Shown here one piece after another: positions 1-64,000 of a stretch of DNA of 64,000 bases (its first letter is position 1; each line of letters begins with the position of its first letter). Origin of the DNA: Sphaerolaimus hirsutus (lineage: Eukaryota; Nematoda; Chromadorea; Monhysterida; Sphaerolaimidae); contig OZ038456.1 of the NCBI GenBank assembly GCA_964036195.1, positions 17,732,001-17,796,000 of the forward strand, in the 5' to 3' direction. Below the pieces are notes generated by a model that was not told the DNA's origin, made no database searches, and saw only the letters and a list, made by a program, of their open reading frames with translations. Position numbers and translations under genes: made by a program.

Positions 1-1407
1 TTTTCGGCATTCGTTTTGGCAACCCCCAATGTGACCGCGCTGAATTTGAGCGATAATATGGTTGGTGCCGGTTTTGGTCTGTCGGTTCTGTTTTTTGAGG
101 AGATTTTTTTCCTGACTTATTTTTTTCCAATCTTGATTTCTTTTTGACGATTCTGGCATTTATCGCGGAATATCGCCAACGGGGTTGACGAAATAATCAG
201 GAAATAATTTGTTCCCGTATTTGAGCCTTAGAAATGCACCAGACGGCGTAAAGGGGCCACGCACACTGAATGTCAGCTGGGGGCAGTCCCAAGCCCTGTA
301 AAGTGTAAAGTCAAATGTCAAGTAAGGTGTCAATCAAAACAAAAAGAGAAAAGATTTTTTTACTGAACTTTGCATGACAATTGACACTTTACTTTGCATT
401 TGACTTTACATTTGACACTTTACTTTACAGGGCTTGAGATTGCCACCAGTTGACATCCAATGTGTGTAGCGCCATAATTTCTGGGAATGTAAATTTGGCC
501 GTCGATTATTTGTCACATTGAATTTCGCTCCAGAAATTTCCAAATTTTTCCAGATCGTGGACAAGCGGGAAATTCGCAAGCTGCGGGGCTGGCGGCTGAC
601 TGAATTAAATCTGGACAACAATCCAATGTGCAACGAATTTCACGATGTCGAAGTTTATACCAGGTTACCCGGATAGAGAAAAATTGGGGGGAGGATTTTA
701 GAATCTGGCGTCACTTAATTGCGCTTTTTGGCGCTTGGCTCCAATTGTGGCTTGGGGGTCATGCGGGATGGCCGTTTGTGGGTGGGAAAGGAGAAGTTTG
801 TGGAATTGTTGAACGCGTATCGGGACTCTGCGAATGACTGGGGGCGTTTTTGACTTTGGAGTTTTTTGGCTTAAGGATCACATGTGTTCGTTTATTCAAT
901 CAAACTGTTTGATAATTCAACATGGAACTAATTCAACTTCAAATCTGTGCAAAATTGTGCAAATATCGTTTCTAATTCGCATCCTTGGAAATCAGTCATA
1001 ATTATCACTGGAGTGGCACCTCAGGCGTCCCACGTTTGAGGATTATCACAATTTTAGTTTAACAACAACACTAGTCCATGCTCAAGCACTCTGGCTGAGT
1101 TCCGCGGATTTTCTGTTCGGATTGTTTTTAACAGTTCCGGAACAAACATTATCCGAATGCGGAAGTATATGTCCGATTTGCTTCGCACTATCAGCAATTA
1201 TCACACAACTATAATACGCATGTGATCGCAGCTCCGCTCAAATCACAAGTACCACAAAAGTAACATTAATCTTAATACGTGAATTAGTTTTTGACTTGTA
1301 AAACGAGCGAATGCGGATTTCCGGACCATTCGCGCGGAATCTTCATAGAATAATTCCGGTTTCAATTCAGAGATGTGCACGCCGTCTTTCCCGATGTCAC
1401 CAAATTG
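1..1407 (+). CDS. nxf1: NXF exons encoding the last leucine-rich repeats
   Basis: The three exons 1-60, 554-663 and 1371-1407 read through TPNVTALNLSDNM, then LRGWRLTELNLDNNPMC, then VHAVFPDVTKL. This is the LxLxxN pattern of the NXF leucine-rich repeats, followed by the conserved capping segment before the linker. The LRR region binds RNA together with the upstream RRM-like domain and contacts export adaptors. The first exon is cut by the window edge; its donor is ATG|GTTGGT at 61. Confidence 0.85.
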
Positions 1408-4400
1408 GTTCGTTTGGGCCATTTTCTGTTTTTTGTTGCTTTTTGGGAGTACTGTGGTGGATGCTTCTCAGCGCTATTGCCACACACTTTTTAGTTGACA
1501 TCAAACCTTTTTAAAACGGGCATCGAAACCGTTTTTTTTAAAACAGCAAGAATTTTGTACTATGCACTAGGTATTTTGTATTTTTTGCGCGCAAGCGCGC
1601 AATTTCACACACACACTACCATTGATGGTTGTTTTCAGGGGTATCTTGAATTTTGACCCTCCGAGTGGTTGGATAGATAGCAAATCGCTCCTCCGGAGGG
1701 ATAGATAGCTGAAAAATTTTCTGGGGGGGGGTTGGGGGGGGGTTTGGGGGGGGGTTGTGGTGGTTCGATATATAGGCTTTTTCGGGGCATAGAAGGAAGA
1801 AAAGGGAGAAAAATCGCTAAAAGTAGATGTAAAATAGCTCAAAATGGGTATACAAGAGCATATAGTACTTAAAATAGCTGAAAATAGGCAGTTATACGCA
1901 TGAACCAGTGATTTTGGAGGTGAAAATCTATATATAGGTATGAAAAATAGCGATTTTGAGCGAAAATTAGGGTATAATTTCTGAAAAATCGCTCCAGATA
2001 GGTAGATAGCTGGGCGATTTGGGGGGGGGTTTAGGGGGTAGTAGCCCAAAATTTTGCCTCCGGGATAGATAGATAGCTGAGCGGCCTCCGGGATAGATAG
2101 ATAGCTGGGCGGTTTGGGGGGGGGTAACCCCCCCCCAACCCCCCCCATTCGAGACCCCTGGTTGTTTTCATTAGTTTTGAGGCATTTTTAGTGTGAAAGC
2201 TTCCATTTGTTCATGCTATTGTGTAATAATAAGCCATGATATGTTAGTGTAGTCAACTGGTGGAAAATATAAATGAGAAAATCACTTTATTGTATTTTAC
2301 AGATCCCACATGCAAGCTGTCAGGCTTAGGGTGGCAGATGGTACGGCCTTGCGGTAAACCGTACGGTACAGTAAATTTTCTCTTTTGCAGTAAACGGTAC
2401 AGTACGGTAAATCTTCAATTTTGCGGTAAACGGTACGGTACGGTAAATCTGAAAAGTGCGGTTCGCGGTACGGTACGGTAAATTTTCGCTTGTCAGAAAT
2501 GTACCAATGCCGGAGTACAGACAACTTTTACTTCATGAATTGACACTAAATTGAATTATGCAACGTGATAATGGACTTCAGAACACAATAACAGTGTGAT
2601 AACATAGAATTACATTAACCACAATGCAGTTGTTCAATATATAGGCTTTTTCAAGGTTCAGAAGGAAGAAATGGTAAAAATTGCTAAAAGTGGGTGAAAA
2701 TGGTAAAAAAAGTATATGGCAATAAGCCATGAATTCAATTTGGGGACACACTTCAACCCCCCATTGGAGGCCCCTGCTGTGTCGCCATAAGATTTCAATT
2801 AGCCACAGATTTCAAAGCAACAGATTTCAATTCAACAGCAAAGTTGTTATTTCATTAAAACATTCATTTTTCTTTTGATTACCTTTTGTATACTACCCTA
2901 CATCAAACATATGTACCTACAACAAATAAGCTCAAAACATTGAGGGTGATGTAAAACACCTACGGTGTGATTTGAAGCACATGGCTTGATTTTAAAAATA
3001 CATAATACTAATGTAAATGAAGAGTTACAGCCATATTGCATATGGAAATGGAAGAGCTTCATATCAGTCAAACAATGTTGTCAAATTTGCGCGCTTGCGC
3101 GCAAAAAATTGCAGAACACCACATTTTAAAGACAATTTTTAGGTGCATTTTTAAGGTCAATCTGAGTAAAATTTACCGCATTTTCTGCGGTAAATGAGTG
3201 CGGTACGCGGTACGGTACAGTAAATTTTGGAAAATGCGGTACGCGGTACGGTACGGTAAATTTCTAAAAGTGCGGTAAACGGTACGGTACGGTAATTTTT
3301 CCAAAAATGCGGTACGGTACGGTACGGTAAATTCTGCCACCCTAGTCAGGCTGTCATCTTGTGTGAGGGTAACCCCCAACCCTAGGGGGCACCCCCCTCA
3401 GGCCACCCTTAGTGCAGAAAATAATTTTTTAATCATTTTTTTCTGGAAAATATAAATGAGAGTTCCATACAAATTTTTGTTCCCGATGAAATTTCAATTT
3501 TTAATAAAAAATTTTCTAGACACCTTAGACAAAAAAGTTTTTCAGACATTGGTAGAGTGTGAGTACGTGCAACTTTTCTACCCCCTCAGACACCCCAGAA
3601 GCCCCACACGATGATGGCATTGTTGATCAAAAAAAATTTTTTTTGGCGAAAAACATAGGTTAGAAAAAGTGGACAATCCACTATCCCAAGCTTTTTATGG
3701 AGCACATGGGGGCCAGATTTGGCTCGCGCAGTGTCACGGGCAACATTTGGCTGCTCCTGGGCCCCGTTTTTGCACTTATGTATTTTTATAGTAAATGATA
3801 AAAACAGCCCTGTGTAAAGAGGGCACTCACGTGACAGCGCGTCCAGCGCCTGCTGTGTCATGATGCAAATTACAAAATACTAGTGCCCATTCAATGTGGG
3901 CACTAATTTTCTGATAAAAACCTATAGGGGCCAATGGGCAATGTGCCCTGTATCTAGTGTGACTGGGCCAGACAAATAAAGAGGTCATGTCCAGAAAATC
4001 TAAAATCACAGTTTTTTAATTATAACAACATTTTAGGTAATCACAAAGTTTAAAATCATTGTTGACATGGCTTCGTGGCACATGTCTGTATATTGGGGGT
4101 AATTTTTGTGTGGGGGAGTGGGCTGGGGGTCAAAATATACCCCCTACTTACCAGTGGGTCAAACGATGGCTTTGGGCAAGCCACAAGGAATTTTTATTTT
4201 TTGAAAAAGCACCAACACAAGTGTATTCATCACTTGTGTTGTCAGCACACCAAAAAAAGGCTGCACACTTTACCGCAGCCATATTTTGTGTGGTTTTTTG
4301 AAAATTCTCATTTATATTTTCCAGGAAAAAATTGGCAAAATTTTTTCATTTATCTGTAGCAGAAGAACGGGGGGGTGCCATGGGGTGCCACTTGGCATAT

Positions 4401-7400
4401 ATGTAGGCAAATGTTGTGGGCACCCCCAAAACAAATGGTAGCCATATTGGGCTGCACGTTTCCCTGTGAGATTGTTATGAAAAATGACGTACCTGATTTC
4501 TCATTTAAATGTGCCACCAGTTTATATAATCTCCAACCAACGTGCTCCCACATACTTCTACAGTGTGAAACATCACTGTCAATGTATTAGCCTTCTCTTA
4601 TAACCTTATTTAAGCACTATTCCATGCAAAACTTGACTTGAAGTCACGAACATTTGACAAAAGGTGATATATGTAAAAAGTCAACAAAAATGGATATTTT
4701 TGACAGAAATAACCACTTTTAATGCTATCCCATGGCTCCACAGCCATTTTTTGGCTATATTTAGCATCACAAAGTACTGGCAATTGTCTGATATACCTGT
4801 ATATGTTGACCCATAACCATATTTGGCAACTTTTAAAAAAACCGTTTCATTTTTCTTTAAAACGTGTTTTAAAAAAGTTGTTGTTTTTTTTTAAAAAAAC
4901 GGTCGTTAAAAAAACATTGTTTGGCCATCCCTAGTGTCAATCGAATTTTGGTTTATTATGTGAATTCAAATTTCGTATGTGGAAGAGTATGGTTAATTTT
5001 ATACCGTTAATTTTATTTGCATAGTTTGTGTAGATTTCAATGCTTAAAAAAAATTTTTTGTTGCCATTCAGTTGACATTTATTTGCGATGTCAACTAGTG
5101 TGTGAGAGGCCCTTAGAGCGATACGTCGCCCCTAAAAAATGTTATATTGAACAGCGATATCAGAAACGTTGAAAACAATCGAAAATTGATATTCGAATTT
5201 CGAAAGCTATTTCATCGCAAGCAACCTTTTCACCACCTAAAACTCAACAACCTCTGGTGCACCCCAAAAACTCTATTTCAGGACAACGTTGATGTGCAGC
5301 CGCGAACGGAGTCCGTGGGTCAATTCGGTTTGGACCAGGCTAGCATTTCCAACCGCAGCGTGCCCGCTTTCAAGGTCTGGTTTTGGTGGGGGGTTTGTGC
5401 GGCCTTCCTTCGAATGGGGGTTTGGGAAGTGGGGTTGCCGCCTTCGCGAAGCTGGCATCTTGATCCGGCCCAAATTGTGGGCGATTTTTCAAAAAAATTT
5501 CACTCGCATTCAGTAATTTTTACATCTTTTATTGTTTTAATCATTTATACCGTTTTTCCTCGAACATCCCCAGGGGTTTATTATTTCGCCAGGAAATTGT
5601 GAGGGGGGCTTTTTCAAGGGTTTTTTTGTGCAGGATCGTATTTCGAGGGGTGCTAATTCAAGGTAATACGATATATACTATTCTTTAGTGAACCACCGCT
5701 ACACCACAGCAGCCATTTACAATATGTATAAATCACCGCGATGATTCAAGCATCTGAAGTGTCAAATTATTTCCGACATTTTCAGCCCGGGTTCTACGTG
5801 TCGAATGATATCAAGGCCATATTGGAGCAATTTGTGATGGAATATGTGAAGGTTTACGATTCCCCCTCGCCGAAGGCTGGCAGACAGGTTTTAAAAATAT
5901 CCGAGTTTTTTTCAAAAAGCCGTGTTTTAAAAAACGCACGTTTTTGCTCAGGCACTTATGAATGCATACCACGCGACCGATTCTCAGTTTACGATGGTCG
6001 TTGAAAGGATCAATACAAAAGATTGGGACTGCAAATTTAGTGCACAGTTAGTTCACTTTTTTGTCGATTCCACAAGTTATTTATTAACTATTGTCAGGAT
6101 TTATGTGGAGAAAATTTTTAAAACACAAATGTAGTGTCAAGACTATGTGAGTGAATAAATAGTTTTTAAAGTGCCATGCATCCTCGTTTACCTCGTTTAA
6201 TTGGTTATGAAATGATATTCACCGCATTAATGTCAGAGTGTAATTGAACCACTAGGTAAAGATATTTCAAATATTACAATTACAGGTCATTTCAAATATT
6301 CCCATTCATTCGTGCAAATCATAACTCATCAAATCTAAAGTCACTAAAAACCAATCATAAAAAACTCACTCTCAATAAACCCCCCCCCCCCCCTCACTTC
6401 CTCAGCGAGGAGTTCTCCTCCTACCGTCGCGAGTCGCACAACATCTCGGCGATGCAGCACTGGCACCGGTATCGGTCCAAGTTGTGCTGCAACGGCAACC
6501 TGGCGGTGGTGGCGAAGCTGTGCAAGTTGCCCGCCACGGAGCACTTGCTGGACAGTTTGATGGTGGATGTGAGCTTGTGCACGGTGAGGGGGGTTGTGGT
6601 GTTTCGATGTCAAAATGTTTTTTTTTGGTGCTATGTGGCCTCGCACACTAGTACACCGAGACTTGGGAACTTTGTGTTTTGAATAGATTTGAGTTTACCA
6701 GAAGTTTTCTACCGGGAGCCATTTTTTATCGCCGTCAACAGAAGTTTACAGACTCGGGTAGACTTTCGGTAAACTCAATTGTGTTCAAAACAGATGTATT
6801 GGTTTCAGAAATTTCGATGGAAAAATAACACGTATCCTTTTTAAAAACAATCCCATACTTTCGAGTGGGGATGTATACGTGGGGTATCTAGCATACTTGT
6901 GGGCAAACACATTGAACCTTCATATTGCTTTTTTTAACAAACTTGACAACTGTCTGGTGCTTATAAGTTAATTCGCTCTGTCGCAGAAAAAAAACAGCTC
7001 CACCCAATAATATTTACCACCAAAAATCAATTTTATAAAAAAACATTTCCCACCACAGGACGCCATAATCTGCTGCACTTTGACTGGTTTGCTGCGCGAA
7101 GGCGTTCGCGCCAGAACCGCCAGTGACGAGATTCGATTTTTCTCCAGAAGTTTTTTGCTGTTGAGAACCAGTGTCAGGTGTGTTTTTGAGATTGATGTAA
7201 TTTTGGGTGAGTGGCCTTTTGAGTACTGAAAATTGGGTGAACTGTTTTATGGTCTGGCACGAATTTAGGGTTCTAACTAGGGTGTCAACTTTCCGTTTTC
7301 CGTTTTCCGTTTCCGCTTTCCGGAGGCAAATTTTATTCCGTTTCCGTTTCCGTTTTCCGGCTAAAAATTTTTTTTCCGTTTCCGTTTCCGTTTTTCCGGC

Positions 7401-9760
7401 TCATTTTCCGTTTTCCGGCAAAATTTTCAGTTTTTCCGCCTCATTTTCCGTTTTCCGGCTCAACTTTCTGTTTTTCCCAGTATTTTGCCAACATTCTCCC
7501 AAACAGTATTTTAGCCCAGGGTATTTTTTCTTTCACTTCACTCAAAACAACACATTTGCCTTTCATATTTTGCAGTTCAGTTGTTTTGTGCACTTCTGCC
7601 TTTTTTCTATGTATCCAAATTGAATGAAATTATTAAAAAAATGTGTTTTCCGTTGTAGAGGGAGTGGGTGGGTGCGGCTGTTAGCGAGAGGTTAGTGGAT
7701 TAAACAGTTTAATTTTGCTTTTATATGGGACATAGATTTCGTCGTTTCATCGTCGTTGTTTCTGTCGTCACCGGCTTCATCTGTGCCGAGTGAACAATTG
7801 TTTAGTGTTGCTGGCAGTCTGTACAATGAACGCAGTAGCAATTTGAAGGCAGAAACTGCTGAGAAATTGATCATGCTCCATCAGTTGCTGCCTCAAACCA
7901 ATTACACCTACAGTTTGTAAAATTTGTTTTAGTCAGCAGTTCCAGTTTCCTAAATCCATTTTTTGTGTGACTTTTTCATTTGCAGTTGTCATTTTGCAGA
8001 TTGTTGATGTGATTTATTCTTTGACATTATAGTGTTGCTTCAAATACATAAATTACAAGTAAAAGTCAGTGGCAGAATCAATACTTGACTGATGAGCTAC
8101 CACAATCAAAGCCAAACTGGCAAACATGCAGTTTTTTGTCCATTATGCAATTTTTTCTGTTTCCAGCAATAATTCAGCAATTTTTTCCGTTTCCAGCAAA
8201 ATTTCAGCAGATTTTTTCCGTTTCCGGCATGATTTCATCAAATTTTTCCGTTTCCGTTTCCGTTTTCCGGCCTTTCATTTTTCCGTTTTCCGGCGAGTGC
8301 CAAAATTTTTCCGTTTCCGTTTCCGTTTTCCGGCAAGTGCAAAATTTTTTCCGTTTCCGTTTCCGTTTTCCGCCAAAAAGTTTTTGTTGACACCCTAGTT
8401 CTAACTGAGTTTTGTGTAGTGTCAATTTTTGATTTGAAAAAATGGTCGACCTGTAAGCTGTTTATATTTTTAAGCACTACTTTAAGCACTTTTAAAAAAG
8501 CATCAGCGAAAAAATTTTGTACTTATGCACTAGGTATTTTGCATTTTTTTGACAGAAATCACCACATATAATGCAATCTCATGGCTCCACAGCCATTCTA
8601 TGGCTATATTTCACATCACAAAGTATTGGCAATTGTCTGATATACCTGTATATGTTGACTCATAACCATATTTGGTTGGGAGCTTATAAAAAACCGTATT
8701 ATTAAAAAAAACATTTTTGAAAAATGTTTTTTTTGTTTTAAAAACGGTCGTTTAAAAAAATGTTTTTTTGGCCATCCCTGACCCCAATATACTCTCTCAG
8801 CACGGTGGCCGTCCTCAACGAGATGCTATTCCTGTCTCCGTTCGCACCGAATTCCGTCGCTAAACAAAAGGCGCTCATTCAAGCGGCGTCTGCTCAGGCG
8901 AGCGCCAATCTTGTCGATGCCACGTTCGGAGTGAATAAAGTGGAGCCCGGAGTTGGGGGCGGTGTGCAGCAGGTTTGTGTGCGTGTGTTTTTTTTTTTTG
9001 TTTTGGGAGGGGATTGGATTCAAAATAGAGCTGTGTTTTGTTAGTGTCGACATCGGAAATCGAAATACCTGGAGGCTTGGGGGCTGCCTGACTGACCCCA
9101 AGCAGTCGGGTCAGCAGTAACGATGGAGTCACGTATAGGGTTCAAACGGGACCGACAATTGAAAAAAGCCAGTCCCGGTCCCGACCCCCCAGTCCCGGTT
9201 CCGGTCCCGACATTAGAAAATTTTTGGTCCCTGTCCCGGTCCCGGTCCGAAAAACTGGTCCCGTTTGAACCCTAGTCACGTATGAGAACTTGGCCCACAA
9301 GAGAAGTTAACCAAGCGATTTGACCCACGTCCAAGTCCGAGCGAATTTTCGCCAATTGTTTGCTCAAAATCGCTAAAATATGCTCCATTTTGCCAATTTT
9401 CACCTCCATAATCGCTATTTTCGTATATCTATTTAGTTATATACCTTTTGTTAGCCTTATCTCATTTTTATTCATAACTCTTCCGATTTCTTTTAATTAT
9501 CTAGCTTTTGGTGATACTCAACAAATCATCGTAATTGTTCTCGGCTTTTATCGTCAATTCCTCCCCCAAAATTCTGTCCAAAAATTTCTCAGCCGACCGC
9601 GTCACCAGATCAATTAATCCTACAACTTTCCAACCTGACTCGTATGAAAGTGGAGTGGGCCAAAAAATGTTTGGAAGACAATTCTTGGGATCTTCAGGCA
9701 GCTAGAAATGCGTTTGAATCTATCCGAGCGAATGTGCCAGCTGAGGCTTTTATTCAGTGA
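1..9760 (+). CDS. nxf1: NXF1/TAP-like nuclear mRNA export factor (5' end outside window)
   Basis: NXF proteins carry mature mRNPs through the nuclear pore as a heterodimer with p15/Nxt. Ten exons fit: 1-60, 554-663, 1371-1407, 5282-5374, 5786-5887, 5952-6046, 6406-6583, 7059-7177, 8801-8972, 9593-9760; all nine junctions agree in phase and have GT-AG ends. Domains in order are the end of the leucine-rich repeats, an NTF2-like domain and the TAP-C (UBA-like) domain, ending in TGA at 9758-9760. About 377 residues are visible; the RNA-binding domain and first repeats lie upstream. The 12-codon exon at 1371 was found only through phase and similarity (FPDVTKL against FPKLLRL in vertebrates). The donor at 6047 (ACA|GTTAGT) was chosen because it alone restores phase. 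Family assignment is confident; which NXF paralogue it is cannot be told. Confidence 0.88.
280..446. mobile_element. Introner-family related element in an NXF intron
   Basis: Ends are GGGGCAGTCCCAAGCCCTG and CAGGGCTTGAGATTGCCAC, flanked by CTG on the left and CAG on the right. The interior is palindromic (TGTAAAGTGTAAAGTCAAAT and its complement). It lies wholly inside the intron 61-553, so it did not define the exon borders there. Variant of the family with CCAAGCCC in place of CCAGACCC. Confidence 0.7.
1636..2160. mobile_element. hAT-like element, CAGGGGTATC family
   Basis: Ends CAGGGGTATCTTG and CGAGACCCCTG, with perfect 8-bp duplication GTTGTTTT (1628-1635, 2161-2168). The interior holds GATAGATAGCT repeats and G-runs. 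The proline-rich frame on its minus strand is a by-product of these repeats. Confidence 0.75.
2327..3344. mobile_element. hAT-like element with CGGTACGGTAAATTT arrays
   Basis: Ends TAGGGTGGCAGA and TCTGCCACCCTA, with perfect 8-bp duplication GTCAGGCT (2319-2326, 3345-3352). Both subterminal regions carry repeats of GCGGTACGGTACGGTAAATT in mirrored orientation. Confidence 0.8.
5282..8972 (+). CDS. nxf1: NXF linker and NTF2-like domain exons
   Basis: Six exons (5282-5374, 5786-5887, 5952-6046, 6406-6583, 7059-7177, 8801-8972) encode a linker and the NTF2-like fold that pairs with p15/Nxt and binds FG nucleoporins. Recognisable pieces are GFYVSNDIKAILEQFVMEY (first helix), ALMNAYHATDSQFTM (matching the LLDAYHDGACCSL region of human NXF1), EEFSSYRRESHNI, LLDSLMVDVSLCT (central strand) and FFSRSFLLLRTS (last strand). 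The last exon adds an alanine-rich linker before TAP-C. Confidence 0.85.
7278..8397. mobile_element. hAT element with TTTCCG arrays and a transposase remnant
   Basis: Ends TAGGGTGTCAAC and GTTGACACCCTA, with perfect 8-bp duplication GTTCTAAC (7270-7277, 8398-8405). Both arms carry arrays of TTCCGTTTCCG. The centre carries a hAT transposase C-terminal fragment. It lies in the NXF intron 7178-8800. Confidence 0.88.
7735..7920 (+). pseudogene. hAT transposase C-terminal (dimerisation) fragment
   Basis: An open frame ending in TAA at 7918-7920 reads SSPASSVPSEQLFSVAGSLY then NERSSNLKAETAEKLIMLHQ. This matches the hAT family dimerisation motif (P.TS..SER.FS.AG.......R..L..E....L..L). Only about 60 residues remain, so the copy cannot make an active enzyme. 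Confidence 0.85.
9136..9274. mobile_element. Short hAT-like element with GGTCCCG repeats
   Basis: Ends TAGGGTTCAAACGGGACCG and CTGGTCCCGTTTGAACCCTA, with perfect 8-bp duplication GTCACGTA (9128-9135, 9275-9282). Lies in the NXF intron 8973-9592. Same family as 46977-47742. Confidence 0.82.
9593..9760 (+). CDS. nxf1: NXF terminal exon, TAP-C (UBA-like) domain
   Basis: The exon follows a clean acceptor (TTTCTCAG at 9585-9592) and encodes a 55-residue end. It contains LTRMKVEWAKKCLEDNSWD followed by LQAARNAFESIRANVPAEAF and a stop. This matches the NXF TAP-C module (M..EWS.KCLQDNNWDY..A), which binds FG-repeat nucleoporins. Confidence 0.92.
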   Translation, partial: PTASPDQLILQLSNLTRMKVEWAKKCLEDNSWDLQAARNAFESIRANVPAEAFIQ

Positions 9761-10424
9761 TTACGGTAATTGATTGCTGGGAATATTTTGATTGAAAATT
9801 TTTGTGGTTAAAAAGTTTTCGCATATGCGTGATTATAACATACATGTCCAAAATGCACACTTGTGTTTCTTCATACTGGTCGGTAATTCTAGTCATTTTA
9901 CTTTGGTTTCTTTTTTGTTTGTGAAATGCAAGTGTGCTAATATGGATAGATTTTTGCGTAGCCTATACCTATACGAAAATGCTGAATTTATACCTTTTGG
10001 TGGCTTGTCTTTTTGTTCAATTGATGTTTCTTTCTACGTTTCTATGCCATCAAAACTTGCGCAATTTTGTTTATCAGTGTGCAAGCGTGCTGCGCTGATC
10101 GTTTTTTCTTGAAAATCTTCCCATCCACAAATCAGCTTAAAATCGACATTTTTCCAAAATACCCACTAGTTGTTGATACTTTTTCAAATAATTTAAATGT
10201 TTTTTAAAATAAATAAAAAACATGAAAATTTCGGTGGAGCCGAGCGGGTGGCGACAAGAAAATCGTTTCTTGCCCCCAGGCGGCATTCACCAAACCGAGA
10301 AAATTTATTGTCCCAATACTTTTGGGACACGTTGTTAACTAGTGGGGAACTGGATTGCAAAAACATTACTGTGGATGGTTTTTTGAATCGGGAAATGTCA
10401 TTAAAATGATAAACCTTTGCACTG

Positions 10425-10430
10425 AATAAA
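10425..10430 (+). terminator. Candidate polyadenylation signal of the NXF gene
   Basis: AATAAA lies about 665 bases after the NXF stop, in AT-rich sequence with no other coding signal. Another AATAAA occurs near 10730. The end of the transcript is not determined here. Confidence 0.35.
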
Positions 10431-11066
10431 ATTGTGGAAGTTTTTCGTTTAGTACGGGAAAGTACCATTTGTTTTGTTTTTGTAATGGATACTATCTTCA
10501 GTTTTTTCTCTTTAAAGAATCGTGATTATTGTTTGATTTATTTGTCAATTTTTTCTGGGTAAATATTGTTCGTGCTATTATATCTTTTCAAATGTTCGAT
10601 CTTGGTATTTGAATTCCTATAGACACCGGAAAAAATTTCCTCGATTTTCAGTGCTTGTTGTTTTTCTACCGTAAGATATTTAACTGTCTGGAGTACATTT
10701 ATAATCAAAATTGAACTTTGAAATATGAAATAAACTATTTATTCATGATAATGAAAATAATTGCTGTATTTGCTGTCGCTCATCAGCTCATCTGACCAAG
10801 AACAAAAAGAAGTACTTTACATTTAAGTATAAATACTCTGAAAAAAGTTTGGTACTTTTTACAACTGCTCCCCACGGGTGAAAAGATAAAAGAAGTTCAC
10901 GCTGCCATGCTAAAGTTTCCGTGAAATTGTTTTCTTGTGATGCAGTTTGATGTGGTATGGTAGAGTACCCTAGGTATAACGAGGTATAATAACACCTAAA
11001 CTTTCAATAGCCTAACGCCCCAAAAATATCACACTACGCGAAATAATTCAACAAACAATAATTTAT

Positions 11067-11208
11067 TCATGTATCAATCTTCTGCGATGTGCACGAGTTC
11101 TGGGCACCAGTGGTGATCACAAAAAAGTAGATTATCACAAATATAATGAATACCGTGGGGTAGAGAAGTCTGCACACCCTGTCCATGAACCTCGCTTTAC
11201 TGTAATAA
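11067..11208 (-). CDS. Ion channel terminal exon, TM4 and stop
   Basis: The exon reads KARFMDRVCRLLYP then TVFIIFVIIYFFVITTG and ends in a short polar tail and TGA. This corresponds to the family's ID..SR..FP..F..FN..YW TM4. The stop overlaps AATAAA (minus strand, 11067-11062), an immediate polyadenylation signal. An alternative acceptor (TTACAG at 11200) would remove three residues (YYS). The upstream intron is an introner copy. Confidence 0.82.
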
Positions 11209-14200
11209 CTGGGGACACTCCCAGGCCGTGTAAAATGTCATGCAAAGTGTCAAAAGTCATGTGAAATGTCCTGGAAAATAATGTCCTGCAAATTACCAAA
11301 AGTCATGCAAAGTGTCATCAGTCATGTGAAATGCACTTCAAAAAAAGGTCAATGCCATGTAAAGTGTCAAAGGCCATGTGAATTGCCTTGGAAAGTAATG
11401 TCCTGCAAATTACCAAAAGCCATGTGAAATGCCGTGGAAAATGTCATGCAAAGTGTCATCAATAATGTGAAATGCATTGGAAAATGCCAATGCCATGTAA
11501 AGTGTCAAAGGTCATGTGAATTGCCCTGGAAAATGTCAATGTCATGTAAGGTGTCGAAAGTGATATAAAAAGCCCTGTAAAATGGCAAACAAACAGTAAA
11601 CACGGAAATAGACATGCAGGGCATTTTACATGTCTTTAGACCCTTCAAATGACATGTCACCCTTCACCAGGCATTTTACAGGGTCTGTGAGTGGCACCTG
11701 CGCGACGTGGCGAGCACCTCGGCTCGAAGCGCGTCGCTGAGTCCCTTCTTGCCCGCAGCTCTCCTCTGCGAGCGGGGATTATTAGTTGGAGAGTTTCGAA
11801 TAAAATTGTCTAGGCTGGCCTCTTTGTTTTTTGGAAGGGGGGTGCAGCCGTTGACATGAAATCTCTTTGGAAAAATTTGGATAAAATATAAATAATTATA
11901 TTTTGTTGTATTTAAAAAGTGAGTCCTGTGATTTTTTTGAGCGCTAGCTATAAATTCACATATGTAACCTAGTATACTTGGTGAACATCACACTTAGTAT
12001 GGAAGCCTACCATAAACCATCTGAATAATGAGCCAATCAATAATGAAGTTTTCCATCACAATTATCGTTTTTACTATGGAATAATTAATTACGAAATTAA
12101 TCGCAAGATTTCATTCATTAAATTAGGGAGGATTCTGCGCATACATCGCGGTCCGCCGGCGCCGAGTATACAATGAATGCCGTTATCAACAAAGAACAAG
12201 TACCTATAATAATTACCGTATTTGCTCGAAATGCCCCCCCCCTCGGAATACCCCCCGTCGCGAAATACCCCTCCTCAAAATGGCGACTATGAAATGATTT
12301 CCCACCCCCTCGAAATCCCCCCCCCAAATTGCATGTACAGAGAATGTACTTGCCAAAACTGCGGTTTTTGACTGTGACTGTGTTACGTCAGAACAGGGTT
12401 CACACCTGGTGGCAGTCCCAAGCCCTGTAAAGTGTAAAGTAAAGTGTCAAATGTAAAGTCAAATGCAAAGTAAACTGTCAATTGTCATGCACAGTTCAGT
12501 AATAAAATCTTTTCTTTTTTGTTTTGATTGACACTTAACTTTGCATTTGACTTTACATTTGACATTTTACTTTACACTTTACAGGGCTTGGGACTGCCCC
12601 CCAGAGACGTATCCAGGATTTTTGAGCGGGGGGGCTGCTTGTTTACGAGGGTCGGCGAACGGGGCTAAATTTTTCCCTATATAGGTACGAAAGAGCGTTT
12701 TGGCGCTAGCGCCATACAAAAGGCGCCACGCCATGGCGCTATTGGCGTTGGCGCCAGCGCCGGGAACCGCTTTATATGTATGTAACTATGCATACATATA
12801 CTGCGAGAAGTTGTAAAAATGTGTTCATTTCTAAGGATATTGGTTTAAAGGGACCAATCCGCTGAAAATACAATGCATGGGGACGAAATTGCGCGCTTGT
12901 TCGCAAAATTTTTTAAGAAACATCAAAAATTATATGGGAAAAGTCGCATTTTCCGGGACTTTTTAGGTTTGACCCCGGGAAGGGGGGGGCTGCCCCCCCG
13001 CCCCCCTGGATACGTCCTTGGTTTACACCATCTAAATACTTGTCAAAGGAAGAGTACGTAATGTATTGTAGGTAATGTGATGAGAACACTAAAATGTTCG
13101 GACTTTTTTTCAGATGGATATGGTAAATTTCATTGTAAACTGTGTGCGACCTATGGTAAAATTCCATCTCAATTGAGTCCCTGACTTGACAGCACTTTTT
13201 GGATGGAAATACCGTATTTCTTCGATTTTATTGACTGTCAATGTATTGTTTCGTAAGCTCTTTTTGGGGGCAATGTAAATGAGCATGGCAAAGTGAATGA
13301 GCATGGCAATGTATATTCCAGAGTCTATTTTTCAAGTGCATTTGTAAAGTAAATATGAATATGAAATATGTTTAATGTTAACTCCACGTTACATTCATCA
13401 TAAGTTAGGTAAATTGTCGCAGCAGTGGAGTTGTCAGACTCCTAAAGTGGCAAACATAAAATGATAAATGGGATAATTATACATCGATATTTTCATACGC
13501 CAATGTATTTGAACACGGCAATGTATTTTTCGGATGCCCCACAGACCCGGCAAAGTAAACGAGCAAGCCAATGTAAATGAACAGTCAATAAAATCGAAGA
13601 AATACGGTATGCCAAAAAATGGCGCCATTAGCCCTGCGCACACTAGTTTTCCACAATGAGACATTTTTGATCTCCATCAACTAGTTGACGGTCATCTTAT
13701 TGTGGAAAACTCAAATGCGTTCTAAGTTGATTTGTGAGTTTTCGAAATTTCGTGTGAAAACTAGTGTGCGCAGGCACATTAAATCACCGCACTTTTGTCG
13801 TCGTTTAAGTAAACCGACCAGCACTTCGGATCTCCTATCGAAGCCAATCACGAAGAGTGTTTGTAGCAGCGTGAAGAACACGAAAATAATGACAACTCCA
13901 AACCACATGTCGATAGCCTGAGTTCGTGATGAATCATAAAAATACAATATTTCTCACTGATTTAGTATGAGTTATAAATACCGTATTTACTCGAATACTT
14001 AATTCTCCGGGAGTTATATTTTGAATTTTTTTGCGGGAGGAAGGGGGGTTATTCAAAGGGTGTAATTATTCATAATTGGTGTAAATACAGCAAATGCACA
14101 TACCGTATTTCCTCGAAATACCCCGAGAATGGAAACTGAATTTATAACCCCCCTCGAAATACCCTCCTCCCCCAAATATAGTGTATAGAGAGCCTAAATG

Positions 14201-17200
14201 ACAAAAGCTGCGGTCTGTGATCCGGGAAACGCAGAACACACGTTAAAAACAATGACTGTGTTATGTTAGAACAGGGTTTATAGATCGTGTACGTACTTAA
14301 ATAAATCTATAGATCGAATCTTTTAAATACATGTGTAGTAGTTGAGTGAACTTACTACAAGTTTACTTTGTTGTAATTCAATCAAATACTACACATGGCG
14401 GTTTTTGTTGCATTCTTTGACGTCTGTGTACGTTTATTACAAACAAACAAACGACAATTGAGTACTGGGATTCCAAAAAATTTCTGCCGAAATAATAACC
14501 CCCACTTGAAATACACCCCCCCCCGCCTCGTTTAACCCCCCTCAAAATTTCCACTCTGAAAAAATAAACCCTACGAGGGCGATTTGAGGAAATACGGTAT
14601 GCCGTAGCCCGTAACGTCTAAAAATAGATAGGCATTCCACCTTCATATAAGAAACAGCGGGCAGGTTTTCCCTGGCGCCGGCGCTCTCGGTGGACAACGT
14701 GAGCAGGACGGTGATGGCCACGCCGATCCTGCCCTCCATGAACTCCTGTGGCAGCCACACGCCCACCTGCGGTTGGGTGGGGGCGGGGGTTTTGTGGGGG
14801 TTGCAATGCTGGGCCCAGATTCAATTGGAAGGGCGCAGTTTATGGCCCCGATGCAGTCCGTGGTGCTACTCCCACGATGTGTGAAATGTAAAATGTCATG
14901 CAAAGTGTCAAAAGTCATGTAAAATGTCAATGTGGTCAGAGTTCGCCAAATTTTAGTGGTGTAGGTAGTCAATGTGCCCTATCTGATTTTTGCATAGTTA
15001 TCAACCACGCAACAGCGCCAAAATTCAGGTTATTTGCACTGCCTTCCGAATTGAATCTGGGCCCTGGTAAAACGTCAGTGGGACCACAAAATAATCAAAA
15101 TCGCACCCAGCTGAACATGAGCGCCAGGGAAGTGGGAACGTATGTCTGGGCTATATAGAATCCGGTCTCCCTCTCTAAATACATGGCTGCTTGGAGGCAC
15201 GTGTAGTTCACTGCGTAAAGCATTTTTTCCACTAAATTGCTTGTCAATTTTTTCTGCTGAATTTTTAACACATGTTTAGTTTTTGCAGCTTTCCAAGCCA
15301 TTACCGCAGACACATTTGAAAATTTTGAAAACTTCAAAAAAACTGAAAGTTCTGAAAGGTTTTCAACCTATTTTACCTTAAAAAATTGGTTTGCCATCGT
15401 TAATGTACCCCAGTCACCTGACACTCTGCACGCGCAGGTACTTATGTCTAACGTTGGAAGGGTGCCAAGTATTCTTTAAATCATCTATATCTGTAAAAAT
15501 ATGAAGAAAATTTTCGCTGTGAATGGGTAAATGTAAACCGTTAAAATAGCGTGAATTTTTTTCGTTTAAAAAAAAATAAAAATCGCGTTTGCTTAAATAC
15601 CGTTGGCACGCTTCCAACATGAAGGTGTAAAGTCGCTGGACTACATCAGGTACGCAAAGTGTCCACCCACCTGTCTCCCTCATGCCGTTGCAATATTCAG
15701 CGTCGTGCTTGATCAAATCCAACTCGGGCAGGTGTATCTTCGGGTTGGACCTGAGCGCGTGCTCAGTGTTCGTGAACCACTTGAACTTGACTTGGTGCTG
15801 GGGGTACGCGTCTGCGTAGGGGACCGCGGAGGGGAAGGTGGGTATATATTTAGGTACCTACGTTGGGTACCTAGGTACGTGTTTATGTGGTGCTGCCATC
15901 TGGCTCTTTTGCACTGGCGGGAAAAAGTGCATTGTGGCCGGATGGGCAAAATTTCAGAAAGAACATAAGAATTAAACACCGTATTACCTCGAATTATCAC
16001 CCTTGAATAACCCCTACTACAAGCATCCTGTGCATGCTTGTAGTGTGTAAAATGTCTTATGGCTTCAAATGCGTGTTTTAAATTTTCTGTAGTATTTGCC
16101 AAATTTTTTGTAAAATTTGTGAAAAATGTGTCTTTTTGGAATAAAATAACATGAAACATGAAAAAATAATAATTTAATACAATTTTCATATAATTTGTTT
16201 GCAATTTCAGTCAAAAGAATTTTTATACAACCAACCCTGATCGTGGCCACCATACACACACTCAATTGAAAGAAATTTGAACCACAGAAACCATAAAAAT
16301 TTGGGAAACCCATAAATCTGTTTTTGACCCAATTGAGTTCACCAGAATGGATGATTTTTTACTTTGGTCAACACAAGTTGACAGATTCCTCATTCTGGTA
16401 AACTCGAAGTGAGTAAAGTGATGAAGTAAAGTGGTAAAGTGAGTTCAAAGCAGTTGCCAAAGTGAGTTTCCCCAAATTTTTCTGTTGTACAAAATGGCCA
16501 ATGGCACCAACAGGAGGACATCTTCAACAGGCAAACTTGTTCATCGTGCGGGTATTTGCACAGCAGCAGGTTGCACGAAGGCTTCAGACGGATCCTGCAG
16601 TTATGGTAGGTAGTCTCAGTTTGATATTATGTACGGCAGTATTGGGGCTAGCAGTGAAAAAATCTCTCGGAGACTTATGTTTGAAGAAAATGTGAGAAAA
16701 CTTAAGATTTTTTCATATTTTTTATTTTGCCCAGATTTTGCAAGAAGAGAGATTTCCTGAGATGTTAAAAATTTATGAAAATATGGGTAAAAAAATCACA
16801 TTTTGCCAGGGGGCTTACCACAGTGATTTATGTATAGGTATTCACTTTCTGACAGATTCTCTGAGATTACTGAGTACTGAGTAGATACATTTACGTATAC
16901 ATTGAAAAAAGTAGCTGTACTCGCTTTTACGTATACTTTTTGAAAGTACTCGAGTACAGAATACGTATTTCAGGGGGTTTAAAATACGTAGATTTAAAAA
17001 AGGGGGCGATAAAGTGAAAAATAGGGAAAAGATTGCTAAAAATAGGCACATAACACATGTAGGTACTTGTGAATTTATGGTCAAAAAGGTATGAAAATGA
17101 GTGATTTTGAGTGAACATAGGGCTAAGATTTTCCAAAAAATACTCAAAAAATGTTTTCTGGAGGGAAAGTATTTTACTAGTGGTAAAGATAATATACTTT

Positions 17201-20200
17201 AAGTTACAAGTAAACAGTACTTTTACTTTACAAGTAAAAATAATATACTTTACGTTTTCTGTACTCAGGGGGTGAGTACAAAATAAATACTCTACATTTA
17301 CGTATACTTTGAAAAAAAGTTTGGTACTTTTAACAACTATGTTCCATGAACACACGGACCCACCTCGTGTCCCAGTACACTTCCCCGCCGCTGAAAACTA
17401 TCACAAGGAAATTCAGAAACGTCACGTCGTGAAAATCGGCATCTTTCGCGTTGACGAAAAATGGATCGGGCCTCCAAATACCGCCCAGGGGGCAGTCCCG
17501 GACCCTGTAAAATGCCCTGTAAAATGTCAAATGTCATGCAAAGTGTCAAAAGTCACGGAAGCCATTTTGCAGTGCATTTTCCATGACTCTTGACACTTTG
17601 CATGACATTTGACATTTTACAGGGCATTTTACAGGGTCTGGGATTGGCACCAAAGCGTCCTCGTCTTTTATCAAAATGGGATGGCTGAATTTGTTTATCA
17701 GCCGCACGTCGCGCCAGGCCATTAGAAGCCGTACGTCCATTTCGTAGTCCTGAATTGGTGAATACCGTATTTACTCGAATTATTGCACTGGGGATGTATT
17801 TTTGGCAGACTTTTTTTGGGGAGGGGGATACTTAGAGGAGGAGTACCGTATTTCTTCTAATAGAAGGACGGGTCTCTAATAGAAGGGCGTCTCCAATAGA
17901 AGGTACACTTTTTCGACTTAATTTGGGCCACAAAATAAATAGAAGGGCGGTCTCCAATAGAAGGTACACAAAGTTCTGGAATTGTGCCAACTGCTTGAAA
18001 ATATTAGCGGTTTTAGTATAACCAAATATTAGTATTGTGAAAATATGAAAATATTAGTATTGTGATTTAGTGGCTTTGGTCCATTGATTTTGTTGAATTT
18101 TTCAAGAAGGAGGCATTATTCGAGTAAATACTGTAAAAAAATTATTATATGTGCCATATCCATGGGCCATGGCTTGTGAAAATATCGAACAATTACAATG
18201 CATGAAACGAGCAAATGCTAAGCTAACCATGGACTTTGTGTCGAATTGCGACAACGACTCGATGTAGAGACCCGTTCTCACTACGATTGGTTGGCCTGTG
18301 AATGTGTCAAGAGTTATGGAGCGGCGTGGTGGAAGATGTAAAGCAAACCGTTTTTCCATTTACGATGGCAGAATCTCCGGCGAAATCACTATTAAAAAAT
18401 AATCCGTTCACCCACCCTACAAAATTAGACCAACCCACCCTTAAAAATAGTGGGCGGCGAGCGGGCATCATACCTGACCGCATCGAACAACGGGGTCAAG
18501 TAGCTGGACGGATAAGCCTTGACCTGGAAGGCCTTGAGCGCGTCGAAGATGTTGTCCACGGCCACGTCGTCACGCAGCACCTCGGCCATCTCGCTCAGGT
18601 TCAGGTCCCGGTGAGTGACTAGGTAGGTGACGTTGATGCCCACGTTGCTGTCGTCCAGGGGGCAGTCCCGGACCCTGGAGAATGTCAAATGTTGTGTAAA
18701 GTGTCAAAAGTCATGGAAAATGCCCTGCAAAATGGCAACAGAGTTGCCATTTTGCAGGGCATTTTCCATGACTTTTGACACTTTGCATGACATTTGACAT
18801 TTTACAGGGTCTGGGAGTGGCACCAGGTCGAACTCTGCGATTTGTGGTTGACTTTTTGCGTCGGATTTTCATGTTTAATTTGTCATTTAAAACGTTGTTG
18901 TATTCACACGATTAGCGATTAAAAATGTCGGGAAAATTAAAGGTACCTAGGCATATAAAAATAGATAATAAAATTTATATTTTAATTTTCTCTGGGGTAT
19001 TGCTGAGAATTTGTTTTGCTTTTAGTTTTTGAGAAGAAGATATAAAAATCTTTCATTTAAATTTGTATTTTTTTATTTCTGCGTTTTTTCAGAGAGATTT
19101 AATTAAAATTTTTTTAGAGATTTTATGAGATTAGGTTTTTGTTTGTTTTTTTTGGAAAAAAATTTCGGAACGCTACATTAACAATTTTTTCACGGTGCCA
19201 TTTTGCCTTCAATATTTGAAAAAAGGAATGTGAGGAAATAGGAATTTGTTTCATTCAGGGGTTAGAAGAGGGAGGTAATTTATGTTCATTCATGTAAATC
19301 CCCAAATGCAAGTCATTTATTTTCACCTGAAAACCGCGATAAATCGTCCTCTCCCGCTACCTGAGGCACGACATATTTGCAAATCTCCACCATATTAAAT
19401 CCGAGCGTTTGGTATCTTTCAAAAGCGGTGCCGCTATCCAACCCCAGCGCGAATGCCGCCTCTCTATTGTAAATGTAGAATATTGGCTCGTTCGAATCGC
19501 TCAGATCAATGTGAAAGTCTGTGCTGGGGGCAGTCCCAGACACTGTAAAATGTGAAATGTCATGCAAAAAGTCCAACCTAGTTGCCATTTTGCAGGGCAT
19601 TTTACATGACTGTAAACACTTTCCATGACATTTTACAGGGCATTTTACAGGGTCTGGCATCGGCACCTGGTGTCTTCATCGTCGTCGTGGTTGTGATCGA
19701 TGTCGAACCCCGACTCGTTGCTAATTACGAAATCGTCCTGTTCGATTCTGGACGCCTGTTGCCACTCCCAGACCCTGTAAAATGTCAAGTGTCAAAAGTG
19801 TAAGATCGAAATGGCAAACCCGCTTGCAATTTCACAGGGCATTTTACTCTGTCATTTTGATTTTGCAGGACTTTTTCCATAACTTTTGACACTTTCCAGG
19901 GCATTTTACAGGGTCTGAGACTGCCCCCTGGTGCGCTGATTCTTCTTGGGACTCTTCGTGGTCAGACTGTTCAGTTTCCCGCCGGACGCGTACTCGAAAT
20001 TGTACCCGTCTGCCGACAGTCGATGCAGTTCTGCGAAGATATGCACATACCGTATTTCTCCGTGTAAACCGCCCCCGTGCACAACGCCCGGGGCGTTATA
20101 CAGCTTAATAGCGCCCCCGGGGTGCTATGCTTCGTTTCAAAAACATTAGCCAAGTTTGAATATTTACATGACAAATCAGCTGAATTATAACGAAATGTCC

Positions 20201-23200
20201 ACTTGGTTTGAATTGTTTTAATGTTGTGCTTCGCTGCGGCATGCACGAATTCCGCGGTATGCACCTTTTTCTATTGAATTCGCTGCACGCTGGGAGCGAA
20301 CACAAAATATTTAAATATTTAAGCAAAAATTTGCCGTGTATAACGCCTCCCTCCGAATGATTTCACACCCGGGCGCTCGGTTTAGTGCCTCGGTTTTGTA
20401 TAACACTGGGGCGGTTTACACGGAGAAATACGGTAATATGTAAAATGACCACCTTTTTATAGACCCCCTTTTCTCGGGACGGGGGTATTTTTCGAGCAAA
20501 CAAAAAATTTGGTCGTAGCCCCGACATCAAACCCAAACATACCCGAACGGCATTAAAATCGGCCAACGTACAACAGAATGGGATGACAGTTTGATGGTCC
20601 CCTTACACTAAAATGCCACCCCCATTTCATTCTATGGATGCGCAACGATGGCAAAAACGAATATTTTTTAAACACGTAAAAACTAGTGAGTGTGTTCACT
20701 TGATACATCAGGTGGAAAAGTTAAGAGTTAAAACTTAAGAGTTGAGTAAAATGATAAATTATAAGTTAAGAGTAAAGTTCAACGTTAAGAGTCGAGTAAA
20801 ATCATTTGTCGTTTTACTCAACTCTTTAACTCTTAACTTTACTCATAACTTGTCATTTGTCATTTTACTCAACTCTTAAATTTTAACTCTGAACTTTTCC
20901 ACTTGCGGAACTGGCCCCGAACTAGTAAAGCATCAGAAGCAACTCGCCCGTAATCAGTGCCGACGTCATTTCGTTCAGTCGTCTCCTCGGCCGCCTCAAG
21001 TGCACGTGCTTGGAGCATCTCAAATTCAGCCGCCGCCTTGACAAGCTTCAGCAGCCTGAGCTCCTGGGGGCAGTCCCAGACCCTACCTGTCAAATGCCCT
21101 GGAAAATGTTAAGTGTCCTGCAAAGTGTCAATACGTTTGCCATTTTCTAATGTAGTTTTGACACTACATGACATTTGACGTTTTACAGGACGTTTTACAT
21201 TACTTTTGACACCGCATGACAGTTGACATTTTACAGGGCTTTTTACATGACTTTTGACACTTTGCATGACATTTGACACTTTACAGGGTATTTGACAGAG
21301 TAGTTAAAATCCCGGTATTTTTGGAAAGTGTAAGCGTAAATACACTTTCCAGATTTTCAGAATGGATACTGTAAGCGTACGGTATTTTCAAAACCCCTAG
21401 GAAAGCGTAAAAAAGTGTAAGCATAAGATTTTTTAACAGTGTGCTCTTGCTGTTGAGCATCTGACGACACCCTTCCTTTCACTTTTAGATGAATTTACAG
21501 ATCATTCCATTCATTATTCTCATCAAACACAATCAACACACAATAACACAACAAATACACACTGTTCAACACCAGGGGTCTAGTATAGCTATCGCTAGTA
21601 CAGAAAGTACAGCTATCTCCAGCTATCTATCTATCTATCTATCCCAGAGGTTGGTCTGCTATCGATCCTGAGTCTTGGCTATCTATTGATCCCCAACCCC
21701 CCAGAAAATGTTTAAGGTAAATACGATAATATGCGAGAGACAATTTTTTACGACACACAATTTTGACACAATTTATATTTCTTTTGCTATTTTCAATGAG
21801 CTATTGTTATGAATTTTCACCGGCTGCTTTTTACTCAACCAAATTCTACTATGGCACACTGCCAAGTTTTACCGATCTCACACCTACTCGTTGGATGAGT
21901 AACAAAGTAAGGCAACGGAAAAGCGACTACCGATTGAATTCGCAATGCACAATGGTGAATCCACCGAAGTGAATTTCACAGGTGTACGCTACGTTAATTA
22001 AGTTAGCTTTTTAGCGAATAGCGTTTTTATCAACGCACTAGTAATTAGTTGAATGTCTAATTTACACCAAGGGGTCCGAAGTTTTTTTAGAAGAGTTTTT
22101 ATTTTAGGCTATTTTAGACTCAGAATTCACTTCACACATTCAAATAGAACACAGGGAACACACTGAGAGCAAGTTTCTAACCAATGGCACAAAACCTTCG
22201 AAAACACTCCAAGAAATAAAACCGAAGCAATTTCGACTGAATCGACCCCTATTCTAAATTACGGTACTCTTTTATACGCAACAACATAAGCCAAGTCCAG
22301 CCAACACTTCCACATACCACGAGAAGCATGCTTACAGCCGATTTGACGGACACGCGGAATTTGAAAATGGGCATACCTAAAATTATTCACGGCGTCAGTT
22401 TACAGGATATGTCGATCAAAGTACACAAAAACACAAAGAATTCATGCGCAAAAATGGATGGGAACGGGAACGAGTACAAAAATAGAAAATGAACGAATGC
22501 GAGAAGAATAAAAAGAACAGGAAAAACACAGGAGATACTATAAAAACTTGTTTTAGCGCGAAAAAATGGCGGGCGATTCAAAAATTACTCAGCGAATTCT
22601 ACCGAAAATCCAAAACCACCTCCACGAACGGGGAAACACACAGTGATAAGCGAAACAAATAGGCACGCAAACAACAATCCCATTAGCAAAAAGAGCGTAT
22701 AGTAAATGAAAATAACGTTGATATCCAAAACGTAAGACGCACACGTATTATTAATGCACAATGACAAAATGTCGTAAGGGGGATAATCCATGATGAGATT
22801 AGGATACCGGTAAGGCGAATGGAATTAACTTTCACACTGACTGTCAAGGAAAAATAAAATTACGGTACCGTTTTAAAGACGCTAAGCGGAAATTCCACCA
22901 AAGTGATAAAATACGCACTCAAATCAGATCACCTTTACCCTTTACACTTATCAAAATATTCGGGGAAAAAACAGGAAAAACAAGCGGCTTATTATTTCAT
23001 CTCTTTGTATAATAAAGATCAATCACGAAATTTGCATAAATTCCTAAATATCCGAATGTCAAGTTAATCAGTTTTTAGGGGAAAAGGAAATACTCAAGAA
23101 CTATCTAGGATTAGGTAGATAAAACATAGCGAAGTTGCAAAAATAAAAATCAGACAAAAATTAACATACTCGAGTTTTACCTATTCCCTACCAAACCTAA

Positions 23201-26200
23201 AGTTAAAATGAATGTGAAATCGGTATGACGCAAAATACGAATGCAAATGATTGGCAACCGAAAACTTGACAACTTCAATCTTTTTAGCTCAAATGCATGT
23301 TTAGATTGCATGACTTTTAGAAGTTTGAAACTGAACGAAATATCTAAGTGAATCCACTGCCACATGCCGAAACGCAACAGCCACTAACCACCGAAGACAC
23401 TTACCTCTAGAAAATGACCACTTTCGCCGCTACACCACTCATTCTGCTACCAGAATGTTAATTAACTAACCATGGCTTTTGGTCCCATACGCACTGTGCA
23501 AAAACCACACCCCGAAAATACCGAACTATTCAATCCACTCAAAAATAAGTACACTTGTCACTGTATGGGTGCTTGTTTCGATGAGATCGGCGGACTGGGC
23601 TGTTTTCACAACAAGCCAAGGGAGTAGGCATTTAAACATGAACTCATGTTTGTCGAGTTAGACTCGATTCTTTTAATTACCTCTCATTTTCAACACCAAT
23701 CATCACCGCACCGCTATAATCAGTGTACTTTTGTAAAATCGCTTGTAAATTAACTTTTGTCTCTCAATCGGAAATGCAGAAATGCACAGTACATACTAGA
23801 CCAATAGCCACGGCCCTCACTTCCAAAAATGCAGTGAAAGTTAGTCAAATATCAACCTCTGTGTCCTCAGCCATCACTGACCATTCACGCACTACGACAC
23901 GTAACAATAGCGTCACTTTTTTTACTTAGAGAAAATAAACGAAACTTTATTATGCAATCTAAACTGCAGGTAAAATTTAGAAAATTACTTTTTAGTCAAT
24001 TTGCCACAAATAAAATTGTTGCCACCTCACTTGTCTCACTTCTCCACTTTAAAAAAAAAACCTAATTGAATAAAAAAAATTGCTAGACATAAAAAAAAAC
24101 AACTATTTACATCACAGCGTCAACTTTGTGTCAGATCCTCAATACCTCCAATCCTTTCCATGGCCAAATGGACACACATAACACAATGGGGCACCGGAAA
24201 AACGGAAATGCACGTCGCCAACGTAGCGCAGCAATGCAACGTCGCCAAAAACGTCAACGCCACGTTCGCCCACCACCGAATCGCCCAAACCCAACGTCGA
24301 AGTAGAACTGAAATGTTTTAATTACTGTAAGCTCGGAAGTGTAAACAAACATCTACATAAATTCATTAGGTGAACGGTATATACATTTACGTTTAAAATT
24401 TTTGGAATTTTACAGTTTTTTGGACACCCACTTTTGCTCACACTATTGCACACGTGCAGGGTTTTTTTGATGCACGTTCTCGTTCGATTTCTTTATTTTT
24501 TTGTTGTTTTACGCTTTTTCAAAAGAGTAAAACTGGCCGGTGTGAAATTCTTTTTACACTTTTATTACCCGGGTAATTTGTCTGGGAAAGTATAAAAAAA
24601 GTGTACAGGTATTTAATAAAGTGTGAGCAAGCGTAAATATAAATACCCATTTACCCATGTATTTTGGGTAAGTGTAAATACACTTTCACAACTCTGGTAT
24701 TTGACAGGGTCTGGGAGTGACACCAGCTTGTTCATCAGCTCCGCGTCTGGCTCCAGCGACTCGGAGAAGGGCAAGCAGAACTCGTCGAACACTTCATCAA
24801 CTACGCCTGACAAAGCGCGCGATTAGCTGTCTTGTCGCTTGGGTTGAAATTTTGGGGGGTGCACTGATACGCACATCTGCCCGTTACGCACATTTGCCCG
24901 TTTTTTCACTTGACACTTTTCCAAGTGATTTTCAGATATGAGTGAAGTGAAAAACGCTGCGCAATGACATTAGTGAACTTTTTTCACTTAACTCATATCT
25001 GAAAATCACTTGAAAATGTGTCAAGTGAACAACAATGAAAAATGGCTAAAAATGAGGTGACTACGGTCGAAATTTTCCGTTTTCCGAAATGGAAATTTTT
25101 AGGTTTCCGTTTTCTACTTTCCGGCATCGGAAAATTGTTCACCTCCCCTTTTTCCGACATCCGAATTTTTTACCGTTCCGTTTTCTGTCTTTCTCTAAAC
25201 GTCTTTTTGAGGCCGTGACACTTTTTCACAAACCAAATGCAGCGGCCACGTCGGACGTGTTTATCCACATTGCTGAAGGGTGGTCGGCGCACACCTCGAA
25301 CGTGTTCACCTCGATCGCGTCGTACTCGTTGAAGATGGCCGGGTTTATTCCCGCCTATGCGAGCTTTGCACTGGTTCGATTCTAGCTAGGACTAGGTTTA
25401 AACCAGATGTGTAAAAAGATTTATTAGACCAGAGTTGTTAAGAGTACTGAAAGTATGTGTAAACGTAAGGTATTTTACGTATTCACTGACTTGTGCAGAA
25501 AAAGTATTTTTACCAGGAAAATGTAAAAGGAAGATGTAATATTGACAAATATGAAATTCTAATAGAAGAGCGCCATTCCATATTTTCGTAAACCTTTTCA
25601 CCCGCCGCTATATTAGAGGTGCCGTTTTACTGGAGGCTGTCGTTCTATCGGCGGCTGTCGTTCTATTGTCTTCATGAGCGCAAAAACCGGCCATTCGATC
25701 GGAGGTGCCCTTCTATTGGATGTATGCAGTTTTATTAGAAGAAATACGGTAACTCGCCTCCTCCGCTTGCTCGGCGTTGGTGAGCAGCACGTCCCGCTTC
25801 GGCACGCCGTCGCTGTTGTTCAACTGCGACTGCATAAAGTCGTCCCAGTGCGGGTACCGGTACGCGTCGGACGTTTCGTTACCGCTCTCGTTTGCGCGCC
25901 GCTGCCTGCGGTCAGAATGTGTTTTGTGTTCGCTCGCGCTGGGGTCAGTAGTTGACAGACTCTACATTGGTAGACTCAAATGCGTTCAAACATACCTACC
26001 GCATTTCTTCGAAATACCCCCCGGGGGGTGATTGTATCAGAGTGAGAATTTTGAGGGGGGTTTAACGAGGGGGGGGGTATTTCGAGGGGGGGTTTTTAAT
26101 TGCGCGATAAATTTTTTGAACTTTCAGTACTGCCTAATTTGTTGTTCGTAACGTACGCAGACGTGGAAAAATGCATCAAAAACCACTATGTATGAGACTC

Positions 26201-27442
26201 TATTGAGTTGTATAAGTATGTAGTTGGTATAAACAATGTTCTAACGTAACACAGTCATTGTTTTTAACGTATGTTCTGCATTGCCCGGATCACAAACTGC
26301 ATCTTTAGTCATGTATGTTCCCTTTACATACAATTGGGGGGGGATATTTCGAGGGGGTGGGTAATTATTTCATAGTGTCCATTTTGAGGGGGGGTATTTC
26401 GGGGGGTATTTCGAGGAAATACGGTATTTACCGTATTTCTTCTAATAGAAGTGGGCCGTTTATTTTTTTCGTCGACATTTTTACTTGCCGTTCTGTCAAT
26501 TTCGTGAGTGCAAAAAAGTGCCAGAACCTGCCGTTCTATTGGAGGTGCCGTTCTATTGGAGGTATGCCGTTCTGTTAGGAGAAATACAGTATTAGTCTTC
26601 CACATGCTTCAGAAAGGAACCTAGTGGGCAAACTATATTTCGCCCCAGGGTCAGAGTCTCAGTAACTGGACACCGACCAGAACTCGCGCCATTGGTCGCA
26701 CGGCTCGAACAGGGTGATGTTCAGGGGGCAGTCCCAGACCCTGTAAAATGTCAAATGTCATGTAAAATGCCAGGGTAAATGGCAAACGTACAACACTTTG
26801 AATGGCATTTGACATTTGACACGCATTTTCCAGGGTCCGGGACTGGCACCAGGCCGTAGTCGCGCGCGTCGGCGCTGCGCTGCAGCGACAATATGCTGCC
26901 GTCGGTGGCGTTCCAGCTCCGCGTTGAGTTATCTTTGAGATTGGGTGTGGGCACAGGTCAGTTGACGATGGCTCTACACACTAGTTGACAGATGAAAATT
27001 CCGAAACTGATAAATGTGTTTTGAACACATAAGTTTGCGAGAATGAATCGCTTGAGATTTCCGTCAACAGTAGTTGACAGACACTTTATTCCGGTCAACT
27101 CAAATGCGTTGAAAGCTGATTTATCCGTTTCAAAAATTTCGGCCGTAAACTAGTGCGCGTGGGCAAAATTTCGAACGAGTATAAATATCTAGCATCTGAC
27201 GGGAATGTGAGTAAATTTTAATGTGGGTAAAATAAAATAAATCACGCACGAGCACGAGCGATAAAAAATCAACATAAATTTTTCTGGCTAAAATGGCACT
27301 TTACAGGGTGCGGGAATATGAATTAATGACCTGCTGATTCGATATTTCCGTGTGTATTCTGCTCTTGACAAATCGCTGAAAGCACCATACAACCAGTGAA
27401 ATATGCAACCCACTCCACATAGCCGAGTAATGGCCACCTCAT
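11067..27442 (-). CDS. Cys-loop ligand-gated ion channel with long N-terminal extension
   Basis: Pentameric ligand-gated channel of the glycine/GABA/glutamate-gated chloride branch in plasma membrane. Exons, transcription order: 27331-27442, 26850-26932, 26678-26721, 25754-25905, 25234-25354, 24724-24806, 20903-21063, 19910-20030, 19667-19755, 19327-19523, 18824-18834, 18439-18655, 18228-18295, 17651-17749, 17364-17485, 16512-16594, 15671-15811, 15107-15210, 14641-14766, 13819-13917, 11698-11765, 11067-11208. All phases agree except between 25754 and 25354, where a piece is missing or mis-spliced. Length is about 810 residues, against 450-550 for the family. The excess is an unrecognised extracellular region of about 430 residues, rich in N-x-S/T sites and acidic stretches. 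Several introns are whole transposable elements. The closest subfamily may be the insect group I / pHCl-like channels, but this is not certain. Confidence 0.85.
11209..11697 (-). mobile_element. Introner-like element copy I8 (489 bases), GT-AG, internally amplified
   Basis: Minus-strand ends are GCGCAG|GTGCCACTCACAG and GGGAGTGTCCCCAG|TTA, with CAG on both sides. The interior consists of many copies of units like CATGCAAAGTGTCA and AAAGTCATGTGAAATG, suggesting internal duplication of the element's subterminal unit. Confidence 0.72.
11698..11765 (-). CDS. Ion channel intracellular-loop exon
   Basis: This 68-base exon between TM3 and TM4 reads RRAAGKKGLSDALRAEVL then ATSR. The frame is fixed by phase with the TM4 exon (AG|T). 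The acceptor is CTCGCAG and the donor CGCAG|GTGCCA is the first base of an introner copy. The intracellular loop is very short for this family. Confidence 0.65.
12412..12604. mobile_element. Introner-family related element in an ion-channel intron
   Basis: Ends CTGGTGGCAGTCCCAAGCC and GGGCTTGGGACTGCCCCCCAG, with a palindromic interior. It lies inside intron 11766-13818, not at an exon border. Next to it is an element with ends GACGTATCCAGG (12605-13018). Confidence 0.65.
13819..13917 (-). CDS. Ion channel TM3 exon
   Basis: After CTCAG the exon reads AIDMWFGVVIIFVFFTL then LQTLFVIGFDRRSE, the family's KAID.W...C..FVF..LLE.A TM3. The donor is uncertain: CTG|GTCGGT (13819) and GAA|GTGCTG (13825) are both phase 0 and fit the next exon; a CAAAA|GTGCGG site does not. 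Confidence 0.82.
14101..14599. mobile_element. TACCGTATTTCCTCGAAATAC inverted-repeat element
   Basis: Ends TACCGTATTTCCTCGAAA and its complement TTTGAGGAAATACGGTA. The interior has C-runs, CCCCTCGAAATAC repeats and AACACACGTTAAAAACAATG, a core shared with the copies at 25998-26426 and 34455-34955. It lies in the ion-channel intron between TM2 and TM3 exons. Confidence 0.75.
14641..14766 (-). CDS. Ion channel TM2 pore exon
   Basis: The exon reads VGVWLPQEFMEGRIGVAI then TVLLTLSTESAGARENLP and AVSYMK. It covers the TM1-TM2 turn, the pore-lining TM2 and the TM2-TM3 loop (family pattern PAR.....T..LT..T.....LP.VSY.KA). The usual anion-selective PAR at the inner end of TM2 is replaced by EGR. A TACCGTATTT-family repeat (14101-14599) lies in the downstream intron, close to the donor. 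Confidence 0.92.
15107..15210 (-). CDS. Ion channel TM1 exon
   Basis: The exon reads NYTCLQAAMYLERETGFY then IAQTYVPTSLALMFSW. It matches the family's C.....F.L.RE.GFY..Q.Y.P......LSW at the end of the extracellular domain and TM1. The acceptor TTACGCAG and donor TGG|GTGCGA give phases matching both neighbours. Confidence 0.92.
15671..18655 (-). CDS. Ion channel ligand-binding domain exons
   Basis: Exons 18439-18655, 18228-18295, 17651-17749, 17364-17485, 16512-16594 and 15671-15811 encode the extracellular domain. Landmarks in order are RYDARSPPTIFKGQPIVV, TGLYIESLSQFD, DVRLLMAWRDVRLI, GIWRPDPFFVNAKDADFHD, GGEVYWDTRIRLKPSC, and YPHDEQVCLLKMSSYAYP. The signature Cys-loop runs from C in RLKPSC to C in DEQVC and reads CNLLLCKYPHDEQVC: 15 residues, with the conserved YP and D-x-Q. 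An extra Cys sits inside the loop (position 6), which is unusual. Confidence 0.9.
17486..17650 (-). mobile_element. Introner-like element copy I7 (165 bases), GT...TG ends
   Basis: It sits inside the ligand-binding domain: ...IKDEDAL on one side and GIWRPDPFF on the other, both frames fixed by family similarity. Ends are TTG|GTGCCAATCCC and GACTGCCCCCTG|GGCGG. The only in-frame join removes a sequence ending in TG (or its equivalent registers ending CT or CC). The element's internal ACAG acceptors shift frame by one. Reading through meets a stop. Confidence 0.78.
18656..18823 (-). mobile_element. Introner-like element copy I6 (168 bases), acceptor ambiguous
   Basis: Minus-strand ends are GACCTG|GTGCCACTCCC and GACTGCCCCCTG|GACGAC, with CTG on both sides. 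Exact removal gives EFDL-DDSNVGIN. Alternatively a canonical acceptor TTTTACAG 19 bases before the element end gives ...VRDCPL-DDSN if the neighbouring exon uses a different donor. Both keep frame, so this copy alone does not prove a non-AG acceptor. Confidence 0.68.
18824..18834 (-). CDS. Possible 11-base microexon of the ion channel
   Basis: Between ATCGCAG and the introner end GTGCCA lie eleven bases. They can be read as E-F-D-L (with donor TCAG|GTGAAA upstream at 19326) or as S-S-T-W (with donor CTCAG|GTAGCG). Both readings keep phase on the left. They differ in how the next intron must end, so the choice is open. Confidence 0.4.
19524..19666 (-). mobile_element. Introner-like element copy I5 (143 bases), GT-AG
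   Basis: Minus-strand ends are ACCAG|GTGCCGATGCC and GACTGCCCCCAG|CACAG, with CAG on both sides. Splicing at the element ends gives ...DEDT-S-TDFHIDL in frame. Confidence 0.78.
19756..19909 (-). mobile_element. Introner-like element copy I4, opposite orientation
   Basis: Here the element is inverted relative to the gene: the exon runs into CAGGGGGCAGTCTCAG and the intron ends GAGTGGCAACAG. A canonical intron is possible from the internal donor CCCT|GTAAAA (19909) to GGCAACAG|GCG, adding seven element-derived codons (QGAVSDP) to the upstream exon. Exact removal of element plus one CAG is also in frame but would not start with GT. Confidence 0.65.
20048..20435. mobile_element. Inverted-repeat element, TACCGTATTTCTCCGTG family
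   Basis: Ends are TACCGTATTTCTCCGTGTAA and its reverse complement at 20408-20435. The interior is partly palindromic (CGCCCCCGTG and GGGCGTTATA motifs). It lies in the ion-channel intron just upstream of exon 19910-20030. Confidence 0.7.
20708..20903. repeat. Palindromic GTGGAAAAGTT element at a splice donor
   Basis: The two arms GGTGGAAAAGTTAAGAG and GAACTTTTCCAC enclose repeats of AAGAGTTGAGTAAAAT and its complement. On the minus strand the right end supplies the ion-channel donor CGCAA|GTGGAA at 20902. Confidence 0.6.
21296..24696. mobile_element. 3.4 kb hAT-like element nested in introner I3
   Basis: Terminal inverted repeats begin CAGAGTAGTTAAAA and end TTTCACAACTCTG. They are flanked by a perfect 8-bp duplication GTATTTGA (21288-21295 and 24697-24704), as for hAT transposons. 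The ends belong to the same CAGAGTTGTT group seen at 60956 and 63370. No hAT transposase motif was recognised inside. Short ORFs with membrane-like segments occur on the minus strand (22585-22791, 22387-22581, and an open frame over 24126-24308). Confidence 0.75.
22585..22791 (-). CDS. Unidentified membrane-protein ORF inside the hAT-like element
   Basis: A 68-codon open frame starts MDYPPYDILSLCINNTC and contains a long hydrophobic run (IFIYYTLFLLMGLLFACLF) typical of one or two membrane helices. A possible donor (TTTCG|GTAGAA) lies near its end. It may be an exon of an element-borne or captured gene together with the frame at 24126-24308, but no homologue is recognised and chance cannot be excluded. 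Confidence 0.25.
   Translation of the reverse strand: MDYPPYDILSLCINNTCASYVLDINVIFIYYTLFLLMGLLFACLFVSLITVCFPVRGGGFGFSVEFAE
25998..26426. mobile_element. TACCGTATTT-family element
   Basis: Starts TACCGCATTTCTTCGAAATAC and ends TTTCGAGGAAATACGGTA. The interior shares the AACAATGTTCTAACGTAAC core with 14101-14599 in the opposite orientation. Confidence 0.72.
26429..26591. mobile_element. TACCGTATTTCTTCTAATAGAA short element
   Basis: Ends TACCGTATTTCTTCTAATAG and TTAGGAGAAATACAGTA, with internal TTCTATTGGAGGT repeats. Other copies or parts lie at 17845-17970, 25560-25752 and 56440-56533. Confidence 0.68.
26722..26849 (-). mobile_element. Introner-like element copy I2 (128 bases), GT...TG ends
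   Basis: Lies between the ion-channel exons 26850-26932 and 26678-26721. Minus-strand ends are CTG|GTGCCAGTCC and GACTGCCCCCTG|AAC. Removing exactly one CTG copy plus the element joins GGC CTG to AAC ATC ACC, a frame with nearly all third positions G or C. No AG is present at the 3' end in any equivalent register. Confidence 0.7.
27331..27442 (-). CDS. Ion channel first coding exon: signal peptide
   Basis: The reading starts with ATG at 27442 and encodes MRWPLLGYVEWVAYFTGC followed by MVLSAICQEQNTHG. This is a hydrophobic segment ending in small residues and a polar run, as in a cleaved signal peptide. The donor GCAG|GTCATT leaves phase 1, which fits the next exon at 26932 (two leading bases, giving D-NSTRSWN). 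An inverted-repeat element ends close to the start codon, so the promoter or 5' UTR may lie within transposon DNA. Confidence 0.6.
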
Positions 27443-27461
27443 TTTATTGTGCCCGTGCACA

Positions 27462-27640
27462 CCAGACTTCAACCGAAATTTCGAAAACTCATAAATGAGC
27501 TTCAATGCGTTTGAGTTTTTAAGAATGAGTTGTCCGTCAACAACAGTTGACAGAGATGAAAAATGACCCGTTTTAGACAACTTAAATTCGTTCAACGCTG
27601 ATTTATGAGTTTTCAGAATTTTGGGTGAAGTCCAGTGTGT
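27462..27640. repeat. Palindromic element 5' of the ion-channel start codon
   Basis: Arms such as CGAAATTTCGAAAACTCATAA and TTATGAGTTTTCAGAATTTTG face each other. The related copies at 13625-13775, 26975-27160 and 59067-59256 share CACTAGTTGACAG- or CACTAGTTTAC-like ends and GTTGACAG cores. Confidence 0.55.
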
Positions 27641-27648
27641 GTGGGCAC

Positions 27649-28592
27649 TAGTGATGGAAAAAGCGCCAGGCTTTCGGCGCCAAGCGCCAAAAGCGCCATG
27701 GCGCTTTTCTGACCCCGGCGCCAAGCGCCAATGGCGCCAGAGCAAAATGGCGCCAAGCGCCATTAGCGCCATGGCGCTTTTCTGAACCTCAGCGCCAAGC
27801 GCCAATGGCGCCAGAGGGTAATGGCGCCAAGCGCCAATAGCGCCAGCGCCAAAAAATTGTTCTACAATTTGATGGTAGAAAAATGAGTGCATAACTGTGA
27901 GTGACGTACCGCTGAAGTCATAGTAGTCTATTGAACTTTATTGCCCATTCAAACAACCACTAAATCGGGGCAAAATTTTTCAAATAATCGCTCTGGAGAG
28001 ATACATATCTGGTCGATTTGGTGTGGGGGGTGGGTGGCTCGGGGGATAGTAGCCTAAAATTTAGCCTCAGGTTAGATAGATACATAGCTGAACGGCCCGG
28101 GAATAGAGAGATAGCTGGAGCATTTGTTGGGGGGTAACCCCCCCTCCAACCCCCGCCAGACTGAACCCCTGATTTAGACTGCAAGAAAAAATTAGGAGCA
28201 AAGCACAAAAGGGGATTTACCGCGATTTTAACACCTCTGCTCTTATTCAATGTATGCATCTATTTATATAAAGTCTACCCTAATATTGATCAATATTTAT
28301 TCAGTTGCCTCAAAATTGATCAACTGCAGTGTCGATTTCACCATATTATAACAATTTTTTCATTATCATGGTTGGCGCTTTTTTGGCGCCATTTAAAATG
28401 CCGGCGCCAGGCGCCAAAAGCGCCACCAGAAAATGGCGCCAAGCGCCAAAAGCGCCATGGCGCTTTCTCGGACCCCAGCGCCAAGCGCCAATGCCGCCAG
28501 AGCGTTTTAGCGCCAAGCGCCAAAAGCGCCATGGCGCTTTTTGCTTTGGCGCTAGCGCCAGGCGCCAGCGCCATGGCGCTTTTCCATCACTA
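27649..28592. mobile_element. hAT-like element with GGCGCC arrays
   Basis: Ends TAGTGATGGAAAAAGCGCC and GGCGCTTTTCCATCACTA, with perfect 8-bp duplication GTGGGCAC (27641-27648, 28593-28600). Both arms are arrays of GCGCCAAGCGCCAA. The centre includes a piece of the GATAGATAGCTG element family (27960-28165). The overlapping open frames are alanine/arginine-rich by-products. Confidence 0.85.
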
Positions 28593-28996
28593 GTGGGCAC
28601 ATTTCTCGAGTTATTTATTTAATCTATTTTTAAGTACATACATTGTGAAGTTAACTACCTATTTGGTTTCAGGGATAATGTCTTAATGCGCTGTTTGTTC
28701 ATTTTGCTGTGCTGTAAAACTTGAAATCAACGATGACAATAAAAAAACCTCCGAACTTCGAAAACGTTATTTCACGTAGACGGCATAAGAAGTTCACCGT
28801 TTTTTATCCACAGTTAGCGGTCCGAAAATCCGGGAGACTAATATTTCTTTGATAGATTTAGGTACTCGGCGGACCGCAAAGTACCATAATTTAATGGTTA
28901 TTAGTTACCGCAAAGTACCATACTATTCTACCATAATTTAATGAATAAAATCTTGTGTTCAATTACGTCATTAATTATTGCAGATGAAAAATGAGA

Positions 28997-29397
28997 TACA
29001 GTATTTCCTCGAAATGCCCCCCTCCCCGCGAAATACCCCCCACCCCAAATTGAGTGTAAAGGGAACGTAAATGACAATAGCTGTTTTGTCGTTTTCTAAT
29101 TTTCTGATGAAATAATAAAACCGTCCTTGAATAAGCTCCCCCCCTCGAATTAACCCCCCTCGTAAAAATTTGCTTGGGAAATATAAAAAACCCCTGGGGG
29201 TATTTCGAGGTAGTACGGTACTTATATAAGTCAAAAGACTTATAAATACATACCGTATTTACTCGAACCCCCCCCCCCCCTACGGGAGTTTATTTTTATG
29301 ATTACCCCTCGCAATACCTCCCTCGTTTACAGCTCCCTCAAAATTCTCACTCTGAAACAATCACCCACCGGGCGTATTTCGAGGGAATACGGTATTA
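28997..29397. mobile_element. Two adjacent TACCGTATTT-family elements
   Basis: One copy spans about 28997-29220 (TACAGTATTTCCTCGAAATG to TTTCGAGGTAGTACGGTA). A second spans about 29252-29396 (TACCGTATTTACTCGAA to TTTCGAGGGAATACGGTA). Both have C- or G-run interiors. Confidence 0.62.
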
Positions 29398-29843
29398 TGA
29401 TGAAAAACTGCATAACCTTTGGTTCATTATTCAGATGGTTTATGGTATATTTCGATACTAAGTGTGACATCCTTCGAGTATATATAAGAAGAACAACAAC
29501 AACACCACTCCAAAACGAAAATCTGTAATAGCCTCCTTTCAACTTAACCATTTGGCCTAAAAATTTGAATGGGGTTACTTTTCGACCCAGACTTTTCTGC
29601 GGTATTATCAGTTTTCCGCTAGCATTCAGGCTAAGTTTTCTATTTTGCAAAGGTGTACAAATACTGGTATTTTTGGAAAACGTAAACTTAAACGTAAATG
29701 CCTTTTCCAAATCAAAAGTATAAATACTAAAACGTAAGGTATTTTTAAAATACCAAGGAAAACGTATAAAGAAACGTAAACGTAAAATTTTTACAGTCAC
29801 ACAGTATTTGCCATTGTGCATTGGAAATTACCATTATTTTCAC

Positions 29844-30123
29844 CTTTAGATGTGTAAATCGCTCCATCTGCACCACTTTCTGTTTTAAGTGTGGCGAAAT
29901 CCAACTACGCTGGTGATTCTGGGGGAGTCCCAGACCCTGTAAAATGCCTTGAAAATGTCAAATGGCATGCAAAGTGTCCAAAGTCACGGAAAATGCCCTG
30001 GAAGGTGGCAAATCATTGCCATTTTGCTGAGCATTTTACATAAGTTTTGACATTTGCATGAAATTTTACATTTTACAGGGCATCTTACAGAGTCTGGGAT
30101 TGGCACCAGAGCTTGCACTCGCC
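29844..30123 (-). CDS. Two orphan minus-strand exons around introner I1
   Basis: Exon 30107-30123 (17 bases, RVQAL) and exon 29844-29918 (25 codons, NHQRSWISPHLK onward) are joined across introner I1 in phase, with canonical acceptor (CTGGCAG) and donor (TAAAG|GTGAAA). They do not join the ion channel in phase and may be 5' untranslated exons of it or part of another gene. The exon at 36319-36508 ends in a compatible phase. No family is recognised. Confidence 0.3.
29919..30106 (-). mobile_element. Introner-like element copy I1 (188 bases)
   Basis: Palindromic element reading on the minus strand from GTGCCAATCCCAGAC to GGGACTCCCCCAG, between two possible exons. Left flank is CTG, right flank CAG, so it is a GT-AG intron whose splice sites coincide with its ends. 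Confidence 0.6.
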
Positions 30124-30651
30124 CTGCCAGTTTCAAAACGTGTGCTACTCACAGTTGTTGCAAGTGTGTCGTCAGAATTCATCACAAAAAAAATTATAAA
30201 GACAAGGCTACACAAACAAACAAAAAGTGTTCAGCATTTGAACACACTTATAAATATGTACCCAGTATTCCATGTGTAGGTAAGTGCAAGCGTGCAGTCA
30301 CTTTTTATGTTAATGTTAAATACGTTTATGCAAAAACACAAGAATATTGTTGGCTGCAGGTGGTACGGCCCATTTTAACATGTGCACGTGTGAACAATCA
30401 CAAGTTTTTTTTTACGTTTTCCATAGTACCAGGGTATTTTGGTGGAGAAAACGTAACAAAACGTAATGGTATTTTTGGAAAACGTAAACGTAAATGTAAA
30501 CGTAAGTATAAATACCCAAATAACCTGCTATTTCGGGTAAACGTAAATACGTTTTTCCAACTCTGCTATTTTGCTAATTCCGCATTTTGGTGTGTCTGAT
30601 CAAATACTGGGTACCTCACATTATTATAATTAATAATTATTACGCTTATTA

Positions 30652-31262
30652 CGGACATGAACCCATCACGCACATGCGCCCATTGCGCACATGATGAAAC
30701 CTGTCACGCACAATCACCCATCACGCACACAACTGGAGCTGTGTGCGTGATTGGCGTATGTGCATGATGGGTTTATGTGCGTAACAGGCGTATGTGTGTG
30801 AAGGGCAGGTGGATAGTGGGTGTGTGCACAGCACTGGGTGCAGCAAACAGAATACAACTAAAGTGATTGGCATGTTATTTCCCACACCTTTGCATTTGCC
30901 GCCCACATACGTAACAAAGGAGTGGGCTCCAAATTAAGTGTTAAGAAAACATTGATGACAAAAGCAAACCACAAATCAGTACTGGAAGTTCAAAAAATTT
31001 CTGGCAAAATTATAAGCCCCCTAGAAATACCCCCCCCCTGAAAATCACCCCCCAGGAGAAATATGCAGGGGGTAATATTGGATGTACCCGGTCACAAGTC
31101 AGACACGCACATATGCCTATTACGCACATAAACCCGTCACGCATATACGCCCATCACGCACGAAGCTCCAGTTGTGTGCGTGATGGGCGATTGTGCGTGA
31201 CGGGTTTTATCATGCGCGCAATGGGCGTATGTGCGTGATGGGTTTATGTGGGTAATAGTGCA
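30652..31262. repeat. GCGCACATGCGCCCAT repeat pair
   Basis: Two palindromic blocks (about 30652-30800 and 31095-31262) are made of units like CGCACATACGCCCATCACG and its complement. They flank about 300 bases containing a CCCCTCGAAATACC-like fragment. A smaller AT-rich relative (CATTACACATCTAGACCC) lies at 40285-40390. Confidence 0.5.
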
Positions 31263-31763
31263 CCCTCGCTCACTTGCAACCTCCCTCCGCCTGCAGGGAG
31301 GGATGGCGCTGGCACACTCACCGACTGTCGATTTGTAGCATGTTTACTGTTTCATTAAAATCTAATTGGAACGTTTGTAGTGTTCATCTAGTGATGCAAA
31401 AGCGCCATGAAAAATGGCGCCATTAAAATCTCTATCGCGCATTAAAAATAATTGAACGATGGTGCTTTCTGAAAAAATGCGCCATGGTGCCTTCTGAAAA
31501 AAATGGTGCCAACAGTTGAATTCAACTATTTCCGCCAAAAATTGATGCCAGCGCCACGGCGCCATTCCATCAGTAGTAAATATGTTGATCTGCCTTGCAC
31601 TTCACAAACGGTTTCAATCTCATTACAAATGCATAGCCCCAGCTAGAGCATTGCTTCAAGGCAAAACGGATCATTTCATTATCAAGAAATTACACAAATT
31701 CTCAAAATTAAACGATAAAATTTCAACAAATCTTTAAAATCAAATGTTTAGCTACCGTCTAAA

Positions 31764-33244
31764 ATGTCTCTTTCTTCCCTATTGGATTGTCCAATTTGCA
31801 TGGACACTATACACCGGCCAAAAGTTTTGGCGACCTGCCAGCATACAGTGTGTCTCAGATGTCTGTATAAATTGTACATTGAAGGGATTGGCTACAATAG
31901 AGGACAAGCGAATGATCTGATTTTGTGTCCTATTTGTAAGACACCCTGTCCTTTGGGTGAAGGTCTGTCTTATTTTTTGCGTTACAGTGTTTTAGTTCAA
32001 TTGTTTGGGTAGTTAAGGTAAATTATAAGTTATATGAAAGGTTCATGCGATAATAATGTAATTTATTTATTTTTTTCTTGACAGTCTTCATTAAGTTACA
32101 TACGACTTTTCTCATTCCCTGTCGCTTTTCTTGTGACTTGGCAGTTAAAGAATGTGCTCCATTTGTGGACATCATTTGCCACATGATATTACCTTCACCT
32201 TTACATATTCACTTCAACTTCCATTGTACATATTGCAATTTGTAGCACCTTAAAATACAGGAATCCCGCACCAAAAACCTCTAACAATGGGTCAACTCGA
32301 TTCACTTATACCCAACAATTTGACTATGGGTAATTTATTGGATTTTTGGCACACATCCAAGGATTTGTCAAAAGAAGCAAAGTATAGAAAGGGATTGAGG
32401 TATTATGTAAAGGAATTGAGGAAAGAATTACAGAGGTATAGAAAGAAGAGAAAGTCTTTGAAAGTAGAAGTTTGTTCATTCTTTTTATATACTTTATTTT
32501 CTAACATTTCTACAAATAAACTACCTCACAAAGTTTTAAATATCAATCCAAATGTGCAAAAAAAACACAAAAGTAATGGTGACACAAAATGTGTGATGAA
32601 GCCCATAGAATCAGGCTTCAATTGATTATACAGCCTGGGGGTCTTGATGCTTGGCTTGGCATTGAGTGTGAGAAGTTCCATGGTGGTGTGCACCAAAATC
32701 TTGGGGCCTTTTACGCTATAGACATAGCACTTGTGTTTCTTCCCTAATTTACCACTATTTCAAATGTACCCCCACATGGTCCAGTTGACTGCAATGAGTA
32801 CAGAAACTGACATAATGTCATATTCACACACACAGTAGACAAATGCAACACGCATATTACATACACCACTCCACTTAAAAAAGACTTGAGTTTTCTTGCA
32901 CTCAGGCAAGTCCCAAACACCGAAGAAGGCATCACAGAAAGCACAAGAGAAAGCACAAATATGATAAAAAGAATGGCCACAACAACACGAAAAAGAAGTC
33001 AAAGAAAAAGAAAATTAAAAAGAAAAATCACAACAAAAATCAAAAGAATGGACGTGATCCAAAGAAAGGTATGAAGGGTTCCCGATCCAGACACAAGAAA
33101 AAGTCTAAGAAATCACACAAGAAAAAGACAAGACACAGAAAAAGAAAAATGAAGACAAAGACTTTAAAAAAGAACAACAGAGTTGTTGTATACAGAACTG
33201 TTGTGGTGAGGGAAAATGCATCCAAATGTTGTGTGATTTTGTGA
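31764..33244 (+). CDS. RING-finger protein with basic C-terminal tail
   Basis: Three exons fit in phase: 31764-31962, 32261-32463 and 32906-33244; the second donor could also be at 32470. The predicted protein has about 246 residues. The N-terminus carries a RING finger (residues 9-60: CPIC, then CQHTVCLRCL, then CPIC), which usually recruits an E2 ubiquitin enzyme. The middle has GQLDSLIPNNLTMGNLLDF, like the segment after the RING in TRIM-type proteins, then a charged coiled stretch (KELRKELQRYRKKRKS). The third exon is extremely lysine/histidine/arginine-rich. TGA is directly followed by AATAAA (33245-33250), supporting the 3' end. No TRIM B-box is seen. Function is inferred from the RING only; the third exon is the least certain. 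Confidence 0.65.
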
Positions 33245-33449
33245 ATAAAATGTAGGTATAATATGTATGTAGGTATTTGTTTTGTGATAATCTTGTCTTT
33301 CAAAACTGTTGTGATCAATTATTTACTTCAATCAATCAATTTATTATTTACGATTATTGGATCAGAATTAAATGTGTTTGGCAAATTTTGTAAAAATACC
33401 AAATATTGACATTGAATATACTGTATTACCTTCAATTGATATATGTAAC

Positions 33450-34101
33450 TAGGGTGTCAAAAAAATTTTTTTACGGAAAACCGAAACGGAAAAAATTTTC
33501 CAGCGGCCGGAAAACGGAACGGAAAACGGAAAAAAATTTGCACTTGGCGGAAAACAGAAACGGAAACGGAAAAAAAATTTCAGCGGCCGGAAAACGGAAA
33601 GAGGCCGGAAAAACGGAAACATTAAAATCAAATTTGCACGGAAATGGAAAAACTTGCTGAAATTTTGCCGGAAAATGGATAAAATTTGCTGAAATTTTGC
33701 TGAAAGTGGAAAAAATTTGCAGTAATTTTGCTGGAAACAGAAATTTTTTTACATCATTGACAATCTGCATGAATTTTTACCAGTTTGGCTGATCAGAAAA
33801 CATAAACTTGAGCCTGAAAAAGGTAAAATGAGGCAGAAAAATGGATAATTGAGGCGGAAAATGGAAAAAAGGCGGAAAAACTGGAAATTAAGGCAGAAAA
33901 CAGAAAAAAGGTGGAAAAACTGAAAATTTAGCCAGAAAACGGAAACTGAGCCGGAAAAACGGAAACAAAAAAAAAGTTGCCGGAAAACGGAACAGAAAAC
34001 GGAAAAAAAATTTCAGCAGCCGGAAAATGGAATGGAAAACGGAAAAAATTTACCTGTGGAAAACGGAAACGGAAAACGGAAAACGGAAATTTGACACCCT
34101 A
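33450..34101. mobile_element. TTTCCG-array hAT-like element (imperfect target duplication)
   Basis: Ends TAGGGTGTCAAAAAAA and AATTTGACACCCTA, with arrays of CGGAAAACGGAAACGG. The flanking 8-mers TATGTAAC and GATATAAC match at six of eight positions. Same family as 7278-8397 but without the transposase remnant. Confidence 0.7.
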
Positions 34102-34454
34102 GATATAACACTTTTTTTCTGCACCTTCAATTAGTGGGTATCTCCTAATTGCTTTGACCAGATTTTGCAAACTTTTAACCAACCCTGAACAAAAACACAA
34201 TTCATTTTATCAAATGGAATGTAACACAATTGTGAACCAGGCCCAGCTGACAAGTTGATAAAATACAGAGTTATATGGGTTCCCTTCCTTATACTAATAT
34301 TTCTGGCGAAAAAATAACCGCCCCTCCCCTCGAATAAGCCCCCCCTCGAAATACCCATCCTCAAAATTTCCACTCTGAAAAAATAAACCCCCTGGGGGTA
34401 TTTCGAGGATCTACGGTAGTTACTTTTTATAGGAGTAATACCTACAATAGGAGG

Positions 34455-34955
34455 TACCGTATTTCCTCGAAATACCCGCCCCCCTCGTTTGACCCCCCCC
34501 CCCTCTCGAGACCACTATGAAACAATCACCCCCCCTCGAAATACCCGCCCCCCTCGTTTGACCCCCCCCCTCTCGAGACCACTATGAAACAATCACCCCC
34601 CCTCGAAATACCCCCCCCCAGATTGAGTGTAAAGAGAACGTACATGACAAATACTGCAGTTTGTGTTCTGCGTAGTGCAGAACACACGTTAAAACAATGT
34701 CGTAATCACGTTAGAACAGTGTTTTTACCATCTACGTACTATAATACTATTGGTCTACAGGAGTCTATACATGTCAGTTATTGATGCATTTTTCTACCCC
34801 AGTGTACATCACAAACGACGATTTTGTACTGGGATTTGAAAAAATTTCTGGCGAAATAATAACTCCCCCTTCGAAATACCCCCCTCGTTCTACCCCCCTC
34901 TCGGGACCACTATGAAACAATCACCCCCCGGGGGGTATTTCGAGGAAATACGGTA
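34455..34955. mobile_element. TACCGTATTT-family element, partly duplicated
   Basis: Ends TACCGTATTTCCTCGAAATAC and TATTTCGAGGAAATACGGTA. A unit of about 75 bases (CCGCCCCCCTCGTTTGACCC onward) is repeated in tandem near its left end. The core again holds GCAGAACACACGTTAAAACA. Confidence 0.75.
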
Positions 34956-36318
34956 ATACGGTACCTATATTTTAACGAGATAACATTTACGGAATTGGCT
35001 CCAAAGATTGCAAAATAATTAACCATGACAAAAAAATTTAAAAGATTTTGGTATTAAATTTTCTAATTTTTCACCACAAGAAAAAGAACACTTGAAAATT
35101 TAGAAGCTGAAAAAAATATTTATCAGTATTTTTTGTTCATAATCTGTGTAAAATACAAAAACACATCATAAAACTTTGATTTAACATACATTTAATATTA
35201 AAATATATTTACAAAAAAGCCTGCAAAACAAAGACGTATTCAAAATTGACCAGACAATAAACTAAAATGCAAAAGTACAGCGAAAAAACTGTTTTGGAAA
35301 ATTTCGAAATTCAAAAATTCATCTCAGAAAAAACACACTTTACAATTCTTAAACACTTTTCGCCAGTTTGCCAGTTGATAATGCGGTTTTCCCATCACTA
35401 TAGAAAAATATTCGATGCAGGGATACCAATCCCATTTTTTGAGATTGATTAATAATCCTCGTTCAGTCAGTGCAGTCAGTTTGTATTTATGTCCAGGAAA
35501 ACATTTATTTCCCCGCAAAAAAATACCGGCGTGTGCGGAAAAACGGTGGCGGGAAATCGTTAAAACAACAAAAAATTATTTTGAACTACATCACTAATCA
35601 GTAATCAATATCACAAAAATTTATAAAAAAACGAACACTTTTCCCAATAATCCCCCCGCTGCACATAAATAGATGTGTGTATACTCGGCGACCGCAAAGT
35701 ATGCTCAGAATCCTACCATAATTATGTGAATAGAATCTTGTGATAAATTTCGTAATTAAGTATTCCACAGTGAATACAAAATATAATGATGAAAAAATTG
35801 TATAATCTTTGGTTCTTTATTCAGATGGGTTATGGTAGATTTCCATACTAAGTGAGATGAGTATACATACTTATTTACGCAGGAAACAGCACACATGCTG
35901 TGTACACGTGGGTGCATTGAAAAGTTCACCTGTGAATATGTGTATTGCCTGTATAGAATACTGTACACTGGTATTGCTGTGCATACAACGTGTACAGTGC
36001 AGGTAAATAAATACGGTGTGGTTCATCTGAACTTTTTATTGAGAAGTTTATGTTATATTCTGAAACCAATTGGCTTGAAAATGATGATGCTTTAAAACAT
36101 GCACAAGGTCACTCAGTTTTTGGAAGCTGGAAATTTGAGATTGTTTTTTTGGCAACATGATGTCATTTTACAACATTTTCAGGACACACTGTTTGTCAAG
36201 TGCAATTTCAACTGCACAATAACATGAAATTCTGAAAATGCAAAAAAACACCGATCATTATTTTAAAAATACTTATAGATTTTCAGTTTCCAGAATGAAT
36301 GGATTTACACAATCTCAC

Positions 36319-36508
36319 CACTCAACACAAGCACATTTTTTGGCAAAGCTTTGATTTTATGCATTTGAAAATCACAAAAAAACGTTTCAATTGAGCCACC
36401 CGGTACTGTATTTATTGGCGTATCTTCAGCCACATAACTGACTAATGCGACCAATAGTAAAGTGGTAATGTGATGACTTTTTGGTAATGTTTTGATGTGT
36501 AATTCCAT
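36319..36508 (-). CDS. Possible first exon of a secreted or membrane protein
   Basis: ATG at 36508 opens a 63-codon frame beginning MELHIKTLPKSHHITTLL then LVALVSYVAEDTP, which resembles a signal peptide. It ends at a good donor TTGAGTG|GTGAGA (36318). Phase 1 would fit the orphan exon at 30123. No family is recognised. Confidence 0.35.
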
Positions 36509-37436
36509 GCATCAATTGGAAGTTTTGTACGGAAGTACTTCATTTTTGGTATCATGCATAGGATTTTTTGTTACGAATTTCGTTGTAGAGATGAATTTAT
36601 TTGCATTTCGGTTCTTAGAATCCGCTCAATAAATTTTTAGGTAGGTATACACAAAATATCATTTTTATCCTCTTATTTCTACTCACATCGTAAATGACCG
36701 CAATTTGCAATGGATGTACAAAAATGTGTTTGTGTACCTATTTTGTAAAAATTTCACACATGTATACCAAACACTTGATGCAAGATTGTGGTCAAAAAAT
36801 CATAGTGAAGATTGTGTTATCTCATGCATGGTTTAGTGACTATAGTGTGTGTATAAATTGTTGCTACTATTTTTTTACCTAAATAGCAAAGCCATTGTAT
36901 GTTTGAAAGCCGATGGCATTTTTATGTTTCGATTCATGTCATGTTTATGTGCACATTTTCTGCATACCATATTTTTTGCTGGACTTCGCATTGAACAACT
37001 CCTCAGTCCATTAAATCATACCAAAGTAGCTCCCAGAAATTCCCTCAAAAGAATGTGGTTCATTTGCTTTTATGCAGGTATTTTTCTGTGCCTTTTGTTA
37101 GAAAAGTTATGTTTGTGACAACAACATCCATCTTCAAAACTCATCAACTCAACATGATTTATTCACATAAAAATATAACCACACGATACATTTTCCTATT
37201 TTCTCATTCTATCTTTCCATTTTTGATGCATGCTTTTTCCCCTGGGGGCGTCAATCCTATATAAAATTTATCTCACATCACGAAAAACCGTTGACATATG
37301 GTATTCTAAACCTGTTGACAACGATATTTTTTCATCTAAAAATTGTGGGAAAACGTTAAAAAACCCTACAAGTGCCGTTGTACTGAACCTTTATTGTTGA
37401 TTTTAGCTGAGAAAACAAAAAGCTGCAAAGCCCATC

Positions 37437-37739
37437 TTAAAGTGCAGTAAGCTTTTCAAAGTACTTGGCTCGGGTTTTTTTCTCTCGAATGATTCTAGAA
37501 AATTGACTGGAAGAAAGCCAGCATTTCGAGTAAACATTATTCTGAAATGTTTGATGAGTTTTTTTTGTTTTCACCAGTTTTTGCACACTACGAATATTTC
37601 CAAATATTTTATGTAGGTGAAATAACTTGTCATATATGCAGAATTTTCTGCTATTTTGAACCGCACTGCCTTGTATTCTACTGACGGCACACCTTGCAAC
37701 GAAATTTACCATATTCCATCTGAATACACGAACAGACAT
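37437..37739 (-). CDS. Small intronless ORF, possible mitochondrial-type protein
   Basis: Starting from the second methionine (MSVRVFRWNMVNFVARC) the frame encodes 100 residues, basic and low in acidic residues, with the arginine-rich amphipathic look of a mitochondrial presequence. It ends REKKTRAKYFEKLTAL. A hAT-like element inserted 21 bases upstream of this start codon, so its promoter region is disrupted or replaced. No family recognised; may be chance. Confidence 0.3.
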   Translation of the reverse strand: MSVRVFRWNMVNFVARCAVSRIQGSAVQNSRKFCIYDKLFHLHKIFGNIRSVQKLVKTKKTHQTFQNNVYSKCWLSSSQFSRIIREKKTRAKYFEKLTAL

Positions 37740-37767
37740 TAAAGTTTTTTTCCCATCACATCGCATT

Positions 37768-38675
37768 TAGTGTTGTAAAGGCACCGGGGCACCGGTGCCG
37801 CGGTGCTGGGCACCGAAGGGCACCAGCACCGGTGCTGGTGCGGTGCCATTTGTTTCAGAATAGCACCGGTGCCGGTGCGGTGCGGTGCCATTTTTTTGCC
37901 GGTGCCAAAGGTGCTAGCACCAGGGCCAAAGTAAAAGGCACCGGGAAAGGCACCGGCCAAGGCTTCATGTGCTGTGCAATTTTGTCCATAGTATGTGCTT
38001 ATTCATATTTCAAAAAACAGCGATATATTTACCCAACCGTTTTTGCCTATTTTGTAAACCTCCCATCAAATAAATATACCTACTGTGAAATCCATTATAC
38101 CCGATACGTGATCTGATGGATGAATCTAAAATTTTGTTGAATTTAAAATCATTTTTATATTTTATATTTATCTTACTTTTTTGTTCAAAATATGTTGTCA
38201 GTTCATGACAGAGATAGTTCCATTCTCTGTACAGCAACGACTCCGATCAGTAGACAATAGTGGCTATGGACATTGTAGTGAATTAAATATTTTATCTTTC
38301 ATTTGTAATCATTGTAATTGCTTCATAAAAGTGATTGCCACATCATTCTGATCATTTTAAGTGCTCAACCATCAAAATCGGTTGAAAATTCATGGAAATA
38401 TGCACTTCCAATGTGAGACCACTGAGAAACTGCCCGATATTTACTTCAGAAATTCCAGCCCGGTGCGGTGCCTTTCGGTGCTAGCACCGGCAACCCGCCG
38501 GTGCCCTTCGGTGCCGGTGCCATTTTTTCCAAAAGGCACCGGTGCCTGTGCGGTGCGGTGCCATTTTCTGGCTGGTGCCCCAGGGTGCCAGGTGCCCTTT
38601 TCATGCATTGGCAAAGGTGCCGGTGCGGTGCGGTGCTGTGCGGTCCCATTTTTCCCGGTGCCTTTAACATCACTA
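37768..38675. mobile_element. hAT-like element with GGCACC arrays
   Basis: Ends TAGTGTTGTAAAGGCACCG and GGTGCCTTTAACATCACTA, with perfect 8-bp duplication ATCGCATT (37760-37767, 38676-38683). Both arms are arrays of GGTGCCGGTGCGGTGC. The about 480-base centre has no array and no recognised gene. Confidence 0.85.
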
Positions 38676-38683
38676 ATCGCATT

Positions 38684-40160
38684 GCTCCCACTTTTGGTGA
38701 ATTTGATGCACTTGGTGAACTTTTTCACGTGACTTTATTCATCAAAATATCGTATCATTCATTGTATAGTGGGTGTTATATCCGTCCAGTTTACTAGTGA
38801 ACACATAATGCAATTTGGCAATTTTCTTGTCTAGCCTACATGTATTTGTTGCTAGTATATAAAATAAAATGTACACTGCGAGATTTTTATCTGCGATTTT
38901 CTGCTGAGATTTCATTTCATGATTCAGCTATTAGGACTATCTCATGCAAGCTGCTTTATCGGATTTGTGTGGGTGTAAACAATCGTTTGCTTTCGTGAAT
39001 TCACATGTAAACATGTACCTATTTATGTCTGAATGTGGCCATGCTCTGTTTTTGTTGAATCAGATAAGATTTTGCGCTGACGTAATTATTTAAGTGTTTA
39101 TTTTTGGTGAAAATACCATTTTTCTGCTCTAAGCTACTCCTGTTATCCAACGCACATGTGATAACTATCACCTACCTAATTATCCTAAATCCTCGAATAA
39201 GTCCCCAGGGGAGTTATTTTTTAGTCAGAAGTTTTTGAGGGGGAGTTATGCAAGGGAAGGGGGAGTTATTCCAGGGGGAGTTGTTTTTTCCTCACACAAC
39301 TTAATTCATTGTATGGATGTGGTCTGTCAACTCAAGTAATTCAGGTATGTAACTATCTGGCAACAATAAAACAATGTGTATACACTGCATACACAGCATG
39401 CATTATTTTACATTTTTGTATTGTATCCTTTTCATCAAGAGGGGGATTTATTCGAGGGGGAGTTATTTTTTCCTCACCTCGCCAACAGGGGGAGTTATTC
39501 AAGGGGAAGTTACTCGAGAATTTGCGGTATTCTGTATTTATCCGGTTTATATCCACCTGAAAAAGCAGCTCTTCAACAAAAAAAAACATGTTTACCGTGA
39601 TTTCCACACAAAATGTTCACTCAGTGACAGTAAAATTCATGCGTTTTTTCGTTCTGTATTTCGTAGTTTTACAGACACTTCAAGGTCAATTTGTGAAGAC
39701 TGTGGCACTTTTCACTCATTTCATTTTCACAACGAGAATTCATTTACCCAATTTAATTTGACGTAGGTAGACTTTAAAACATAGTTTCTGTGTAAAAAAG
39801 CCCACAGTTGGTGATTTCCACAGAAAAAATGTCCTCATTTCTGCAAGGAAATGACACAAATAGAAAATGCACCCAGCATTTTTCAAAAGTTATACAGTCT
39901 CAAATAATCAATTACTGATAAAATCGCTCTGAAAGACACATCAGAGACTATCACAAACTTTTTACCTGCGTGGAAAACATATATTCCGTTCACGTCATTC
40001 TTTTATGATAAGGTAGTGTTTTGTATTTTATCATGTGAAAAAGTGCAAGAATGTGACGTGTAAAAATTATCACCAGATACATTGACTGTGCATTAAGTAT
40101 TGTACGTAGTGTAGTCTAGTCTAAATTTCATCAGACAATTTTTGGTGTACCTCTCTGACT
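38684..40160. other. Spacer with one GAGTTATTCGAGGGG element
   Basis: AT-rich sequence. About 39190-39530 holds a CCTCGAATAAGTCCCC / ACTCGAGAATTTGCGGTA element of the TACCGTATTT type. No coding signal with family similarity was seen. Confidence 0.5.
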
Positions 40161-41607
40161 AGTGATGTAAAGTACCAGGGGCTTCCTATTTAAAGAGAGC
40201 CAAGATGTTGGAACCAAACTAGGTACTTCTTTTGTGCCAAGCGCCTTGGCTTGGCGCTTCTTGCATTGACTCTATCGACTGAGGCCTAGTACACATCTAG
40301 ACCCATTACACATATAAACCCATTACACATCTGGATCCATTACACGTTTAAACCCATTACACATCTAGACCCATTACACATCTAAACCCCCTTAGATGGA
40401 TAATACATATAATGTAAAAAATTTTTGGCGCGTTAGGGCGCAAATCCCCACCCCATTCTTTAATATGTTTTTTCAGGTGTCAACTTGCATTATTAAAGTG
40501 CCAAACATTGCCAAAAGTCCTAGTACCAAATATATAGGTATAAAATAGATAGCTATATTGTAGACGTTTGCGGCAACGCCAACGCCAATACTGCTATAGC
40601 GCTGGCGCTTACAAATGGTGTCAGCACCATGGCTCCATTCCTTTACTATAGAGCCAAATTTTAGGGGGGGGAGGGCGCCGCCCCCCCCCCGTTCGCCAGG
40701 GTCCGTATACAATCCGCCCCCCCCCCGCTCAAAAATCCTGCGTACGTCCCTGCCGGGGGCAATTATTCGAGTAAATATGGTATTTAATTATGGTAAATAT
40801 GTTATTTATTTACACTTATTTTTATATTCAATTTATAAAATGTTTTTTAATATTTAATTTATAAATAAACTTATAAATAAGTTAAAATAAACAAATGTAA
40901 AAAAATCGGCTTAGATGTGTAATGAGTCCAGAACAGGTATGGGATAGAATTAGATGGGTGCCAGGTAATGGGTTTAGATGTGTACCGGCACACAGACACA
41001 GGTGCTTTTATGCCAGTCATCCCAGAGTCATAAGCATTGGCATTGAGCCAACTGCAATGGTCCTTTTTGCTTTGCCAGCGTCATGGCGCTTTTACATCAC
41101 TAACCATGTCACCTTAAAAACAGTGTTCCCAATTTTCAGTTTCCAAGAAGAATCATTTCTCATCAAGTTTGAATATGGCAAAACTGTATCACCATGATGA
41201 GAACTTTATCTGTGACGCCATTCCATTGAATGGTGCCATTTTTCTGGCACAATTATATCACCAATTCACAGAAAAGTTTTTCACGTGCACAGACAGCCAT
41301 TAAACAAATTGCATTCATATTGATTGCAGCGTATAATTTTTAAGTGTTTACTTCAACTTTTCAGTGTAAAAATTCTAATTTCAGATGCTTGAATTAATGC
41401 ACTATTTGTAAGCGAGAGTCAACAAATCCTATAGCGCTTCCATGGCTTCAGCGGTTGGACGGTTATTCAGAAAATCCAAATCGTGAGTATTTATTTCCAG
41501 TATTTTTGTGTATTGTGACAACGAGGTTTGTAGATTTGGAACCCAGCAGGGGTTCAGTTTGGAACCAAGCATAGGTGGACATTTGCCAAATCACAAAAAA
41601 CGACATG

Positions 41608-42720
41608 GGGGCAGTCCCAAGCCCTGTAAAGTGTAAAGTATAGTGTCAAATATCAATCTATACAAAAAAGAAAATATTTTATTACTGAACCTTGCATGAC
41701 AATTGACACTTTACTTTACATTTGTCACAGGGGTATCTTGAATTTTGACCCTCCACAAATCGCTTCTCTGGAGGGATAGATAGCTGAAAAATTTTCTGGG
41801 GGGGAGGTTGGGGGGGGGGGTTGTGGTGGTTCGATATACAGTCTTTTTCAGGGCATAGAAGGAAGAAAAGGGAGAAAAATCGCTAAAAGTAGGTGTAAAA
41901 TGGCTCAAAATGGGTATACAAGAGCATATAGTACTAAATATACCGTATTACCTCGAAATACCCCCATGGGGGTTTATTATTTCGCCAGCAAAATTTGAGG
42001 GGGGGTTAATTCGAGGGGGGGTTTTATTATTTCGTCAGAAATTTTCGTAAGGATCGTAGTAAATAGTAGGCATTTGCATACCCAAAACAGGTAATAAATG
42101 TGTTCAAACAGGATATATTTGGACATAATAACTACATAAACTAGCCTATGTGTAGCTGCAATGCTGATAAACAGTAATATACATCATGTACATTGCGTAC
42201 ATAACGTATTTATTATGTACATGACGTACATCATTCCGAAGGGGGGTATTTCGAGGGGGGGGGGGTTTATTATTTCCCCAGCCCATTTTGAGGGGGGTTA
42301 ATTCGAGGGGGGGTTAATTCAAGGGGGGATAATTCGAGGTAATACGGTAGCTGAAAATAGGCAAAAAGGGATCAGAACCATGATTTTGGAGTGAAAATCT
42401 ATAAAAAGGTTTTGAGCAATTTTGTGGTTTTGTGGTTTGATAAATAGCAATTTTGAGCAAAAATTGTGGTTTAGTTATGCAAAAATCACTCCAGATAGGT
42501 AGATAGCTGGGCGATTTGGGGGGGTGGGTTTAGCGGGTAGTAGCCCAAAATTTTGCCTCCGGGATGGATAGATAAATAGCTGGGCGGTTTGGGGGCGGGG
42601 TAACCCCCCCCCCATTCGAGACCTCTGATTTGTCATGACAATTGACATTTTGCATGACATTTTACATAACATTTGACACTTAATTTTACAGGGTCTGGGA
42701 CTGCCAACTGGGGCAATACC
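41608..42720. mobile_element. Introner-family element split by a hAT-like element
   Basis: The left part (41608-41727) begins GGGGGCAGTCCCAAGCCCTG. The right part (42636-42720) ends CAGGGTCTGGGACTGCCAAC. They are separated by the hAT-like insertion 41728-42627. Further fragments of the family continue to about 43010, just upstream of the first numb exon. Confidence 0.6.
41728..42627. mobile_element. Nested hAT-like element, CAGGGGTATC family
   Basis: Perfect 8-bp duplication ATTTGTCA (41720-41727, 42628-42635). Ends CAGGGGTATCTTG and CGAGACCTCTG. It contains a third-level insertion, a TACCGTATTACCTCGAAAT element at 41941-42349. Confidence 0.82.
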
Positions 42721-43057
42721 CGACCCTGTAAAGTGAAGTCTCAAATGTCATGCAATGTGTCAATTGTCCTGACAAATAAAAAAATAAAGTGTCAATTGTC
42801 ATGACAAATAAAAAAATAGTGTCAATTGTCATGCGAAGTTCAGTAATAAAATCTCTCCTTTTGTTTTGACTGACACTTTACATGACGTTTGTCAGTTCAC
42901 TTTACACTTTACTGGGTCTGGGACTGCACCCAGATGGCAATCCCAGATCGTGTAAAATGCCGTGTAAAGTGTCAAAAGTCATGCAAAATGCCCTGCAAAA
43001 TGGCGACCGAGTCATGAAAAATGCCACAAAACCCTCCCAAAAATAACCTTTTTCTAG

Positions 43058-46000
43058 CCGCGGCAAGCGACACGCAAGTGGCAACTGCGACAGTGATGAA
43101 TTCCCGGCAGTTTCGTACAGATCAAATGATGAACGCAATGAAAAGAAGGACAAAAAGCTCAATGGTTGGTTGAATTGGGAATGATCCTGTTTTTTTTCTA
43201 GGGGAATTTGTTTTTGTTTTAGCGTGAGAATTGGAAAATCTGAATGAAATCCTCGATTTTTCAATGGAAGGAACTCTTGTGCAAGGAAAGTTTAGGTGTC
43301 AGGAATTTTATGTCAACTCGATTTTTCATTCAGTAATAAAGGGATTTATGAAAGGCAGGTAGAAAATAGATTAGTAAACACCAAAAATATTTAGAGGAAC
43401 AGTGTTTTTCTTGTGCAACCAAATATTTGATTTATCCAATGGTAGTATTTTTGACCGACCTACTTTTCGTGTATCCCAATACATTGAATGGCATAACTTC
43501 TGTTGGGTAAAACAAATTTCAGTACCGGTGATACGAGCAAACATACTTTTCCCACCTTGACAATCAGCCAAAGATCACACATGAAACCAAAATGGCCACT
43601 TTTTATTTTCACAGGCAAAAAAAAATCCAAAAATTCACAGGCAACTTTAACAACAAGAATGATATTTATGCGAGAAATCGTCACTTGGATCGGGTGCAGC
43701 ATTTGGAAGAAACCACATCCACTAGTGGATGGGGTTTGAGCCGCAAACCCAAGTGAGTTTTTCTCTTTGTGTTAAAATTGGCACTGTGCCCAAGGTTAGC
43801 GTGACCTTGGTACCCATTTGTTTGGCTTAATTTTTTTTGTGAAAATGTTCAATTGTGGCTTTATTTACAGGTTTATGAGTTATTTATTAATTTTTATGTG
43901 TTCTTTCAGTATTTATATGTGGTAATATGAAACGCTTCCGCACGTCGCGAAACTGTATTTCTCCTAAAGCTTCGTGAGTACGAGTGTAGCCGTTACTTTA
44001 TTAATGATTCACTTGAAGCCTCCTTGTCCCTGCCATTTGATGCTTTGCTCTGATGAAATTTGATTTCGTCCAACACGTTTTGTTTATCGGCCAAACCGAT
44101 GCTTTAAATTCCGTACATTATAAAATACACGATTCAAAATTAGACCCGGTCAGATGCACATTGAGTCGGGCGGCGTGTCGGGTTCCGTTACAACGAATCG
44201 GGTTACCCGACAAAATGATCCGGGTATTAAAATTCCGCCCCGCAATTTTATAGCATTGTCCAATCTGTCCTCTAGGGGGTCAATTCATGCTTTTTCCTGC
44301 CTGAAAACATTCCACACAGCCGCGCATTGCAATTTGAATACAGGCCTAATTAGGTTGCTGCATGCTGATGTAATTTAGACTTGATTCTGTTACTTTCTGG
44401 GTTGAAATGTGATAAATGTCGCTTTGAAATGCGATGGTGCTTCTCATTCTAGGCACGCATTACTTAAATTGTGCCTCTGAAAGTATTTTTTTGCTTTCTA
44501 GACATGCGATTTCAGATTAGAGAATGTACTTTACATTGATGCGCATATCACAAGTAACTCATTTTACATGCAGAAATTATGCAAACAACTTTCTATTATT
44601 TGAATGTTTGAAATGGGCCCATACGATTGTTTTATAATATAATATTTTTAGTATGGAAACACTTGAAAATAATTTGTATTGTAGGTTTGTAAACTGTAAT
44701 TTTGTTAATTTTTTGTTTGTTGATCTCCTTTATATGCCCTGTTAGGTTTCAAGGTAACATGTCATTGAATCCCATCATACTTATATTTAAAAAAATTTTT
44801 TGGAACATTGATTTGGATACTGCTTGATGTTTTGATTCTTTAGCAATCACACAGCATACACATCATTATATTCACAAAAAGTCACGTGAAAGATTTAACA
44901 AATCTGTGTAACTGCAACAGGCACTCTCACCAATGCCCTCCAAATGTAGTAGATATTTTGCAAAGCATCAAGGAAACATCACTTTTTTTAGACAAAGTGA
45001 TGTACATAAATACCACACATATTTATTGCACCCAGTACAATATGTTAAATGCAGCACATGCAGTGCATAAAAAGCTGATGCAGTGCTAAGTGTCTATCGA
45101 TTGGCACAGCTCAAGCATGCATGAAGCGAGCTTTTGCTTGCATATTCATTCATTTGTGCATGAATTGCTCGCTGAGCAATATACTGGGGTATAATATTTA
45201 TTTCAATAGAACACTGGTGCCTGGATTATTGCAAGATGTTGTTTTTGGTTTAAGTCTGAATCTTAAAGATAATCTTATTTATCTTATAAAGGGTTTTTAA
45301 ATGGGTTTTTTATAATTCAATTTTGTTACCATGTGAGATGCAAAATGTAACTTTTAATTCATGTATTCTGAATAAAAGTGGATTTCTTTGTTACAGTGTG
45401 CTAGTCTGCCAGATGTTTCACATTTGAACCCTTTGGGAGCTGTATACATTTTGAGAATTGCCTTTGCAAGTTTTTCTGGTTTTATTCATTTTAATGGAGT
45501 ATTTATTGTTCAATATGTTTTTTTGAGCTGTAGAAGGTTTCAGAAGCTAAATGAACAAGTGCAGTGATATCTGTGAATAGCCATGATTATTTTCAGCTAT
45601 TTCTGGATTATTTTGTATTTTTATATTTGTTGGTTCATGTTTCCCCCGAGATCCCTGGCATTTTTTGATGTATTATGATGCTTGCATGTACATACATTTG
45701 CTTGTGTCATTCTACATTTGAAATTGGCTCAAGCCTTATCATGCATGCAATCATGCTCTCATGCAGAGAACATTTGATTCCCTGCAGGGCTGAGTGTCAT
45801 TCTTTTGTTCCAATTCTAGAATCTTTTTTATTCATGCTTACATAGATTTTTGTCTGAATTTTGAATCTGGGTTTTGGTGTGGTCACGTTTTTATTTAAAA
45901 TTTTTATATTAGTTAAAATTTTTTTCTCGATTTTGGATGCCATTAAGAATATTTTTTCTGCTTTTTTGTTTGCTGTTAATACTGTTTGATGGACAACTAT

Positions 46001-49000
46001 TTGAACTATTGGGGAAGATTGTTTTATCTAAATTCGATATGATCTGCAACAACTACGGTCGCATAGCAACACCTGCATAATTTAAATTTCTTAGGCATGC
46101 GATCCTACGATGAAAATATGCTTTTAAAAGAAATTAGATAGACAATTCAACTCCAGATTTGTTTTAAGTTTTCTAAGCTGCAATGTACTCTAATCGTAGA
46201 AAGATGTCAGTTTCAGATTGAAAACATAAACACAAAAATTGAAGGGTTATAAGTCATAGTTAACAACAGATTACAGCAACTTTTAAAGTTTTTTTTGTTG
46301 TTTGTGTTCACGTTTTTGCATCGCAATCCAGTAGTATCTATATCCATTTATCTATGATAACCGTACCCTCCAACTTTTTCTATCTAAAATCCACCCCAAA
46401 CCCCCCCCCCCCCAAACTTACATCCCACCCCCGCAGCAAATTCCTCCACCGCGGCATGGACAAACTCCGGCGTTCCATACGACAGTCGTTACACAGAAAT
46501 CGCCGCGGCTCGCTGGGAGAAGACGGGGCCGCCGCTTCGGCTAGTTTGGCGCAAAATGATAGAGATGGCAAGGCGCCAAGTAAGGCGCAGTTGAAGCATC
46601 AACAGGTTAGGGGATTTGGAATGGTGCCAAGATTGGGGGGGTGTACTCCAACTCCAGTGACCTTACCCCTTGCACGCGCGGTTCAAGCTGGAATCGTGCC
46701 AACCACATTTAATGCATGCGATTGTAAAAAGAAGATGAAAAGATGAAACAGTAAAATTGACTCTTCACAAAAAAATCTGCTTTAAACATCATTGGCTCGC
46801 TGCCAACGTGAAACATAAGTAACTGCGCGTGCAGAGTGTAATGTCACTGGAGTAGTTATTTAAAAAGCGCCATGGCGCTTTTTGCTTTGGCGCTAGTTCC
46901 CGGTGCTAGCGCCAGGTTCCAGCGCCATGGCCCATGATGCATTTATATTTATCAAAAAATTGGAGTATATTCGCTGTAGGGTTCAAACGGGACCGCGGTC
47001 CCGGTACATGGTTCGGCAAAAAGTCGGGACTGGGGCGGTCCCGGTCCCGGTCCCGACACCCCAGTCCCGGTCCCGGTCCCGACAATTGAAAAAGGCCAGT
47101 CCCGGTCCCGACCACCCAGTCCCGGTCCCGGTCCCGGAATTTTTCAGCGGTCCCGATAAGAAAAATTTACCGGACTGGATCCAAATTTTGCTTTTTAAAT
47201 ACTTGTAAAATTCAAAAAAATTTGCGCCAGTCTGCGCATTCTCATTCCGTCAACGAATTTTTGACGTTTTTTTGGTGAGTTCCAAACATTCTCATTCATG
47301 TTCGACATCAGAGAAGGCTGAAAAATTTATTTTCCTTCAGAAAGCACTGCACCAGCTTATGTATCAATACTCACTGTCATAATTTTCGTGCATTATGTCT
47401 TTTTTTGTGACTCAATTGAATTTTGTGACTTATATTATATTTTTGATGACAATTTTGATTGAATGAAGTGTGAAAATCGTATGAAACTTCTGAAAATATG
47501 CATTCAAATGGTTATCGGTCCCGATAGGGCTCAAAATACGGCTGTGGTCCTGGTACCTGGTTCGTCAAATCCTGGTCCCGGTCCGGATGCCCCAGTCCCG
47601 GTCCCGGTCCCGACAATTGAAAAATGCCAGTCCCGGTCCCGGTCCCGACCACCTAGTCCCGGTCCCGGTCCTGGTCCCGATAGGAAAAATTCTTGTCCCG
47701 GTCCCGGTCCCGGTCCGAAAAACTGGTCCCGTTTGAACCCTAATTCGCTGTCCATATTCAAAATTATCATGCTTGGATATCTTTATTTGTTTTTTTTCTC
47801 GTTTTTTTGTTTTATTTATCCTAATTCCGCCCTGACATTCACACTCCGCGTTACCATAACCCTAACCCTGACTACCATAATCCCCCGAATCAAATCGCAG
47901 TCTTCCTCGAGTCGTAGAAGTTCGGCGGACAATGCTACAAACGGTGCAAATTCAGGTGGTAACTCCAATAGACCGGCCGCTTGGCAACAAGATGAAACTT
48001 CTGTCAGAGCGGGCACTTGTGTTTTTAATGTGAAGGTTGGTTTTGGGTTACGGTAGGGTTACGGTACTCGGGGGACTTTTTACATTGGATTTAGAAAACT
48101 TGTCGGGTGTTTTAAATGGAGTGGGATGCCAGATCCAAATTCAGATTGTTTTTCAAATGGCTGGGTGTTTTTCAAAGTTTTTTTTTAACCAGGTCGTTGA
48201 AAAAACAACGTTTTTTCACATCCGTAGTTCAGATTGATATTGAAAAATCCTTGTAAAACATTTTACCAAATTCTCATTTTACCGTAACTCCAACCCAACT
48301 ACCGTAATCCCACGAATCACAACCCTCTTCTACAGTATCTCGGCTGCGTTGAGGTGTTCGAATCGCGCGGTATGCAAGTGTGTGAGGAGGCACTCAAAGT
48401 TCTCAGGGTCAGTTGTATGGGTAGGGATTTTTGTGTGAAAATTGATGCTTTTTGAAAATTTGATTATTGACCCCTGTGGTAATTGTGAGTATGGTTGGGA
48501 CGATATGACTTTGCGATATCGATATTCGATATTCAATATTTCTTTCTGAAACTCGATATTCGATATCTATACGATATGGACTCTCGATATTCGATATGAA
48601 AATATGCTCGATATTCCATATCGATGTTTTCGATATTTCGATATTTTAGTACAGCGGGGCATATTGTACTTCCATTTGGACACAATTATGGTTAATCATC
48701 TTTTTAAATGAGGCGCACAACAATTAAAATGAGATAATGAAATAAAAACAGGATGAATCAAATTATATCAGATAAAATTATTAAGCAAACACTTACAGGT
48801 CATACCTGTGACTAGGGGTGGCTGGCTTTTTTTTAGGTTGGTATTTAAAAAAACAGCCAAATTTTTTAGCCACTGCCATGCAAAGGTTTGGTGAAACGGT
48901 TTCCTTGTGATGCAGTTTGCTGTGTTAAGATCCTATATTTTGTTAAGATGTGTATACATCCATTGATCTCCTACTTTTGATAGCTCAATGTGAAAATGAC

Positions 49001-52000
49001 ATGGCATTTATATGAATTAAAAATATTTCTTTGTGCATTTATAAGCATACATGTGTTTGGTTGCAGCGTCCACTTTTTGTTGGCTACATCCATTTTTTAA
49101 CAATCAAAAATACCTCAAAAAGACAACAAGAATATCGAAAAATATCGATAAATGGTCGATATTCGATATCGATGTTCGGTATTTTTTCAAAATTTTCGAT
49201 ATCGATATTCGATATGAAAAAATGGTCGATATTCGATACGATATATCGTCCCAACGCTAATTGTGAGTCAAAAGGATCCCGTGGTCGATATTCAAAATTC
49301 TGTAGCTGAAACGCTCTACATTTTATACTACATATCGTTGCAACGCTTTGCTAATTACGGTGAAGGGTCGTGTCAAAGCCCATAAGTGTAATAGCTCATC
49401 AATTTGCACAGTTTAAGTCGTTTCTGCAGAATCACTTAAGTGTAGCTTTTACGACACACAAAGGCACATAGCAAGCCGAAGTAGTTTTCTTAAGTTTTTT
49501 TTCTGGGCCTGTCGCTGTTTATGGCACCATAGCCGAGTATGCACATGCAACAATGCGGGCTGGCCGTGCACCCCCCCCCCCCAGGGTCTGTGCCGGTGCG
49601 CATGTAAACCCGGTGCACATGTAGGCCAAATTTACATGGGTTTACATGCGCACCGAGTTCTCGCCATCCCGCAGTCTAACACAACGATTGGCCCTCACAA
49701 AAAAGCCCCCCCCCCCCAAAATCAAACAATTTTACCCTCTAAAATCTGCAAAAAATCCCCCCAGTCGCAGCGACGGCGGCCCATAGGCGCCCTTCTCTAC
49801 ATTTCCGGGGACGGTCTCAGAGTTGTCGATTCGGACACAAATCGTGGTTTGCTAGTCGATCAGACCATAGAAAAAGTGTCCTTTTGCGCGCCTGACAGGC
49901 ACAATGACAAGGGATTTGCATATATTTGTAGGGATGGGACTACTAGAAGGTGGATGTGTCACGGGTTTGCCGCTGGGAAGACTACTGTGAGTTTACTGGG
50001 GGTGGGGGGGAAACTGTTGTTGCGTGAGCTATGGGTTTACCTTGACTTTGAGTTGGATAGATAGCAAATCGCTCCCCCGGGGGGGATAGATAGATAAAAA
50101 ATGTCTGGAGGCTCTCGGGCCAAGGACGTATCCAGGGGGGGCGGGGGGGGCTGCAGCCCCCCCCTGTTCCCGGGGTGAGACCAAAAAAATCGCGGGAAAT
50201 GCGACTTCTATACATTTTTCACGTTTTGTGGAAAAATTTTGCGCGCAAGCGCGCATTCACCCCCGCAAATGTATATTTATCAGTCGATCGGTCCCCTTAG
50301 GCACAAATCCCTCAAATTTCTGTCAAAATGTGCCCGTCGGCGTATATGTACGTATATTTACATAAATATACAGTGGTTTCAGGCACTGGCGCCAGCGCCA
50401 ATGACGCCATGGCGTGGCGCTTACGAATGGCGCCAGCGCCAGGGCGCTATTTCGTCACTATATGGGCAAAATTTTAGGGGGGGGGCTGAGCCCCCCCCCC
50501 GCTCGCCGGGCTCCGTAAACAAGCAGCCCCCCCCCGCTCAAAAATCCTGGATACGTCCCTGTCTCGGGCAAAATAAAAGGTTTTTCATAGTATATATGCA
50601 TAGATGCATATAGCCGAAAATAACCATTTTTAATTTGAAAACTGACAAAATTAAGCGATTTTGAGTCTAAATTGGGGAAAAATCTATCAAGATATGTAGA
50701 TAGCTGAGCGATTTGGGGAGGGGGGAGTACGCTTAGGCACCCCACCACTTGGAGACCCCTGCTAGTTTGAAGGAATTGGGAAACTATGTTTTTATCTTTG
50801 GCGCTGATTTTTGGAGTATGACTGTTCTATTTACATCTCTTTCTACGGTGCCAAAATTTACTAATTCCTCCGAAAAATACAAAAATTTTTGTAACCCCCC
50901 CCAAAAAAAAACTCCTAAAAATTGTATATTTAATTGTAAAAAACCCCTCCCATCACAGGGTGAGCGTCTATCGCACGCCGTGGGCTGTGCATTCGCAGTG
51001 TGCTTGGAGAAAAAACAGCGCCGCGACAGAGAAGTTCAACCTACCGTAACCTCTCAAAATGGACAGAGTAACAGCCAGACTACCGTAACCCAAGCTACAG
51101 TAACCCAGTTGAATGATGACACGTCGGTGGCGCCCAATAGAAATGCAACGGCTACAGCTAGTTTTAGACACGCTTCTTTGGTTGAAAGAAAATTGGACCC
51201 GCAAAGTGTTATTGTTGGTCAGTTAGGGAAGAAATGGTGTTGTTTTGTTTCTGAGAGAAATGGATCGAGTGCTGCAGAAATGAGTTAAAAGGTCCGAACG
51301 GTGACGTGCCAGCGTTTTATAGGGGTAGCCCGTACAATGTAATGTAATGCGTAGAATGTGAAACAGATGTTGTCAAATGTAAAATATGCTTCACTTGTCA
51401 ATTTACATTCTCTACGATGATTGAAAAGTGTATGTAACAAATGACATGTCATGTTACAGTTTGCTTCACTTGCCTGGCCTGTAAATATAAATTTTATGTG
51501 TTGTGTGAATAGTTGATAGCGATGGTGAAATAGCGACATAAATACCGACAATATTCATCCACACCCTCCAAATATAATTTCGGCAAATTTTCCCAAACCA
51601 AATGGAAATAAACTTTTCAGTGAGTCACCCAGCTGCGGCAGATTCGACCAGATCGCCTACGCCGTCGACGGGCAGCGGAGTGGGCACGTTGCCAAAACCT
51701 CGCCCGCAGGTGTGCAATTATTTAACTTGCAGTTGTTTTGTTTTTTTCTCAATTCAAGTATTTGTCGTTGGTTTCTCAAATATTTTCCACACGCAAAATA
51801 TCTGTGATTTCCGCACGAAATAGTTTTCTCCACCAGTTTTTTTCAACCCTTCTTCATCACGTTTCAAATCTTTTTGCATTTATATGCAAGTAGTTGTAAA
51901 ACAAGCCACCTTGAATCAACATCCGTCCCAAACGAGAATAGTATGCATATCTTACGTAAAATACTCACGTAATACCCAATACCCAAATACCCACCAGGCG

Positions 52001-55000
52001 AACCCTCTCCTTTTCGAACGGGGCGGCTCTTTGCGCGCGCCCGCGGGCACGAACATCAACAACGCGCAATTCAAGCGACAAGTGAGCTTGCGCGCGGGAC
52101 AAGTTTCCGATTTCGCCGCGGGACTGCAGCAGGGCGGAGGGACCAAAGTGCCCGCTACTATTATGGAGGAGGTAGGTGGGCATCGTTACCAGGGGTACGA
52201 AAGGAGGAGGGATTGGTGGGTAACAGGGGTTGGGGGTGTTACCCTGCATCTATCTATCCCAGAGGCAAATTTTTGAGCTACAACCCCCTAAACCCCCGCC
52301 CACCAATCGCTCAGCTATCTATCTATCTGGAGTGATTTTTGAGATATTTTACCCACGCTTTCACTCAAAATCGCTACTATCATACCTTTTTATAGATTTT
52401 GATCTTCAAATTGCCTTCTTTATTGCCTATTTTCAGTTATTTCTCGTACTATACGAGCTTATATATGTACCTATTTTCAGCTATTTTTCACATACTTTCA
52501 CTCTAAAAGTAACCCGAACCCCATTTCCAAAACTCAGTTGCCATGTGAATCGGCAGCGAGCTACGCACCGGCCGGGTCTTCGAACTGCCCAACGAGTTCT
52601 ACCAATTTCAATTCGGAAATGCAATCGCACCAGGCCGAGTCAAATATTTTTGGCACACCTACGCATCAGACAACTTATGTCCACTCTGTGACGTCATATC
52701 AACAGGGTTATGGTAATGAAAACATGGGTGGAAATGCGACGCAAAGCCAAGTTCAGTACGGGCAAATGTCAGTTACTCAGCAACAATTTGGATTTGGCAC
52801 GCTTCCAGCTGGGCAGCAGAATTTTGGCGCCGCGCCAACGGGCCAGCCTGTGGAAGTGGGTGCAGTTTTATTTTGTTTGTTTTCATAGATCAATGGTAGC
52901 GCTGGTCGCTAATCATTTTTGGATGATTTTTCATGCAGGAGTAAATCATAAATAGTAAAATCTGAGAAAAATTAGCAAATGAGTAAAAAGCAAAAAAAAA
53001 ATGTTCAAAATTGTTTTGAAATTGTGTATGTGGAAAAACAAGTTAAAAAAGAGTTGCTATTGGGCATGCTTCAATCAACATAAAAGTTTTCCACATAAAA
53101 AATAGATAAATAGCTGGCTACCCAGGTTGGGGCATTGATCATAGAAGTCCAAAAATTTGCCACCAGAGATTAGCAATACAACAATATCATCAAAAATATT
53201 ACGCAACCCACACAGTATCCCTTCCCCCAACAACCCGCTGCATCTCACTACAACCCAATGAATTTTGGCACCCCGCCAGCGCTGCCGCAAAGGCCGCCAG
53301 CCGTTGGCCCGGCAGCTAGGAGCGCGCCACAGGTTCGAAAACCACCAAATTCGAGCGGAATGGGTTCGATGAACCACACTTGTTTGGCTGGTGGGGAAAT
53401 GCCACTGCAGCATGAGGATACGATTAGTGAAGATGGTTTGTTTGAAGGGGCATTTTTTCATTGAGCTTGTTTGAATAAAAGGCCCCAGCCCCATGTGCAG
53501 ATTGTCATTGAAAGTCATTGAAAGTAAAATTTTTCAGTTGAGTCGATGAAATACGCTCAATTTTTCTGAGGAGTCATGATAAAATATGCTACCTATCGCT
53601 CCATCGTATATTTAGCTATACTTGACTGACATCACACTTAGTACGGAAACTTACCATAACCCATCTGAATAATGAATTAAAAATTATACAGGTTTTTACC
53701 ATAATATGTCGTATTTACTTTGGAATGATTGAATGAATGAATGAATAAGTTCATTGGTTCAGGGCCACGCAAGGAACTACACGAAAGATTGCAAACAATC
53801 ACCCGTTGTACGAGTTCCACCCTCCAACACCGTATAATCATATTCATGTAAGGCGACGTTGTTTTTAAGTCGTTTTGGCTTGATATGACGCATGCCATGT
53901 ATGCCGGTCGGAGCAATAAGATGTTTAGGGAATCTGTAATGTGGGCATTTTTAGTATACAGTCCTAGTAACCGTTGGTCAAGTAAAAAATTCAATCACAG
54001 ATCATTCTCTGTAAATCACTCGATCATAATGTCCAGTTAACTCTTTCAATCGAAAACGTCCGATTTAATTAATTAAACGAAAACGATTAATTACGAATTT
54101 TATCACAAGATTTCATTCATTCAATTACGGTAGGATTCTGTACATACGTTGCGTTCCGCCGAGTATACAACCCCTCCCCCATTCAATATTTTTTCGCAAC
54201 GGTAAAATGCTACATTCGAACTTGCAGACTGGGCTGGCAATACTCCAGCACCCCCCTGGGACCAAACAGCGCCAACGGAAACGAGTCACCCTACTACCGT
54301 AACCCAATGCGGCGCAACTACCGTAACCCAGGGAGACATGAGTGGAAACACGAGTGATTCCGGAGGCAATTTCGTACGCGGCGGGCTGAGAGCTTCTAAG
54401 GCGGAGTTATGGCTGCAAAATACATTGATGAGCGTTGATAAAGTGAACAGGGAGGGCACCCCGCCTGTGGGTAATCCAGGGCAATCGGTTTGTTTGATTG
54501 GATATTTTTATGGTGAAGTTTGATGTTTTCAAAGTGCTTGGATGTTGATACAAAAAAGTTAAAAATTGCATTTTCTATTTCATGTGCCTTTCATGAAAGA
54601 AGTTTCTTCACTTTGAATTTCGGATCGTCTGATCTATAACTTTTTTTTAGGGGGCTGGAAAATCCGGACACAACTCTCTGTAGATTGAAAAAAATACTTT
54701 TACACCATTTGTCGACATATGCACTTTCAGAATGGCACTCATCAGTTACCTCCCACCCGTTACAGGCCCAAACGGCCGCCCCGCCACCAGTACCGGAACG
54801 GCGGGATTTATTCGGACAGTCTGAATTTTTGGGCACCCCTCAGCACGTTGGCACGGCGCCAAATGGAAACGAAAGTGCCCAGCAACAACAGAATAATCGC
54901 TGGCACACGTTCGAAGATGACAGTCCCAAAAAAGAGAAAGTTGTCGATGAATTTGAACAGAAGTGGAGCACTGCGGCGGTGGTCAGTCCCAGAAATAGTG

Positions 55001-55062
55001 AGACACCCCAGAAAAATGTTGTGAACCCTTTTTCGAAGGAAAGTGAAGCCGTGGGGGTCTGA
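43058..55062 (+). CDS. numb: Numb, PTB-domain cell-fate adaptor
   Basis: Numb is a membrane-associated endocytic adaptor that is segregated asymmetrically and inhibits Notch. Exons: 43058-43164 (ATG at 43096), 43700-43752, 46437-46605, 47901-48035, 48336-48407, 49765-49986, 50959-51217, 51621-51709, 51998-52171, 52538-52855, 53216-53435, 54228-54487, 54766-55062 (TGA). All phases agree; about 778 residues, longer than fly Numb (556). The PTB domain spans exons four to seven ([89 protein letters not shown]). The tail has the aPKC-type site FKRQVSLR and a terminal NPF for EH-domain proteins. The AP-2 motif DPF is DEF here. The first two exons rest on phase and splice signals only; the exon-seven donor (TTG|GTCAGT) is a choice between two. 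Confidence 0.9.
43753..46436 (+). other. numb: Numb intron 2, largely free of recognisable repeats
   Basis: About 2.7 kb of AT-rich sequence with none of the element ends common elsewhere in the window, and no convincing coding frame. It contains ATG-rich 45100-45200 (CATGCATGAAGCGAGC) and T-runs only. Confidence 0.5.
46437..46605 (+). CDS. numb: Numb exon 3, basic membrane-binding N-terminus
   Basis: Acceptor CCCGCAG; the exon reads [20 protein letters not shown] then [10 protein letters not shown]. It corresponds to the basic stretch MDRLRRSFRDSFRRR in fly Numb, which attaches the protein to the plasma membrane and is phosphorylated by aPKC. The donor is CAG|GTTAGG. An alternative stronger donor (CCAA|GTAAGG at 46579) would break phase with exon 4. 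Confidence 0.88.
46977..47742. mobile_element. hAT-like element with GGTCCCG arrays in numb intron 3
   Basis: Ends TAGGGTTCAAACGGGACCGC and ACTGGTCCCGTTTGAACCCTA, with perfect 8-bp duplication ATTCGCTG (46969-46976, 47743-47750). Both arms are arrays of CCCGGTCCCGGTCCCGAC, with an unrelated centre of about 360 bases. Confidence 0.85.
48490..49259. mobile_element. hAT-like element with CGATAT arrays in numb intron 5
   Basis: Ends TATGGTTGGGACGATAT and ATATCGTCCCAACGCTA, with perfect 8-bp duplication ATTGTGAG (48482-48489, 49260-49267). Both arms are arrays of GATATTCGATATCGAT. Confidence 0.82.
49765..49986 (+). CDS. numb: Numb exon 6, PTB domain core
   Basis: Reads [19 protein letters not shown] then [18 protein letters not shown] and [16 protein letters not shown]. 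This is nearly identical to the fly and vertebrate Numb PTB core. The donor ACT|GTGAGT is consensus. Confidence 0.96.
50121..50561. mobile_element. hAT-like element, GGACGTATCCAGG family, in numb intron 6
   Basis: Ends CAAGGACGTATCCAGG and CCTGGATACGTCCCTG, with perfect 8-bp duplication TCTCGGGC (50113-50120, 50562-50569). Contains C/G runs and a short GGCGCCAGCGCC block. The related copies are 61651-62066 and the partial copy 12605-13018. Confidence 0.82.
54766..55062 (+). CDS. numb: Numb terminal exon with NPF motif
   Basis: Ninety-eight codons ending ...[15 protein letters not shown] and stop. It contains a proline-rich PPPVPERRD, then [19 protein letters not shown] before the NPF, aligning with DPFEAQW and TNPF of vertebrate Numb. 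NPF recruits EH-domain (Eps15-type) endocytic proteins. Confidence 0.92.
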   Translation, partial: AQTAAPPPVPERRDLFGQSEFLGTPQHVGTAPNGNESAQQQQNNRWHTFEDDSPKKEKVVDEFEQKWSTAAVVSPRNSETPQKNVVNPFSKESEAVGV

Positions 55063-56429
55063 TTTTTTGCTTTTGGATTTGTTTCATTCGTGACGTGAAT
55101 TTGACTTGCCGAATTATTCATTTGTGGAAAAATGGACTGATAAATTTCCGAAATTGATAAATGGACTGAAAAATAGACTGATAAATGACGTTATAAGAAA
55201 CATTTGTGTTTTTATTATATTTATTTTTTCATCTGTATTTCTGTATTAGCTGGTTTTTGTGGCATTGACTGTGTCATCGAAATTTTTTCCAGAGTTCTAT
55301 TCTTTCTAACTCCATATCCTTTCCTATGGCTATTTTTTGATACGTGCTTTGATCAAAACGGAACTGCTTTTGAGAATAATTTGGGTAAGTGTAGAAAAAA
55401 TTTAAAGTGAGCGTGATGCTAATCACTTTGTCACGTTTTCAAACTTTTTTTATCTCTCTGACAATAACTGATAAATTCAATAATTGACTGTTTTTTTGCT
55501 GGGCAATTACCTTCCTAGTCAGGCTGTTGTATTCCTTTTTATTCGCATTTTATTCCTAGAGTCAATTTTATTACTATGGTTATTCAAAAACTTCCCCTCG
55601 AACGGTTCCCAAATGTGTAATGGATGTTATTTATGTGGCACCTTTTTTTAGAAGAAACAACATTTATGTTAACACGATGTTATGGATGGCCGCGTAAATT
55701 TTGTGGATGTTCTGTTGGTGAGAAAAAATCCTCAGACAGTTGTCAGTAACGATAGGAAACAAAAATTCGAAGACATTTTGCAAAAACGTGCAAAAAATTC
55801 CAAATGGTAATGCAAAAGATTCGAAAATTCGAAAAGTAATACAAAATATTCGAAAATTCCAAAACTTTTTATTTCGGAAGAATAACGAAATTCGAAAAGT
55901 TGTTTTGGAGATAACACTTAAAAAATTAAACACTTTTTCCAGGGGATTTCCGATCGTTATTTGTCAGTAAATATGGTACATAATTAACATGCACTGGCAG
56001 ATGTTATTTTGGTATGCTTGTGAGATTCAAAAATTGCGGCATGCTTTTACGCATGCAAAGTGATTCCGCTATTTAATGTTTGGTGTTTTCTTTCTGCCAT
56101 AGATGTTATTCCTTCCGAGGAAAAATTAATAAAAGATAAAAATTATCCTTGTTCGAAACTCGATTATTTCAAAAACATCCATCAAAATAATGGGTAACTC
56201 ACGGAAGATTGTCGGCAATATATTCTAAAATTACCTAATTTGTTAAAAATCAAATAAAAGCAAATCTTTGTCTAACAGTGGTCTGACCCACGCCGTGTAA
56301 AATAATGGGAAATTTTTAATTTCATGTAAAATGCCTGGTAAAAGAGAAGAGTAAATTTTATCATTTAACAGTCATTAAACATCATATTAACATAGTTCCA
56401 TGGAATTATTTCCATATCTTATTGGCAGC
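55063..56429. other. Spacer after numb
   Basis: AT-rich; contains palindromic blocks near 55740-55930 (AAAATTCGAAAAGT type) and no convincing gene. AATAAA-like signals exist but none is clearly the numb polyadenylation site. Confidence 0.4.
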
Positions 56430-56829
56430 TTTACCATTTTCTTCTAATAGAAGAGCGCCGTTCTATTTTTCCGTCAATTTATTTTACCTGCCGTTCCATT
56501 GGAGGTATGTCGTTGTATTAGAAGAAATACGGTATTTGCGTTTCATGGTGACGAATGATTGTGTATAAATTGCCAGTTGCTGGACAACCATTGACATTAT
56601 GCCAGAGGTGACATTGATAAAGATCTGGTGCCAGTTCCGCAAATTTGTGAAGTAAAATGGTAAATGCGAATTAAAATGAGAAGTGAAAAGTGATTTTTGG
56701 CACCATTTTTGCTATCATTTCTGCATCACTAATTGGTACTTTTCAGTGTGTTGCACAAAATTTACGCTTAAAATTTTATTTAGAAAATGATATGGGGCTT
56801 TTATTCAAGCATCAACCAACATCCATAAA

Positions 56830-59800
56830 TCAATCACACCAATCATAATAAAATCTCTTCACGCAGTCAATATGCCACCAATTAATAAACGACATTCTAT
56901 GGTGATGCAATGGAGGGGGCCACCAAAGTGGAATAAATTGCGAGTTGACAATTAAAGATCTCATAACTGCGGCAAACGCTGCTGGCGTCTCGTTGTAGGA
57001 TTCTAGGGGTCCTGTTTTGTGGTTGTTGGGGTAATTGTTTTGTTTTTTGATAAAGTAGGGTTGATGTGTTTGAAATACCTATGGTACATTTCAGTTTTAG
57101 CATTTTTTCCTGCTGCTGTGATTTTTACATTCTGTATATTAGGATACATCAGGATATACCGTATTTGTTTGAATAATTCCCTTGGAGTTTTATTTTTTCG
57201 TCAGACTATTTTGAGGGGGAACTATTCGAGGGGGAATTATTGAAGGGAAGGAATTATTATTTCTTCAAAATTTTCAGGCTTGTTTCTATTATCTCATTCC
57301 ACGAAAACTGCTTTATTAACACGATAACATGACGTCTTAGTTCGAATTGGACATGACATAAATATGCTTCAGGAGGGAGCTATTTAAGGGGGGAATTATC
57401 TGTTCCTCACCTATCTTACAGGGGGAATTGTTCGAGGGGGGATTATTCAAGCAAATACGGTATATAGGTACAGGTAATCATTGGCACTGTGCCAAGTTGC
57501 ATTGTTATCTGGTACAACATTGAGCTTAAGTTTGAGGCCTTCCAAATGCACACACTTCAAAGTTCTAACCAACCATGCACTTCAACGTTGATCTGACAAA
57601 CTGTGATGTCATTCCCCACGGAACCGTTGATACTCAGTTGCGGCAATAGGCCGAACTCTGCGCCCTGGATTTGAAAAAAGATTACTTTTTTGGGAGTGTG
57701 AAGTAAGCTGATGAACTTCAGGCATATACCTACCTATTTTTTATTTTTGTCAGACTTTTTTCAGAAATTAAGAGATGTTGTAAATCACTTGTCCGGTGTG
57801 TTGAACAAAAATGTTCATCGACACTTTACAATTCAATTTTTTACCTCTCTTTTCAAATAAAACATGAAAAATTTCCAAAAACCATACCTCAACATCCATG
57901 AATAAAAAATCTATGTGCGCCGTTTGCAAATCATCTGCTAAAAATTCTCCCAATGATTTCGTTTTGATTTCTTGCCAGTGATATTTGCCATCAGATAGGA
58001 CGCTGGCATTCAGTGAGCCACTTTTGCTGGCAATTCCTGGATTGCAAAATCAAAAATGTAAATGGGTATTTGGTCTGTGAATAGCGTTCCAAAAATGGGT
58101 GTTTTTTCAGAAAATATACCTACGTAATTAAATCTGATCTCAGAAAAAATCTAATAATCTATAATTTAATCTGTCTGAAAAACGCAGAGAGGGTATAATT
58201 GAATAGAAAAAAAATAAAAACAATAGATTTTTTTATTTTCTTATAAAATAAATAAAATAAAATATCTCCGAAAAATCCTGGAAAAATATAATTAAATATA
58301 AGATTTTCTATATTGTCTTTTATTTCACAAAATATAAATCTCCCGAGATTTCTAGAATTCTGCCTGTGAATAGGGAATCAGTGCTTTGCTTTATATGGCG
58401 CCGTGGCAAAAATTCCAAAAGTTTCATGGCGCTTTCAGTCATAAAATGCCTTTTTTCAAAACCAACTTCTACAATTTCGAGAAAGTATCAATTTACAGAG
58501 TACGCTACTTCTCACCAGCCGAAACTTTCTAAAAAAGCCACTGCGGCATTTTTTTCACGTACGTTGTCAGAGAACTGTAAAAAGATAGAAAATTACTGAC
58601 CAAAATTGTAAAAATTGCCAATCTGTTCAAACACTCTGCCTGATTGTTCTATGGGATCAACACCATAGAATTTACAGCTCGTGAGTAAATTGTTCAGTTG
58701 CACTTCTGCCGCTATGTCATTGCCAATGCCTGTGAAAGAAAAACTTGAGTGATAAAGTCAAATGGGCTACTTCCACACCTAGAAAAAAGCCCTGACAAAT
58801 GTCATGTCATGTGCTAATTGTCATGTAAAATGTCATGAGAAATGTCAAACATTTGGTGAAGAAATAAAGAAAAATTTGACATTTTCTCAGCCGAAATGTA
58901 AAATGTAGTAAATACCCACCCAAACTCACCAATAGTCAGACTTTTCAAGTCCATGTGTGCTTCCTGTTCCAAATTGGGCAACACGACAAATTTGATATCG
59001 TCCCTGTTTACAAGCACCTGTAACAATGATGTAAATATTTGTAGTGACTTTGATCTAATGCGCGTGCACACACTAGTTTACTGTCAGATCTTGGTAAACT
59101 CATAAATCGGCTTTGAACACATTTGAGTTTACTGAAATCAATTATTCGTAATCCCAATCGACTGCAGTTGACAGACACCTCATTCTGGTAAACTCAAATG
59201 CGTTCGAAGTCGATTTATGAGTTTACCAAAATCTGGCAGTAAACTAGTGTGCGCAGCGCCAATGAATGATGCAAACTCATCAGAAAAAATGCTACATTTA
59301 GAACGATATATGACTAGTGATGTGAAATAGCGGCAATACAATGGCGCCATTTGGCGCTTAGTGCCATTTTGCTGTGGCGCTTGGCGCCATGCCCAAGAAA
59401 AGCGCCATGACGCTTGGCGCTATTTTTGGTGACACGAGGAACAAAAGCGCGTGGCGCTGGCGCTTGCCAACGTAAAAACGCGCCACGGCATTTTTGGCGC
59501 TTGGTGCCATTTTGCTGTGGCGCATTACTATATATGGCGCTGTTAAGAAGAAAAGGCGCCAGGTGCCAACACCAAGTGCTGACTCCAACACATTGCGTCG
59601 GCGCCATGAATCGTTTGCTTCACTACCAGCAAGATCCCAGCGCCAAAAACGTAAACATGCTACTATTGGCGCTGGCGCCACAAACCATGGCGTTTATACC
59701 AAACCACACCTTTGTGTGCAACATGCGCCTGAGCAAGTCCACGCCGCATTTGCTGGCAATATCTCCAGTTGTGTTCCACAATTGCGCTCCGGAAGTGGTG

Positions 59801-60577
59801 AGAAGGATCGATTCTGATATGCAGCTGGGAGATTTTGAGTTGCGTGAGAAAATGGCGTGGAATATTTTACACATATTTTTACATTTTACATGGCATTTGA
59901 AGTATTCATAGCATTTTGCATGACATTTTGCATGGCGCGCGACGGGCACCAAATAGGATCTTTTTGAAAAATGGGTAGACTCGGCGGACCGCACGCTATG
60001 CATTTTTCTGAAGGAAACACTCCATCATGACGTCATCATTAATAATAAAAAATAATTCCAGCAGAAATAGGAACTACATGATGGGAAAAAAAACATTCCT
60101 CGTTTGTACGCGAGTCCGCCTTTTTCTTTTTTCAACTATTTTTCTTTTTGTGAAAGTGCATACATAAGTATCCAGCTCGCGCGTTATCGACTAAGACGTA
60201 AGTCATTTTGGGCGCATACTTTGCGGTCCGCCGAATATACCTAAATACATTTTAAAAACCAACTTTGAAATGTGCTCTGCCAAATGGTACCAACTTCTAC
60301 ATTGCTGCCAATTTTCAGGCCTATTCAGCACCAATTTTCCAAACAAAGTTGCTGTTTGGAGCTTTGCCAAATCTTCAACAAAGGTATTGCCCCTTACAAT
60401 ATTTCCTTTATGCTGATCTTGATGTATCAAATTAATACTGCCCATGTAAGTTCTAGAGTCATTAATTATTTGCACATTGTATAGCGAAGCAATTAGCAAT
60501 ATTAGCGTGAATGCGGTGAGACCAAATGTAATTTTGTAAAAAATTGTATTGAAAGTTTCACAGGGATATGATGTCAT
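56830..60577 (-). CDS. Type II membrane FkbM / METTL24-like methyltransferase
   Basis: Six exons, transcription order: 60260-60577, 58930-59017, 58601-58729, 57888-58036, 57574-57664, 56830-57011; all phases agree, with GT-AG ends; 318 residues. The N-terminus (MTSYPCETFNTIFYKITFG then LTAFTLILLIASLYN) is a single uncleaved membrane anchor, suggesting a Golgi or ER lumen enzyme. The catalytic part carries SAM-fold landmarks of the family: WQQCRSWYHL, LTIGIGNDIAAEVQL, CKFYGVDPIEQSGRVF, IDFLFMDVE-GAEFGLLPQL, ITVCQINVEVHG and the terminal HRMSFINWWHIDCVKRFYYD. Substrate is unknown for this branch. The first donor (TTG|GTTTTT) is weak but phase-correct. AATAAA on the minus strand at 56805-56800 follows the stop. 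Confidence 0.88.
57152..57465. mobile_element. TACCGTATTTGTTTGAATAAT element in a methyltransferase intron
   Basis: Ends TACCGTATTTGTTTGAATAATT and ATTATTCAAGCAAATACGGTA, with GGGGGAATTATT units inside. It lies between the last two methyltransferase exons. Confidence 0.68.
59067..59256. repeat. Palindromic CACACTAGTTTACTG element
   Basis: Arms CACACTAGTTTACTGTCAGA and its complement TGGCAGTAAACTAGTGTG enclose a mirrored GTTTACC/ATAAATCG interior. It sits in methyltransferase intron 1, followed from 59315 by a truncated GGCGCC-array element starting TAGTGATGTGAAATAG. Confidence 0.6.
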
Positions 60578-60955
60578 GGTAGAAAAATTGAAGAGTAAAG
60601 TTGTGACTAGAAATTTTCAGTGATTAGAATTTTCAACTTCCATGCATCATTGTAGAACTTTTAAGACATCTGGCAATTTTAACGTTGAATGTGGCCACCA
60701 ATAGAAATCAAAATTGTTAGAATAACTGCGCTGAATTGTCAGAAATTGTGTCCCATTGATATTTTTACACATCACATTGTGTGGGTGCCGGAGTACAGAC
60801 AATGCTATATATTCTTCCCTAACTTTCAAAGCGTCTTTCTAAAATAAGGTACGCATGTTCTGCGGACAATTGCAAAAGATATAGACACTAGACACTTTTG
60901 AACTGTCTGTTTCGCCATTGATCATTGAAATACTGACGAATATTGGCCAATGCGG

Positions 60956-61414
60956 CAGAGTTGTTGAAAGTACTGAACTTTTTCAAAGTAAATGTAAACG
61001 TAAAGTATTTTATTTTTACTCACCCCTGAGCACAGAAAACGTAACACAATTTTTTATACTTTGACGCTGCGTAAAAGGTGAGTAACCATAAATACCAGTA
61101 TTTTTACTCAGGAAAAACGTAAAAGTAATTTTTTCGATTTTGTACCTGGGAAGCTGTAAAAATCAGTAAAAGTGAAAGCGAGAGAGTCATTTCCGCTGCC
61201 ATTTTTGCAGCCGTTTTAATTCGTTTGAGTTATTTTTGCTTTTATGCACACCCAAAAATTTTGTCAATTACGTTTACTGTACTCAGGTACTTTCAAAAGT
61301 ACGCGAGCAAGTGAGTACCGGTATTTTTTCGGGAGGAAACGTAAACGTATTTGCACACAGTACTCGAGTATACGTATTTATCGAGTAAACGGGAAAAAAA
61401 TTTTAACAGCTATG
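60956..61414. mobile_element. hAT-like element, CAGAGTTGTTGAAAGTAC family
   Basis: Ends CAGAGTTGTTGAAAGTACTG and AATTTTAACAGCTATG, with perfect 8-bp duplication CAATGCGG (60948-60955, 61415-61422). The interior carries AAACGTAAACGTAAAG units. The block at 63370-63947 is another copy without a matching duplication in view. Confidence 0.78.
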
Positions 61415-61650
61415 CAATGCGGCAACGCTAAATGGGTAGGTAGTTTTCAATGGGAATATCGAAAACTGATAAATCAGCTTTGAATGCATTTGATTGAGTT
61501 TACCAGAATGAGTGTGAGTATCAACTGCAGCTGACGGGAAAAGAAAAACTCATGAAAAATGAATAAACCTGATTTATGAGTTTCCATAATTTCGGTGTAA
61601 AATCTGGGAATCGTTCACGTTAGCATTAGGGTAAATGGAGTACCAATGGG

Positions 61651-62066
61651 CAGGGTCGTATCCAGGGGGTGCTGCAGCCCCCCCCCCCCTTCCCGGGGCG
61701 AGACCAGAAAGTGACCGGAAAATGCGACTTTTTCAACGTCAGCGTAAAAAATTTCTTCAGCATTCTTCACCACACATAAGGTATTATCATCAGATTTGCT
61801 CCATGTGGCAGAAATCGTCATAATTACACTCAATGTTGTTCTTTTCGCTGTTTTGTGTGTATATTTACATACACATATAGCATTCCATTGCGCTGACGCC
61901 AACGCGAATGGCGCCATGGCGTGGCGCCTACTAATGGTGCCAGCACCATGGCGCCATTCCGCCACTATATAGCTAAAATTTTAGGGGGGGGGGGCTGGCC
62001 CCCCCCCCTCGCCGGCCTCCGTAAACAAGCAGCCCCCCCCGCTCAAAAATCCTGGATACGTCCCTG
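61651..62066. mobile_element. hAT-like element, GTCGTATCCAGG family
   Basis: Ends CAGGGTCGTATCCAGG and CCTGGATACGTCCCTG, with perfect 8-bp duplication CCAATGGG (61643-61650, 62067-62074). Confidence 0.82.
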
Positions 62067-62256
62067 CCAATGGGTAAACTATTCTCGCGTCAAAATACTA
62101 TGGGGGTAAACAAAAAAAACTTAAAAAAACTATTTTAGAGAATTCTCATACAGAGAATGAAGCTTCAGGTCAACATCACCTCTGAAAATTCTTCAAAAAT
62201 ATTGAAGGAAATTTTTGTTCATCACACTGCATTTGCGATGCAAGATATATTTCGAA

Positions 62257-62493
62257 CTATTTAGGGCAAGAAAATACGTCGCATACAGTTTCATGCATAA
62301 AAATAAAACATGCAGCTTCTAGTGATGGCGACAATCGATTTTCAATTAAAGCTGATCCTACGTTTGTTACACGAGTTTCGTTTTGTGTAATTCGCATAAA
62401 AACCAACACTGGGTCATATTCTTTTATTTTTATAAATATAGAATGAAGCAGGCGACTTTTAACGGTGGCAAACGGTCTCGAAAAAATGTTCAA
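62257..62493 (-). CDS. Unidentified ORF of 78 codons
   Basis: Frame beginning MNIFSRPFATVKSRLL and ending MHETVCDVFSCPK. Ordinary composition, unlike the repeat-derived frames around it, so a terminal exon is possible. No splice partner or family was recognised. Confidence 0.2.
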   Translation of the reverse strand: MNIFSRPFATVKSRLLHSIFIKIKEYDPVLVFMRITQNETRVTNVGSALIENRLSPSLEAACFIFMHETVCDVFSCPK

Positions 62494-64000
62494 TTTTCAG
62501 TGTTTTTCTACAAAATAAACTTTTTTAATGTCGAATTTTTTCAAAAATATTTGAAATTCTTTGAAACATTTTTCGATTTTTTTTTCGAGCAGATAATTGA
62601 ATTTTCGAATTATTCAGTTCAATTTTGGATAAATTTTAAAGTTTTTGTGGGTTTCCAGTCGTTGCAGTGCAGCAACACAAAAATACCTAGCACAATTTCC
62701 TTTTCCACTACGAATAGATATATTTACCTACGTGAAATTGAGGTTTCGTAGTGTGGTTTTGATTTTATACACGTTTATGACTGAAAATACCTTACAAAAA
62801 TTCGAAAACACTTTCTAATTTTATAATTTTTCTAGAAAGATAAATTTTCAAGTTTTTTTTGTCTCGTGGTGGAATATAAATTTGAAACCTCAAAAAAATA
62901 TAACAACGTTTTGGCATTTTTGTTTGCCATCGTTGGCGACGTCCAATTATAATACCTAGCATTCAAAATGTGCTTAAACAATTTTAGCGGACACAGAAGA
63001 TTTATGTGCAAATCGATTTGCACATGCAAATAGAAAATCTGGGAAGTTCCGCATAAGAATTCACAAGATTAATCGAGTTACCGTATATCCTCGAATAAGT
63101 CCCCCTGAGAGTTATTTTTTCACCGGAATATTAAGTAAAATGCGTGATCAATATATTGTATGAATAGGGTCGAAATTCCATAATTCGTGCAATGAAATCA
63201 ATGCTTGTGAACATTAACTGCGAAAAATACTTGGCTTTTAAAGAAAACATAGAAAATTTCAATATAAACGTCTTTCATACATGGACTTCTTTGTGACCCA
63301 TTAAATAGGGGGGGGGGTTATTTTTTCCTCAGTCAGCTAAAAGAGGGAACTTATTGGAGCGGGGAAGATTTCAGAGTTGTTAAAAGTACTGAACTTTTTT
63401 TAAAAGTAAACGTAAATGTAAAGTATTTTAATTCTACTCACACATGAGTACAGAAAACGTAAAGTATTTTATTTTTACTTTTACACTGCGTAAAAGGTGC
63501 GTAAAATACTTTTCTCTAGAGAAAACGTAAAACTGTTCTCTAGAGAAAACGTAAAACGTATTTTTTTCCAGGGAGAACGTAAAAGTGGATATTTTTCTCT
63601 CAGAAAACATTAAAGAGAGTAATTTTCTCACAAAAATAATGTAAAAATTGGTGTTTTTTCAATTTTTACGCTGAAATACATCAAAGATGTGTGTTTTCAC
63701 TCTTGTATCTCTAAGTATTTCTAAGTATCTAAGTATTTCTTAGGAAAATGTTCTATGTTTGTCACTTTCTGTCTGGCAAAATGACATTTTCTGTCCCTTA
63801 AAATAAGTTTTCTGTACTCGCGTACTTTCAAGAAGTACGCGAGTATGTGACTACCGGTATTCTTTTCGGGAGGAAACGTAAACGTATTTACGCTGCACGC
63901 GAGTATACGTATTTATCGAGTAAACGTAAATATGTTTTAACAACTATGGTAGACTATGGAGTTATTCGAGAAGAGGACTTTTTCGAGGGGGAGGACTTAA
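62494..64000. other. AT-rich spacer with repeat blocks
   Basis: Low-complexity T/A-rich to about 63060. It then has a CCGTATATCCTCGAATAAG element fragment (63080-63360) and a CAGAGTTGTTAAAAGTAC block (63370-63947). No gene seen. Confidence 0.4.

Follow-up and report, generated by a model that had tools for sequence, protein, structure and literature searches.

A hairpin transposon family as a probable source of GT-AG and GT-TG introns in conserved genes of Sphaerolaimus hirsutus

The element and the channel gene that it interrupts

In the 64,000-nucleotide stretch of Sphaerolaimus hirsutus DNA analysed here (the window), a Cys-loop channel gene on the minus strand, with exons from about 26.9 to 11.1 kb, is parted again and again by copies of one palindromic element, which raises the question of whether a transposable element has itself become the introns of this gene and, if so, how such introns are removed from the RNA. 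The conserved part of this glycine-receptor-like channel, comprising the exons of the ligand-binding domain, Cys-loop and TM1-TM4 (11082..18296, minus strand, as are all features of the gene given below), was recognised by PDB and Pfam matches, the best solved relative being glycine receptor alpha-1 (PDB 8dn2, E 1.4e-58) and the Pfam families Neur_chan_LBD (5.8e-26) and Neur_chan_memb (3.7e-22). It is preceded by the exons of an N-terminal extension (18476..26927), several of which are conserved in a paralogue; a Pfam search with the 395 residues of this extension, admitting E values up to 0.1, gave no match.

A 26-base element end gave 13 matches in the window at up to 3 mismatches and 0 in 100 shuffles, and a search allowing up to 5 mismatches found both ends for each of the eight palindromic copies that an earlier reading of the sequence alone (the sequence-only reading) had placed there. 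That reading described the ends as the same and mirrored; the elements are indeed palindromic with similar ends, but the ends differ (GTGCC at one, GGGGC at the other). The T-end is GTGCCAGTCCC (in a longer or other rendering GTGCCAGTCCCAGACC) and the G-end is GGGGCAGTCCC (likewise GGGGCAGTCCCAGACC), and since they are alike yet not identical, the element has a direction. It starts 3 bases inside the starts given earlier, the target copy lying just outside it. The usual flank on both sides is CAG or CTG (a CWG target). Among 88 copies delimited in the window and in a genome sample (see below), the two target copies were CTG/CTG in 26, CAG/CAG in 19, one of each in 8 and changed in 35; matching CTG or CAG flanks in 45/88, together with the inverted ends, are what marks a MITE (a cut-and-paste DNA transposon). 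The duplication itself may be just 2 bases with a preference for C, as suggested by the letters at 17486, where the upstream flank and the paralogue have TTG and the downstream flank has CTG. Lengths were 116-197 bases in 76 of the delimited copies and 221-435 in the other 12. When four copies were folded as RNA, the hairpins had z-scores of -19.7, -16.9, -8.7 and -3.5, the first two having been trimmed of the outermost 13 and 15 bases before folding; the weakest was 19524, whose folding was equalled by 1 of 200 shuffles. Group medians for coding copies were near -0.6 kcal/mol per base, and the folded copies thus have the paired inverted ends of a substrate of SOS splicing.

CWG targets are known for Harbinger elements. 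The genome contains 163 matches to the Harbinger-type transposase DDE_Tnp_4, a high-copy family; the one match inspected (951 bases) did not carry the element ends and looks like a gene broken by short non-coding stretches. A 22-mer of the element end had no match in IMG/VR. Elsewhere in the window, copies or pieces of the same subfamily and of a sister one (ends GGGGCAGTCCCAAGCCCTG) were seen at 280-446, 12409-12600, 41608 and 42710-42930, and were assigned to no exon. Differing long palindromes at 20709-20905, 24902-25032 and 30647-31257, with arms of 80, 53 and 154 bases in that order, are perhaps further families of hairpin transposons.

Seven of the eight copies part coding exons of the channel gene, and on the minus strand the frame joins after removal of the element and one target copy, in agreement with the earlier statement that seven lie between coding exons with joining phases. 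Six of them begin with GT on the coding strand, and the last two bases are from the target copy; because the GT is supplied by the element and the 3' end by the target copy, a CAG target gives GT-AG and a CTG target gives GT-TG. GT-TG was found at three predicted introner introns, 26722..26849 (element 26725-26849 plus CTG; junction DYGL|NITLFEP), 18656..18823 (element 18659-18823; IAEFDL|DDSNVG) and, within the ligand-binding domain, 17486..17650 (element 17489-17650; KDEDAL|GGIWRPD). The flanks of 26722 were concordant in the coding frame, with scores of 1.2 and 5.4 in a codon-position model (described below), the short exon upstream of 18656 was poorly scored by that model, and 17486 interrupts a conserved stretch before IWxPD where the joined protein aligns to the glycine receptor without a gap. 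GT-AG was found at the much enlarged 21064..24723 (element 21067-24723; MNKL|ELRLL), at 19524..19666 (element 19527-19666; DDDEDT|STDFHID), with concordant coding flanks, and at 11209..11697 before TM4 (element 11212-11697; LATSR|SYYSKARFMD), where both ends were found, the frames join and TM4 aligns. The seventh, 19756..19927 (element 19759-19927; EESAHQ|ASRIEQ), is an inverted copy with GG-AG at its exact boundary; an out-of-frame join, to which the G+C of third positions in the upstream exon had pointed, was refuted by the paralogue, which shows the other frame to be coding. The eighth copy (29919..30106; target copy 29919-29921, element 29922-30106) has both ends and negative coding scores on both flanks, and from these scores and a preceding GTGAGT, seen by eye, it probably sits in an ordinary intron. 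The proposal of up to eight introners in this region is supported for seven copies, by the in-frame joins, the homology at 17486 and the paralogue, and is not supported for 29919 with its non-coding flanks.

Sites without the element in a paralogue

A search of the genome (348 Mb, 762 contigs) found a close channel paralogue on another contig, C13, in which a single unbroken run of 74 residues is 93% identical. The comparison of sites covers five of the seven coding sites (17486, 18656, 19524, 19756 and 21064), 26722 and 11209 lying outside it; tblastn against the fetched C13 stretch gave no hit for the exons flanking 26722. The paralogue is uninterrupted at four of these five. It reads GACGATTTG|GGCGGC at 17486, FDL|ADSNVG at 18656 and MNEL|EDRLL with CTG at 21064, each with no element, and at 19756 the exon continues in the same frame (..HEHSGLDSTIEQ), which was read by eye at low similarity, the tblastn match (29.6 bits) covering the upstream part only. 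These uninterrupted sites indicate that the copies are exon insertions turned into introns. The same element is present at the same place at 19524 in both genes, so this insertion is older than their duplication, and the paralogue has a copy of its own that splits an exon whose counterpart in the window gene is intact. At 21064 the window has CTG as the donor-side target copy and CAG as the acceptor-side one, and with CTG also in the paralogue, the AG was made by a change of T to A. Over 493 aligned codons the pair had a dN/dS of 0.28 (bootstrap 0.21-0.39), 8 of the 21 window exon pieces being without a paralogue hit and four of those lying outside the fetched stretch. The paralogue also has an ordinary, GT-AG-looking intron after STIEQ (positions 2734-3031 of the fetched DNA) where the window is continuous (19755-19700, IEQDDF), which is an intron gain or loss unrelated to the element.

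Copies across the genome and in conserved genes

The 22-base core of the element end occurs 2158 times exactly in the genome, with up to two occurrences per element, so that the count of ends proposed by the sequence-only reading revealed an action across the genome which that reading, upheld as to introners, had missed, together with the lack of GT-AG at four of the seven exact boundaries in the channel gene. The first 100 of the 2158 matches listed, all on contig C1 and not chosen for genes, gave 70 loci, some overlapping; the 88 delimited copies come from these and the window, 80 of them from outside it. After removal of 2 duplicates and 2 copies with short flanks, 76 copies were scored, a few near-duplicate loci being left. 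Five pairs of similar loci have the element at the same place (L030/L031, L043/L045, L057/L058, L062/L063 and L019/L020) and are probably duplications. An initial use of open frames from stop to stop was abandoned, as the exact join gave the longest frame in just 27/88 and every reading frame of a GC-rich exon tends to stay open over long distances, and was replaced by a codon-position model with controls, trained on 720 codons of the window channel gene, on which the direction bias and the coding counts depend.

Positive coding scores on both flanks were obtained for 31 of the 76 copies outside the window, and strand and frame were restored by the exact join in 19 of these 31 (5.2 expected). 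Removing 1 or 2 bases too many restored them in 2 and 1 of 32, and random positions in the same loci did so in 7/597. As introners would be, the family is thus present as many similar copies at unrelated gene positions (2158 ends; 19/76), and in the sample and at the seven window sites the element makes up the whole intron with the frame kept. The T-end, with its GT, lay upstream in 17 of the 19 coding copies (p 0.0007), and the 17 sense copies comprised 12 GT-AG and 5 GT-TG. A second sample took 20 CTG-acceptor and 20 CAG-acceptor copies, of which 4 and 5 were dropped for want of a second end or for a short flank; strictly concordant coding copies numbered 7/16 in the former, all sense (7/7, p 0.016), and 4/15 in the latter (3 sense, 1 antisense). 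The pooled list of 36 coding copies, some of them selected for their acceptor letters and two (window 18656 and L017:1497) included manually, consists of 18 GT-AG, 16 GT-TG and 2 inverted copies. Over all exact 22-base ends in the genome the acceptor side had CAG 815 and CTG 557 times, against 686 and 587 on the donor side (p 0.005). Where the two target copies were unlike, coding sites in the pooled list had CTG..CAG in 7 and CAG..CTG in 0, and the whole first sample had 6 and 2; the coding excess is suggestive of selection on the 3' end, since the CAG-acceptor sample contributed 3 of these 7, while the change at 21064 is polarised.

Twenty joined peptides (one with two successive OSCP1 joins) were searched against Pfam, and 10 exceeded the cut-off. 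The best printed stretch spans the junction in 8 of these 10 and misses it in a cadherin and an ST13-like peptide; a third piece of one gene, BCKDHA, fell just below, with 21.1 bits against the required 22, and no match above the cut-off was obtained for the remaining 9 peptides. An Srx-type receptor match is a weak hint of nematodes; a search for SL1 RNA had no hit, and its controls gave none either. Where a gene name goes further than the Pfam and PDB titles, it is our assignment. In CNOT9 (L073, at 10.596 Mb of C1), with a GT-TG copy that also belongs to the sample, 99 residues align to 99 profile positions of Rcd1 over the junction (7.2e-50); DNA and protein searches of the genome found this interrupted locus and no second one. 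The BCKDHA gene (L064, C1:8.335-8.337 Mb), represented among the 19 coding copies of the first sample, has three delimited copies, one GT-AG, one GT-TG and one inverted, and its joined protein matches the solved enzyme 1dtw (human) at 1.4e-127. The alignment has no gap at the GT-TG junction; single-residue gaps lie four positions upstream of the inverted junction and four positions downstream of the GT-AG junction. Another element end at L064:3901, just upstream of the exon GEEAASVG, suggests a fourth introner in this gene, and a diverged relative of it (43% identity) is found on contig C2. Two copies, a GT-TG and a GT-AG one, lie in the OSCP1 gene (L017, C1:3.592 Mb), with matches of the joins to Oscp1 at 4.4e-17 and 3.4e-19 and no length change across either junction; the GT-TG join places 42 residues on 42 profile positions over the junction.

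GT-AG alternatives were searched for at 11 non-GT-AG copies, with donors from 30 bases before the element and acceptors to 40 after it. In-frame alternatives exist for 10 of the 11, and all those printed, at most five for any copy, would change the protein by gaining, losing or exchanging residues. There are 7 at 26722, every printed one of which alters the protein, 8 at 18656, none of them length-neutral, 6 at 17486, the smallest of which adds 30 nt at the cost of GGIWR, and 21 at 19756. Length-neutral ones exist at three copies (19756, L017:1497 and L033:1882). At L064:1824, in BCKDHA, there was no in-frame GT-AG alternative within these limits. A stricter count (none for 18656, 3 for 26722) had read into stops outside the short flanking exons and was replaced.

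Removal from the RNA and comparison with known systems

We consider it likely that this hairpin DNA transposon is an introner whose copies are spliced at TG or AG with the aid of the hairpin and mature towards AG. The element would be a non-autonomous, hairpin-forming DNA transposon with CWG targets that inserts into an exon and duplicates its target. With the GTGCC end upstream on the coding strand, it would supply the 5' splice site, its other end would supply the pyrimidine stretch CTGCCCC, and the duplicated target would supply the 3' end, as CAG (GT-AG) or CTG (GT-TG). The RNA would be cut exactly at the element and one target copy, and such a cut leaves the protein unchanged. The hairpin probably draws the two ends close to each other and helps the spliceosome to accept TG, and a later change of T to A in the downstream target copy would turn TG into AG. 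A machine that reads GT, presumably the spliceosome, is suggested by the shift to AG and by the direction bias, which extends to the GT-TG copies. The GT-TG copies in CNOT9, BCKDHA and OSCP1 and the inverted ones in BCKDHA and at 19756 suggest that excision can do without some of the usual letters, and the obvious aid to this would be the hairpin. Against this explanation stand the inverted copies of BCKDHA and 19756, which need to be removed although a GT is missing from their exact boundary, the rarity of TG as a 3' splice site, with few human examples (PMC4176328), and the in-frame GT-AG alternatives at 10 of the 11 non-GT-AG copies.

It is unlikely that the copies are instead cut from the mRNA by SOS-type excision, in which the paired inverted ends are read as a structure, the RNA is religated by RTCB without the spliceosome and the splice letters matter only later. 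Such excision exists in animals (PMC13247085) and would agree with the strong hairpins of the folded and coding copies, with the inverted copies inside coding exons (L064:3539 in BCKDHA and window 19756) and with the need for exact removal where GT-AG is absent, as at L064:1824; a reader of structure should ignore direction, yet GT lies upstream in 17/19 and 7/7 coding copies, and the excess of CAG on the acceptor side also argues against it. Cryptic canonical splicing, at a GT and an AG within the hairpin or the nearby exon, with short in-frame insertions or deletions, is somewhat less likely again: open in-frame pairs are at hand for 10 of the 11 non-GT-AG copies, including 18656, 26722 and 19756, but there is none for L064:1824, and in CNOT9, BCKDHA and OSCP1 they would alter residues at junctions whose GT-TG joins give gapless alignments with homologues.

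That the copies are recent gene-breaking insertions, in dying or polymorphic genes of which the broken allele was assembled, is very improbable. The uninterrupted channel paralogue and the diverged BCKDHA relative would suit such insertions, against which stand seven copies with open exons in one channel and three delimited copies in one BCKDHA gene, the presence of a copy in the only CNOT9 gene found, the direction bias and the channel dN/dS. Scarcely credible, finally, is the later invasion of old introns, which the sequence-only reading had named as what would overturn it: the copy at 19524, shared by both paralogues, would suit it, but the whole intron is the element plus one target copy, and in the paralogue the exons at 17486, 18656, 21064 and, by eye, 19756 have no interruption. 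Beside the preferred explanation we tentatively entertain, as possible though doubtful, a birth of introns in two steps, in which a hairpin transposon within an exon would at first be taken out of the RNA on account of its structure, whatever the splice letters, and the gene thereby sheltered, until a change from CTG to CAG in the duplicated target made an ordinary GT-AG spliceosomal intron.

The origin of introns is a long-standing question, and this genome offers young introns of one family in conserved animal genes, together with uninterrupted paralogous sites and a series from GT-TG to GT-AG. The inverted copies separate excision directed by structure from that directed by sequence. Whether TG acceptors are tolerated, and whether hairpin-directed excision has a part in the birth of introns, can here be tested directly.

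DNA-transposon introners were reportedly described by Huff et al. in 2016. In a survey of introners, the element supplies one splice site and the target copy the other, and introners are enriched in genes (Gozashti et al. 2022, PMC9860276). The present family resembles these introners in its target duplications, inverted ends, copies that become introns and genic enrichment, and differs from them in its long hairpin, in CTG targets that give an apparently tolerated GT-TG, and in the polarised change from TG to AG. It also differs in being found in an animal, the survey giving two groups with introners, both animals, among 835 animal and land-plant genomes (PMC9860276).

SOS splicing works through recognition of a hairpin, with AKAP17A and CAAP1 as factors. 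It removes DNA transposons from animal mRNA independently of GT-AG (Zhao et al. 2026 Nature, as reported in the review PMC13247085) and requires RTCB. Such GT-AG-independent removal would fit GT-TG and the inverted copies here; unlike its substrates as presented there, these element copies are fixed, genome-wide, directional and shifting towards AG. The tunicate Fritillaria likewise is an animal with numerous non-GT-AG introns, those of the present genome being predicted; 95% of its introns escape GT/AG, and one source considered there is introner transposons whose splice sites are weak (PMC13326754). Unlike that case, the channel's ordinary introns look GT-AG by eye and only the element introns deviate, as judged within the channel gene. 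Introners with splice sites supplied by the target are already known (PMC9860276); GT-TG acceptors, inverted coding copies and a polarised acceptor change are new as far as searches of open-licence PMC reach. Functional GT-TG splice sites in human, as in GNAS, are isolated cases (PMC4176328), whereas here GT-TG belongs to a mobile family.
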